64,000 nucleotides of DNA, taken from Lonicera japonica (Eukaryota > Streptophyta > Magnoliopsida > Dipsacales > Caprifoliaceae). The notes under the pieces are model-generated. The model was not told the DNA's origin and did no database searches. It worked only from the letters and a program-made list of their open reading frames with translations. Positions within the stretch are counted from its first letter, which is position 1. Each line of letters begins with the position of its first letter. The stretch covers positions 14,424,501 through 14,488,500 of the forward strand of contig CM038469.1 of the NCBI GenBank assembly GCA_021464415.1. Reading direction: 5' to 3'. The position numbers and the translations under genes are program-made. Below are positions 1 to 64,000 of this stretch, one piece after another.

Positions 1-2308
1 GTTTTACTTCATGATTAGCTGCATGCGACTGATGGATTATTTAGTATTTAACCGCAGCGCAACGATTGAATATTTTGTAAGTCGTCAGTCTACTGTCGCC
101 AATGGGAGTTAGAACGTGGTGAACTTATGTAAAGTGGCCATTAAAGTTCCATTCCTTGAGTTCAACCTATTGTTTTCCTTTTTGATTCTCTTGAAGGGTG
201 AGCCTTATGTATGATTATCATTGGAATCCCAAACTATTACAGCCGTACTCAAACAAGTAGATTCGGAGTTACAAGAAAGAATACATCGATTAATCCTAGT
301 TTGATTGATAGGGTGTAGTAGAGTGGTTGAAGTACTGGGAATTGCTCCGGGTGAGGAGCCACTCGCCTTATAAGTATATTTCTTCATTAGCGAAATAGTA
401 GAATTCCCTCGAGTTGGATTAGGAATGAGAAAGGATGACCGAATTTTGTTAAGCCCTCAAACCCCTAGTGTTCGGATATGAATAAGGAAGGATGATAGGC
501 CCTTTTATGATTCTGGTATCCAGTGTGCGTTCATAACAACCGTATCTTTTTATGGAGAAGATTAAAGTTTCTAAGGGGAAACTTGTTCATAGCACTAGTC
601 GCAATCGGTCCATGTGATCATTTCCCTTTCCTTTATAAGATTGAGTATATTTCTAGAAACTCGTCCAGAGTGGGAAAGCCAACTACGTATTCAACCTAAA
701 TGTAGTTTTATCCCCTTATAGTTAAGGAGTTTTCAGAGTGATGCAGCGAAAGAGAGTTGGATACTTAAGCCATAGTTGTTGTTGGTTTTGAACCATTAAT
801 ATGTAGTTTTATACATTTGATTTAGAATTCTATTAGTATTAAGTTATATAAGTTTGGTTTCAGGACCCTTCTTGTAACAAGTTAGTGTGATGTCGCCAAA
901 CGCCAGATGAATCATCGGTGAACCTTTATAGTTAATGACTTTGAATTTAGTGCTATTGGAGAATTTTCCTAACCCTCTTACAAAGTCACTCAGTTAGAAT
1001 AGTGTGGCGATAGTAGAATAATGAGCCTCCTTCGGAGTGGAGTGACAAGTTTATTCAAGATCCTTAATGTTGAGCGTCTTTGTTTTTGCATTCATAAGAG
1101 ATTTTTTTTAGGACCATGACTACATTTTGTGCCTAATATGGAGACTTAGAAGGTGACTCATTTTCAAAACCTTTGTCTGCTTGAATTGGTGGCAAATCCC
1201 CTAACGAAGGGAGTTGGCATTCGACCGTATAGAGTCAATCTCGTTTCCTCTATAGTCCCTCACACTGTATATTTTAAAACCTACCTCTAAGATGGGAATT
1301 GACCTGGAATTCGGATGTGTGACAAGAGTTACAGTTTAAGATAGGTATTTTGGATCAAGACCCTTGTTGAAGGGTGGTGTCATATGTAGAGGCATGTCTT
1401 ATACAGGAAATCTACCCTTTTTTGTTATAAATGATGAGTCCTTATCGAGTTTACCAAATTCTAATTTTTGATGGGTAGTCTGTTGCTGGCCAAGAGTGGA
1501 ACCTGAGTTCCATAAGGTTGTATCATGCACGTGTGTTTTCCCCAATAATAAATTCCCTGAATATATACGAGTTTTATGGGGTTTTTGCCAGGAAAAATCT
1601 CATTCTTTACGTGATAGCCAGTTATAACTATACATAAAGGACCTCACTGTCTAGGTAGACCGAATGTGAAACGAGTTATAATTACATAATGCTTGTCTGA
1701 TCGTGAAATGGATTGACAGCCTTTGCCAAATCGTAGTGTTTCTGTTCAATCCCAGATGAGCTTTTCCCTTTTTTGTTGGAAAGTTTAGGTTTACAATCTC
1801 TGATTTTGCGTAGTGTTCTACATGACATAGTGAACTTCATCTCCATAGTTTAGATGCTTCCGATGACTCATTTTAGATGAAATTGCTTTGCTAATAAGTT
1901 CATTTTGTAATTTAAGTTATGAATCATCAATCATTTTATGATCTCCCTAATTAAGTGTGAGAACTCTTTCGTAATTGACTGTGGATAGCATCGGTGGATC
2001 AATCTGATCTTGTATATCCGTACCTTGTTACTTGATATCATTTAGTATCCTAGAAAAAAGAAATCATGTTTAAAGTCATTTTCTCTATCCCTTGTTTGGA
2101 TCGAACATTGATGAAGGCTTTATGTGTCCTAGAATCCATTATTCATCCATGCTCTCATGCCAGTAGCTACTCAAACGTTTAATATTACACTATGAAGTTG
2201 TAAGTGCCCTCTTGAGGAGGGGAGACTGACGCTATTGGGAGTGTTTTTTTCTATCTTACTCATCGCAATTTAAGTTTTGAGGACGAAACCTCTTAAGGAG
2301 GGGAGATT
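1..2308 (+). mobile_element. Decayed internal 3' region of a Ty3/gypsy-type LTR retrotransposon
   Basis: No coding domain can be read; all frames are riddled with stops. It is assigned to an LTR element because it ends in a purine-rich tract (AAGGAGGGGAGAT, about 2295-2307), preceded by a GAGGACGAAACC segment typical of the end of plant gypsy internal regions. It abuts the LTR start TGTAACACCCCG at 2309. The 5' LTR and most of pol would lie left of the window. No chromodomain or integrase could be read, so the clade is inferred only from the LTR termini. Confidence 0.6.
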
Positions 2309-5300
2309 GTAACACCCCGTATTTCAATTTCAAGCAAATCCTCTTCCACAGCTGGTTTAAGGCCAAACCTCCGTTTAAAGAGTCAATTTTCGTTCCGGAA
2401 CCTCTGTTGTTGAGCAAATACTTATAATATGTTATTTTAATGATATTAAGTATGAGTGTATGTTAGAACGCATTTTGGGGAAGCCGCGGTTGAATTTGGA
2501 GGCTAACGGCAAAAAATCAAACTTTTGCCGAATTGAGTTTTTAGCCAACTTTGGAAGGCCATAACTTCTTCATAAAAAGTCCAAATGAGTCCTCTTTTGT
2601 GGCCATGGATTCATCTCATTCCCCTCTACAACTTTTGTTTGAAGGCCGAATTGAATAGAAGTCGTTTCGGGGGTCGAAATGGGCCTCGAAAACTGCTACT
2701 TCTTAAAAAGAAAATATGAGGGGCTTCAGCCAAGGTGCCCTCTGATCGATCAGAGGATCCTCTGATCAATCAGAGGTACTCCAGTGTGTTTTTTTGTGGG
2801 ATCATTAGCCATGCTTCATCATGACACAAGTTCATCATCACCTTCATCATCAATATCTCCATCTTCTTCTTCTCCTATTGGTTCCACCATTTTAGGGCTT
2901 GGAGCTCAAGATTGGGAATCTTAAGCTAGCTTGGCTTTTGGCTTAATTCGGCGCTCCAAACCTTCAATTATCTCATAATTCAGGTGGGAACACTAGTACC
3001 TAACTTCAATTTCAAATATTATGTGTTGCATCTATGATTTCAAGGCAAATTGGGGGATTTCTCTTAAGAGCTTGTTGATTTATACATACATGGGGTTTCG
3101 GGTAATAATTGTTGTTAGTTTTCTTCGATTTTTCCATGTTTTTATTGTGATTTCATATTAATATGTACAAATCACATTATATGTTTGAGTACCCCAAGCC
3201 CTATGTAATACCCATTAGAGGGTAAGCACGTATACTCAGGTTGAAGTCGTATATGTACTGTTATGGATTACAAAAGAGTATTTATACTAGATTTAGGACT
3301 ATATAAGTTATATATGTTTGTTCTACATGTATATTTGGGTTGATATGGGATTTGTATGGACCTCGCACAATACAACCTATATGAATATTTATATATATAT
3401 AATTATCCCTTCATATATTACAGAGTTGATGAGAAATTATATGATGGTATATGTTTCCTCACATTCACCATAAAAACCCCACTATACACTTGTACACTTG
3501 ACTAGTATTTGTAAATAACTATAAAGAGGTGTGGAGAAAATTTAGTATATGAGGAAGAAATTGCACATATACAATTATGACATATTGTTCTTATAATGTA
3601 AATTATACACCTATGCCATTGGATTACTAACACCAAGAATTTGGTAGAAACCCATTATCTCGGTAACAACCTTGCAATGTTTTTGAATGGGGCTACGAAC
3701 TTGATAAATTGTCGGTTCGAACCATGATTTTGGTTTCAACGTAATGATGATTATATCCATGAGATATATACTCCATTGAACAAACTAATTACTTTATTTA
3801 TGATATTCCATCAAGCCAAGAAATTATTACTAGTAGATTACTAGTCCACTCATTGAGTTGTTCAAGTATTGCATGGATATGATCATGTGATGGTATTAGT
3901 CTCTTTAATGGCATTTGTATATTTGATACATCATAAGATGAATCTATCTATCTATCTATCTATTTACCAATCACGTATATATATATATATATATATTTGG
4001 TTATACGTATAGCAATTATATAGATCATATGTCTGTATATCAAAGCTAGATATAATTTGGGATGTCTATATATACATATGTGCGATATATGTATATGTTG
4101 AGTACATACTTAACTAATATCTATAAATTACTTGACATATATATACTATTTTCGTAAACTATGTTATTTTGAGTTTGGACAAGCACTAATGGTCCATGGG
4201 TTAACTTAGCCTTGGTGGCTACATACCCTGGTGTAAAACGGAATACTCTATGGCGGCATACTCTATGACCCTTGTGGAAGGATCCTACTTTGGGAGCGGC
4301 ATACTCTATGGTCCAGGTAGGGGGATCACACGAGGCGCCATACCCTGCACATCTAAGTGGTCCACGGGGGGACCTAGCCTTGGGGGCTTAGATCGCGATC
4401 CCTATGCACAGTCGGAAAATCCTAGATGTCGGATTTGAGGTAATTGGACATGAGAGAGACTTATTTGAGTTAGATGGACTAGAGATTGGGAGTAGAAGAT
4501 TAGTGCATATGCTCTTATTATTATTTTACTATTTTACTTATGATTGATATTTCATTTGTAATTTGAATGTACAAGCTGTCTATTTTGGCTTAGGACATCA
4601 TGCTGTGTGCATAGCATGCATGTATTATATATATATATATATATATGTTGAACCATTAGGGCAAGCTGACTTTGCAGAGCAGCTTGGATGCTCATTTTTA
4701 ATGGGTGGAGACTCGGTGTAGTATTTTACAGATTAAAGTATTGCGTACCTATATTGATAACATAAGTATATTACTAGTTTCATTATCTCACGTTGTATGT
4801 GTTTGACAAAGTGTATTTTAATATACAACCCTTATAGTTCCCACTGAGCCCGTGTTTGGCTCACTCCTATTTTCCAAACCAGTTTTGCAGGTAAATCTCT
4901 TCGGGAGCGGCACGAATGCAAAGTATAGGAACCTCTGATGACCCTAAATGATTGTAGTTGTCCATGTATAACTAATTCCTTATGGATTATAGATATTAGA
5001 ACTATTAGACTTTATTGTATCATTCATTTGTATTAAATTGTTTTTATAAGTTTTGTAAAGGCCATTTATGTATTCTGGGACCTCGTTGGAGGGATTGGTA
5101 TATATGTGTATTAACGTATTAGATTTGTGTGGATTGCAAATCATTATGGATGTGGAGTTAACTTTCTAGTTAAGCTTTATTCTCTTATTTACAGGTTTGA
5201 TTTTATTGAAAATACGAACTCCACATGTCGAAATTATCTGAAAAATGTGGCCTTACATGTGATTTTCTATTATATTAGTTTTTAATTAAGCACGTCAAAC

Positions 5301-5375
5301 CCGCCATTGCGTACGGCTCCGTAATTAACCGGGTCCCGGAGGTCTAAACCTCATAACGGGATTTGGGGCGTCACA
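2309..5375 (+). repeat. 3' LTR (about 3.07 kb) of a gypsy-type retrotransposon
   Basis: The left end TGTAACACCCCG follows the polypurine tract, and the right end is GGGGCGTCACA. These give TG...CA termini and the near-inverted CCCCG/CGGGG ends common in plant gypsy LTRs. It contains two copies of a CTCTGATCGATCAGAG-type palindrome (2740-2776), a TCTA microsatellite (3942-3964), AT tracts (3976-3997, 4625-4646) and a conserved block near 4850-4945. That block recurs at 5890-5990 and, inverted, in the solo LTR at 20631-23399. Short ORFs such as 4250-4438 show no family features and are chance frames. Confidence 0.75.
2740..2776. repeat. Paired palindromes in LTR U3
   Basis: The 16-bp perfect palindrome CTCTGATCGATCAGAG is followed directly by a near-perfect second copy, CTCTGATCAATCAGAG, with four bases between them. 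It lies a little over 400 bp into the LTR. The related solo LTR carries a different palindrome set (TGTAGTCGACTACA type) in the corresponding place, just upstream of a TATA-like stretch. Confidence 0.7.
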
Positions 5376-6394
5376 CATAGTATAGAAGTGAGAAAATATA
5401 TGGATACCTTCGGAGATGCCTAATTAGTAAACCAAGTATGAAATCTATAATGAATTCATTAAGAAGTGAAACTATGAATACTTGGTTAAGGACATAGATT
5501 TTTCTATCTATAGAGGATAATTGATAAGAGAAGTATTAGTGTAGGATATACGGTATATATTCATGTTAGAGGACGAGTTCACAAAACATGTCTAACCTTA
5601 GGAAGCTAGCGTTTGTGTGAAGTGGTTCTATATTAGCGACTCCTTTGTAATGCGAGAATCAATTTAGAGTATGCAATTGGATGTCTAGGGATGAGACCGT
5701 TGAGTCAGCTAGTTAGTTTACAGGTGACTAGAGCAGGAGTCCTAGTGGGGTTCGCATGCACTCGCGTATGGATTACATTACATTGCATGTTTTCGAACTA
5801 TTGCATTGGAAAAGTATTTTCTATATAATAATGCACGTGCTTATGTGTGCAATTTTTATTTTTTATATAAACTCTATATATTTCCCATTGAGTCCGGATT
5901 TAACTCATCCCATTTTCTAAACAGTTTTGCAGGCTTAGCATCTCGGGGTGACGCGTGGCGTGCGTCAATAGAAAGCCTCTGATGACCATAAACTTTTCTA
6001 GTCCTTTAAACCAAGGACTAAGTTGTATATTCTTTGGATCTTGGTTGTATTGTAAACGGACTTTTATTTAAAGTACTTGTTGTAGGTATTGTTGTATAAA
6101 TGGCTTTTGATGTAAACTCATATGATTAGTTTTTATATGTGGAGTAGACTTTAAATGTGATTGGATGTGGTTTTACTTGTAGAAAATGGTTTTTCTATGA
6201 AAGGTTGGTTTATCAATGAAATGAACTCCACATGCCGAAATTTTATAAAAAGGAACTTTGTCCGTTCATGTTTTATTCAAGAAAAGTTTTTAGAAGTTGT
6301 AATTTTTATATTTTAAACCCGTCGTCACACACGACATCCTTGATTAATCGGATCTCTGAGGTGAAAATCTCAGAACGAGATTCGGGGCGTTACA
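5376..6394 (+). repeat. Right-hand part of a second, related gypsy LTR
   Basis: It ends in ATTCGGGGCGTTACA, a terminus like that of the LTR at 2309-5375. It shares the internal block reading CCCATTGAGTCCGGATTTAAC...GTTTTGCAGG...CCTCTGATGACC (about 5880-5990) with 4835-4945. The left part of this LTR is absent here. The simplest reading is that the element ending at 5375 inserted into it, so the missing part lies beyond the left edge of the window. Confidence 0.6.
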
Positions 6395-6545
6395 TCTAAT
6401 TTCATTAAAGTATTGTCAAATTAATATTGAGATATGGACATAATGATAGTGATACATTAATTGTTCAATAATTGATTGATAGAGACTGACAATCCGAGGA
6501 AAAGATGTTGTATTACTAGTTTGAGAGTTGTGGTTATACACTTTA

Positions 6546-6786
6546 GGGTGCGTTTGACATGTTAGATAAGAATGTCCGATAGCAAGAATTATTTAATTCC
6601 ATCTAAACCGGATAAAATAAACCCAACTTAATTTTAGGTGGGATTGTTTGATCCCTCCTTTAATGGGATAAAAGGCATTTGTAGGATAAACAATTCACCT
6701 TGTAATCCAATCTTGACTAACAACAAACATGTCATAAGAATTTTTTATCATATCTTGTTCTCTTATCCCACACGTCAAACCCAAAC
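6546..6786. mobile_element. Tourist-like MITE (PIF/Harbinger type)
   Basis: The 241-bp element has terminal inverted repeats: left GGGTGCGTTTGACATGT; right, reverse complemented, GTTTGGGTTTGACGTGT. It is flanked by TTA at 6543-6545 and 6787-6789, the 3-bp duplication expected for PIF/Harbinger elements. It has no coding capacity. 6790-7329 to the right holds nothing recognisable. Confidence 0.7.
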
Positions 6787-7329
6787 TTATGTTGTAAAAC
6801 AAGTACTACAATAATCAACGTACTAAATAATTTAATTATATAACACTCTCTTTTTATAAATTAATTATATCCTTTAAGAAGGTTAACTTAAGTATACCCT
6901 TAATTCAATTATATGACACTCCCATTTCATGCATTTAGATGTGGCAATGGGTCAATTATGCTCATGCCAGTTTTTATCTTGTTTTGAGTGTTATCATTTC
7001 AAGTCTAAACGAATTACTCAATATAACCCATTATTACCATTTAAGTAAATATATAATAAAATTGTATTAGTATATAAAATATTTTTTCAGAGAAGTTCAA
7101 ACCCTTGAAAATCTAGGGCGCTAGAGCATTATTTTATTAATATAAATTGACTCTAAAAAGCCCAGACTCAGGGGTGCACAACGAAAAAGGAAGAGACATG
7201 GACTGGACCTCTATGGAAAAACAATAAAAGCATAAATAAAAAGAATCCAATGGGCTTTATAAACCAGCCTATCAAAACTATGCAAACTGGACCAAAAAGA
7301 GACCATTATATAGTAAGAGTACAGGTAAT

Positions 7330-8700
7330 GGAATCTAAATCTGCAATTAGAGAGTAAAGACATGTCCCGCCCCATTAAAGTGAATGTCTGTGTAGGAGCC
7401 GAATCCTACCAAAATGGAGTCTTATGATCCAGCCCCATAGATGCAATGTGATATACCACATCATTGCCCTCTTCATAAATATGAGAACATTATAATTGCA
7501 TGCTAGAAGGAAACTTCTTGCAATTGTCCCTCCTCGTGGCAACATGTCAAGGAGGCTGATAAGAGATTGGAATACTATCATTGATACGAGCTCAATCTAT
7601 GGCCTGTGCCAACCACACTGCTGAGCAAACTTAAACCCCTAAATAAGAGCCAAAATTTCCTCAAGGAAGGCTATACCAATCCCAACAAAAAAATAATATG
7701 CACATAGCTATATGGTCTTTAAAAACACCCTCAGCTGTAGCTCTACCTGGGGCACCCTGAACCATGCCATTTGTACTCTACTTCACCTATCAAATCTAAG
7801 GAGGAAGTCAATAAACTAGGATAAATAAAGGGACACAACAAGACTTGCCCTACACACCAAGACCACGAAGAATAGAAAGATCCCTCATAGTATTACCAAT
7901 GTGACCCTTGGCAATGACAAAAACCCAAGGCAGCCAGCCTGACAAAGAGGGTAGCTAACGGTGAAATGTGAACTATCGCCAATGGCGTAGCCAGAAAATT
8001 TGATTAGTGGGGTCATACATTAATTTATTACCAATCTCACATCAACTACAATACTTAAATTATCAGTTGAAAAAATAAGGAATGAGCAATGCTATTCGGT
8101 CCAAAAAAACACAGCCTAATAGTAAGTGTAAATGCATCTTTATCACTCAAAATGCAATTGAGACATAATTTTTAGGACACGTTTTGAGCTTACTCGCATT
8201 TCTCATAGAAATTATATTTGTTCTACATTCCTTTTTTTATTTATTTACAATTTGACCCCACTATTTACTATTTTCTCTAAATTTAAGTGGTGTCAATTAC
8301 ACGTATCAGTTCAAATATGTTAAAAATATACTATATTTGTATGTAAATTTTTAAAAACAAGTGGGGTCACTAGACCCCACAAAGGTGCAAGTGGCCACGC
8401 CCCTGACTATCGCTCCTGGAAAACCCGTATATTGCAAGCCTGCGAAATGAAGTCTCACGTATAAAATACCACAGCCACCCATAACTAAAAAAATTGAGGA
8501 CAAAATGACCGGCAAGAAACTAATAACAATTTATCCATAACCGTGTCAAATATTCAAAATGAGATGGCAAAACCCACAAACAGCTCACAAAGCCTCCTTT
8601 GCGAAATGACAAGAAAGAAATAAATACGTTATAGACTCCAAGCTGCTCTCGCATATAAGACACCTATTTTTGGCCACAAATGGCCGTACAACTGTAAAAT
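7330..8700 (-). pseudogene. LINE-type reverse transcriptase 3' end: zf-RVT and RNase H relic
   Basis: On the minus strand, about 8695-8590 reads NRCLICESS...YLFLSCHFAKEAL. This matches the cysteine/histidine zinc-binding region (zf-RVT) that follows the reverse transcriptase domain in plant L1-type LINEs. Further down, about 7470-7420 reads CSHIYEEGNDVVYHIASMG, like the I-x-REGN-x-VAD-x-LA motif near the end of plant LINE-associated RNase H domains. Many stops and frame changes separate the two. A 426-bp hAT MITE (7980-8405) lies between them. The upstream endonuclease and RT are absent, as usual for a 5'-truncated LINE. It could also be a dispersed RNase H-like gene relic. Confidence 0.6.
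7980..8405. mobile_element. hAT-type MITE with a perfect 8-bp target duplication
   Basis: Terminal inverted repeats are CAATGGCGTAGCCAG on the left and CAGGGGCGTGGCCAC (reverse complement) on the right, like the CAGRGGCGGAGCCA ends of plant hAT elements. The 8-bp direct repeat ACTATCGC flanks it exactly (7972-7979 and 8406-8413). The 426-bp body is AT-rich and has no ORF. It interrupts the LINE relic and is therefore younger than it. Confidence 0.85.
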
Positions 8701-9670
8701 GATCGTACTAATTTCACATCCAAACAAATACTAAAATAAATTTGAAATCGCCTACCAAAACATTCTTTACCCATTTTAAACTCGCCCATCATTTTCTTAA
8801 AAACAAAGAATTAAGAAAACCACAATAAACAAACCAAAGATTTTAGCAAAGAATCGGGGATTATTTGGTGGATTGATACTACTGATGCAAAGGATGACAT
8901 AGGCATTATTTTGTATGGAAAAAAAATAAGAATTAGATTAGGAATTATTTTTATGAAACACGGAAAGCCATTAAACCGTAATACCCGTATGATTTGGCTT
9001 TCATTCATATTGCTAAAAATTCTAGATTGATTGAAGCGATAATTACTTGTTAGCCTCGATAATTTTGACATACATTATATATATATATATATATAGGGAT
9101 TCAGAAGTAAATTAACAATATTTTAAGTGTAATTGATATCATCTTTGAGAAAATTTCAATTAGGCCTTCATGATAAAAAAAACAATTTATTTTATACGGG
9201 TCTATGCAGCTTATTTTTTACTTTCCCTTATAAATGTGATGGTGTTCTTTTACTAAAAAAAAACATTCTTTGGCTTATAAGATATAGATGGGATGAGTTT
9301 GGCATTTTAAAAAAAAAAAAGAAGGGGTGAATTGAATTATTATTATTTTTTTAATAATTAGTAGGGTATGTTTGGCGTGTAGAAAACATGAGTGAATTGA
9401 ATGTTTTTGATAAAAATTGGTGGGGTGAAGTGTAAGTTTTCTCTTATTGGGGTGAAAAAAAATATTTATATGGGTTTATTTAAAAAAAAATTCTTTATTT
9501 TTGATGTTTTTTTTAGGGATGGTGGAACTTAACATCCCTATATTTATTTTTATACCTCCAATAAACTAATAAACTTACCCCACCACTGGGGTGAACCAAA
9601 AGATTTTCCTGAAAAACAGTTGGGTGAGTTGAAAGTATTCTCACACTGGGGTGAGAAGAATAGGGTCCCG
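8701..9670. other. AT-rich intergenic sequence, no gene recognised
   Basis: It contains an AT microsatellite at about 9075-9096 and several poly-A/T runs. The 86-codon frame at 8811-9071 (-) and the 65-codon frame at 9133-9330 (+) show no domain, no conserved motif and biased low-complexity composition, so they are not annotated as genes. Confidence 0.6.
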
Positions 9671-9937
9671 TTAAGAACATCCTTTTGTTTTGTGTAAAAA
9701 ATTTACATCTCCAACAGACTTTTAAAAACAAGTTTTGTGTAAAACGGATGTGTAAAATATACCCAAATTTTGCCACATCAATTTTCTCTTTTCATACCAT
9801 TTTTCATAAATTTTAAAACATAATAACTTTTAATAATAAATATAGATTTTTAATAAAAAATTATATATTTTAAATATAAACATCGAGAACTATAAATAAA
9901 GATCCATTGTAACTATAAGATTATGTATCGCAAAATT

Positions 9938-12086
9938 GAGTTTTTTACACTTTAGTCCCTTGTTATTTACACGGATTGTCACTTTGGTCCATGATATTCA
10001 AATTTTGACTCATCACACCCTAATGTATTTGCGCGTATCACTTTAGTCAGTCAAATCAACTTCCGTTAATTTTGTGAACGGAAAAATGTGTGTGCACTCA
10101 CTTAGCTTTGCTGGAGGGGCATAAAAGGAAATTCCAGACATTTAGTGTTACCTAAGCCATTAGCAAGAAGAAAGAAATGGTAGAAATAAGAAATGGAGAA
10201 AAAGAAAAGAAACATGCAAAGTATTCAATTCGCCCCTAACAACCAATTGTTCTCACCGCACTTCCCATTTATCAATTCTCTCTTCTTTTTTCTTCCTGTC
10301 ATTCCTTTTCTGCTCTTGTGTTTCCTTTTTTATCATCCATATGCATATTAAATCGACATTCCAATCCCTTGTAGAGAGAAAGAGTCAGACTAATAAATAT
10401 AGAAAGGAATGTTGATCGCAATACAAACAAACCCCAACTAGAGAGAAAGACCCACCTTTCTTTCTCCTATCTTTTTTCTCTCTCTCAATCTATAGCAAAA
10501 GGATAGCAAATCCCAATTAGGGAAATAGAGATGTAGTATATAATGGCAATTGCTTAATCTTCTTTAATCAGACCTACCTTTATTTCTCCTCTTTTTCCCT
10601 TCAATACTCACTTTTATTCCTTAAATATCTTTAAATTTTATGTTGGTTTTATGTTTGAAAATAAAATTTTTAGTTTTAATCAGCTCAATCTAATTAAGAT
10701 AGTTGCTTTTGTAACTTGAATATCCCTTTTTCTTGAAAGTCTTTCCCAAAATTTAACATTTTATCATTCAGTTTTTGTCTAATACTATACATCTTAAGTG
10801 TTGACATGAAAATCAAGACATGGGTGCTCTCATTTTCCACAAAAAATTCACACTAATTGCTTTAATTTTGCTAAATACTTTCAATTTTTTGCCCCATAAT
10901 CCACTTTGAGAAGTCTTTTTCTTTTTTGTTTATGTCTTATTTTCCTTCTCTGTTCCTTCTTGTTAATGAGTTTGGTAAAAAAATAAAAATTTGGATCTTT
11001 TAAATAATGTTATTTCAATTTACACTAGGTATTTGTCCCTATGAATATGCGGTTTAAGCTCTTGCTTTGTATCTCAATGAACCATTGTATATATATATAT
11101 ATGTTTGATTATATTTGCATTGAATTAATGTTGAATACATTTCATTTGGAGATTTTACTCATGTCTATTAACTTCTAAAGATCCATGTCTAGAAAACTAA
11201 ACATATTAAAATAGGAACAAGAGTTATAAATTTAACATGGGTGAAAGATTTTTGCAAGCAAGCTTTTGTGGGTTGAAGTCAACCCACACAATGACACAGT
11301 CTGTTTGGATTGAGGGAATGGGAAGGAAAGGAAAAGAGGAAGAAGGATTGCATTTTACTCGTTTAGATAGATTTATAAGAGGGAGTGGAGAGGAAACGGA
11401 GGGATTGAGAGGGAATGCCAATCCCCTCTATTCCTTTATTTTGTTTCCTTCCAATATTGGGAGGATTGGGAGGGAAAGGAAAAGATTTTAATGATTTTTG
11501 TACGTTTTTCCAAATTTAACCCTAATTTGTTAATAATATATTAAATCACATTCCTTTCCTTTCTTTTCTTCTTTCTATCCAAACAAGATTTATTTTCATT
11601 CCATTCTTTTCCATCCTTAGCTATCCAAATAGCAATAAAATTAAACTCATTCTTTTCCATTCTATTCCATTCTTTCCCCTCCTAATTAACTATTTCATTT
11701 CCATCTCTCACTTTCAATCCAAACGGACCGTTAATTTCTCAAGAGAGGTTTAATCATTTTGTGTCCGTGAGAAATAGTCTTGCTTGACTCATATGATTCT
11801 TTAGGTTTTTTAATATGGTTCTTTGTTTTTTCTTAGTTCTTTCCGTCTCTTTTTGTTCTTATTAATAGCTTTGGTTAATTTAATTGTTGGAATTTCCTTT
11901 TATGCCCCTCCAGCAAAGCCGCATGAGTGAGACACGTTTTTCAGTCTACAAAATTAACAAAAGTTGGTTTAAAGGACTAAAGTGACATGCGAAAAATACA
12001 TAAGGGTGTGATGAGCCAAAATTTAAATATCTAGGACCAAAGTGACAGTCCAAGTAAACATTAAGGAACTAAATTGTTAAAAACTC
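9938..12086. mobile_element. Mutator-like (MULE) non-autonomous element with long TIRs
   Basis: Two terminal inverted repeats of about 195 bp (9938-10133 and 11890-12086) match along their length. Examples are GAGTTTTTTACACTTTAGTCC against GAGTTTTTAACAATTTAGTTCC, the shared CACTTTGGTCC, and the shared GGCATAAAAGGAAATTCC. The 9-bp direct repeat CGCAAAATT flanks it perfectly (9929-9937, 12087-12095), as expected for Mutator-like transposition. The roughly 1.75 kb interior has no transposase. It looks like a TC-rich leader or other non-coding sequence and includes a nested foldback-like element near 11300-11735. Host-gene capture cannot be shown by eye. Confidence 0.85.
11298..11735. mobile_element. 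Nested MITE-like element inside the MULE
   Basis: The ends are inverted: GTCTGTTTGGATTGAGGG on the left and GGTCCGTTTGGATTGAAAG (reverse complement) on the right. Purine-rich left and pyrimidine-rich right arms (GGGAAGGAAAGG / CCTTTCCTTTC) can fold back. The two overlapping frames at 11224-11491 on opposite strands are products of this low-complexity arm, not genes. No clean target duplication was found, so the superfamily is unresolved. Confidence 0.5.
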
Positions 12087-12349
12087 CGCAAAATTCAAGA
12101 AAAAAATAATAAAAAGTTGCATAAATGACTTTTAACCTAGGTTGATATCTTATTGGTTCTTTCAAATTTTATACAAGAGTTAACGAATGTACCATCTAAG
12201 CAAAAAAAATTTCAAAGTTCAAGTTTTGTGTAAAAATTGATTGACACATAGGATTTACACATTAATTTTTACACAACTGTTAGAAATGCTCTTAATAGTA
12301 CTTTTAGCTGCCGAAAGCAAGCATTTTCTTCTTATTAAATTTTTTTATT

Positions 12350-13111
12350 TCTCACAGGGTTTCGAATGCCATTGGGCTACTATACGGTGATGCCATTCGG
12401 CCTGAAGAATGCCGGGGCAACAACTAAAGAACTATGATGGCTATCTTTCATGACTTGTTCCACAAGAATATGGAGTTCTATATGCACGATTTAGTCATAA
12501 AATCGGCAAAGGAAGATAACCATCTCAATGACCTTAAGGAAAGTCTTTTAGAGATGCTAGAAGTTTAAGCTCGAAATGAACCCTCTAAAATGTGCCTTTA
12601 GGGTCACCCGCGAAAAGTTTATGGGTGTTGTAGTTAATCGGCATGGAGCATAGGTGGATGAGGAAAAGAAGAAATGAATCATGGCAATGCAGTATAGGTG
12701 GATACGGAGAAGAAAAAATGAATCATGGCAATGCAGTATAGGTGGATGAGGAGAAGAACAAATGAATCATGGCAATGGAGAGGCCGAATTAATAGAAGCC
12801 ACCTCAAAAGCTTCCTCGGTAAGATTTCTTACCTATGGTAATTCATTCCGGCGCTAGCCCAGTTATCTCACCTAGATACGTCACTCTTAAAATTTCCCGT
12901 AACTTACCATTGGATTGAAGAGCACCAGAAGGCATTTGACAACATCAAGAAGGCACTCAACTCCACGGAAACAATAATTCTGCAAAAGAAGGGTGTACTG
13001 TTGCTGCTATACCTAACATCAACGATTAACTCAGTTGGGGCTTTACTTTCCCAAGAAGAGAAGGGAACAAAAAAGCCAGTGTATTAAATTAGCCGAAAGA
13101 TTGTCAGCTTA
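12350..13111 (+). pseudogene. Ty3/gypsy reverse transcriptase-RNase H relic
   Basis: The plus strand reads YYTVMPFGLKNAG followed, after a frameshift, by MMAIFHDLFHKNMEFYMHDL. This matches the gypsy RT core, with HD in place of the catalytic DD (YVDD) pair. After a decayed connector, 12930-13090 reads FDNIKKAL...LLYLTST...GALLSQEEKG...KPVY, as in the RNase H-adjacent part of gypsy pol. Several stops and frameshifts are present. A 44-bp unit is repeated three times at 12650-12781. The fragment ends exactly where a CACTA left terminus begins. Confidence 0.75.
12650..12781 (+). repeat. Three tandem 44-bp units inside the gypsy relic
   Basis: The unit starts ATAGGTGGATGAGG and ends ATGGCAATGCAGT. 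Copies begin at about 12650, 12694 and 12738 and differ at a few bases. It corresponds to the pol segment just after the RT core, so it is a local duplication within the dead element rather than an independent satellite. Confidence 0.8.
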
Positions 13112-13525
13112 CACTAGGAAAAAAATCATCTTAAGAGACTGAGTTTCATAGTCGCTTAAGACCTCTTCTCCGTCTCTTAAGTCTTAAGCGACTAATTGTC
13201 AGTCGCTTAAGTATTGTCTCATTAGCCGAGTGGCTGTAGCTCTTAAGGGCGACTGATAAATATGAGTTCGTCGCTTAAGAAACCCTTAAGCCACAAACTC
13301 AAACTCCGTCACTTAAGGCTTAAGCGACTAATGGTAAATAGCTTAGTCGCTTAAGCTAGGCCAACTTAAGCGACTAACAATGGCTTTGTCAGTCTTTTAA
13401 GCTTAGTCACTTAAGAGACTGACAAAGCCTTGTCAGTCGCTTAAGCTGGTCACTTAAGCTATATATGTGAGTTCACTTAAGCCACTAATAATGACTATGT
13501 CAGTCGCTTAAGTGACGAAACACCA
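13112..13525. repeat. CACTA subterminal repeat array (CTTAAGCGACT)
   Basis: Palindromic CTTAAG cores extended to AGTCGCTTAAG occur in both orientations at irregular spacing of about 20-60 bp. In characterised CACTA elements such arrays bind the element-encoded TNPA-type protein. Here no TNPA gene was recognised. Confidence 0.75.
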
Positions 13526-15930
13526 TTCCACCGAAATGTGCAATTCTAACAGCCTACAGGTTTGTCGCACCTGCAATTCAAATTAATTCACACCTACAAT
13601 TCATAGCCAAACTTGTAATTCAAACCAATTCACACCCAAATTTGCAATTCAAACCAATACAATTTCAACAAGTGTTCACATAAAAAGTCAACACATATAC
13701 AAGTGTATAATTCACAAACAATATACAAACATTAAATACGGTTCACTTACAACATCAAAAACTTGTTCACAAAAATACAAGCCTAATAACAAAAGTCGCT
13801 AAAGTACAAATCCGTTATGTGTCTTTCCATTTGCTCCTGTAGCTTCAACAATTATGCTTTAAGAGGAAACACATGCAAAATATTTATCATTTATAATTCA
13901 GTTATAACCAAAAATACATTTCTAAGGATAAAAATAGTGAAAAATATCTCACCTTATCTTTAATAAAGCGTATAATCTTTATAATTCAGTTATAACTAAA
14001 AATACATTTTAAGGATAAAAATAATGAAAAACATCTCACCTTATCTTTGATAAAAACATATAATCTTTTCACAAATGCTTTCATCGGTGCTAGGTTCCTC
14101 CATGCTCCTAACAAGCTTAAATAAAACTGTTAAGGATTGCAGCAATCAAAACACAAATCAAAAGTGTAATAATTAACAAGTGGGAAATTAATTGTGAGTA
14201 GAAGAGTTTCACGTATATAAGCTAACTGATGAGTGATAAGCATTGCCACTCTATTTTCATGCTATACTTATCAAGTGGCTCTCACTTTCCAAGTTTCCAT
14301 CCAAACCTCAGGTAGTATTGTTTCCTAGTTGCCTATCTTTGTCCAGTGTGTCTCTTGCCTTTCAAAGTGCTTTATCAAACATATACACATACTATATAAA
14401 TGTGATTACATGTTCAATTCCAAAAGTGAAATCTCTCAACTTTTGATGGTATAGAGGTTGCCAATGTCATATTATGCTTGCCTTGCACAGATTGGGGTGG
14501 TACTAGAGTGGCTGCAAATATAGGCATCACTCTATGGTATAAACCTATTCTTAGAAGATTTTAAAAAATGGTCTCTGTCAGACAACAGTCGTCTCCCCTT
14601 TCTCATCTATCATGAAGAACATTGTGTCAAAGTTCTCTATTCGTACTTACAAGGTAAAGTGTAGATTAATGAAGATATTAATCCCCACAAAGATATTAAT
14701 GGAGATATTAATCCCCACAAGATAATTGCTTGTCTTAACCTTTTAAAGTTTCCCCAAAAAGTACCTTAACAGCAACAAACACCAAATCAAAATCACATCC
14801 ATAACAAAATTACCTATATGAATATGTAGATATATAAAAATTTCATATGATATACGTACCAAAATTTGGACTTGGCACGGACTTCATTAGTGGCCAAAAG
14901 CTTCATGTGGTTGATCTTGCGGTGCTCATCTGTCTCTATTGGGAGAGCTCTTCCCACAACCTAGAACTGATGGAACTGTACACACAAGACAATTGAAGAA
15001 ACAAATTTAAAATATTAGAATAAAACCCTAGGTTAATCGAAATAGCTGAAGGAAGTATTGGTACAAATGAAAAGACAAAAATAAAACCCTAATAGAAAGC
15101 TCGACATACCCTGTAAGTCACCATTTTTGACGGTGGTCACTCTCCTCTTCTCTCTCTCCGTGAATATATGCTTGGTGGGTGGCAAAGGGAGATTAGGGTT
15201 TTTCTTTTGCTTATATATGAGCCAAGGAGAAATGGGCTAAAACCTATATATGAGAAAAAGAAGATAGAAAAAAAACCCTAAAAAATTATGATATTTTATT
15301 AAACACCCAAATGCAAGAGAAACATGATAGAAAAAAGCCCTAAAATTTGAGAATGAAGGGAGAGATGAGAGTTGAGAGATAGAGAGAAGGATTGAGTACC
15401 TATTAGCCAGCGGTCCCGTCGTCCGCTCTGGATGCTCTGGCGGTTTGAAGAAAAAGAGAAAGAGTTTGTAAGAGAAAGGGCGGTAAGCCTTGCGCCCAAA
15501 TCAAAAAGGCAAAATTGATAGAGGGAAAGAATCCCGCTAAAAAAGACTACTTTGAGCGACCGATACATATATCACTAGTCGCTTAAGAATTACTTAGAGC
15601 GATTGATATTGATTAATGTCAGTCACTTAAATAAAAATAAATATATATTTTTTTATTTTAAATTATTTATCAATTAATCTATATTTCTTTTTATTTTTCT
15701 TTTATGTAATAATAATAATAATAGAAAATGAAAAAAATGTTAAAAAAAGATTATTTATTTATTTATTTATTTAATAATAATAATAGTAGAAAATGAAAAA
15801 AAAAATGCTAAAAAATATTATTTATTTATTTATTAAAATAATAATACTAAGAACAATGATAGAAAATGATAAATAATACTGAAGAAGATTATTTATTAAT
15901 TTATTTATTACAGCAATAGTGAAATTGATT

Positions 15931-16640
15931 TCAGGAATTACAAATCAAAATATGTGACCTGTCAAAATCTTGGCATACTTCTCCACCTGCGGGATGTTTG
16001 AGATAATCAGGATTTACAATCGTTGTTCCGTACCACCGTATTTTCTTTGCAGTGTATGGAGACATGTATAAACACTGCAACCTCAGTGTCAAAAGGAAGT
16101 AACGAACCGTCTTCCTGAGAATCTGTTCACTGTCCTCATAATGTATCCATCTTGACTTTTTGCAAATGGGACATTCTTGTAACTTTGCACCCTCTTTGTA
16201 AAATAAGAAGCATCCATAGTAGCATGTATGGATGACATCATAACCCATATTGATGTTTTGTAGGTCTTTTTTACTTGTGTGTGTGATTCAGGATACTTGT
16301 TTCCAAGATGTAATAGATTTTTTCTATGCCAACACCATTCATTGTAGCATCTGTTTGACATATATTTTACGTTTTAGTTTGATCTGCATCGATTTAAGAA
16401 TGGAACCAACACAGTGAAATATGTGTTTCTGTTAAAAGTCTGTTATATTTGTCTATTATAATTTTAGTAATAGGGTCAACATGAACTCCAGTATTAACAT
16501 CATTTACACCATCAACAAAAGTTGTATTATAAGATTCACAAAATGAAAAAGCATCACCCAGGATTTCCATAGTGGAGTTTATGGAAAGATCAACACTACC
16601 ATTGGAAGAAGCTAAATTATGTAGATATAGCTCCCTTTGG
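15931..16640 (-). pseudogene. CACTA TNP2-like transposase fragment
   Basis: The minus-strand frame 16248-15931 reads DVIHTCYYGCFLFYKEGAKLQECPICKKSRW. This matches the conserved IHAC-x-ND-C-x-L-(F/Y)-(W/R)-KE...CP-x-C-x-SRW block of plant TNP2 transposases. It is followed by RKTVRYFLLTLRLQCLYMS and KKIRWYG, which match the next TNP2 block. Upstream, in another frame, 16361-16250 gives NKYPESHTQVKKT. Further up, about 16640-16400 gives DAFSFCESYNTTFVDGVNDV, like the leader of TNP2. At least one frameshift and several stops are present. The C-terminal two-thirds of the protein are missing. Confidence 0.75.
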
Positions 16641-16649
16641 TCCTATAAC

Positions 16650-17740
16650 GAAGGCAAGAAAGCATAGCCTGATGTCGATTTCCGTCCATCTGGGTCACCT
16701 CTTCAGTCAGCATCGGTGCATCCAACCACATGCAAATCCGATGCTTAATAGCAAAGCCTATAATCAGCTGTGCCTTTCAGAAATCGGAGTATTCTCTTCA
16801 CTGCTTTCCAATGAGCAATGCCAGGGTTCCCTTGGAACCTATTAACATGACCAACTGCATAATAAATGTCGAGCAGTGTACACATCATTGCGTACATCAT
16901 GCTACCAATAGGGTTAGCATATGGAACTCGAGCCATCTTTTCCTTCTCATCAGGAGTCTTAGGACACATGTCCAGACTTAAAGTATTACCATTCTTAACA
17001 GGAATATCAATGGGTTTACAAGATTGCATCTAAAATCGTTCAAGTATCTTCCTTATGTAAGTCTCTTGAGACAAACCAAGAATCTTCATTGATCGATCTC
17101 TTAGGATCTTAACTCCGAGCACATAGCTTGCCTCGCTTATGTCCTTCATTTCAAAATTTGAAGATAACCACGCTTGTATGGCGACAACCATCTCCTTGTT
17201 GTTTCCAGCTAATAGTATGTCATCTACATACAAAGAGAGGATTCATAAATTATTTCCAGAATGTTTAACATACACACATTGGTCTTCCTCGATCACGGTA
17301 AACCCATTTGAGGAAATGGATCGATAGAATCTCAGGTACCATTATCTAGATGACTATTTCAACCCACAAATGGATTGATTGAGCTTGCAAACTTTGCGCT
17401 TTTGCCCTCTAGGTACAAAACCAACAGGTTGATCCATATGGATTTCCCCATCTAGTTTTCCATTGAGAAATGCAGTTTTAACATCCACCTGAAAAAGTTC
17501 TAAATCCATATAAGCGACAATAGCTAGAATGAGGCAGATTAAGGCAACCCTCACTACTGGTAAGAAGGTTTCCTTATAGCCAATGCCCTCTCTTTGGGTG
17601 TAGTCTTTTGCCATAAGGTGAGTTTTATACCTATCAATGGAACCATATGCCTTACGTTTGACTTTTAGAACTTGTTTGTTCCCAATAGACTCCATCTCAT
17701 TAATCGTTGCAATTTTCCATTTAGCCGAAGCAGGGGACGT
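16650..17740 (-). pseudogene. Copia reverse transcriptase and partial RNase H
   Basis: The frame 17695-17354 contains RYKTHLMAKDYTQREGIGY, LFQVDVKTAFLNG and CGLK, the standard copia RT fingers and palm. 17233-17030 starts with the catalytic MYVDDILLAG. 17029-16745 holds the RT-RNase H connector (YANPIGSMMYAMMCT, AHWKAVKRILRFLKGT). 16740-16650 reads CTDAD...GDPDGRKSTSGYAF, the start of RNase H. Frames are broken by stops, and homology ends about 16640. The catalytic YVDD is preserved although the gene is not functional. Confidence 0.85.
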
Positions 17741-17848
17741 GACAGCCTTTTAATAATTTTTAGGCTTGTCTACATCTTGCGGAGCACACATGAAAGCTGC
17801 CCCCTCAATCTCAAAGCGATGACGTGGGACACTTTCACGATTGCTCCT

Positions 17849-18650
17849 ACGCAAGCGTGGACTATGGGAATGAGTCTCTAATAGAGGGACACTCCCACTA
17901 AGAGGTTGCACACTCCCACTAGGAAGTGAGCCGCTCTTAACATCCTTATTATGATTTGAACCGCCTTCATCCGATTCTACCATTTTAAACAACTCAATGT
18001 TTATGTTTACATCCCATCTCTTGGGGAATCCTCCTCTAAGAAATCAACATCTCGTGACTCAATCTCATAAATAGTTCCATCTTCTTACTCATCAAGCATT
18101 ACATATCTTTTAGATTCCTCAGAATATCTAATGAATATGCACTTATGCGCCCTAGGGCCTAATTTCCCATACGAATAGGAACTAGTGTGAACATACCCCC
18201 ATTGCCCCCTATGGGCGCAAATGGCTTAATTCAGGTTTCCTGTGGGTCCAAAGCTCATACGCAAGTGTGGACTATGGGCATCAGTCTCTAATAGAAGGAC
18301 ACTCCCACTAGGAAGTGAGTCGCTCTCAACATCCATATTTTGATTTAAACCGCCTTCATCCGATTCTACTATTTCAAACAACTCAATGTTTATGTCCACA
18401 TCCTCTCTTTTGGAGAATTCTTCCTCTGGGAAATCAACATCTTGTGACTCAATCTTAGAAACAGTTAAATCTTTTTGTTCACCAAGTATTACATATCAAT
18501 TAGATTCCTCAGAATATCTAATGAATATGCACTTATGCGCCTTAGGGCCTAGTTTCCCATGCGAATGGGAACTAATGTGAACATACCCTGCTGTCCCCCC
18601 ATGGGCGCAAATGGCTTAAGTCAGGCTTCCTGCTTGTCTAAGGCTCATAA
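17849..18650 (-). repeat. Tandem duplication (410 bp and about 392 bp) inside copia pol
   Basis: Copy 1 (17849-18258) and copy 2 (18259-about 18650) start ACGCAAG(C/T)GTGG and share blocks such as GACACTCCCACTA, CGCCTTCATCCGATTCTAC, ACTCAATGTTTATGT and CTAATGAATATGCACTTATG. Copy 2 lacks an 18-bp piece of copy 1. The region is the variable linker between integrase and RT. Both copies have diverged, so the duplication is not recent. Confidence 0.85.
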
Positions 18651-19310
18651 GGCGTTGATGAAACAAATTTTGAAGGCACACGGTTGAGGATGTAGGCTGC
18701 AACTAAGATAGCATCCCCCCCAGAAATATATTGGGAGGTTAGCTTGCTCCATCATCGATCTAACCATATACAAAATGGTTCCATTCCTTCTCTCTGCTAC
18801 ACCATTTTGCTGCGAAGTATATGGAATAGTTAACTGCCTCTAAATTCCTTTTTCATCACAAAGCTGCTTAAATAGCTTAGATAAGTACTCACATCCACGA
18901 TCAGTACAGAGAGCCTTAATGGCCCTCCCACTTTGATTCTCAACCAAACTCATAAAACGTTTAAAACAATCAAATGCCTCAGACTTATGGGAGATCAAAT
19001 ATACATAACCGTAACGTGTATAATCATCTATAAATATAATAAAATAGTTAGTTCTATGCCTTGCCCTCACACTAAGTGGGCCACAAATGTTTGAATGAAC
19101 TAATTGTAAAGGAAAAGATGCTCTAGTAGCTTTTTCAAACGGTTTCTTAGTTGACTTTTCTACTAAGAAATGCTCATAATTAGGCAAACTTACTTTAGCG
19201 AGCTGACCTAATAATCCCTCTTTAGCCAATTGATTCATTCTGTCCTAGCTAATATGACCAAGTTTAGTATGCCAAATCGTAGAATTATAAACATAAGTAA
19301 AGAAAGAAAT
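18651..19310 (-). pseudogene. Copia integrase with GAG-pre-integrase
   Basis: The minus strand reads WHTKLGHIS near 19300-19240 (pre-integrase). The integrase core 19238-18840 follows, with catalytic aspartates in FIDDYTRYG and CTDRGCEYL. A TAG stop at 18840-18842 comes next, and the same frame continues with QQNGVAERRN (catalytic glutamate), then MEQANLPIYFWGDA and ILNRVPSK to about 18650. The DDE residues are all present, but at least two stops (about 19242 and 18840) interrupt the frame. Confidence 0.85.
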
Positions 19311-19328
19311 AGAATTATTATTACTGGA

Positions 19329-20279
19329 CTAACAAATATCCAAAACAAATAATCCATCTGAAATAAAAACACTACCATAAAACATCATTCCATAGAAAAT
19401 GCTAACATTATTGTTCTCGAAAACTACTCGAAATCCAAGCTTAAGCAAAGTAGAAACTGATAAAAGGTTTCGTCGAATATCAGGAGCAAATAATACATCA
19501 TGGATCAACAAGTTGCGTCCACCGTGTATGTTCAGCTTGTCGGTACCAATACCTAAAAGTTGAACAGCTTCTCCATTGCCCAGCTCATCATCGTTCTTCT
19601 TCCCATTATTCTGGTTCTTGTGCTTAGACCTAGCTGCCTTGCCCGAACCAAAATGAACTATATAAGAGGAGCTATTTGCTTTAGCAGCTTCTAAGCGCTC
19701 AACTTCTAACTCCAAATAACGCGCTAGATTATCAAAAGTTTTGATGTTTTTATTGTGCGTCATGTTGACTCTTATATACTCCTATAAATCAGGTAAGGAA
19801 CGAATCCGAACTTGAACCTGCTGCTCATCACTCAATTTGTTCCCAACTGCCTTAAGCTCACGAATCATAGTTGACATCTGCTTAAGATGTTGTTTCATTA
19901 GAGTCTTTGAGTGCATCTTATACGAGTCAAACTTTAAGATCAACGCGCGCAGTCGAGTAGCTAAAGTGGCACCAAACTTAGCTTTCAGGGCATCCCACAT
20001 TTCTTGGGCAGTCTTACAGTCCTCGAACGTGCTGATCAAGTCATTGTGCATTTTGCTAAGTATAACAAAGCACGCACAACGATCCTTCTTAACGCACTTG
20101 ATCGCGCCGATGTTGGGCACCATTGCCATCCTCCGGTGGTGGAGTCAAGGATTGGGTCAAGGTTTCCAAAACCTTTTGATTATCAAGGAGATATTGAATC
20201 TTACGAGCCAAATATCATAATTATCACCATTCAATTTCTCACCTTTGTTCAATTCAGCAACTATGCTCTTAGAAGCCAT
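19329..20279 (-). pseudogene. Copia gag and protease remnant
   Basis: The start MASKSIVAELNKGEKL at 20279 is followed by a frame break near 20170. The retrotransposon gag domain then runs 20129-19782 (SKMHNDLISTFEDC, AQEMWDALKAKFG, LKQMSTMIRELKAVG). 19763-19329 continues the gag tail (KAARSKHKNQNNGKK) and passes straight into the back half of the protease region (LGIGTDKLNIHGG, DVLFAPDIRRNLLSVSTL). No CCHC zinc knuckle and no DSG protease site are present between them, so an internal deletion is inferred. Confidence 0.8.
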
Positions 20280-20473
20280 CTAAATGCGCAAAAATATTTA
20301 ATAAGGATATTATTATTAGCATAACACATCAAAAAATTTGCAGCACAAGTTTTAAATTAAATTTAATATGTCACATATGACACAAGAATGAAAAATCGGT
20401 TCTTTTAAAATCATTTCCCACATCATGTGATATTACTAAATTAAAATTTAAACTAGGCGCAAAAGTGTATGGG

Positions 20474-20488
20474 AGCTCTAAGCTACCA
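20474..20488 (-). other. Possible copia primer-binding site
   Basis: The minus strand reads TGGTAGCTTAGAGC, resembling the initiator-methionine tRNA site TGGTATCAGAGC used by most plant copia elements, but with changes in the middle. It lies about 195 bp upstream of the gag start. Its degeneracy and the unclear LTR end keep confidence low. Confidence 0.35.
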
Positions 20489-20630
20489 CTATACTCCCAC
20501 TATACCACAATACCACAATATATAGTACATAAAACATGCAACACATTGATATATATAACAGTGAATTACATCAAAAATTGCACAGTACCAAAAAAATTGG
20601 ACAGTACACCAAAGCTCGATTGTCCTCTGT
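20489..20630 (-). repeat. Probable copia 5' LTR remnant, interrupted on its right
   Basis: The sequence lies immediately upstream of the possible primer site, where the LTR end is expected. It contains AT-rich sequence and the first two or three units of a 24-bp degenerate repeat (CAGTACCAAAAAAATTGG, CACCAAAGCTCGATTG). At 20630 it is cut by a gypsy solo LTR, and the repeat resumes at 23400. The far LTR boundary could not be fixed. Confidence 0.4.
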
Positions 20631-21740
20631 TGTGATGCCCCGAAATCCCGTTTAAAGGATCTCACCTCCGAGACCCAGTTAGTCACGGTGTCGTACACGA
20701 CGACAGGTATTATAGTATAAAATATACAACTTATATAAATGAAAATTACTGATAAAGCTATATATCTTGGAAAATTTTGGCATGTGGAGTTTATTCTTTC
20801 AATAAAACCATTTCCTGTCAAACAAACACAAGTTTAACTAAAATAATATCTCCATATCTATCAATTCCTTGTCAAGTAGAAATTCACATTCCGGTACAAA
20901 GTAGTGCCTCTAATAAGGTCTCGATCTCATAATAACTTTACATCAATATTTATATACAGCAATACAATATATACCCATCTTATCGAATAAAGAATTAGCA
21001 TACAAGTCATTTTCGAACGACTTTAATAAACGGTCTTAAGAGCTACTAGACTCCACAAGTGCGCTATCCCCGAGAACACCAGCAACACTGGTTTGGAAAA
21101 TGGGAGTGAGCCAAACGGGCTCAGTGGGAACTATAAGAGTTTTGCATAAGAAAAATAGGTTGGAAAGCTATGCATGCCATGCAATGCTATATGATGAAAG
21201 TAAGTTTAGTTTATATACTGCTTCTCTGTAATAAATCACCTCTGGGTAATACACATTTCTTTTTGTATATACAAATGTAAATATATATATATACTACATT
21301 TTTGAAGTAGCCAATGCACGGAAAACCTTTTGTGAAATGCATATATATAATGTCCCCAGCCCAAAGAATAAGAATGGCCATATATATACATATACCTCAT
21401 CATACTGTACAAGCCACAACACCGCGACCAGATCTATCACATCAATCATATATATACGTCACATCTAGGATTTCAGATCTAATGTGCACAGAGATAGCCG
21501 GCAACTCGGTTTCTTCTGCCCCCAAGGCAGGGACCACCTACCAGGTCCACCTAGATGGAAAATGCCCCCAAGGCAATAATATAAACTCATGTAGCCACGA
21601 AGGCTATACGCTATAAGTAATAACCATCTACCTGGTATGAACGGTGTAGCTATCCAATAATAAATCCCAAACAATATCTAAATATAATAAACTCATCAAA
21701 TCAATGAAATCATAAGAATATAGAATCCAACAGATATAGA

Positions 21741-22026
21741 TATGTATATACATATATTCCATATGTATTTGTACAACTCGTACATATATATAAATATATA
21801 TATCTACTCCAATTATGTATACATATACATTTTGTAGAACATGTAGTGGTATTGTTGTTACACTTAAACCAAGCTAGCCAAGTTCATATGTATACATATA
21901 TTCCATATGTATTTGTACAACTCGTACATATATATATATATATACTCCAATTATGTATACATATACATTATGTAGAACATGTAGTGGTATTGTTGTTACA
22001 CTTAAACCAAGCTAGCCAAGTTCGTA
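21741..22026. repeat. Tandem duplication of about 145 bp inside the solo LTR
   Basis: Copy 1 (21741-21886) and copy 2 (21887-about 22026) both run TATGTATA(T/C)ACATATATTCC ... AAGCTAGCCAAGTTC. They are nearly identical apart from the length of an internal AT run and single-base changes, suggesting recent duplication, perhaps through the flanking TATGTATA tracts. Confidence 0.9.
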
Positions 22027-22893
22027 TACTAGTATTTAAAGAAGAAAAATCAAGTGCTTGGGGGTTTAGTGTTTCCCACAAATTTGGCACCAAGCCAAGG
22101 ATAATATTGTACTGGTACAACCCCTAGATTTTAATATAAACCTCCCCTTATGATCTTTATACTTTACTTATTCAAAATAAACTTGTGGCCTTAACCAACA
22201 AAGTTACGGACTGGCCTAGCAAGTGATAAATCTCATAAATTGTGAACTATTAATTCAAGTACAACAACAATACCACAAATAGGATTAATAAAGGCAAACA
22301 CATACTTTTAAAACCATGTATAGCAGTATGTATGCGTATTAGAGTACACAGTACACTATCGTATCCGTACATAAGGGTTTTGTACAAATCTTACCCAAAA
22401 ACAATATAGAAATTGGGGCTTATCATAAAATCCATAATTTATACTCATATCAAGTCCAAATCAAACAAAGAATCAAGAGAAATTTACCCAAACCCCCATG
22501 GATATGAAATTTTGAGTAAAAACCCTAGGTTTGGTTTGATTTGGTGGAAATACGTTATAATAACTTGAAAACTAGATTTAATACTATTTTCCCACCTATT
22601 GAGGGTTAATCCCTCAAAGAATTGCCGTTGAATCAAGCCAAAAAGCACCAATCTCGAAATTTCCCCAATTAGCTCAAAACCCTAACCATGACTACCAAAG
22701 GAGGAGGAAGAAGATGGAGATGGTGATGAAGATGATGATAATGGTGTTGGTTAGGTAAGGAATATGAATCTTTGAATGATCCCTCTTAACCCCTTCAAAT
22801 TGCTCCCCACACTCTCTCTAAGAGCTCTCAAAGTTGGGTGATGAAATGAGAAGGAAGGAGAAGAAGAAATATATAAAAATCCTCGCCAGCCCG

Positions 22894-22974
22894 ATGTAGT
22901 CAACTACATTTTTCTCATGTAGTCGAATACATGGTGTAGTCGACTCACCCAACTACCATGTAGTCGACTACATG
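22894..22974. repeat. Cluster of four TGTAGTCGACTACA-type palindromes in LTR U3
   Basis: Within 81 bp there are ATGTAGTCAACTACAT, CATGTAGTCGAATACATG, GTGTAGTCGACTCAC and the perfect 18-bp palindrome CATGTAGTCGACTACATG. In the LTR's own orientation they precede a TATA-like stretch (TTTTTATATATTT, about 22866-22878) and then a CT-rich leader, placing them where U3 enhancer elements would be. Confidence 0.8.
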
Positions 22975-23399
22975 GCTCTATTTTGCCTCCTTCAGCTTTT
23001 TGGTCAACAACTTGACTTTGCACCCACTTTTCACCATTAAGGAGTGGGAATTGGGTCTCTGCCAAAACACGAAAGTTGTAGAGTGGATCAAAACCTAGAG
23101 ATAAACATAAACAGGGAATCATTTGGAGTTTGGATGAAGAAGATATGGACTTCCAAAGTCGGGTAAAAATCATTAATCGCATAGGACCGAAACTTGCTAT
23201 TTACGAGCTGATTTTCATTCGATCCACCCGGAATGACTTATGGCCATTCTAACACACTTAAATATATTAATATGACTTTTCAGAAGTTTATGAACCATGC
23301 CAACCTTTTCAGAACCCAATTTGGCTTCCCAAAGCCTGGTTCTGCCTTGTACGCGATATGGGTCGTGATTTACAGGAGATAATTAAACGGGATGTCTCA

Positions 23400-23667
23400 T
23401 CTGCACCAGAGCCCAATTGGTCTTCGTATTAAAGCTCGATCGGTCTTTGTGCCAAAACATGATCGGTCTCTTTGCACTGAAATCCAATTCGTCTTCTGTA
23501 CCAAAAGCCTGATTAGTTTAATGTATCGAAGTTTGATCAGTTTTTAGTATCCAAAAAATCCAAATGGTTTATTGCATGGAAGCCCCGATCGGTCTGCACC
23601 AAAGCCCGGTCGATCTTTTGTACCAAAACTCCGATTGCTCTCTGCACCAAAACTCCGATTGGTGTTG
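23400..23667. repeat. 24-bp degenerate minisatellite, right portion
   Basis: About ten units of roughly 24 bp follow the pattern AAAGC(C/T)CGAT(C/T)GGTCTNTGTACC (for example 23432-23455 and 23595-23667). Two or three further units lie at about 20575-20630, on the other side of the solo LTR. In one minus-strand frame the least decayed units read as an eight-residue repeat (NRSFGAES, NRSFGTKD, RPGFGAD). Unit length varies through indels. Confidence 0.7.
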
Positions 23668-23813
23668 TGATAAATTTTAATACTCGTAAGCGCACGAATC
23701 AATTTATAATATAGCATATAAGCGAGGTCGATCCCATTGGTGTTGTGATAAATTTTAATACTTGCAAGCGCACAAATCAATTTATGATATAGCGTATAAG
23801 CGAGGTCGATCCC
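23658..23813. repeat. Two tandem 78-bp units
   Basis: Both units run ATTGGTGTTGTGATAAATTT ... AGCGAGGTCGATCCC (23658-23735 and 23736-23813) and differ at about five positions. The second unit is the left end of an LTR-like block, so this appears to be an LTR terminus duplicated in tandem. Confidence 0.9.
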
Positions 23814-24756
23814 ATAGAGACTCACACAATATGTGTTAAATTTTGTTTTGTTAATCTTTCACTAATCCCTAATCTAGCCAAGAATAATTGATGAGAATCA
23901 AACTAATTAAATAAATCAAATTAAAATAAAGTAAAGTAAGTAAATTAAACTAATAGAACTAAATTAAATACTACTAAGCAAGATAACAAAATTAATGAAT
24001 TAATTGACTAGGGTTTTGGAATCATATATTTAATAGTATTCATGCGCATAAATTATACTCTTATCTCGCACTAATTTGGTCTCTCAACTCTATTAGATGC
24101 GGAAAATAAAATCATTAAAGTCCAATTAATTAAAGAAATCCAATTGTAATTCTTCCACAGCCAAACTAATGTATAAAATCAAAACACTCACTAGATCCGT
24201 CAAAACACATGCTATATCCGCTCTTAACAAATCATAAGGTGAATCCAATAAAAAATAATGAGAATCCAACTTTATTTTTTATCAATTAAAATAGACATCC
24301 AGTAGGAAAAACTGTATTTAACATTAATAAATTGGTAGAGTTAATTGGCATGAATACGTACAAAGGAATCAATTAAATATACTCATTCTAACCCTAGCAC
24401 AAATTTACGCTAGCATGATAAAAATTAAATAACAAATAAGATTAAAAGAAAACTTACTTAGCATTAATAAAAAATAATATAAAGTCTTCGATCTTCAAAA
24501 CTTCAAAGTAAAAGAATAAGAAAAAAATAAAAAAATTAAGAAGATGAAGAGGAAGGCTCGACAGTGGCTGTTGCTGCTCTTCAATTACGTGGCCATCCTC
24601 TCCATTTATAATTTGGAAAATCCTCATTTAATTAGGATTAGGTTTATTTATGAGCTTAGGCTAATTTTTGATAGATAGTTGGGCTCCATCTCTATTAATA
24701 CCAAATGGGCTGGCTGTTTAAGTATATGATTTTGGGCCCATATTAAAATACAACTT
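23741..24756 (-). repeat. LTR-like block running into the assembly gap
   Basis: Its left end (TGATAAATTTTAATACTTGC...TATAGCGTATAAGCGAGGTCGATCC) resembles the corresponding end of the Athila-type LTRs at 48191 and 58085 (TAGCGTATAAGTAGGAGTCGATCC). The following AT-rich sequence, with a region near 24300-24440 containing sparse CTAACCCTAGCAC-type motifs, fits a distant LTR of the same class. Its other end would lie in or beyond the 100-N gap. No coding sequence is seen. Confidence 0.5.
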
Positions 24757-24856
24757 NNNNNNNNNNNNNNNNNNNNNNNNNNNNNNNNNNNNNNNNNNNN
24801 NNNNNNNNNNNNNNNNNNNNNNNNNNNNNNNNNNNNNNNNNNNNNNNNNNNNNNNN
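24757..24856. other. Assembly gap (100 N)
   Basis: Exactly 100 undetermined bases, a conventional placeholder for a gap of unknown size. It lies next to an LTR-like repeat, a likely cause of the assembly break. Confidence 0.98.
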
Positions 24857-27694
24857 AAATGAATTCTAGTAATTTTCATGTAGCAATTGATTATTTTATG
24901 GTTCTAGCTAATTGATACAAAAGGTGACTTAGTTTTGTAAACAAGGAATAGTCTGAATCTATTGATTATTTCATCCTCGAGATCGGCATGACTTTGTTTT
25001 TCAATTCTTCCAGTTTTCTTTTATCCTTGAAATCGGCATGAATTCGTGTTTCATCCTTGAACATAATTAAATTTAACGTTTATGCAATATTATAAGACTC
25101 ATAAGCTTTGCATTATGCAATGGAATATGTTCAAGATTTATATTGTTTGAACTACTTTCTTACATATCAGTACAATCTGTGCATCCTTATAAATACATTT
25201 AATCACATTGAACAAAATACACTTTGAGAAAGTTTTTTCAAGAAACATTTTATCAAACACTTTATGGGTCTCAACCTGAATCTAGAGATTCAAAAGAAAC
25301 TGCAAAATTGAAAGGAAGTACGTCCCTTAATGCAAATGATGCACAACCACTTGGATCAACACAAACTCACAAAGGGGAAGGAAAAAAAAATCTAAAACAA
25401 AAGACTAAAATCAAATAATTGAATCCTCATAGAAGGAGGGCAACTTAAAATGCAAATCAATCGGAAGCGGCGAATGAGTAATTTAGGATAAATAAACGAA
25501 TAGATGAAATGGGAAAAGAATGGGAACGCATATAACTCCTGCTGATTAGAATTCCAAAACTGAAGCAGCAACTGGAGGAGGCAGAGAAATCCATGAAAAT
25601 TCAGATTAATCTATCTCGATTGCTGATACTAATCAAATAAAATTGTAACCCTCGCTTGTTAAATTATAGATTAAATACAAATCCAAAGATATTTGAATTC
25701 GGATCAAAATTCATCCCACAATATACGTAAGACCTAATTAAGAAAGAAGCAAAATGAAGAACTATCGTATGAGTGATCCCAGAAGCAAACCTCTTAAATA
25801 AAAAACGACATAAACACTAAAAACATCGTTAGTGTATTTCATCATTGTACATATGACACTAATCCATCTCAAATATGAAAATCATATCTTTCTCGCATCC
25901 CAAGTGATAATAACATGCGTTCCAACTCAAAAATCATTCATATTGTCAACGCTTAAACCTAAACTTTTGAAGTAGTGTACTATATATATAAGAAAGAATT
26001 TGAGAATGAATGATTGAAGGATTATATGTACTCCCGGTAAAGAGAAAAAGAAGTCAAATTTTGCAAGCCTTTATAATAAGCACACCTTCAACCTTCACAG
26101 CTTCTTTAATACAAAATAATATATGAAGATGGATGGAATTATAGGCATGAAGAACTTAATGTGTGTGTTTCCTCTTTCCCTTCATGTTTCATCAAAATAG
26201 ATAGCACGCACATTACCACTTGTTAGGATCAGCCAACTTTGATTAAACGTACACCACTGTTTCGAGAAACCAAATCTCAAATTTAGTAGGATCAACATAT
26301 AGAATCAAAAAAAGAAATACCATCTTCGAATAAAACTCAATAGTCCGAATCAAATTCAACAAAACAAAAGAATTAGAACAAAATGAATACAATTAGAAGG
26401 CTCGCAACCTTAGAAGCATAAATAATATAATATATGTAGTCGAAATACACCTTGCTAAAGTTTGAAAGTTCCATGAAAACTATTGAAGCACTTTTTGCCT
26501 TTTCTTCTTTGGTCATTAGCTACATATTGGTAGTTGAAAATATGAGACTTTAGACGAATTAGTTAAGGCAGATTGTGAACTAATCCTATGTTAGCTAAGC
26601 TTACCTTAACTTTGATTCTATGGCAGAGATTCTTCATATCACTTTTTTTTTAACCAAAACTCTGTGTAAGAGTGCCAAACTTTAAACTATCAATCTATCA
26701 TCATATATGTACTGAAGCTTCAGTACGGTTCTCATCAGAAATACAAGGTCATTCCATTAAACTCAATTAGGCATTAAATCAAACATGTGGAACGCAAGAT
26801 ACCTTTTAGGCTTTACAAAACAATGGAATACGAACCCAAATAAAGAGAATGAACCGTAAAAATGCAGATGCCCAGGGGAAAGAAATGCTGAAAATACTGG
26901 AAAGCTTACCTTTATGCGCACTTGTCAGTGCAATGTTGTATTATATATTTGTATGATATGAAGATAAAATTGAACAATTAATATAGGGAGGATAAAGATC
27001 TGGAGTGCATTAAGGCTACACCTGAATATTCGTCCTAGACGTTAAAGGAACCACTGCCTAAACTGCGCGTAATGGCAAAATAGCCATTATAAATTAATAC
27101 TCCATATATAGTGAGAAATGCGTCTCTCTTTAAAAATCGAAGCCTTTCTTATATGTTCTACTCTTTCCATTCAAATTACGTGTCCACTTTCCTTTTTAAC
27201 ATGACTCAAATTTATAGTCCCATTCCCTATTTGATGCGCATAATTAAGAAAATTTATTATTGAGTTGACAATTGGCGAGATTGAAATTATTGTTTTATTA
27301 ATTATTAGTAAAAGTGGAATTATCAATTTAAGACATGGGAAATATCTTGTTGCAAAATAATCAAAGATTTAGACATTTTTGTCAAATTTTTGACCTAAAT
27401 AGCTAGACAAACGTGGGAGATCCAGACGATGAAAACAAATGGTTCACAAAGGTATATGTTCTAATACCATAGAAAATGGATAATCCTTCACTGACACAAA
27501 TGAATCAGGAAACAATCATAAAGATGACACAAAAAAAATAATTACTTATGATTTTTTTTTAAAACTAAAGAAATAGAGACATTAATCAACAGTTGAGAAA
27601 ATGAACATAAATTTAGCAATCTCAAACCTAATTAAACAATTAGTTGAAATAATTAATATTGCATACTAAAAATTATCAATTTAGGGTTGGAAGG
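24857..27694. other. Intergenic sequence, no gene recognised
   Basis: AT-rich and stop-dense. The 64-codon frame at 25224-25418 (+) is lysine-rich with no domain features and is not called. TACTCCATATATAG (27101) and CTACTCTTTCCATTC (27158) resemble Stowaway-type termini, but no matching right end with TA duplication was found. Confidence 0.55.
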
Positions 27695-28245
27695 TAGGGG
27701 TGTGCACGGTCTGGTTGACTGGACCGTTGACCATTGGACCGGACCGGACCAAGCACTTTGGTCCTAGGAATTTTGGGACCGGACCGGACCGAATTGCTAG
27801 CTAAGACCGGATTGGACCGGACCAATTTAAACGGTCCGATTTTGGCCAGTCCAATCGGTTTGGGCTTTTTTAATAGGCCAATTTAATTTGGGCTTTTTAT
27901 CTATTTTCACACTTATTCAGCCCATTTTTCATAACATATTTATAGATATGTGAAGCCAATTTTAATGGACCAATGCTTTCTATACATACAAATAAAAATA
28001 CTTAGGTCCAAATTTCAAAAGTCTTGATACCAAAATATATAGGCCCAAAATATAATAAACTCATGTATAGTTCGGTCCGGTCCAGTTTTTGGGTATTTTT
28101 TTTGAGTCGGACTGTAGACTGGACAGAATAGTAATGGTCCAAGATTTTTCGGACCAGACTGGACTGTTGTATTTATAAAACCTGTAAAAAAATCCTATAT
28201 TTCAGTTCGGTTCATTCGGTCCGGGTCGATTTATGCACACCCCTA
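27695..28245. mobile_element. hAT-like non-autonomous element (TAGGGGTGTGCA ends)
   Basis: Terminal inverted repeats TAGGGGTGTGCACGG and TAGGGGTGTGCATAA (reverse complement of the right end) bound 551 bp. Flanks TTGGAAGG (27687-27694) and TCGAAAGG (28246-28253) match at six of eight positions, as for a decayed 8-bp duplication. Subterminal regions are packed with GGACCGGACC/GGTCCGGTCC motifs in both orientations. No transposase is present. The element at 46711-47248 has the same organisation. Confidence 0.7.
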
Positions 28246-29207
28246 TCGAAAGGTATGGGAGAATAAAGCAAGATGGAGAGAGACGTAACCTGTCAAAGAG
28301 AAAGCAAATGACCATATTGCAGCCCATTGGGTATAATGTAGCAGCCTAATCCAGGTGGACATTTAGTATGTAGCCTATATTGCAGCCCATTGGGTATTTT
28401 TTGGGTCAAAGCCCCATTGGGTTTTCCTCTTTCTCAAAGCTTGGGTCAAGTCGAATATCACATAGGTATACAAATTTCAACAGCTTTTTTGATTTTGGGT
28501 TCCAAACTTCCAATTTTGTTCTTATAATTTTTTATTTTTTTTAAACAAAAATGCTTCCAACAAAAATTGAACCTTTCCTGTTAAGCAACTTGAACTCATA
28601 TTTAATTACCGAGTTACGTAACATTATTCTCAAATATAATTATATATATGCAAGTTGCAAAACTAAACCTTTTGTTTAAAAAGAGACTGAATTCGAATAA
28701 TACTCTGGGAGACCAGGGAGGAGTCTTATTTGTTAGTAGTTCACCACTACCTACAAAGCTGAACCATTGGAGCATTTGTAGGATAAAAACATCCCCTTAT
28801 CTTATTTATGTGCTTCAATGTAGATGCCCTTATAATACCCAATCAAATATTTCTGTTTTTCTCCATACTTTGTTATTGTGAATTTTTTAATACCATCACC
28901 TCTAACTCTGAACTAAGACTAGATTTTTGCACACAAGTGATACGTGTGTGACGTCGATAAAAGTGATTTAAAGGAAGAAAAGTTAAAAAAGTAGTGACCT
29001 AGTAGTTGAGGGCATTTTATAACTCTTACATTTGCAAAGATTCAAACCTTATTGCTTACGCTACTAATATTTTTTTTTAATGAAATTACAGCACCAATTG
29101 GCCCAAACTCAATTATTTTTTCCCATGTATTCTTTAGGGCTTTGAATTGGAGATATAAGCTTCAATATATAACTTTCTAATTACAACCACTAATTAAGAA
29201 ATTGGTG
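28246..29207. other. Intergenic sequence with a small direct repeat
   Basis: The 21-bp phrase ATATTGCAGCCCATTGGGTAT occurs at about 28313-28333 and again near 28376-28396. The frame at 28648-28881 (77 codons) shows no family features. Nothing else is recognised. Confidence 0.55.
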
Positions 29208-29425
29208 TTTTTTTTGGAGTTACTAAAATTTACCCTTTTGAAGTTTACCCGCTTTTGCACTTTAATCCATGAAATTTAATTTGCATAACTCCCATCCTTA
29301 AAGTTTGAATCCAATTTTACTTCAGTCTAATACCCAATACACTGTTAGCCTTTTAGATGAAAACAGCCATGTGCCTTGCACATTGCAACTGTAGCAAGGG
29401 CAAAACCGTTTAATAGCAATATTGC

Positions 29426-29430
<5 letters not shown>

Positions 29431-29487
<57 letters not shown>
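29431..29487. repeat. CT microsatellite
   Basis: About 23 uninterrupted CT units followed by ATCTCTCTCTCC. It lies just inside the left TIR, ahead of the captured gene start, where a transcribed leader of the donor gene would be expected. Confidence 0.95.
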
Positions 29488-29732
29488 CACACACCCACTG
29501 AGTGATCAAAAGGCCAAACAAATAGTGACCAAAAGGCCAAAATTGATTCGATTCGATTCGATCAAATTCCTTAGTTTCTTTTAAATAAATCCACCATTTT
29601 TATCTGTTTCTCGAAGCTCCCCCCTCTAACAAGGCTAGCAGCCATGAACGAGCTTTTGTAGAAAAAGAATCAATCGACTCATCAAACACTTCACAAATTT
29701 TTCTGCTCGCTTCTAATCAACTCCTGTTATCC

Positions 29733-30200
29733 ATGGTTTATCTCAGAGATTCCCGCCTTTATTACACTCCTCCACTTTCTTCAATAAAACTTCATCCGTC
29801 CACTGGTCGATCTATGCGAACAATCAATTCCAATATCTACCAATTTGATCGAAGTGGCTCCTTCAACGGTTCCACAATTGAAAATTCCGTATATCTATCT
29901 AAAAATCTCATCGATTCTGTCATCGATCTCCGCCTCGGCCAACTTGCTTCTCGTCCCAATAACTCCGTCAAGTCGTCTTCTACAGATGAGGACTTTTTCG
30001 ACATCTCTTAAGCTTTCATCAATTACTCTACTTATAGCAACCATATTTCTGGCGAACTACAGAGGCTTGTGATTGCTCCAAATTCTATTAAGGATCCAAA
30101 CACGAATTCAGAGCTTGAACCGGAGCCATGCCTAGGATTTCTTCAGAGGGAAAGCTTCTCGAGTGAGATAATAGAGAATATCTCGTCGGAGGATTTTTAA
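29733..30200 (+). pseudogene. 5' fragment of an ARM-repeat (U-box/PUB4-like) protein gene, inside the MULE
   Basis: One frame runs from the ATG at 29733 through two stops. It reads MVYLRDSRLYYTPPL, then GRSMRTINSNIYQFD and LIDSVIDLRLGQLASR up to DEDFFDIS and a TAA (30009-30011). In the same frame it continues AFINYSTYSNHISGELQRL, ELEPEPCLGFLQRESFSSE and IIENISSEDF to a second TAA (about 30198). This order of motifs is that of the N-terminal region of plant ARM-repeat proteins related to U-box protein 4. Both stops can come from CAA by one C-to-T change. The ARM repeats themselves are absent, so only the first-exon portion was captured. The assignment rests on recalled family similarity. Confidence 0.65.
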
Positions 30201-30563
30201 CTGATGGTGAATATGTGTATGGATAGAAAAAGAGAGAAATAAAGAGAGATGGGTTCTCGATAATGGAGCAGTGGTGTTGATGGTGTGAGGTGGCTGAGAA
30301 AGGAGGTGGTAATGGAGGAGCGAGGGGTGTTATGGTGGAGGGATGCAATATTGTTATTGGACGGTTTTGCCCCTGCTACAGTTGCAATGTGCAAGGCACA
30401 TGGCTGTTTCAGTCCAAAAGGTTAACGGTGTACGGGGTTTTAGACTAAAGTGAAATCAGATTCAAACTTTAAAGATGTGAGTTATGCAAATTAAACTTCA
30501 TGGATTAAAGTATAAAAACGGGTAAACATCAAGGGGATAAATTTTTAATAACTCTTTTTATTG

Positions 30564-32793
30564 GTATCCGTTGAATATCTTCTTGCCCACCTCCATAAGG
30601 CCCAACTATTAAGCACTCAAAATAAACTTAATTATATTCTCAATGGGTTTCAAATTAATAAATAAAAACTTAAAAATTGGTGCATATGGATAGCTTGTTT
30701 TCATGAAATATTAGACATATTTTAATTTATTATTTCCTATATTTAAACTTAATTCATAATAAAAGACCCCCACTAAATCTAGATCGATGTCCAAGTTCAA
30801 ATCGTACCAGAGTTTTATGTAATAGTTCAATTCAAGAAAAAAAAAAGGAACAATTTAATTGAGACCTCATGGGTAATGTTAAAGCTATAATTTTTTGCAT
30901 ATATACAAAATTAGAAATGTCAACGAGAATCTAATTTTGGTTACCAGAAATCCATCACACCATGATCATACTTTGGTTTGGGAGTCTCTATCGGTTCACA
31001 AGGTGATTTATTAATTAGCTATATATATGGGAAAACCTTTGCTACCATTTTTAATTCATATAAATTACTTGCTTTATTATTCTGTCACCAAACTATTACC
31101 TTAAATCCTAAGCATACAAGATTTGTTTTATGTTTATTCCTAGATTGGTCATAAGGAAATTTAGGTGCTTCAACACGAAAGAAAAGGCAACAAATTTACA
31201 AGACAACCAAAAAGAACATTTCCAATGGTTTTGTAATTTTTTGTTTTGTGTAAATATAAATTGACATATATGATTTACACTTCAACTTTTACATTGACGC
31301 TCCTAGTTGTTTTAACAGGGCAATCGAAAAATGTGGACTTTTGGCTCCCCTTCCCTTTTTTTTTTTTCGGAATTTCAATTCGGGAAAACAATCTACAATG
31401 TGACATGTTATGTAATGAAGACATGTTAGCAAATCTATGTTATCAATTTAGTGCCAAAATTGGTAGGATTTCTCAGGTTGAACTAGTTTAATTGTAGAAA
31501 ACAATCAAATCATCATTCTAACCCAGTTTAAATCCCAAATCACCGGTTCACTGAATCAACTCGCTGGACCTCATAACCATGGAACTATTCAATAATTTTA
31601 GTAGATACTTTCAATGTCATTAACAATTTTCTTGAATAGCTAGTGTAGCAATGCACCTAGTCACATTTAAATAAGAAACATAATCTAATTTAAAACGATA
31701 GATTTGATTATTAATTATTTTAATTAGATTTCTTCCCCTAAAAAAGAGTTGGTCTGTAGTGGTTTAATCATTTAGGAATAGTTTAAGCTTTACACTGAAT
31801 TTAACCAGTTAAAAACATTGCTTGTTTATGTTGCCTCTTATAATTCGTACAGAGGTAATATTGCCTCATAATCTATGTACTACCTTAAATATATGCACAT
31901 TAATTCTACACCAAAAAATTAATATCACATTTGGTTTTACAACCCATAAGACACATAACATTCCATTTAAACAAAATAAATGCACATTAGAAGGCAATTT
32001 TATTTGCATGATAAACAATGTAAAATTAAACTATAGGATTTTTACTTACAACACCAACTAAATTATAGAATAATAATATGGTAAAATGATTGAAAAAATA
32101 ATTACTTTTATAAAAAATTAAAGATGAAATAAGTAATTTAACGAGATATTTCTTGTCTCGTATTTATTTTTATGAGAAGTTGGATGTTCATCTTTACTTT
32201 ATTTTTGTGAATTTTTTACCGCTTAAAGAATTTTATTCCATAAAAAAGTTAAAAAGTTACACAATATTTTACTGCATCACTCAACTTATTTTCAGTTCTC
32301 AACAATCTACTGCATCACTCAACTGATTTTCACTCCACAACATTTCATTGCTATTTATACACTAAAATTCCATTTGATAATAACATAAATAATAATAATA
32401 AAAATAATTAATTTATATGAGAAGTTAAAAAATGAAATTAGGCATTTTATAAGATACTCTCTATCCTTCTTTATTCTTGTGGACAATATTATTTAATCCT
32501 AAGAAAATTTTTTAAAGAGAAAAGACAAAAAATAAAAACTAATTTCACTACATATTTTAATTTATTTTTTATATTAATTATTATTATTATTATATAATTT
32601 TTCATGTTACCTCGACAGCCCCAGATACCGGTTTTCACTCCACTATGTATACGGTTTTACTCCCGCACGGATATGTCAGACTGTCGGATGAGAGAATATG
32701 GAAATGCCGGAAGAAAAAAGAAAGAAGAAAGACAACCATCAATCGACAGTTAAACCATCGAATTCAGTCGTAAATTCGAAGAAATCTCTCTCT
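30564..32793. other. Intergenic and upstream region, no gene recognised
   Basis: AT-rich. A MITE-like remnant at about 31210-31310 (AGAACATTTCCAATGG...TTTTGTGTAAAT) resembles the split MITE at 9674-12291. A direct repeat ACTGCATCACTCAACT occurs at about 32271 and 32309. Frames at 31246-31491 and 31822-32061 are not supported by any motif. The last few hundred bases are presumably the promoter of the GT43 gene, but no convincing TATA box was fixed. Confidence 0.5.
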
Positions 32794-32917
32794 CTTGATT
32801 AAACAACACATTAACTCCCAACAGCTACTCTCCATCCCTTTCCTTCAACAAATACCCCACACGCTCTCACCAATAATCTCACCATCCAAACTCCTCTCTA
32901 CTTTCTCTCTCTACAAC

Positions 32918-32940
32918 AGTAGTAGTAGTAGTAGTAGTAG
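32918..32940 (+). repeat. AGT trinucleotide microsatellite in the GT43 leader
   Basis: Seven AGT units followed by a GA run, 28 bp before the chosen start codon. In the in-frame upstream extension it would encode a serine run, as expected of a repeat-bearing 5' UTR rather than conserved protein. Confidence 0.9.
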
Positions 32941-32968
32941 AGAGAGAAAACAAACCAAACGAAAAAAC

Positions 32969-35900
32969 ATGAAACTCCCTATCTCCACACGCCGGAGCAA
33001 CAGCTTTAGAACAATTTCACCTACCGACAACTCCGGAGATGCTGCCAGATCACCGGCATCAATTTTCTGGCTAGTCATCCATGGCATCTGCTGCTTAATT
33101 AGCCTTATTCTCGGCTTTCGATTCTCCAGACTAGTGTTCTTCCTTTTCTTCACTTCAGACTCAACCAATAATTTATACAGTACCTCGACTTTCCGTACTG
33201 CAGCTGATATTGCCGAAACCATCGCTACTCAAACGGCAATGTCATTCTCTACATCTCTGCTCAACTTTGATTCGCCTGCCAATTCAACGGATGTTCAAAG
33301 CAGCAGCCACGTGGTGGTTGGCAGGCACGGGATATTGATCAGGCCGTGGCCGCATCCGAATCCGGAGGAGGTAATGAAGGCTCATAGGATAATTGAGAGA
33401 GTTCAGAAGGAACAGATAGTTCAGTACGGTGTGAAGAATGCGAAAACTGTGATTGTTGTTACTCCGACGTATGTTAGGACTTTTCAGGCTCTGCATTTGA
33501 CAGGAGTGATGCATTGCCTGATGAATGTGCCGTATGATTTGGTGTGGATTGTCGTTGAAGCCGGTGGAAAGACGAATGAAACTGCTTCTTTGATTGCTAA
33601 GTCGGGGATTAGGACTATGCATATTGGATATAAGGAGAAGATGCCTGTTTCGTGGGAGGATAGACACAAGGTTGAAGCTCGAATGCGAATGCAGGCTTTG
33701 AGGTAATAAATTTTGTTCTCTTGTTCTTGGATTTTCCGCATCTGTGCTAAGTGCGAAAGTTGTTAGAGCATCCGCATAGCAGTGTACGATCCTAGGATAA
33801 GTAGGATAAATCTGTCATGTTATATTGTTTTGTGTAATAGACAAATGATAAAATTAAGTTTGGCTACACGAGTATGTAAAATTGGAGAAAATAGCCTTTT
33901 CATCTCAAATGGCATAACTAAAATTGGACAAGATAGATTTTGATTATTTATTTAGCAGGTTGTTAATGTTAATAATGCCGGGCTCCAAAATTGTTATCTT
34001 TTTTAAACAACCAAAGAAAAAAGTTAAAATAGTCGGATTCACTAGTTTGATTGGCCATAAGCTATTTAGTTTAAAAGTTGAAAAAAGAGAACGGGGTGAA
34101 AGAAAATCTGAAAATATTCTCTTGATCGTTTCTTCTTACCAATAAAATTAGTGGACTATCATTTTGATTATTGAGAAATGTTGTTAATTTTGATTATAGA
34201 GGATGTAGATTTGATTATTGGTTAAGTGATCACTAAAATTGATTATGCCATGAGTATTTTAGGCAAACGTTACTAGTATTGGTCATAATTGCTAATGAGA
34301 TTATACCATTTGAGATGCTCCAAATTCCTTATGATATGGACAATTGTTGCATGTTTAGGACTCAAATGAACATCAGATGTATGTTTAGGATGCACATGAA
34401 CATCGGATGTCTGCTTGGGTCACAAACACATACCTAGTGAGATTCAAACCCACATCGGTAGTCTGTTTGATGTATGCTGGCTGGCTGTTTCAACTTTGCA
34501 GGATGTTTAATTTATTTTTTCATGCTCAACTATTGTAGAATACACAAAGTGAGTTGTATGTCTTTATACTACTTACTATATAGAAATAAGACTACTGTAG
34601 ATGCTCTTGTGTTATTGAAATTGAAATTGAAATTGAAGTACTTTGTGTGATGGAGCAGAGTTGTGAGAGAAGAGAAGCTAGATGGGATTGTGATGTTTGG
34701 GGATGATAGTAATATGCATAGCATGGAGCTTTTTGATGAAATTCAAAAGGTGAAATGGTTTGGTGCCTTTTCGGTTGGGATTCTTGCTCATTTTGGTCAT
34801 TCTGATAAAGAACAAAAGAAGGGGAATAAGAATAAGTCGCCAGTGCCGGTTCAAGGTCCGGCTTGTAATTCATCGGACCATTTGGTGGGTTGGCATACCT
34901 TTAACTCGCTCCCTTACAAGGAACAGAACTCCAGTTACATTGGTGATAAGGGGATTGTGCTGCCCAGGAAGATGGAATGGGCTGGGTTTGCATTGAATTC
35001 CAGTTGGTTTGGGATGAGGATGAAGATTTGCCAGAGTGGTTTAAGGATTTGGACGCAGTTGATAGGGATCGAGAGGATGTTGAGAGTCCATTGTCTCTGC
35101 TGGTGGACTCTTCTGTGGTGGAGCCGCTTGGGAGTTGTGGGCGCAAAGTTCTGCTGTGGTGGCTCCGTGTTGAAGCTCGTTCAGATAGCAAATTCCCTTC
35201 CGGGTTAGTCTTGGTTCTTCTTCAGTCACTTCTGCTATTTTATTGTGTGAATTCTTCATGATGCTTATCATCACTGGTACTATACATGCGTTCGTTGTTA
35301 TTTTGGTTATCTTTATGCTAAAGACTTGTGGTTTTTCGCTGAAAAGTTTTTAAGTTTGTGAAAAGTTGACTTTGATAGGCGAATGTTGGTTTGTAGAGAT
35401 ATGAAATCCAACATATAGCCAGATTGATCTTAACTTGCATGAGCCAAAGCAACTTGATATTAGTTTACACATCAATCTTGCTTAAGCTTACTAAAATGTC
35501 TTTCATTGTCTCAATGTTGTATTGGGCTCCTCTAGAGTGATGAGATAATTCTATAGGAGAGTTGAAAAAATATGAACCGTTAGTTTAATATTATACGAAC
35601 AGTCCAGATTTGAGCGACAGCATTGCTAATAGTAAGGATACAGTTACGATTTCCTACTAGAGCGCGAATTAGAGCACCACAGAGTGAGTGTGATGTTGGC
35701 GCTTCACACTCCCTCCCAAAATTCTTTGATCGTGTAGAAGCTTTAAATACATGTTCAACATCTTGTTCATTATTTCCTTATGGGTTATGGTTGCAAGTTG
35801 CGATTGTCCAGTGTCCACTAATTACTAAGCTCACATTTTTCACTTGCTAATATTGTTAGTGTAAAACAATATATGCACCTCTAAATTGCATCAGATAGAT

Positions 35901-36330
35901 GCATGCATATATATACAGGGAGGCTCTAAAGTAGACTGTCTGCTCGTGGAACAAGCCTTTACTGACAATTTTTCATCGCAATGGAAAAGTGTCACGAAAG
36001 GCCACGTCCACTTATAGAGACGTGTTATACGTATATATGTACACATTTACATCTTCATGATGACTTTTTTGAGTAATACCTGTTGATTCATGCAGATGGA
36101 TAATTAACCCTCCATTAGAGGTAACCGTCCCAGCAAAACGCTCATCATGGCCAGATGCTCCTCCTGAGCTCCCATCAAATGAAAACATGATGAGCATCCA
36201 AGAGAAATTTGAGAAGCGTGCTGAAACTCGTTCCCTTAGATTAAGACACACTTCTCGAAACAAGAGAAAAAACAAAGCCAAAAGTAGCGTAGAGTCGCAA
36301 GTTTCCATGAAGCATTCTGAAGAGAAGTGA
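32969..36330 (+). CDS. IRX14: GT43 xylan biosynthesis protein, IRX14-like; frame broken in exon 2
   Basis: Three exons: 32969-33702, 34659-35203 and 36096-36330 (stop TGA 36328-36330). Introns are GT-AG and codon phase is kept at both junctions. About 500 residues if the frame is repaired, close to the family length. The N terminus (MKLPISTRRSNSFR) and a membrane anchor at residues about 31-50 fit a type II Golgi protein. The GT43 domain follows: VVVGRHGILIRPWPHPNP, VVTPTYVRTFQALHLTGVM, DLVWIVVEAGG, then exon 2 VVREEKLDGIVMFGDDSNMH (DDS at the DxD position), VQGPACNSSDHLVGWH and, in the other frame, ESPLSLL and VEPLGSCGRKVLLWWLRVEA. Exon 3 ends in a basic tail. IRX14 works with IRX9 and IRX10 proteins in elongating the xylan backbone in the Golgi. 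The frame changes at 35003/35004, where one base appears missing. An in-frame ATG at 32795 is upstream, but the family starts MKL. Intron 1 holds a MITE-like insertion. Confidence 0.85.
33764..34320. mobile_element. MITE-like insertion in GT43 intron 1
   Basis: It is bounded by AGAGCATCCGC on the left and ATTTGAGATGCTC on the right, giving short inverted ends (GAGCATC/GATGCTC) of the widespread plant AGAGCATC...GATGCTCT class. The intervening sequence is AT-rich and non-coding. The flanks give no clean target duplication, so the call is tentative. A similar left end, TTAGAGCATCTTCAATG, occurs at 63581. Confidence 0.4.
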
Positions 36331-37066
36331 AACTCCATTACTTTTTGGGATCTGAAAAGTGCTATTTAGCCTCGACAAATTCGAAGACTAGTGAATATTC
36401 TTACACGAGTAAATATAAGGCATCTATTACAGTTGGTGAGTATATAGGTGCATTTCCACTCAAGTTCATGATTTTCTTTTTATATTCAGCTTCTTCTTTT
36501 TGGGTGATTGGATTCTCTAGTTTTGTGAAAAGGGTATATTTTCTTGCTGCATTCAGTGTTTGGAGTAAACTCAGAATAGAAAATTCTACAGTTTTTTTTT
36601 CCTTTTATACGTAAAGTTTCAATAGAAATCATTGATTTGTGTTTTCACTCGCTGAATTAGAAACTATTGATATTGTATTGAAGCAACATGGGCAATGGGA
36701 AACCAATGCTTTCCTTTTCCCCAGAAATCCATGCCGGTTTGGTTAGGGATCATAATGATTTTCCTTGAATAAAGTTATGAAATTTGCTCATTCCATAAGT
36801 ATGCAATTTAAGATCAAAACCACAACAAAGTATGATGTGCCAAAAGTGAGAAATATTTTAGCCCGAAGCAAAGAAACCTAAAGTGTGAAAAGGAAGCAAA
36901 AAAGTAAAGTATGTAACCCTGATGTATAGAAAACATTTCATCTTTATTGAATCTGTCAAGTAACAGCTAAAGTTTACGTATAAGCGAGTAGGCTAGTTTG
37001 GATGGAAAAAGCGCTCTCTCTTGAACCCTGGGAGATCCTGAATTTGCATTTCATCTTTGCTAGTAT

Positions 37067-37139
37067 TGTACTCTCTCCGTTAGTTTATTTGATGTTTGTT
37101 GGGGTAACCAACTTAACATTACTACATCAAGGAGAGAGT
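37067..37139. mobile_element. Short Stowaway-like palindrome
   Basis: The ends TACTCTCTCCGTTAGTTTATT and AAGGAGAGAGTA are inverted copies (CTCTCTCC / GGAGAGAG), with TA at both edges as for Tc1/mariner-type MITEs. At 73 bp it is far shorter than usual and is probably an internally deleted remnant. Confidence 0.5.
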
Positions 37140-39248
37140 AATTGACTGATTGTTGTAAATGCAATGAGTGAGACTTGAACTTGCAATTTTAAATTCTGGT
37201 GAGGCTCATTTACAACTGGACCAAGCTTGCTCTTGCGAATATTAGATTTTTTGCTTTATAGAAATGAAAATTGACAAATTCATACCTCGGTTTATCTTTT
37301 ATCAATGATTATGCTCGAAAGAAGCCCAGGGCTATTGCTTAATGTATGCCTGCAGGCTAATTGTATGTTCAAAACCCATTTGTTTCAAGGTAAATTAATC
37401 TTTACCTAAAATGAAATAATACCTTATTCGCTACAATAGCTCTAGATAAACATAAATATCCGACATATCAAATGTGGCTACCATATATTAGTTAAAATAA
37501 CTACTCACATTTCATTTTAAGTAATGAGTAATTGACACATTGATATGTCAATTTTTATGTTAGATTTTTATTATATCCATGTAGAATTACTCTATTCACT
37601 ATCTTTGTGTAAATATTGCATACGAATGCAGGTGCTTCTTTTGTTCACAACATCATAAACACAAACAAGCTAGTTATATGGTGTATAAAATAAATTTGAA
37701 TAATCAAGAATTGAACCAAAGAGAAAGTAGAAATGAAAAGGTTTTGCCGGATGATCCACTTCCTAATAAAATTCAGTATCCCAATTCGTTTAATTTTTTA
37801 ATTACACTATCTTTACCCAGGTTATTTTGAACTTTTAACATGTAGGGGTGTCGATATCCTCATGGATGAGAATATCATCCCTTTGCTAGTTATGGTAGTC
37901 TAAATGATTAGTATACAATAAAAGATTCACCTTTTTTAACTCGGTAAAAATAAGACTACATTCATTACTTATATAAAAAATATTATATTAAAACGATATG
38001 AAACGATATTGGAACTTGAGAAGTCATATTCGTGTTTTAAATTTTCGTCACGATATCGTGTTCAAATTCTTACATAAATTGGAGTGCTATCGTGTTTATT
38101 ATGTCTTGACATGTCAATCCTGCTCAAATTATGGAAATTCCCCTCTTCACTTGTGTCGGCATATTTACAATAGCTTAAAAATTGTAATGTTCTGTTTGAG
38201 TTCGATAAAAATGACAAAAATAAAAATAAAAATTGTTCTTTGTCATGTTAAAAATTTGTGCTTTTTAAATTGATCACATGGACTTAATATATATATATAT
38301 ATATAAGCAAAACATGTTTGAGAGTGGATCCATTTTTAGCATTCTTTATATAGCTTTTAAAAGGTGGAGTGGGTTTGTAGTAGAAGGGATGAAAGTTGGC
38401 ACAACCATATTGTATCAAACTTCTATAATGGTTGAGGCGAGACAAAGAGAGAAAATGTTGGGTATATTTGGAGTACCATATTTCGCTACACCGGCTTTAA
38501 TAATTGTTTGTTGTTTTTATTGATCAACACCTAGAAAAACGTTTCAAGTCATATAATAGAAAATGTTTGGTGCACGATAATGTCACTAGCTTATTATAAG
38601 AAGTGTATTTAATGTAGGATGTATCAGATACTATATTATTTTTCATATCATGAAAGAACGTCGATAAGTATACTTTTGTTTTAGTCACAAACACCCCTTG
38701 TTATTTAAGCCCTCATCTTTTTACTCTTTTTTTTTCTTTTTTTCTTCTTTTTTTTTTTTTTTTTCTAGAAACACACCATTCCACCCGCCCCTTATTTAAA
38801 ATTGAATGAAGTTGTTAATTAAACACACTTGGCTTATGTTGGCTTATGTTAGCCGAGCTTCTTAAGGTGTACTCATTGCCCAATTCAAAAATTCAATACA
38901 CTCGGCCAATGTAGACGGAGAATGCTTGCATATACTTTGCTTAATGCTCACCGAGTGAGCATTCTTGATCAATTATTTTATTTGGCTTACTTGAACCAAG
39001 TAGAGAGCTATATACTCGATTGTAATGGACCAAGTAACATCCGGGTTTCAAAGTTTTGAACTCTATTATGTTTTATTTTTTCTTCTTTGTTTTCAATGGA
39101 ATCATATGGGAGTTAAAGAAAACAAAAATATTAAGGTAACAATGAAGCAAATATACCTCTTTTAGCTTATATTTATCTTCTAAATCACCACCAAAACCTT
39201 TTTTTTTTTTTTTTCCATTTTCTAAATTCTCCATCTTCAAAATACCTA

Positions 39249-39250
<2 letters not shown>

Positions 39251-39280
<30 letters not shown>
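39251..39280. repeat. CT microsatellite
   Basis: Fifteen or so uninterrupted CT units. No gene leader is recognisable downstream on either strand. Confidence 0.95.
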
Positions 39281-39283
<3 letters not shown>

Positions 39284-40152
39284 GCACTCACTATTTATGA
39301 TTCTGGATACTTTATCAACTTAAACAATGTTGTTTGTGCTTGATCTCTTGTTCAAACAGTCATTTTTGGGGAGTCATGAAAGTAGGAGTAAGAGAGGTGG
39401 TGGATTTGTTTTGTTGCTTGTTAAGGGTTAATTAGTTAAATTTATTAATTTATTAATTAAAGGGTTAATTATTTTAACTATTTGGTAAAAAGGTAAAGGG
39501 AGGAGAGTAATAGAAGTAACATTTTAATTTAATAATATAAAAATATTCAAGAAGTGTTTGTAATAAAAAAAAAGAAAGTGTATTTATCAGCACACTTTAT
39601 AAAAAGACCCAATATCTTATGGGTGGGACATATCACTCATATTTCCAGCTGTAGATAGCCCACTCTTCCTCATTATCTCATGTGACCATAATAGTTCTCT
39701 GCCTATCTTTTAAAATTCTTGCATGTGCAGAATTCAATATATATATTAGTAGGCAGGTCAATGAGAAATTGGGCAGATCTGAACTTTTGGAAGAAGCTTA
39801 ATCATTTATGTGATAAATGGCTCCTTCTATTTGATAAAAAAAAATGCTAAATAAACTTACTTAATGTTCTCTAATTAATATTGAACCAATATCGTATCCA
39901 ATTTTCAGCTAAATAAACTTCACTACGAAAAGTTATATAGATTACTAAAGTATTTAGACTAAGGAAAAAAGTAACTGCACTTTAGAATTATAATTCTTAA
40001 TTTGAGACGGATAGAGTGTTTGTTAAATGAGCGTATCGTTATCCAATTATTTGATACAACTTACAAGTATACCTAAAAAGATGACTAATTACACGGTTAA
40101 AGGTTTAAGTACGCGATCTAAAAGAAAAAGAAAAATCCTTAATTTCCAAGAC

Positions 40153-40165
40153 TATAAAAGGGCCC
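40153..40165 (+). promoter_or_regulatory. TATA box and GGGCCC motif upstream of the DUF247 gene
   Basis: TATAAAA at 40153-40159 runs straight into GGGCCC (40160-40165) and lies 172 bp before the DUF247 start codon. If used, it would give a 5' UTR of about 145 bases. GGCCCA-type elements are known targets of TCP transcription factors. Here this is inference from position and sequence only. Confidence 0.5.
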
Positions 40166-40330
40166 ATGGGGTTGGATTAGGTCCAATTTCAACATCACAA
40201 GATATTATCATCTCACTCCAAATATTTTGTAAGATTTTAATGTAAAGCAGTATTCTCAAAGCATAGAATATAAATAAAGCTACTAAGCTTAAGAAGAATC
40301 AACCCAAAGGAACAGCAAATCTCAACAGAA

Positions 40331-41926
40331 ATGGTTGCTGTATTCAACAAAGAGCTATTGAGTTGGTACCTCATTACCCTCAAGCTCAAAGAAACTGTAG
40401 ATGCCGGAATTACAAACTTACAAAGCTCAACGTCAACCCGTCCAATCAAATTGCTCGAGAACACTCCCCACAACCGTGACGACCGCCAGCAGCAATCTGA
40501 TCCCCGGGAAATCACGGCCAAGGACGAAACCGACACAGAAGAAGGCCCAAAGTCTCCAAACTCCGAGTGGGTAATCGCCATTAGAGGAAAACTCGAACAA
40601 GCAAAACAAGATGATGTAGCCAGTTTATGGGGAAAACTATGCATCTATAGAGTCCCTCAATATCTAAGAGAAGGTGACGACAAAGCTTACATCCCTCAAA
40701 CTGTGTCATTGGGTCCTTACCACCACGGCAGGCGGAGGCTCCGCCCCATGGACCGCCACAAGTGGCGGTCCGTTTACCAAATGTTGAAGCGCAATAACCA
40801 CCAAATTAAGCTTTATCTTGATTCTATCAAAGAACTTGAAGAAAAAGCACGTGCGTGTTATGAAGGAAATATTACACTAGGCAGCAATGAGTTTGTGGAA
40901 ATGATGGTACTAGATGGCTGTTTTATCCTTGAGCTTTTTCGAGGCGCTGCTGGTGGATTCAAGCACCTCGGGTACTCTTGGAATGACCCAATATTCGCCA
41001 TGCGTGGGTTCATGCACTCAATCCAGCGAGACATGATAATGCTCGAGAATCAGATTCCTCTGTTCATACTTGAGCGGTTGCTAGGGCTTCAGTATGGAAA
41101 CCCAGACCAGAAATGTTTGGTAGGAAAGCTCGTACTTCAGTTCTTCGACCCTCTAACGCCGACGGACGAGCCATTAACAAAGAGCGATAGAAACAAATTA
41201 GAATCATCGATTGAATTTTCAAACGCATTCGATCCGCTATCGGACCAGGGAGGCCTTCACTGTCTCGATGTTTTTAGACACAGTTTGTTGCGTAGAGGGC
41301 CTCAACCAGAACCAAGGATTTGGATCAAGAGACGGTCCCACGCAAGCCGGGTAGCAGACAAGCGTAGGCAACAATTGATTCATTGTGTAACAGAGCTAAG
41401 AGAATCTGGGATTAAATTCAAGAAGAGGAAAACAGACCGTTTCTGGGATGTTAAATTCAAGAATGGAATTCTGAGGATACCTAGGCTCTTGATTCATGAC
41501 GGCACAAAGTCGCTTTTCTTGAATCTCATTGCCTTTGAGCAGTGTCACCTTGATAGTAGCAACGAAATAACGTCTTATGTTATTTTCATGGATAACTTGA
41601 TAAACTCACCTGAGGATGTGAGCTACCTTCATTATTGTGGGATCATCGAGCATTGGCTGGGGAGTGATGGTGAAGTAGCTGACCTCTTTAACAGGCTTTG
41701 TCAAGAGGTGGTTTTTGACAGTAATAACAGTTATCTTTCAAGATTATCGGAGGAGGTGAACAGATATCACGACCATAGGTGGAACGCTTGGAAAGCGAGC
41801 TTGAAGCATAACTATTTTATTAATCCATGGGCTATAATTTCTTTTGTAGCTGCTGTGGTCTTGTTGGTGCTCACTCTTGTGCAGACATTTTATGGGATCT
41901 ATGGCTATTACAGGCCGCTTTCTTGA
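40331..41926 (+). CDS. DUF247 family protein (UPF0481-like), complete, single exon
   Basis: A 531-residue uninterrupted frame. After a variable, polar N terminus (residues 1-100) the DUF247 domain begins at about 105 with CIYRVPQYLREGDDKAYIP and SLGPYHHG. It continues with MVLDGCFILELFR, the DMIMLENQIPLFIL block (the most conserved part of the family), IKFKKRKTDRFWDVKF with FKNGILRIPRLLIHDGTKSLFLNLIAFEQCH, and FMDNLINSPEDV. It ends with a hydrophobic segment (about 499-521), so the protein is probably anchored to a membrane by its C terminus. Plant genomes carry many DUF247 genes. A few act in self-incompatibility or in senescence and stress, but the biochemical role is unknown. The start is the first ATG of the frame after the TATA box. 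It converges on the RER1 gene. The 80-codon antisense frame 41744-41986 is a shadow. Confidence 0.93.
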   Translation: MVAVFNKELLSWYLITLKLKETVDAGITNLQSSTSTRPIKLLENTPHNRDDRQQQSDPREITAKDETDTEEGPKSPNSEWVIAIRGKLEQAKQDDVASLWGKLCIYRVPQYLREGDDKAYIPQTVSLGPYHHGRRRLRPMDRHKWRSVYQMLKRNNHQIKLYLDSIKELEEKARACYEGNITLGSNEFVEMMVLDGCFILELFRGAAGGFKHLGYSWNDPIFAMRGFMHSIQRDMIMLENQIPLFILERLLGLQYGNPDQKCLVGKLVLQFFDPLTPTDEPLTKSDRNKLESSIEFSNAFDPLSDQGGLHCLDVFRHSLLRRGPQPEPRIWIKRRSHASRVADKRRQQLIHCVTELRESGIKFKKRKTDRFWDVKFKNGILRIPRLLIHDGTKSLFLNLIAFEQCHLDSSNEITSYVIFMDNLINSPEDVSYLHYCGIIEHWLGSDGEVADLFNRLCQEVVFDSNNSYLSRLSEEVNRYHDHRWNAWKASLKHNYFINPWAIISFVAAVVLLVLTLVQTFYGIYGYYRPLS

Positions 41927-42496
41927 GGCTAATGGAAATAAAAGCCAATTATTCCTTTTTCTTTTTGGGGTTACAAAAGAAATCAAAACTTACGATTTTG
42001 ATACGTTTGGCCGGTTGTTGCTTATATTTGATTTCTTTACATATGGATTTGTATTTGATTTACAAGGTGAGTTATTGCAAGGACTAAGGAGTGAGGATGT
42101 TTTTGTATGACTGTACATTGAGTTTTACATAAATTTACAAGATAATTTGTTTTGTTTCCTCTTCTTTCCTACTAAATTTCCAAGAAGACAAAGGGGAAGA
42201 AATGCAATCTAAATATTAGTTCCACATGTTCAGAATTTCAGAAGTCTAAATTCATCTATCAATCTATCATTACTACTAAAAATGGCACTGAATAGCACTT
42301 ACTGCTTACTAGATCAATATGAAAGAAGCAAGAATGTAATCTGTTCCTTATCTATACAGAGTAAGAGCTTAACAATAAACCAGAACGTTTGGAAAAAGCC
42401 CATCCAAGGGAAAGTATGCATACCACCTTTCTCAAAAAGCTCTGGCCGCTGAAAGAAAAAGGCCGCTGGCCAAATACATGTGATTAAAGAAGGAAA
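41927..42496. other. Short convergent intergenic region (3' UTRs)
   Basis: 570 bp between the DUF247 stop codon and the RER1 stop codon. The two transcripts converge here and their 3' UTRs probably occupy most of it. The AT-rich frames at 41827-42110 are overlaps with the DUF247 end, not genes. Confidence 0.6.
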
Positions 42497-45400
42497 TCAA
42501 TCTCTTGGAAGAAGGTTGTCAGTTTCAGTTGAAGGCGCCTTCTTTCTGTCGTAGCGCTGAAAACAGACGGAATTATAAGCATTGATAAATATGATGACAG
42601 TATAAATAACATAAAACTAGAACTCGTAGCACACTTGATTTCTATGCATAACTATACCTTGTAATTTGATATTATGTAGATAAAACATTTTCAAGACTAT
42701 GTGAATGCTTTTGGTCAAGTGGTTATAGCACATGTTATCTATACTAGAGGCCATGGATCCAAATCTCATTGCTAGTGGTATTTGTTTCTCCAAATCAATG
42801 AAAACGGTTATTTGGTAATTTCAAGCCCATAACAAAATGTAATCGCCTTCTCTTACTCATGCTTAATATGATAGAATAGATACAATGATAAATATATGAG
42901 AGTGGGTAAGGGGGTACCTGCTTCCCAAAGGAAAATGGGACGTATTTATATTTGATCATATGAGAAATCTGCCTCCTCATGGTAAGAGCAAACAATACAA
43001 TCCAATAGAAAAGTAGTATTGGCCAAAACACGGGCACGTCAAATATCCTGAAGAATGTAATCACAAAAGCAATGCAGAAGGCTTTTGTGATAGAGTACCT
43101 TCCAGTAAGAAAAACATAGACTTAAAATAATGTAAGCAATGGAATTGGATTTTGTTTATAGAGCAGAATTTTAGACAAGATTTGGCAGATGATAAAATAG
43201 TATGTCATAGTATGACAAAGAGAGAAATAAAAATGCTAAAACATAAAGTGACAACTATAAGTGGCTTATTTACCTTCCAGCACCAAGAACATTCACAATG
43301 TAAATGGAAGGAAGAAACAAACAATATTGCTGAACAAAAAAATTTCTTTATACCCTTGTGAATACAGGCATGGACAGACAGTGTTTGGAACTCAAAAAAG
43401 ATGAAGACAAATTTTTATTTCATATGGTTAACTATTGGTTATGTCACAATTTACACAAAATTGGATTGATTTCTAAAATACAAGGCCTGCAGATAAATAA
43501 AGAAGTTAAAATTTGCAATGAATGGCAAATGACCAGAAAATGCATGTTAGAAATAACAGCAGTGGTACTGAGAGCAAAGAAGCAAGCATGCATAAGATGG
43601 TCACTACGGAATACAACAAGCCTGTAAAGCATAATTCAAGCAAATTTTGCTGTTGACCTGCAAAATATCATAACTTTCATCTTCAATAATAATAAGCTAA
43701 AAAGAAATGAATACTGCTCATGCTTACAAATTGTGAAAATAGTCGTGGTGTCCAATGAGAGGGGGAAAAGGAAAGAGAAAACATTGAGAGTGTTCACTTC
43801 AGTAGTTCAGTTACATAACACACTAGCCATCTATTTTCATGGTTCAACTCTTTGATAAGATTAAGAAACGGTTTACTAACGCACTAACTAAAACCATGGG
43901 CAGAGCTACATGTTCCCGGGGGTGGGGCTGCAATTGCCCCCCTTTAATTTTAAAAATTAGGTATTTTAGTGTCAAATTATTATTGTACAATAAATAAATT
44001 AAAAAAAAATAAAAATTGGCCCCCTTTGAACTTCTTTTCAGAGCTATAGTTCTGCCTGACCCGCCCCCCCAAAACATCCACACCCAAACCCCTCCCCCAC
44101 CACCATAGTTAAACTCCTGGATCCGTCCCTGGCTACAACACTGCACAAGTAATGTATTCGAAATCATCATATTAACTCACCAAACAAACATGGAAACATA
44201 GCCACAAAACTTCCTGCACCGATATAAGCCTCCTCCAAACTCTAGCCCCTAACCAAGACTTTGCATGCTGTAATCAGGGCCGGACTGGTCCTAAGGGTGT
44301 ACGTGGTGGGCAATCACACAAGGCCCTTATTAAAATAAAGGCTTTTATAGCTTGTAAGGGGTCTAGTATTGTAAACGCTGCATTAATATACGGGCTCAAA
44401 AAGCATCGTATGGAAAATGGCTCATCTGTTTCAATTTTTAAACAGGACCCTATATATTTCAGGGCCGGCCCAGGATGTAATCCAAGAACGCAAAGTTCAC
44501 CAGCTTTCAGCATCCCATGAGTGTGACTAAAACTTCCAGTCTTACACACAAGTAGTCAACAAACAAACTATATGATCTACTGTTTACTTATAAACATTAA
44601 AATGCCCTCGACTCTCCAAACTATCATCCCAAATTTACAACCATTAACCCTCTCTCTAACCCCCATTGTTACGCATTCTAATAAGCTCCTCTTCATTACC
44701 ATTATAATTGCTCACTCAAGAATAAAATAGAAATGCCCCCTCTAAAACTTCCTCTCCATAACAAATACAATATCAATCCAATTTTAAAACCACTTCAAAG
44801 CAAAACCAAAATATGTTCCAAAAAAAAATCCCTTAAACCCACTTAAATTCCTGAAATAAGTCCACCCCCCTTCTCCTCCACATCAAGTTAATTGCAAAAT
44901 TCTTGAGCTATGCCAGTATATTCTCATTAATAAATATATATATACACAAAAGATTAAACTTAACAAAGTGTCTCACACTCTTCTAGTCCAGACAATATTT
45001 TCCCTTATAAAAGTGAATTTCACCAGCAGAATGCGGAAATTGGATATTGAGATAAAATAGTTCTTGAATCAATTCTTTAAAAGCAATGATACATGTACCA
45101 AGTTAAATGATCGAGCTAATACATGATCAGACGAAGGCACTTTTTGACAGTTAATTCGATCATCGTTACTCGTTCACCTTTTTCAATGTTTGATTAATGA
45201 AATTAACGGCACCGTACCAGAATTTGAATTCAGGAAGGCGACGAACGAAGGGGCGGAACTCGTCGGATCCTCGGGTGGGCAAACCCGGGCCATCGTCGGC
45301 AAGGTCTTGTAATTCCGGGTCAACCTGAGGAGAGAGAAAGCCGATGAGGAGGTTGAGGATGTAGATTCCGACGGCGTAAGAGACCACGTAGAAGCCTTGC

Positions 45401-45594
45401 ACAAAGTAGACGCGTACGACGTAGATTAAAGCAATTGACAAGCAAGCGATCCAACGGTAGAGAACAAAGGGGGTTGACTTGTCGAGGAGGTGTTGGTACT
45501 TCTGTGACGCGGCGAATGTCCACCGCGACGCGACGGCTGCCGGAGTTGTTGAGGAGAGATCTTCGGTTGAGCCACCGGCCGGAGTGGATTCCAT
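42497..45594 (-). CDS. RER1: RER1 family Golgi-to-ER retrieval receptor
   Basis: Three exons on the minus strand: 45594-45218, 43098-42918 and 42556-42497. Introns of 2119 and 361 bp have GT-AG borders and phases that join exactly, giving 205 residues. Exon 1 begins [12 protein letters not shown] and has [20 protein letters not shown], two membrane segments (about 42-62 and 67-88), [12 protein letters not shown] and [16 protein letters not shown]. Exon 2 gives [48 protein letters not shown] and FGKQ, with two more membrane segments. Exon 3 gives [19 protein letters not shown]. This is the full RER1 layout with four membrane spans. RER1 recycles between cis-Golgi and ER through COPI and returns membrane proteins by recognising their transmembrane segments. 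Length fits the family (about 190-210). Intron 1 carries two hAT-like MITEs. Confidence 0.95.
43895..44131. mobile_element. hAT-like MITE in RER1 intron 1 (first)
   Basis: The left end CATGGGCAGAGCTACATG and the reverse complement of the right end, CAGGGACGGATCCAGGAG, are imperfect inverted repeats of the CAGGGGCGGA-CCAG class. Flanks ACTAAAAC (43887-43894) and GCTACAAC (44132-44139) agree at six of eight positions. The 237-bp body is C-rich then T-rich and non-coding. It belongs to the same broad class as 7980-8405. Confidence 0.6.
44275..44473. mobile_element. hAT-like MITE in RER1 intron 1 (second)
   Basis: It begins CAGGGCCGGACTGG and ends GGGCCGGCCCAG; the inverted ends CAGGGCCGG / CTGGGCCGG are typical of the GGGCCGGCCC group of plant hAT elements. 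The flanking 8-mers GCTGTAAT (44267-44274) and GATGTAAT (44474-44481) agree at seven of eight positions. The element is 199 bp and non-coding. It lies only 143 bp from the first MITE. Confidence 0.7.
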
Positions 45595-46700
45595 TTTGGG
45601 TTTTTTTGTTTTTTCAAGATACTGTAATTATCTTTTATAAATTGTGTGTGTAATGCGTAAACAAGTGATTGAGAGAGAAAGAGGGACGGAATGGGAGTCT
45701 GCCACTCCGCAATTGTCATGCTCTCTCTGTCTATAGACTCTTCTTCTTCTATGTGTGAGGATTCGACAGCCCGTTGTGTAATCGGGTCAGGCGGGTGTGT
45801 CATTGGATCTTGACATTCCACACACTTTTTTTGCATTTTAAATTTAATAATTAAATTAAGCCACTTTTTAATATATTTGTCAAAATAGTACACTTTTAAA
45901 AATATTAAAAGAAAAATGAGTGATTTTGAATCATGTTTTTAGGTTGGATAACTATTTTAAGGAAAAAATAGCTAATCAAAATCACTATTTTTAAAAATGC
46001 GCTAATTTAATAAATATATTAAAAAAATAGCTTAATTTAGCTATTAAATTTAAAAAGTGACTTACTTTGACAAAAAAAATTGATATTTCATTCATTCTTT
46101 GTTTTTTCTTGCGTATTGCTATTTAAAGTTTAAACTACAATATTTAGGATTTGGTGTTTGAATTTAAAGATTGATAATTGATTTTGATTTTTGAAGTTTT
46201 GAAAACTAAATTAAAAAAAAATTGTTTGTGTTGTTTCTTAATATCATATCTGAATAGATTATGTTTGCTTGAATAAATCTACTAAATAAATATTATTCAG
46301 ACAATTTTTCGCTTATCCTATTGTTTTATAAAAATGAATATATTAAAGCAATAATATTTTTTTTATAAATTATATAATAAAATAAAATTTGAAGAAATTA
46401 ATTATTATCATTATCATGATCAAAACCTAGAGAAAGAAGAAAAAATGCACCATATCTGTATATATATATAGAGAGAGAGAATGGGGAAGGGGGCATCGAC
46501 ACTGTCTTGGACGAGCATCGTTGAACGAAGAAGTAATTTAGTTAAAAGGGTATGGGTGAAATAGACATTTACCATATTTAAGTAATAAGTGTTAAGAGGC
46601 AATGTAGCCTCTTAAAAATTGAAGCTTATTTTGACGAAAAATTCAAACTTCAAAAGTATTTAATGGACAAAACAAAAAGCTTTTATAAAATATGAAATTT
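45595..46700. other. Upstream region of RER1 and intergenic sequence
   Basis: The first 150-200 bases are CT/GA-rich on the minus strand, like a plant 5' UTR and core promoter. The frames overlapping the RER1 start (45426-45893 minus, 45435-45653 plus) are shadows. A TA/GA run lies at 46460-46480. Nothing else is recognised. Confidence 0.5.
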
Positions 46701-46710
46701 GAATGGACTA

Positions 46711-47248
46711 GGGCTGTGCGCAGTTCTGTTAATCAAATCGTGCGGTTTTAGCGTAGACTGAACTGACAAGTAGGTTTTCAGATGGTGGTCAATCGAGCAG
46801 AACCGGTGAAGGCTTAAAACCGGTTAGGGTTGGTTCGGTCAAAGTCGATTCAGTTAATCGGTTTTTGTCGATTTTAGGTTTGGGCAATTGGGCCTATTTT
46901 ATATTGTTGGGCTATGGCTTAAAAATTATCTTCATATTGTTGGGCCATGACTTAAAGTCATTTTTGATAGAAAATTGAGCTTGTTTTTAATTAATTAAGC
47001 ACTTTCCTTCTTAAATCATTTTTGACAAAAAACACAAAAAACACAAAAGATTTTAATATTTTTCTTCTTTAGCATTTTTTTTATAAAACACCTTTTGATT
47101 CGGTTAAGTTTTTACCGGTTCTATAACATCGGCAAACGACAACCGAACCGACCCCTTTCGATTTTTATATTCTCCAATCGAATCGGGATCAAAAACCTTA
47201 AAAATCAGCTAGTTCGGGATGTTTTTTTGGTTTTTTTGCACGCCCTTG
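46711..47248. mobile_element. hAT-like non-autonomous element (GGGCTGTGCG ends)
   Basis: The 10-bp phrase GAATGGACTA occurs exactly on both sides (46701-46710 and 47249-47258), including a likely 8-bp target duplication. The inner ends are AGGGCTGTGCGCA and, reversed, AAGGGCGTGCAAA. Subterminal regions carry repeated AACCGGTT/CGGTTCGGT motifs. No transposase is present. End sequence, length (538 bp) and composition match the element at 27695-28245. Confidence 0.75.
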
Positions 47249-47258
47249 GAATGGACTA

Positions 47259-48185
47259 TTCAAATTTCATATGTCTCAAACAAATAACCCCTTACTTGGT
47301 TGGAGTTTATGAGATATTTTGAAATTCTCAATTTCCTTCCATTCAAGATTATTTTGTTTAATTAGCGTTTTAGCTCAGAATATCAAATTTTTGGCAACCC
47401 ATGATTCCAAGTATCATCTCATATATTTCTAAAAGGACAATTATAGCCTTCTCACTTTTAGTAAATTAAATATTTATTCTATTCTCACTTTTATTTGGGC
47501 CAACAATAGAAAAAAAAAATCTTCCATTCCAAGAAAAACGGTTTCTTAGAATATAAAATTCCAATTCTTTTCCCAAACCTCCTACAAAACGAGCCCCGAA
47601 TGTTTTATTCATATATTATATTTTTTTGTGATATTATTAAATTGCCATCCACCCAAATTAAAACTTATCTTTTATGATATTATTAAATTGCAATATTTCA
47701 GCCATTTTTTGTCTTTTGCATAACAAAAATATAAAGGGCATACATCATTTGCTTAATTAGGAGCAACAACAATTTTATTAATCATGATAAGTCAATTATA
47801 TGTAACATCAAAGTTGTTCAATATTATTGACGCAGTGCCTTTTTTACAAGTTCCTCTTCCGTCCCAAGTCACTTCAGTAGCCATCAAAGTTAGTTTGTCT
47901 ACACCACAATTAAAAAGATACAAAGATAAGATGCAATATAGTAAACCTTTTTTCCAATGATACGTTGTAATGACGAATTAGATATAAAACATATGTAGAT
48001 ACAATAAGCTAGTAATTGTCGGTGGAGAATTAACTCTAGAAGGAGCTGAAAAAAGTTTATGGTAAATATTGCGAAATTAAAAATAAGTTTTAAGAAATAA
48101 GAAAATATGCTAGAAACAATAAACTCAAATAATCAAGTAAGTTTGCAATAAGTAAATAAGTTTGAGTTTAGAGAGATTTAACCAC
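47259..48185. other. Intergenic sequence left of the Athila-type element
   Basis: No gene recognised. The last part (AGTTTAGAGAGATTTAACCAC) joins directly to 59357 (CAAATGTTTTGTTCACATGG) once the inserted element and one target copy are removed. The joined sequence resembles a diffuse plant repeat rather than a gene. Confidence 0.5.
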
Positions 48186-48190
48186 AATAC

Positions 48191-49456
48191 TGATTTAAGG
48201 GGAATTTTTAAAATTAATTTATCGTTGCTTAATTCCACACTTAAATGCAATAAAAACCCTACTTTATAATTAAATTAGTATAGCGTATAAGTAGGAGTCG
48301 ATCCAAATCCAAGCTAATTCCTTAAAAGTATGAGAGTTTGTCTAAATCCAATATTTTAGGAACCAAATTAAAACAGTTTTTAAATTTTGATTTTGAAATT
48401 ATCTAAACTAAGAAACTAAACTAATTAAATTAAATCAAGAAGCAAGTAATCAATAATAGAAACTCCCAAGGAAAGAGAATCCGCCACCATGGATATAAAC
48501 AAAAAAATATCTAATTATATTTTTAACATTCATCTCTACTATATAAACAAATTTGAATTCACTATCATTCTTTCTTTAAAACTAATGTAAATAAAAATAG
48601 GCATTGCTTTTATCCGCAAATTGGTGATCACAAGAGATCCTTCCTTTATTTTAAAAACAATTAAAGTACTAGAAAGAAAACACACGTTATAGTAATGGTA
48701 ATTTCAAAATCTATTTTAATTCGGGACGAATAATTAAAAACCAATTAGAATTAAATTAAGTCCATTATATCCATGGCAGTTTCATCCCTCCCCTTTGGGA
48801 GATAATTTAGCCAAGCATATTAAATAAATAACACATTAAAACAAAATAATAATTCATTATTAAAATTAAAATTAAAGTACTTAAATACAAACTATAAAAA
48901 AATTAGAAAGCTAGAAAGCGTCCCTGTTTATGATGCTCGAACTAGCGTGTACTGCACGGCTTTACGCTGTCCACTTCTTTCCTTCAATACTTCGGCCGCA
49001 CGGCAACTAGTATAGAGGATTTTCTCTCTCTAGAACTCTCTAATAATATCTATATTCTATCTATTTTTCCTATCTATTTTCTCTATATTTTTTTCTATAT
49101 CTTTAGGTGTAGAGAATGGGTCTATATATAGGAATAAGAAATTGAAGTTTACAAGGTTTAGGAAACTAGAATTATAGAGAAAATAAAAACTTTGAGATCA
49201 ATTAGGATTCTAATTAAGAGAGAGAATAAGGAGTTATATTCAAATTAGGAGAGAATATTGAATTGGAATATTCTTTCTTCTTTATCTTCTTTTTGATCTT
49301 CAGTAGACTTCTTCCATCTTTTTAGGCTTTTTATTATAATTTTCTTCTTTCCTACAAAAAGACAAAATAAATATTAATCCTCCATAATTTAAGCATTAAT
49401 TATATACTAACAAATTATTATTTGCAGGTTTAATTAACAATTTTGGGCACTTATCA
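48191..49456 (-). repeat. 3' LTR of the Athila-type element
   Basis: 1266 bp. In element orientation it begins TGATAAGTGCCC and ends CCCCTTAAATCA. It carries a TATA-like TATATAGACCC stretch near 49120-49135 (reverse strand), a CTCTCT-rich segment, and the TAGCGTATAAG...GTCGATCC block near the outer end. Confidence 0.93.
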
Positions 49457-49472
49457 AATTACCCCCAAACAA
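49457..49472 (-). other. Polypurine tract of the Athila-type element
   Basis: Minus strand GTTTGGGGGTAATT directly precedes the 3' LTR start TGATAAGTG. This is the expected site for plus-strand priming. Confidence 0.7.
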
Positions 49473-51442
49473 CCTTTTGCTAGTCCTCGAGCAAACATAA
49501 AGTATCAAACATAGATAAGGGACCAAAATAAAAAAGTTTTAAAAAATAAAATCCTATTCTTCTCAGGTGTACCACTTTCGCTGGTTACTCTCGATTGCAT
49601 TTACCGTATGCAATAAGGCCTTAAACCACTAAGTTACCAAAGTGGACGAGTTATAGCCTCGTGAGGGTTTGCAGTAAAGACGCCCCTAAACTTTATAAAA
49701 ATAGAAATCAATTTTGATTTTTTCCTTATTTTTTTCTCAAAGAATTCCTCGCCACCTACATTTACGAAAGGCAAGAATCGTCAATGTCCAATTCACCATA
49801 TGTAGTGAGCTACTAAAATGATATAAAAATAAACATTACAAAACAAGCTCAAAAAGGAAGTGTGTGTGTGTGAACAGCCTATCTAATATAACTTTTCATA
49901 TCCAAGTAAAGGAATTACTACATTGCCTTCGAAAAAGTTGCTTTGACTCCAAATCTCACAGGATATACTCTCTTTAAAAAAAATGACACTCTTGAAATTT
50001 GGTTAGTAATATCTTTCTTGTATGTGAGAAGGATTTCAAATTCAAATAGCTCACATACTAATTAGAAAAAACGCATATGAATGAATTTTTAGTCTCATGG
50101 AAGGAATATTAACTACTTTATTTGAGAATGTCGAGTTACCCACCATAGCACCTTCTCATCTATTCTTCACATCCTACCATACCTAACCATAGATCAAATA
50201 GGACTTTATTGGGTTAACATGCGGGTTAAATATGGGCATAAGGAATAATGATCTCTGAGAAGGTAGGGTTTTCAATATCACTTTTGTAGGGAACAATATA
50301 AATATATACTTCATTCAACTTTGAATTTTCTCATTCACTTCAAACATTACAGTCATTTTTCTTTTTCTTTTCTTTTTTTTTTCTTTCAAACATTTTCTAT
50401 CTTCATTTTTTTTCCCGAACATTTTTTTTTCATTCATTCATTTTTTTATTTTTTTCGATTTAGCTTGTTCCCTTCCCTTTCTTCTTTCACAATCTTCCTA
50501 ACTTCTCGGAAATAAATGGGGTTTTAGGGATATGGGTAAACAAAGAAAATGTTATTTTTTATAGGTTCAAAAGGCTACTAGCGATAAATATATATGACGG
50601 TTGAAGGCTTATTGTGGAAAAGAAAAAAGGCCTATTATCCTTTCTATGGATCAGCATGATGATCACGTCTCAAATAAACTACAAGGCCTATGTTTCTCTT
50701 AACTCGAAAGAGATTTCATTTTCAGTAACTAATCAAAATATGAACAAGAGTAATGAGACTATGCAACGACTTAATACGATATAAAGAATAGTTGAGTCAT
50801 CTTATGACTCCGAGTTTGCGTATATACCCTCTACAAATGATGAATGGCTTAAAATCTCACAAGGTTATTAAGTCTCCACTGTTATTTCTCTAGCTCTTTA
50901 GAAACTCGATTACTTTTTCAATTTACATTACACTAGACGGCTGTGTGTGCAGTTGAAAAATATTTTGAATAGAGCTCATAGTGCAATGTCTAGATTCATA
51001 TATATTCGAGTAACAAACTAAACTTAGAGTTAGACAATAACAATTCTAAGCATTCATAAGGTGGGTCATCGGTAAATTCATTTATATCATGGATAGGGTA
51101 CTAAACCAAAACGACTCTATTTTAATATTTTCAAAAAAAATGAATTTCCATTTTTGAAAACTTTCCCACCCCCAAACAAATCAAAACACTGTCCTCAGTG
51201 TTTAAACAAGAATACCCCAAACAGAGTGAAAATAAATGGACAATGTTGAGAGAGATGGGTAATTCAAACACACCAAATGGGTTGCCTCCCATGAGCGCTA
51301 AGTTTAACGCCTTTAGCCAGGCGAATCAAGTTGAGGAAAACATACTAGCCAAAAAGAAAATTCAAATAATAATGAAATATAATCTATTCTTGGTACACAA
51401 GATCAGCAAGTAAAGTTTCTTCGATTGCTCTAGTTTGAAGTT
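49473..51442 (-). other. Non-coding 3' region of the Athila-type element
   Basis: About 2 kb between pol and the polypurine tract. Athila elements often carry an env-like gene here, but no such frame or signal/membrane segment is visible. The T-rich frame at 50321-50515 (+) and the frame at 51198-51413 (+) are not supported. Confidence 0.6.
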
Positions 51443-54400
51443 CTAAAAATGGTTTAGACGCTGAGCATTAACTTTAAAAATGTGTCCATTCTGAGGATCT
51501 TGAACTTCGATAGCACCGTGGCATGACACATTGTGAACAATATAGGGGCCAGACCAACGTGACCTTAGTTTACCAGGAAATAACTCTAACCGAGAGTTAT
51601 ACAGAAGAACCTTTTGCCCTGCAGAGAATTCTTTTCTTAAGATGTGCTTGTCATGTTCTATTTTGGTTTTTGCTTTGTAAATTTTAGAACTTTCATAAGC
51701 ATCATTACGTATTTCTTCTAACTCATTAAGTTGGAGTTTTCGTTGTTCACCTGCTTTATCTATTTCAAAATTCATAGTTTTAATGGCCCAATAGGCTTGA
51801 TGCTCAAGTTCAACAGGAACATGACAGGCCTTATCATATACTAGTCTATAAGGAGACATTCCTATTGGAGTTTTATATGCAGTGCGGTAGGCCCACAAAG
51901 CATCTGAAAGTCAAATTGCCCAATCTTTTCTTAAAGTATTAACTGTTGTTTCCAAAATATGTTTAATTTCCCTATTAGATACTTCAGCTTGACCATTGGT
52001 TTGGGGATGATATGCCAGGGCTACCTTGTGAGTAATCCCATATTTAATCATTAAACTTGCAAACACCTTATTACAAAAATAGGTTCCATTATCACTAATT
52101 ATAGCTCGAGGTGTACCAAACCTAGGAAGTATGGTATCTTTTACGAAATTAACGACAACTCTATGGTCAGCTTTCTTAGTTGCTATAGCTTCAACCCATT
52201 TTGATACATAATCAACAGCTAGGAGAATGTAGGTAAAACCGTGAGAATTTGGGAAGGGACCCATGAAATCAATACCCCATACGTCAAAAATTTCAACTAT
52301 TAAAATTGGTTGTTGAGGCCATTCATTTCTCTTAGTTATTTTACCTAAGTGTTGACATCGAGGACAAGCTGCACAATAATTATGAGTGTCTTTAAAAATA
52401 GTAGGCCAATAAAATCCTGACTACAAAATTTTTGCAGCGGTTCGTCTCATACTAAAATGACCACCACAGGCCTGGTCATGAAAAAAAGAAATAACAGACT
52501 CTTGCTCGGGTTCGGGGAGACACCTACGAATGATTTGGTCTTGACAATATTTAAACAAATAGGGGTCATCCCAATAATATTCTTTCACTTTGGCTAAGAA
52601 TTTGTCCCTATCAGGTTTAGACCAATGAGAAGGTAGTTGGTTGGTCACAAGATAATTAACTATGTCAGCGTACCAGGGTAGTTGAGAGATTTCAAGTAAT
52701 TGTTCATCAGGAAAGGTTTCAGAAATTGGAATGTAATCTCCTATGGACTTAATCACTAAACGAGATAAATGGTCAGCGACGACATTTTCTTTTCCAGCTT
52801 TATTACGGATTTCAAGGTCGAATTCTTGAAGTAAGAGGATCCATCGTATAAGACGAGGCTTAACATCTTTCTTTGAAAGAAGATGTCGAAGAGCATAATG
52901 ATCGGTAAAAATGACGACTTTAGATCCTATTAAGTAGGAGCGAAACTTATCTAGAGAAAAGACTACAACCAATAATTCTTTCTCTGTGGTGGAGTAATTT
53001 TGTTGTGCCTCATTCAATGTTTTACTAGCATAATAAATTACGTAAGGTAACTTATCCACTCTTTGTCCTAAAACAGCTCCTATGGCGTAATCTGACGCAT
53101 CACACATTATTTCAAAAGGTAGATTCCAGTTAGGTGATCGAATAATGGGTGCAGTAGTAAGAGCAATTTTTAATTTTTCAAAAGCAGAATGACAAGCATC
53201 ATCAAAGACAAATGGGATATCCTTTCCTAATAAGTGAGTTAAGGGCCTTGCTATTTTGCTAAAATCTTTTATGAAACGCCTATAGAAACCTGCATGACCT
53301 AGGAAAGCACGAATATCTTTAACAGACTTAGGAACAGGTAGATTAGAAATAAGTTCAACTTTTGCCTTGTCAACCTCTAAACCCTTACTAGAGACTAAAT
53401 GACCTAGGACAATACCCCTCTTTACCATAAAATGACATTTCTCCCAGTTAAGAACTAGGTTAGTCTCACGACAACGTTTTAAGAAGAGAGAGAGATGATG
53501 TAAACACTGATCAAATGATGAGCCAAATACAGAGAAGTCATCCATGAAAACTTCAAGAAATTTTTCTACCATGTCACTAAAGAGACTCATCATGCATCGC
53601 TGAAATGTAGCAGGGGCATTACAAAGACCAAAGGGCATACGACGATAAGCAAATATCCCAAATGGACAAGTGAACGTGGTCTTATCTTGGTCATCAGGGT
53701 GAATTGGAATTTGATTATATCCGGAATAACCATCTAAGAAACAGTAGAAGGCTTGGCTAGCAATTTTTTCTAACACTTGGTCAACAAAAGGTAAGGGAAA
53801 GTGGTCTTTCCTAGTTACACTATTAAGTTTTCGATAGTCAATACACACTCGCCACCCTGTTTGGACACGTGTTGGTATTAGTTCATTTTTCTCGTTTGGT
53901 ATCACTGTGATTTCGGACTTTTTCGGGACTACTTGAACTGGGCTAACCCACTGACTATCTGATATAGGATATATAATTCCTGCATCAAGAAGTTTAATTG
54001 CCTTGGCTTGGACTACTTCTTTCATGTTGGGGTTAAGTCTTCTCTGAGGTTGCCTAGAAGGTTTAGCATCTTCTTCTAAATGAATTCTATGTTGAACCAC
54101 TAAGGGACTAATCCCTTTTATATCATCTATGGACCACCCTATAGCTTCTTTATTTTCCTTAAGAACATTAAGTAATTTTTCTTTCTGGTTAACAGTTAAA
54201 TCAGATGCAACCACTACAGGTAGAGTTTCTGATGGACCTAAAAAGGCGTATTTCAAGTTCTCGGGTAAAGGCTTCAACTCTAACTTAGGGGCTTCTTTCT
54301 TATGAGGCACATGCAAAGGTAATGGTTCAAATTTAGTGATGCAATTCGACGTTTCGAGTACTGAAATAGAGTCTAGTAAGGTATTAACCTCATTAATGAT

Positions 54401-56925
54401 GTTATTTTCACCTATGTCGGACTCGAAATGTGTTAAGCAATGGAGAAGAGGGTCTTTTGAGTGAGTTGAATTAAATATTTGTGACATGAATGACTCTATA
54501 AGGCAAAGTTCTTCTACGGATTCAACATCACCGAGTTGTTTCATAAGGCTAAAAACGTTAACATCAACCTTCATGTTCCCAAATGTTAAGGTCATATTAC
54601 CATTTCGACAATTTATTAGAGCATTAGTTGTGGCTAGGAAAGGTCGGCCTAAAATGATAGGAATATGCTTACCTTGGGTATAGTGGGTATCAAGGACAAT
54701 GAAATCGACAAGATAATAAAATTCTGCAACTTTTATAATGACATCTTCTATTATACCCCTAGGAATTTTGATAGATCGGTCTGCTAGACTTAACCTGACG
54801 TCAGTTTTTTTCAAATCACCTAACCCCAATTGTTGATAAACGGAATATGGAAGTAGGTTCACACTGGCTCCTAAATCTAATAGAGCTTGTTCCTCAAAAT
54901 TTTCTCCTATCTTACATTTGACAGTTGGACTACCCGGATCTTTGTGTTTAATCACAGCTTGGTTTTGTAAGAAGGTGGTACAGTGCTGAGCTATGAAGGT
55001 TTCTTTGGGAACACTAGTTTTTCTTTTGACTAGATCTTTAATAAATTTAGCATAAGAAGGAATTTGCTTTATGGCAGTAAGAAATGGGATATTGATTTGA
55101 AGATTTTGAAAAACATCTAAAATTTCACTGTATTGAGAATCCTTTTTATTGTTAACTAGTCTAGATGGAAAAGGAGCATGTGGAATCATTTCTTTTAGGG
55201 TACTGTCAATCTTAGGACCTACAGCTTGATCATTTTTATTAGTTTTAGGTAAATTGGTCCTAGTTTATTCATTTTCATTTTCTTTCTTCTCAGCTTGTTG
55301 TGACTTATCTAGGAGCTCAATGTTTTCTTTCTTTTGTTGTTGTTTAATTGTATCATCCGATTGAAGTGCATTAACAACATTAGCATGTTCAGGTTGATGT
55401 TCAAAATTAGACACATTAGCTCCTACATTAAAGTTTGTTCTACCTTTTGGATTTGGCTCAGGTTGGCTTGGTAGGGAACCTTTTTGTCTTTCAGCTAAGG
55501 CAGAGGTGAGTTGGCTTAATTGACTCTGAGCAGTTTATTGGAATTGAAGTTGACTATTTGCTAAAATGTCAATATTATTTTCTAACTTTTGCATCATTTG
55601 ATTCGCTTGTTGAGTGGATTGATCTATGGTCATGGCCAGCATTTTAAAAGTGTCTTCAATATTAAGTGAATTATTAGTAGATGGGACTGGAGCATTGTAA
55701 TTTCGCATAGGGTTAGGAACTAACTCCCTATTAGGGTTGACCTGATGTTGGAAAAACTATTGTTGAGGGACCATTGGTCCAGCTTGTTGAGGGACTGGCC
55801 TATTTTGGGAACCTTGAAAACCTGGTGGACCACCTATGTTTTGTTGTTGCGAAGAAACATTTTGACTCCAAGAAAAATTGGGGTGAAATCGCATATCAGG
55901 GTGGTATCTATTGCCAAAAGTATTTGCAGTAGGTTTGCCAAAAGTATTAAATGCACACACTTGTGCATTAGAATCAGAGCAATAAAAAGGCCAGGCTTGA
56001 GTAGTATGCTCAAAGCTAGAGCACAACCCACATGGGTTACTGACATTTAAAATTGGGCTCGGATTATTTCTAGTCGAGATAGAAAATGCATCAAATTTCT
56101 TACTTAAATTTTGAACACTAGTAGCTAGACTCTCCATGACAGATTTTAGGTCTGGGTCGGTTTTAACTTCATACATGCCGGGTTTCTTAACTGAAGTATA
56201 TTCATTACGGGACATGTATTCGCTACTACTATTCTAGTTTTGTGCACTCTCAGATAGTTCCTCTAAAAATGTATAGGCTTGATTAGGAGTTTGGTCTTTA
56301 AATTTTCCTTTATGCATAGATTCAATCATTGTACGATTCATTGGGGAAAGACCCTTATAGAAGAAATGGACAAGACTTGCTCTATCAAAACCATGGTGTG
56401 GACATTTGATTAATAAATCATGAAAACGCTCCCATGTTTCATGGAATTCCTCATCTACTTTACCTCTAAATGCGCTAATAGCATCTCTCATTGATTCAGT
56501 CTTTTGCATAGGGTAAAATTTTGACATAAACTTCCTAGCTAGTTGTTCCCATGTTGTGATTGAATTAGGAGGAAGAGAGTTCAACCACGAGGCTGCCTTA
56601 TCTTCTAAGGATAAAGGAAATAATTTAAGCTTGACACCATCATCATCTAGGTTTTGGTTCTTAAAGGTGCTACAAATTGTAAGGAATTTCCCTAAGTGAA
56701 TGTATGGTTGTTCACTATCAAGGCCATGGAACTTAGGTAGCATATTAATGTAACATGTCTAATTTCGAATTGAGCTGCATTATTGGTTGGAAGGGTGATG
56801 CACATAGGAGGCTCAGCGGTGACAGGGGCGAAATAGTCATTTAATGTACGATTATTAGCCATTGTGAGATTTTCAGGTGGAAAGATTAATTGTCTTCTAA
56901 TTATTCGACCACTTCTAAGTTGCAT
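51443..56925 (-). pseudogene. Athila-type gag-pol, one frame with six stops and a frameshift
   Basis: The frame starts at MQLRSGRIIRRQ (56925). It shifts by one base near 56745, then runs in a single frame to the stop at 51443-51445. Gag: LPKFHGLDSEQPYIHLGKF, LEDKAASWLNSLPP, FRGKVDEEFHETWERF, then a Gln/Asn-rich tail with one partial Cys-rich motif (CGLCSSFEHTT). Protease: DLGASVNLLPYSVY and GRPFLATTNALI. RT: GYSGYNQIPIH and FMDDFSVFG (catalytic pair, about 53537-53548). RNase H: MCDASDYAIGAVLG. Integrase: the HHCC finger (H...[12 protein letters not shown]) and the core with DFMGPF, SDNGTYF and a glutamate in [12 protein letters not shown]. Internal stops lie at 56234, 55757, 55535, 55265, 52421 and 51911 (lowest base of each codon). 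All catalytic motifs are otherwise intact. Confidence 0.92.
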
Positions 56926-58069
56926 AAACTATGCAAAATCCTAGTTGCAAGCAAATCCTAAGGGCAATCTAAGTAAGCAATGAATTTAATGAGGGCTGAG
57001 AATTTTAATATAATTAATGATCTAGGCTTAGCCTATTCTTATCGAGAAAATTGTAAGCTTACCAGTTAAGGCTTCCAATCTAACAACCGGTTAAGTTCCC
57101 AGGAAATACTGGAGAGGTCACAAACGGTCCCACTTAAAATCCAGCTACCTTCGACAGCAAGCTGCCGTTTTGACAGAACTTACCTAGGCGTTGCTAAATT
57201 AAAAAGGTACTCACTGGAGTGGCCAACAATTATCTTGCACTGTCTAATTAATTTTAAATTAATAAATTTAAGGCTCGGGTTTAACAAGTGCAGGGTGATT
57301 TTTAACCTAAGTGGGTAAGAATTGGTGATGAAATCCAATCCTTATCTTGATAGGAAAGTTGCCCTTAACTAATATATTAATGCAAATGCTAAAGTAAATA
57401 TGCACAAATAAAGAAGCAAATAAATATATAATATATAGGGACCTAAGTGCAAAACGTCTAAATTATCTAACCTAAAGGCAAGAGGGAACCTAAAAACGCT
57501 TAAATTATCTAACCTAAAGGCAAAAACAAATAAAATAAATAATGATGGAATTTTTTTTCAATTTTTTTTATCTTCTTGAAAGTTTCTGTTTTTTTTTAAT
57601 TAAAGAAAACGAAAATAAAAAATAAAACTGTTATTTATTTATTTGTTTTAATAATAAAACCGAGCACTCAAAATATTTTGACTATATTTATTAAAGATGT
57701 CCAACCATTAACATGTGGGCCCAACAATTAAAATAAAAATTTAATAAAAGTATCCCCGCAGAAGGAATCCTGCAGTATCGACACTTTAATTTATTATTAA
57801 TATTATTACGGTGCCCAAATAGTTTCTTCAAGAAAACAGTGTCGATAAATTTTTTTTTTTCAGATTTAACTTTTGAAGTAAAAACAGAAAACTAAAATAA
57901 TAATAATAAAACTCTTTTTTCTAACTGCACGACAAGATTTTACGTTTTTTTTTTCAGCAGTGTACGATTAATAATAATTTTTTTTTTCAGAAATAGGGAG
58001 GGAAGGAGAGGTTCTAAGAAATATATAGAATTTTTTTCAAACTTCCTTGAAAAGTATGAAACTTGAAAT
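56926..58069 (-). other. Leader region of the Athila-type element
   Basis: Non-coding sequence between primer site and gag. It contains a direct repeat CTAAATTATCTAACCTAAAGGCAA (first and second copies near 57458 and 57500; only the common core is given). It also has an inverted pair ATCGACACT (about 57776-57784) and AGTGTCGAT (about 57839-57847) that could form a stem in the RNA. Confidence 0.55.
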
Positions 58070-58083
58070 CGGCAACGGCGCCA
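58070..58083 (-). other. Primer-binding site complementary to tRNA-Asp
   Basis: Minus strand TGGCGCCGTTGCCG, one base from the 5' LTR end. It is complementary to the 3' end of plant tRNA-Asp(GTC) (...CGGCAACGGCGCCA), the primer commonly used by Athila-group elements. Confidence 0.85.
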
Positions 58084-58084
58084 A

Positions 58085-59351
58085 TGATTTAAGGGAATTT
58101 TTTAAAATTAATTTATCGTTGCTTAATTCCACACTTAAATGCAATAAAAACCCTACTTTATAATTAAATTAGTATAGCGTATAAGTAGGAGTTGATCCAA
58201 ATCTAAGCTAATTCCTTAAAAGTATGAGAGTTTGTCTAAATCCAATATTTTAAGAACCAAATTAAAACAGTTTTTAAATTTTGATTTTGAAATTATCTAA
58301 ACTAAGAAACTAAACTAATTAAATTAAATCAAGAAGCAAGTAATCAATAATAGAAACTCCCAAGGAAAGAGAATCCGCCACCATGGATATAAACAAAAAA
58401 ATATCTAATTATATTTTTAACATTCATCCCTACTATATAAACAAATTTGAATTCACCATCATTGTTTCTTTAAAACTAATGTAAATAAAAATAGGCATCG
58501 CTTGTATCCGCAAATTGGTGATCACAAGAGATCCTTCCTTTATTTTAAAAACAATTAAAGTACTAGAAAGAAAACACACGTTATAGTAATGGTAATTTCA
58601 AAATCTATTTTAATTCGGGACGAATAATTAAAAATCAATTAGAATTAAATTAAGCCCATTACATCCATGGCGGTTTCATCTCTCCCTTTTGGGAGATAAT
58701 TTAGCCAAGCATATTAAATAAATAACAAATTAAAACAAAATAATAATTCATTATTAAAATTAAAATTAAAGTACTTAAATACAAACTATAAAAAAATTAG
58801 AAAGCTAGAAAGCGTCCCTGTTTATGATGCTCGAACTAGCATGTATCACACGGCTTTATGCTGTCCACTTCTTCTCCTTCAATACTTCGGCCGCACGGCA
58901 ACTAGTATAGAGGATTTTCTCTCTCTAGAACTCTTTAATAATATCTATATTCTATATATTTTTCTTATCTATTTTCTCTATATTTTTTTCTATATCTTTA
59001 GGTGTAGAGAATGGGTCTATATATAGGAATAAGAAATAGAAGTTTACAAGGTTTAGGAAACTAGAATTGCAGAGAAAATAAAAACTTTGAGATCAATTAA
59101 GATTCTAATTAAGAGAGAGAATAAGGAGTTATATTCAAATTAGAAGAGAATATTGAATTGGAATATTCTTTCTTCTTTATCTTCTTTTTGATCTTCAGTA
59201 AACTTCTTCCACATTTTTAGGCTTTTTATTATAATTTTCTTCTTTCCTACAAAAAGACAAAATAAATATTAATCATCCATAATTTAAGCATTAATTATAT
59301 ACTAACAAAATATTATTTGCGGGTTTAATTAACAATTTTGGGCACTTATCA
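58085..59351 (-). repeat. 5' LTR of the Athila-type element
   Basis: 1267 bp, with the same ends as the left LTR (TGATAAGTGCCC ... CCCTTAAATCA). Differences are mainly transitions, with a few transversions and indels, spread evenly along its length. Confidence 0.93.
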
Positions 59352-59356
59352 AATAC

Positions 59357-61314
59357 CAAATGTTTTGTTCACATGGTTCAGATTTTTCACTATACATCCA
59401 CATTTGAGATCTCTTGCTCAAGAAATTCCACTATGACCTTGACCTTCTTACCAATGAAGATCAAACCTCTTTCAAGTGTGATATTACTCCCACTCTTACA
59501 AGAGTTCTTTCTTGCTATTCTATGAGAACACTTCTCACAAGTTTGAATAAAATGGATTTCGTGTAGCACACCTCAATACAATAACTCTCAAGTATAGAAG
59601 ATACAATTTGAAACTCATACTAGAGTTATCAAATTATTGAACAAATATGGCTCAATATGGTGGTTGAATCTATATATATGAAAAAAAAAACTCTCAAAAG
59701 ATAAATGTTTAAATGTTAAATGGGATTTTTCAAAACAAGTGCTAAACTCAAAACTTGAGAAATACAAGTAAAACTTGATGGACAATGGAGATTAAGAACT
59801 TTTTTATTTTTGCTCAAGATGATAACAAGTTGTGTCGTGTTGTGTATATTTACAAGCTAAAGATTTGTAACAAAAATCACCATTTGAATTCAAATTTTCA
59901 TAAAGTCTTTGAGTAGCCTTAAATAATCATAACCTAAATTATGCTATATAGGGAACAATGATATGATTTATGGAAGTTATAAGTTGCTCATTTGGACTTC
60001 TTTGCACAAATAAAAGACTTTTGTGTAAATAGTTCAAAATACATTTAATAACTAGTGAAAAACATTTCCAAAAAGAAAATTTTGTTACTAAGATGTTTTT
60101 GTATAATATGATAGTTGAGATTGAGTACAATGTAGGTGGGAAAGTTTGAAACCAAAATCAACAATTTCATGCTCAAGATAAAAATTAAATAAATTATTTT
60201 TTTGTTGAGCTGGTAGATTGTTTTCACTTGGTTGTTATCTTAATATATCACAATACAGCCATTAGGTGATGTTAGACTTTTGATATGATGTTTTATAAGA
60301 TGTTATCTAGCTACTGTCAAAATTTTAAAACGATCGGATATCGGAAAGGAATGTATCTAACCGTTAGATCAAAACTGCGGCAAAAAAGGACGAATTGATA
60401 ACATGCTTCAAAAACTATTTTTGTTTGAACATTTGAGAATGCTAAGTTATCAACTCCTAATGTTTTTGAGAATGTAAAAACAATATCTTAAGCCTCTAAT
60501 ATAATATAGAGTTTATTTCGATAAACATTAAACTCTAAAAAATAATTTTGTTAAAGACAATGCAAAATATTCATGTTGAGCCAAATTTATTCAAGCACTT
60601 TAAATAACTTCAACAATAATTCTAACACTCATACTAGTCTTCATTTATGCTTTGTGTTTGAATTTCTTGTAGCTTTCTTCAATTGAATATTCCTTGAAGT
60701 TCTTGTTCTTCAATATGCGTTGTTAGCATTTTGTTGGATATTTGAATACTGATATTAGCACGATCAATAATATTGGTGTTCACCGGATGCTTGATAGGTT
60801 TCTTTCTTGAAGTTTGTGATAGCATGATATATTATAGTGTGTTTTTTATGCTAGATATGTGTTAGCTAAAATCACTTTAACACATGTTAAATTCCAAATC
60901 TTAATATATTGTAATAGTCAAAATAAAGATTAAAATTATTTATTAAAAGCATTAGTTCAATAGTAACATTAGTTATTACTACACAAAATGGGGAAGAATT
61001 TTTTATCTTCTTAGCATAAAAAAAGGTACAAGCATAGTTTGAGAAAAAAAATATCCTTAAGGAGATATTAGGTGTTTCTTGAAACATAATGTGAATCTTA
61101 CAAACTTCTTCAACATTTTGACATAAATCCGAGGGAAATGAGAGAAGGCAATACTACTTTTTAATTCAAAAAGAAAAAAACTAAACCAAATTAACAAATA
61201 GGCTGGTAATAGCAATAACTATAATGCATTGCATTAAATATAGCCGGAATAATAGAATAATATGATAAACAACTTTCAATTCAAGAATGAATTAAAGAGG
61301 TCAAAGTTAAGAGT
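59357..61314. other. Intergenic repeat-like sequence, no gene recognised
   Basis: AT-rich. Short phrases such as CACATGGTTCAGATTTTTCAC (59371) and ACGATCGGATATCGGAAAGG (60332) are of a kind that recurs in plant intergenic repeats. The frames at 59939-60130, 60045-60227 and 60887-61087 show no domain. Confidence 0.5.
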
Positions 61315-61323
61315 AGCTAAATG

Positions 61324-61490
61324 GAGAAAATATTGAACACAACGGTTATAACGTCACAAATTATCAATTCAATCATATTGTAGAAAAGTGTGCATTTCTC
61401 TCTTCAATCACATGAGTCATTAATTTTCTGCAATCTGATTGGATATCTGATAACATGTGGCGTTATAACTACTGTATTGAATATTTTCTC
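61324..61490. mobile_element. Foldback MITE with TIRs of about 60 bp
   Basis: The two arms GAGAAAATATTGAACACAAC... and (reverse complement of the right end) GAGAAAATATTCAATACAGT... match over about 60 bp, including GGTTATAACGTCACA / AGTTATAACGCCACA, with about 45 bp between them. Flanking 9-mers AGCTAAATG (61315-61323) and AACTAAATA (61491-61499) agree at seven of nine positions, suggesting a Mutator-type origin. The RNA would fold into a long hairpin. Confidence 0.7.
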
Positions 61491-61499
61491 AACTAAATA

Positions 61500-63908
61500 A
61501 TGACATGAGCATGTTTAGATATAAATCTTCATATGCTGAAGATATATGTAAAGAACAATTGGGTTATTTGTTTAATCGCTACTCATTAATGGGACGTATT
61601 TTTTTACTCCCCAACATTCTTAAGCACGTGTAAGTATACTCAACACATGAATGAGATAATCAAGTGCATTATTTTCAGCTTTTGTATGTTTTCCTACATA
61701 AATTTGACGAGACAAAATCAAAACAAATCAACATAATTTTTCAGACAATCTAGAATAAATAAAATTTAAATGTTTCAGTGAATGATTTGCAAGTAAATAA
61801 TATTAATTTTTTACCTTTAACATAATATAATGGCCGACTTGATGCCCATTCTAATTTAGAGGATCCAATAATAACTGAATTAGTTGGGTGCAATTTTTAC
61901 TCTCCCTTGACTTTGTTTTCTCCAAGTGCAAATGCTAAGGTAAATGCAAATGTACTTAAGGTAACATTAGGCTAACCAAGACTTAATTTTACCAAATCCG
62001 TGAAGAATTTGTAAAATTGTTAATGTAGAGTAAACTTTTATGAAATATTTAACAAAAGAAGTGGATAAAATTAAACAAAGGATTTATGAAAGGTAGTAAC
62101 TTATATTTGTATATCTCCTAATATCTACAAATTTTTCTTTGACCTCGTCACCGCCTGATTCATAATATCACATTATGGCTTAGACGTTTAATCAAATATG
62201 TGAGGTAGAAAATAAACTGCCTTTTATTATGATTTTTTTATCTAGCAAGGTTAAAGGAAGCCATAAACTAGAAGCAAAAATGTAATAGATAAAGACGCAA
62301 CAAAGATAAGGGAGAATAAATGAGATTAAGCCTGTAATTAATAATTATATTTACGGAGGAATTTCCTTTGTAATATATATATGTAATAGATATATAATGT
62401 GTAAATGATATATATGTATATAAAAGAGATGGGGTGGTGCACACACAGTATGTTAATTCGATGGTGATGGGTTAGGCGCTACTTGGCTGTGGGTGCTGCA
62501 TGTGTTGGGTTTGGAGGCTACTGGATTACGGGTGGCATGTTTAGGGGTGTGAGGTGTGGGGGTGGGGTGGAGATGGGATGAGCAGTGGTGATTGATGATA
62601 TGAGTTCTTTTATATATATATATATATATAGAATTTATGATAAGCGTAATTATAAAATTATACTTTTCATATAGGATTCAATCATGGAATTCTCGTTAAA
62701 AAAATGCAAAACTATACCCCAATTTCAATTCTATGGTATAGAATTTAGGTTGCTAATCACACCTAATGTTTAGGTGTTGTTTGTTTGCACATCTTATATT
62801 TAAATCCAAATTTTTTTATTTTGCCTTCTAAAAATAAAGAGGCTCCTACTTTTTAACATTATATTTTTAAAGAGGTGAAATACCTCTTTCGCCCTTTAAG
62901 TCATTCTACAAAATAAGAAGACAACAATCATTTAGTATTCATATATGATGCGCTTAAAAAAAACAATACATGTTCAAATGTGATATTCAAAAAGAAAACA
63001 AAGAGATTTTTCAAATTAAGTTTTCAGGCTTCAGAACTAGTTTATAGTCTCCAAATTCCACCATTAAGATTCAAACAATTAAACACGTAACTTTAAATTA
63101 AGCTTTTTTCATGTACTAATTACTTTCATTCTAAATAAGTCTTCAGCGTTCTAAAATTTAAGAAAATTGTTATTAAACATCATATTTATTTATTTTTTGA
63201 AGTGAATCATATTTATTTTGAACACTAAAAGCATAATAAGAACCAAGACACACACACACACAAAAGATGAGACGTATTTTTTTTGTTATAGATGGTTTTT
63301 TCAGCCAATAAATAGTAAGTTTAGGGTAAATCCATCCTTTGAGGATATCTTTTTCTTATACTAAATTAAAGAACCGATGGATGTGTATGTGAAAGATTCG
63401 ATATTGGGATCCTTTATGATGGTGTACTCCTCTCCTATTTATAAGTATAGAATTAAGGTTTATAAGTTTGTATGTATGAATGTTTTATTAGGAAAAAAAT
63501 TATAATATGGTAAGTTTGACTAATAGGATATCTCCTATAAGTTAGGAGCTATCAGTCGTAGGTTCCCTAAATCGGGGGATTGTTAGAGCATCTTCAATGC
63601 ATCCATGAATTGAAAAAAAAATGGAGTACCACAAAGGATATATGGTGGTTAAAAGTTGACCAAACCCAATTAGATAAGAGTTAGCCTAAATTTAGATGAT
63701 TGGCATCCAAAAATGTTAAAGGAACAGTGATAAAACACTTTACCAGCAATCAAGCAGTGGATGGACACAACAATAATTAAACATAATTTAAAGGAGATAC
63801 AAAATATGAATTTGAGGGTAGGTTACTCCGGTGGCTTTTATAACCAATCCAGTAGTACGTCATTCCTTATGTGTGAGTTGATTATATTAACTTAAAGGTT
63901 AGTAACAA
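61500..63908. other. Intergenic sequence, no gene recognised
   Basis: It contains a G-rich stretch (GGGTGGCATG...GGGGTGGGGTGG, 62530-62575) next to AT microsatellites (62373-62380, 62610-62630), and a CA run at 63250-63261. A MITE-type left end TTAGAGCATCTTCAATG starts at 63581; its partner is not seen before the window ends. Confidence 0.5.
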
Positions 63909-64000
63909 TGGTGAGATTGAGGAGGAATTGGGAGCTAGTTTGGGAAGAAGAAGAAGATAGTGAGTGTAGAGAGAATAATCATGATTATCTTGAGTTAAGT
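63909..64000 (+). CDS. Possible gene start at the right edge (partial)
   Basis: An ATG in fair plant context (AACAATGGTG) opens a frame that stays open for 30 codons to the window end: MVRLRRNWELVWEEEEDSEC and onwards, rich in acidic residues. TTTATAA lies about 75 bp upstream (63837). No family is recognised and a frame this short can be chance. It is recorded because it is the only open, unrepeated start near the edge. Confidence 0.2.

Follow-up and report, generated by a model that had tools for sequence, protein, structure and literature searches.

Does a xylan-synthesis gene of Lonicera japonica carry a fresh null allele, or is its broken reading frame a product of the genome assembly? 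The question arises from the window, a stretch of 64,000 nucleotides on scaffold CM038469.1 (here C7), which contains a predicted gene of the IRX14 type whose frame shifts by one base in its second exon. A flaw of the assembly is the most likely reason for the missing base, and either way the gene is not lost.

The IRX14-type gene and its missing base

The gene consists of three exons joined by GT..AG introns (Table 1), which sum to 1514 nt, i.e. a multiple of three plus two. Residue 359 is the last one in the intact GT43 frame; from position 35004 on, the conserved sequence continues one frame over. A homopolymer context is absent at the missing base. The 1-bp deletion that the first-pass annotation had placed in exon 2 is borne out in its coordinates, in the exon length of 545 nt and in the frame, the same exon measuring 546 nt in an intact twin copy found elsewhere in the assembly. 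The predicted spliced product of the window copy comprises 428 amino acids, 359 normal ones followed by 69 shifted ones, and would end at a stop codon within the last exon.

Table 1. Positions of the features discussed, in window coordinates.
Feature	Positions	Strand	Remarks
100-N scaffold gap	24757-24856	.	left end of the contig with the frameshifted gene
In-window part of the 128,863-bp contig	24857-64000	+	contig is C7:14449357-14578219; homologous to C7:14001489-14132500
IRX14-type gene, exon 1	32969-33702	+	734 nt; start codon at 32969; GT43 domain begins; PF03360 39.6 bits
IRX14-type gene, exon 2	34659-35203	+	545 nt (twin: 546 nt); PF03360 85.3 bits on 34660-35001
Missing-base site in exon 2	35003..35004	+	from comparison with the twin copy
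Remainder of exon 2	35004-35203	+	out-of-frame conserved GT43 end; PF03360 18.3 bits, alone below the 27-bit cut-off; profile positions 156-207
IRX14-type gene, exon 3	36096-36330	+	235 nt including the original stop; stop codon of the broken frame at 36101
DUF247 gene	40274-41923	+	open in both copies
Rer1 exon	45169-45627	-	open in both copies; 21-bp in-frame length difference from the twin
LTR retrotransposon	48191-59351	-	LTRs 97.1% identical; protease, reverse transcriptase, RNase H, then integrase

When searched with the GT43 profile PF03360 (Pfam cut-off 27 bits), the window gene scores above the cut-off in exon 1 and again in exon 2 up to 35001. The whole domain does not lie in one frame in the window copy, where profile positions of about 156-207 are shifted, whereas the twin protein matches the full profile (1-207) in a single frame at 176 bits. 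Ahead of the break, at residue 260, the window copy has the DDS form of the DxD motif, which has been linked with the IRX14 subgroup (PMC4132061). Furthermore, among the matches listed (120 of 509 homologues), the names that include an IRX number are IRX14 or IRX14H and not IRX9, as judged by names rather than by a tree, and the best match among those listed, a protein of Lonicera macranthoides, is 99% identical and continuous through the site. The nearest solved structures by sequence are animal glucuronosyltransferases (four distinct sequences, best E 1.2e-12). Going by these sequence features, the window gene and its twin are IRX14-type GT43 genes, with a putative role in xylan synthesis. 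Common to the window gene and to IRX14 and IRX14L of Arabidopsis (PMC4132061) are the PF03360 domain and the DDS form, and the IRX-numbered nearest homologues of the window gene are IRX14; unlike the Arabidopsis genes, the window copy is shifted after residue 359, keeping the DDS motif and losing the C-terminus together with the last part of the domain.

The intact twin and other relatives

The twin gene is located upstream on the same scaffold, at a distance of 448 kb and in the same orientation (C7:14009113-14012475). It has the same three exons, and its total of 1515 nt is open and encodes 504 amino acids. With flanks included, 4283 of 4303 positions are identical between the two copies, and in exon 2 the missing base is the only difference. 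Around the site the identity is uninterrupted for 506 bp to the left and 267 bp to the right, the nearest differences being at 34497 and 35271. Only two substitutions (33136 and 36210) fall within about 1.5 kb of coding sequence, and each of them is synonymous when read in the intact frame; the former was judged by the identical protein, the latter by reading the codon.

Searching the source genome (967 contigs) with PF03360 returned at least 14 exon matches at six or more loci, two of which are the window gene and the twin, the latter with its two matches within C7:14009650-14011319. A second IRX14-type gene, a paralogue on C4 that is 67% and 78% identical in the first two exons, reads through the site and has no stop within the parts matched by tblastn (first two exons compared). 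In the PF03360 search, both match frames of this gene contain one TGA each, and our guess is that the matches overrun there into an intron. An alignment over the site of the twin with nine of the 120 listed homologues, namely Lonicera macranthoides and eight further ones, has L357-N358-S359-R360-L361 invariant in all ten sequences. Since the twin, the C4 paralogue and the homologues are continuous through the site, the deletion is truly there in the assembly and no product of chance.

The contig and its assembly background

The broken copy sits on a contig of 128,863 bp that is flanked by 100-N gaps at both ends, the right-hand one at 153720-153819 in window coordinates extended beyond the window (C7:14578220-14578319). 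We compared this contig with C7:13964501-14132500, a region of 168 kb with zero N; matches longer than 150 bp were kept in the initial comparisons, and those longer than 500 bp and above 90% identity in the comparison of the full contig. The contig is homologous to the twin region from its first base onward, directly after the gap, with three 1-bp indels within the first 60 bases. The homology reaches 152410 of 153719 (extended coordinates) and stops there, 1,309 bp before the contig's end, because the twin DNA compared goes no further. Matches in order cover 24857-28955, 30150-48190, 59352-69968 and 113905-152410 (extended coordinates), the last 22.5 kb at 98%; the outermost matches of the contig are forward, in order and 98% identical. 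Substitutions amount to 0.9-4.6% by block. Altogether, 87,039 of the 128,863 contig bases fall in matches above both thresholds, repeats included; the other 41,824 lie outside such matches, and the retrotransposon contributes about 11 kb to that number. An overlap between the two neighbouring contigs was also sought: the one to the right, over its initial 6.2 kb, has no match longer than 150 bp to the extended window or to 150 kb of twin DNA.

From about 78 to 103 kb in extended coordinates, the contig is inverted and rearranged relative to about C7:14037800-14058300, at 90-94% identity and with related repeated units adjoining; this stretch is either a haplotype inversion or a paralogous repeat. 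The retrotransposon is present in the window copy only, between two copies of a 5-bp target repeat (48186-48190 and 59352-59356), and the twin site at about C7:14024300 is uninterrupted, with a single target copy. From its domain order, we take the element to be of the Gypsy type.

Published statistics point to the Lonicera japonica 'Sijihua' genome of PMC9130202 as the source assembly; the genome that we analysed totals 886,079,548 bases, close but unequal to the published 886,131,823. The 'Sijihua' assembly measures 886 Mb against an estimated 817.45 Mb, an excess of about 69 Mb, at a heterozygosity of 0.74%, and has 5.70% duplicated BUSCOs and 5,502 pseudogenes (PMC9130202). It was built from long reads by Canu correction and SMARTdenovo, followed by three Pilon rounds and LACHESIS Hi-C scaffolding, and its reads are deposited as SRP353698 (PMC9130202). 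In the main text of that paper 'purge' and 'redundan' occur 0 times, and a purge step was not found there. A related situation has been described in PMC8081667, which reports heterotype false duplications as well as a locus that stayed unpolished as the other haplotype took the reads, with frameshift errors in TLK1 as the result. Both that case and the window have a divergent haplotype in the main scaffold, a frameshift in one of two copies and an oversize assembly. Unlike that case, the window comes from a plant and from SMARTdenovo and LACHESIS rather than FALCON-Unzip, and the read capture is here one that we infer.

Consensus error, true allele or duplication

We propose that the contig beginning at 24857 is, very probably, an unpurged haplotig, namely the other haplotype of C7:14.001-14.133 Mb. 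Two haplotypes too different to be merged would have been left as separate contigs, and without a purge step Hi-C scaffolding would have inserted the extra one at a distance of 448 kb, with a 100-N gap on either side; the IRX14-type gene of the window would then be an allelic copy of the intact gene. An extra haplotype contig explains why there is a gap on either side, why the homology runs almost from end to end and why the assembly is oversize. Short reads with the correct sequence would align better to the intact twin, so that the site would be left unsupported and Pilon would be unable to mend the base. Indeed, with identical flanks of 506 bp and 267 bp, short reads that include the base have a perfect match in the twin and would leave the window copy uncorrected. 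If the contig is a haplotig, the missing base is probably an unpolished consensus error rather than a real heterozygous frameshift, and to the joint reading, a haplotig with a residual long-read consensus error, we assign a probability of roughly 0.6. Observed directly are the missing base, the intact twin, the gaps, the homology over almost the whole contig and the assembly recipe as published; we infer from them that the two copies are allelic, that the twin captured the reads and that the base is an error in place of a real variant. As for the two options offered by the first-pass annotation, an assembly error in an intact gene is the better supported one, and it is as unproved as the null allele. 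That annotation says nothing of the 100-N gap at 24757-24856, and it had no view of the region 448 kb away of which the sequence after the gap is a second copy.

Several observations bear on the step from haplotig to error. The remainder of the window copy looks functional from its sequence, with two coding substitutions and open frames in the neighbouring DUF247 and Rer1 genes, which favours an error. Seven frame-breaking indels fall within open frames of at least 150 aa, and the missing base alone breaks a frame that reaches this length in the twin too; the other six lie in frames that are long only in the window contig, so that neither copy is better throughout. Base loss in general does not provide an error signature, as 1-bp indels across six aligned blocks number 63 for the window contig and 58 for the twin. 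Taken by block, the 1-bp losses disagree (window contig against twin, 14 v 5 and 30 v 17, but 10 v 25), and isolated losses in short runs, three in the window contig against zero in the twin (p 0.25), are too few to count. What counts against the proposed explanation are the 41,824 unmatched contig bases, the inverted stretch at 90-94% identity and a block divergence of 0.9-4.6% that exceeds the genome-wide 0.74%; furthermore, a base that is missing outside a homopolymer, and still missing after Pilon, can be real variation too, which speaks against an error.

Heterozygous plants can harbour recessive nulls. The missing base of a haplotig could also mark a real frameshift allele for which the cultivar is heterozygous and which the intact allele and the C4 paralogue shelter, and this we hold to be a possible but clearly less probable explanation. 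That the base lies outside a homopolymer and that its loss outlasted three Pilon rounds agree with such an allele, as do the lack of an overall 1-bp loss bias in the contig and the possibility of recessive nulls in a heterozygous plant; the otherwise undamaged gene and the identical surroundings, which make a polishing failure likely, argue the other way. So does the shifted tail, which has no match in a search of public proteins (9 candidates, 0 at E <= 0.1), although this result is weak, since gene finders often avoid frameshifts. If real, the break would be recent, given that both coding substitutions are synonymous. A real and recent heterozygous IRX14 frameshift in cultivated honeysuckle, yielding a 428-residue protein with the nucleotide-sugar-binding DDS motif kept and the end of GT43 lost, appears rather unlikely.

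Much less probable still is a true segmental duplication that spans about 130 kb, with the copies 448 kb apart and the second IRX14-type copy starting to decay. Both copies do lie on one scaffold in the same orientation, and they are set apart by the retrotransposon insertion, the inverted stretch and a divergence of up to 4.6%; yet homology that sets in at the very start of the contig and extends, as far as the comparison reached, to 1.3 kb before its end, with gaps at both ends, would be a double coincidence for a duplication and is expected of a haplotig, and the assembly exceeds its estimated size by about 69 Mb. A rescue by splicing, raised earlier as a way in which the deletion might prove illusory, would require an unrecognised intron that removes or bridges the shifted segment and leaves the gene intact. 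We found no evidence in support of such an intron; to the left and right of the site the twin exon has the same sequence, with one extra base as the sole difference, and the homologues are continuous through the site. A hidden intron was rejected on the grounds of the twin exon, and its probability is negligible.

Under the haplotig with a consensus error as under a true allele, the intact copy and the second IRX14-type gene remain, so that a loss of xylan synthesis does not follow, and the broken copy does not imply a plant without IRX14. The intact twin in the same assembly and the gene on C4 weaken the earlier expectation that losing this gene should have consequences. In Arabidopsis, the irx14 mutant has a mild growth phenotype and none that is strong, and IRX14 and IRX14L are partly redundant, the irx14 irx14L double mutant being almost lethal (PMC4132061). 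A search of one paper library for Lonicera japonica together with IRX14 found no paper. The locus also serves as a warning that genes on extra haplotype contigs in this assembly can look duplicated and broken at once; with such contigs present, the number of pseudogenes (5,502 in PMC9130202) and the counts of gene families may be inflated.

On the same contig, another single base is missing in isolation and away from any homopolymer, at extended coordinate 147076, with the nearest other differences 1420 and 520 bp off. To the left of the contig, the minus strand of the window has broken open frames at 17357-20144, which resemble the remains of a Copia-type retrotransposon.
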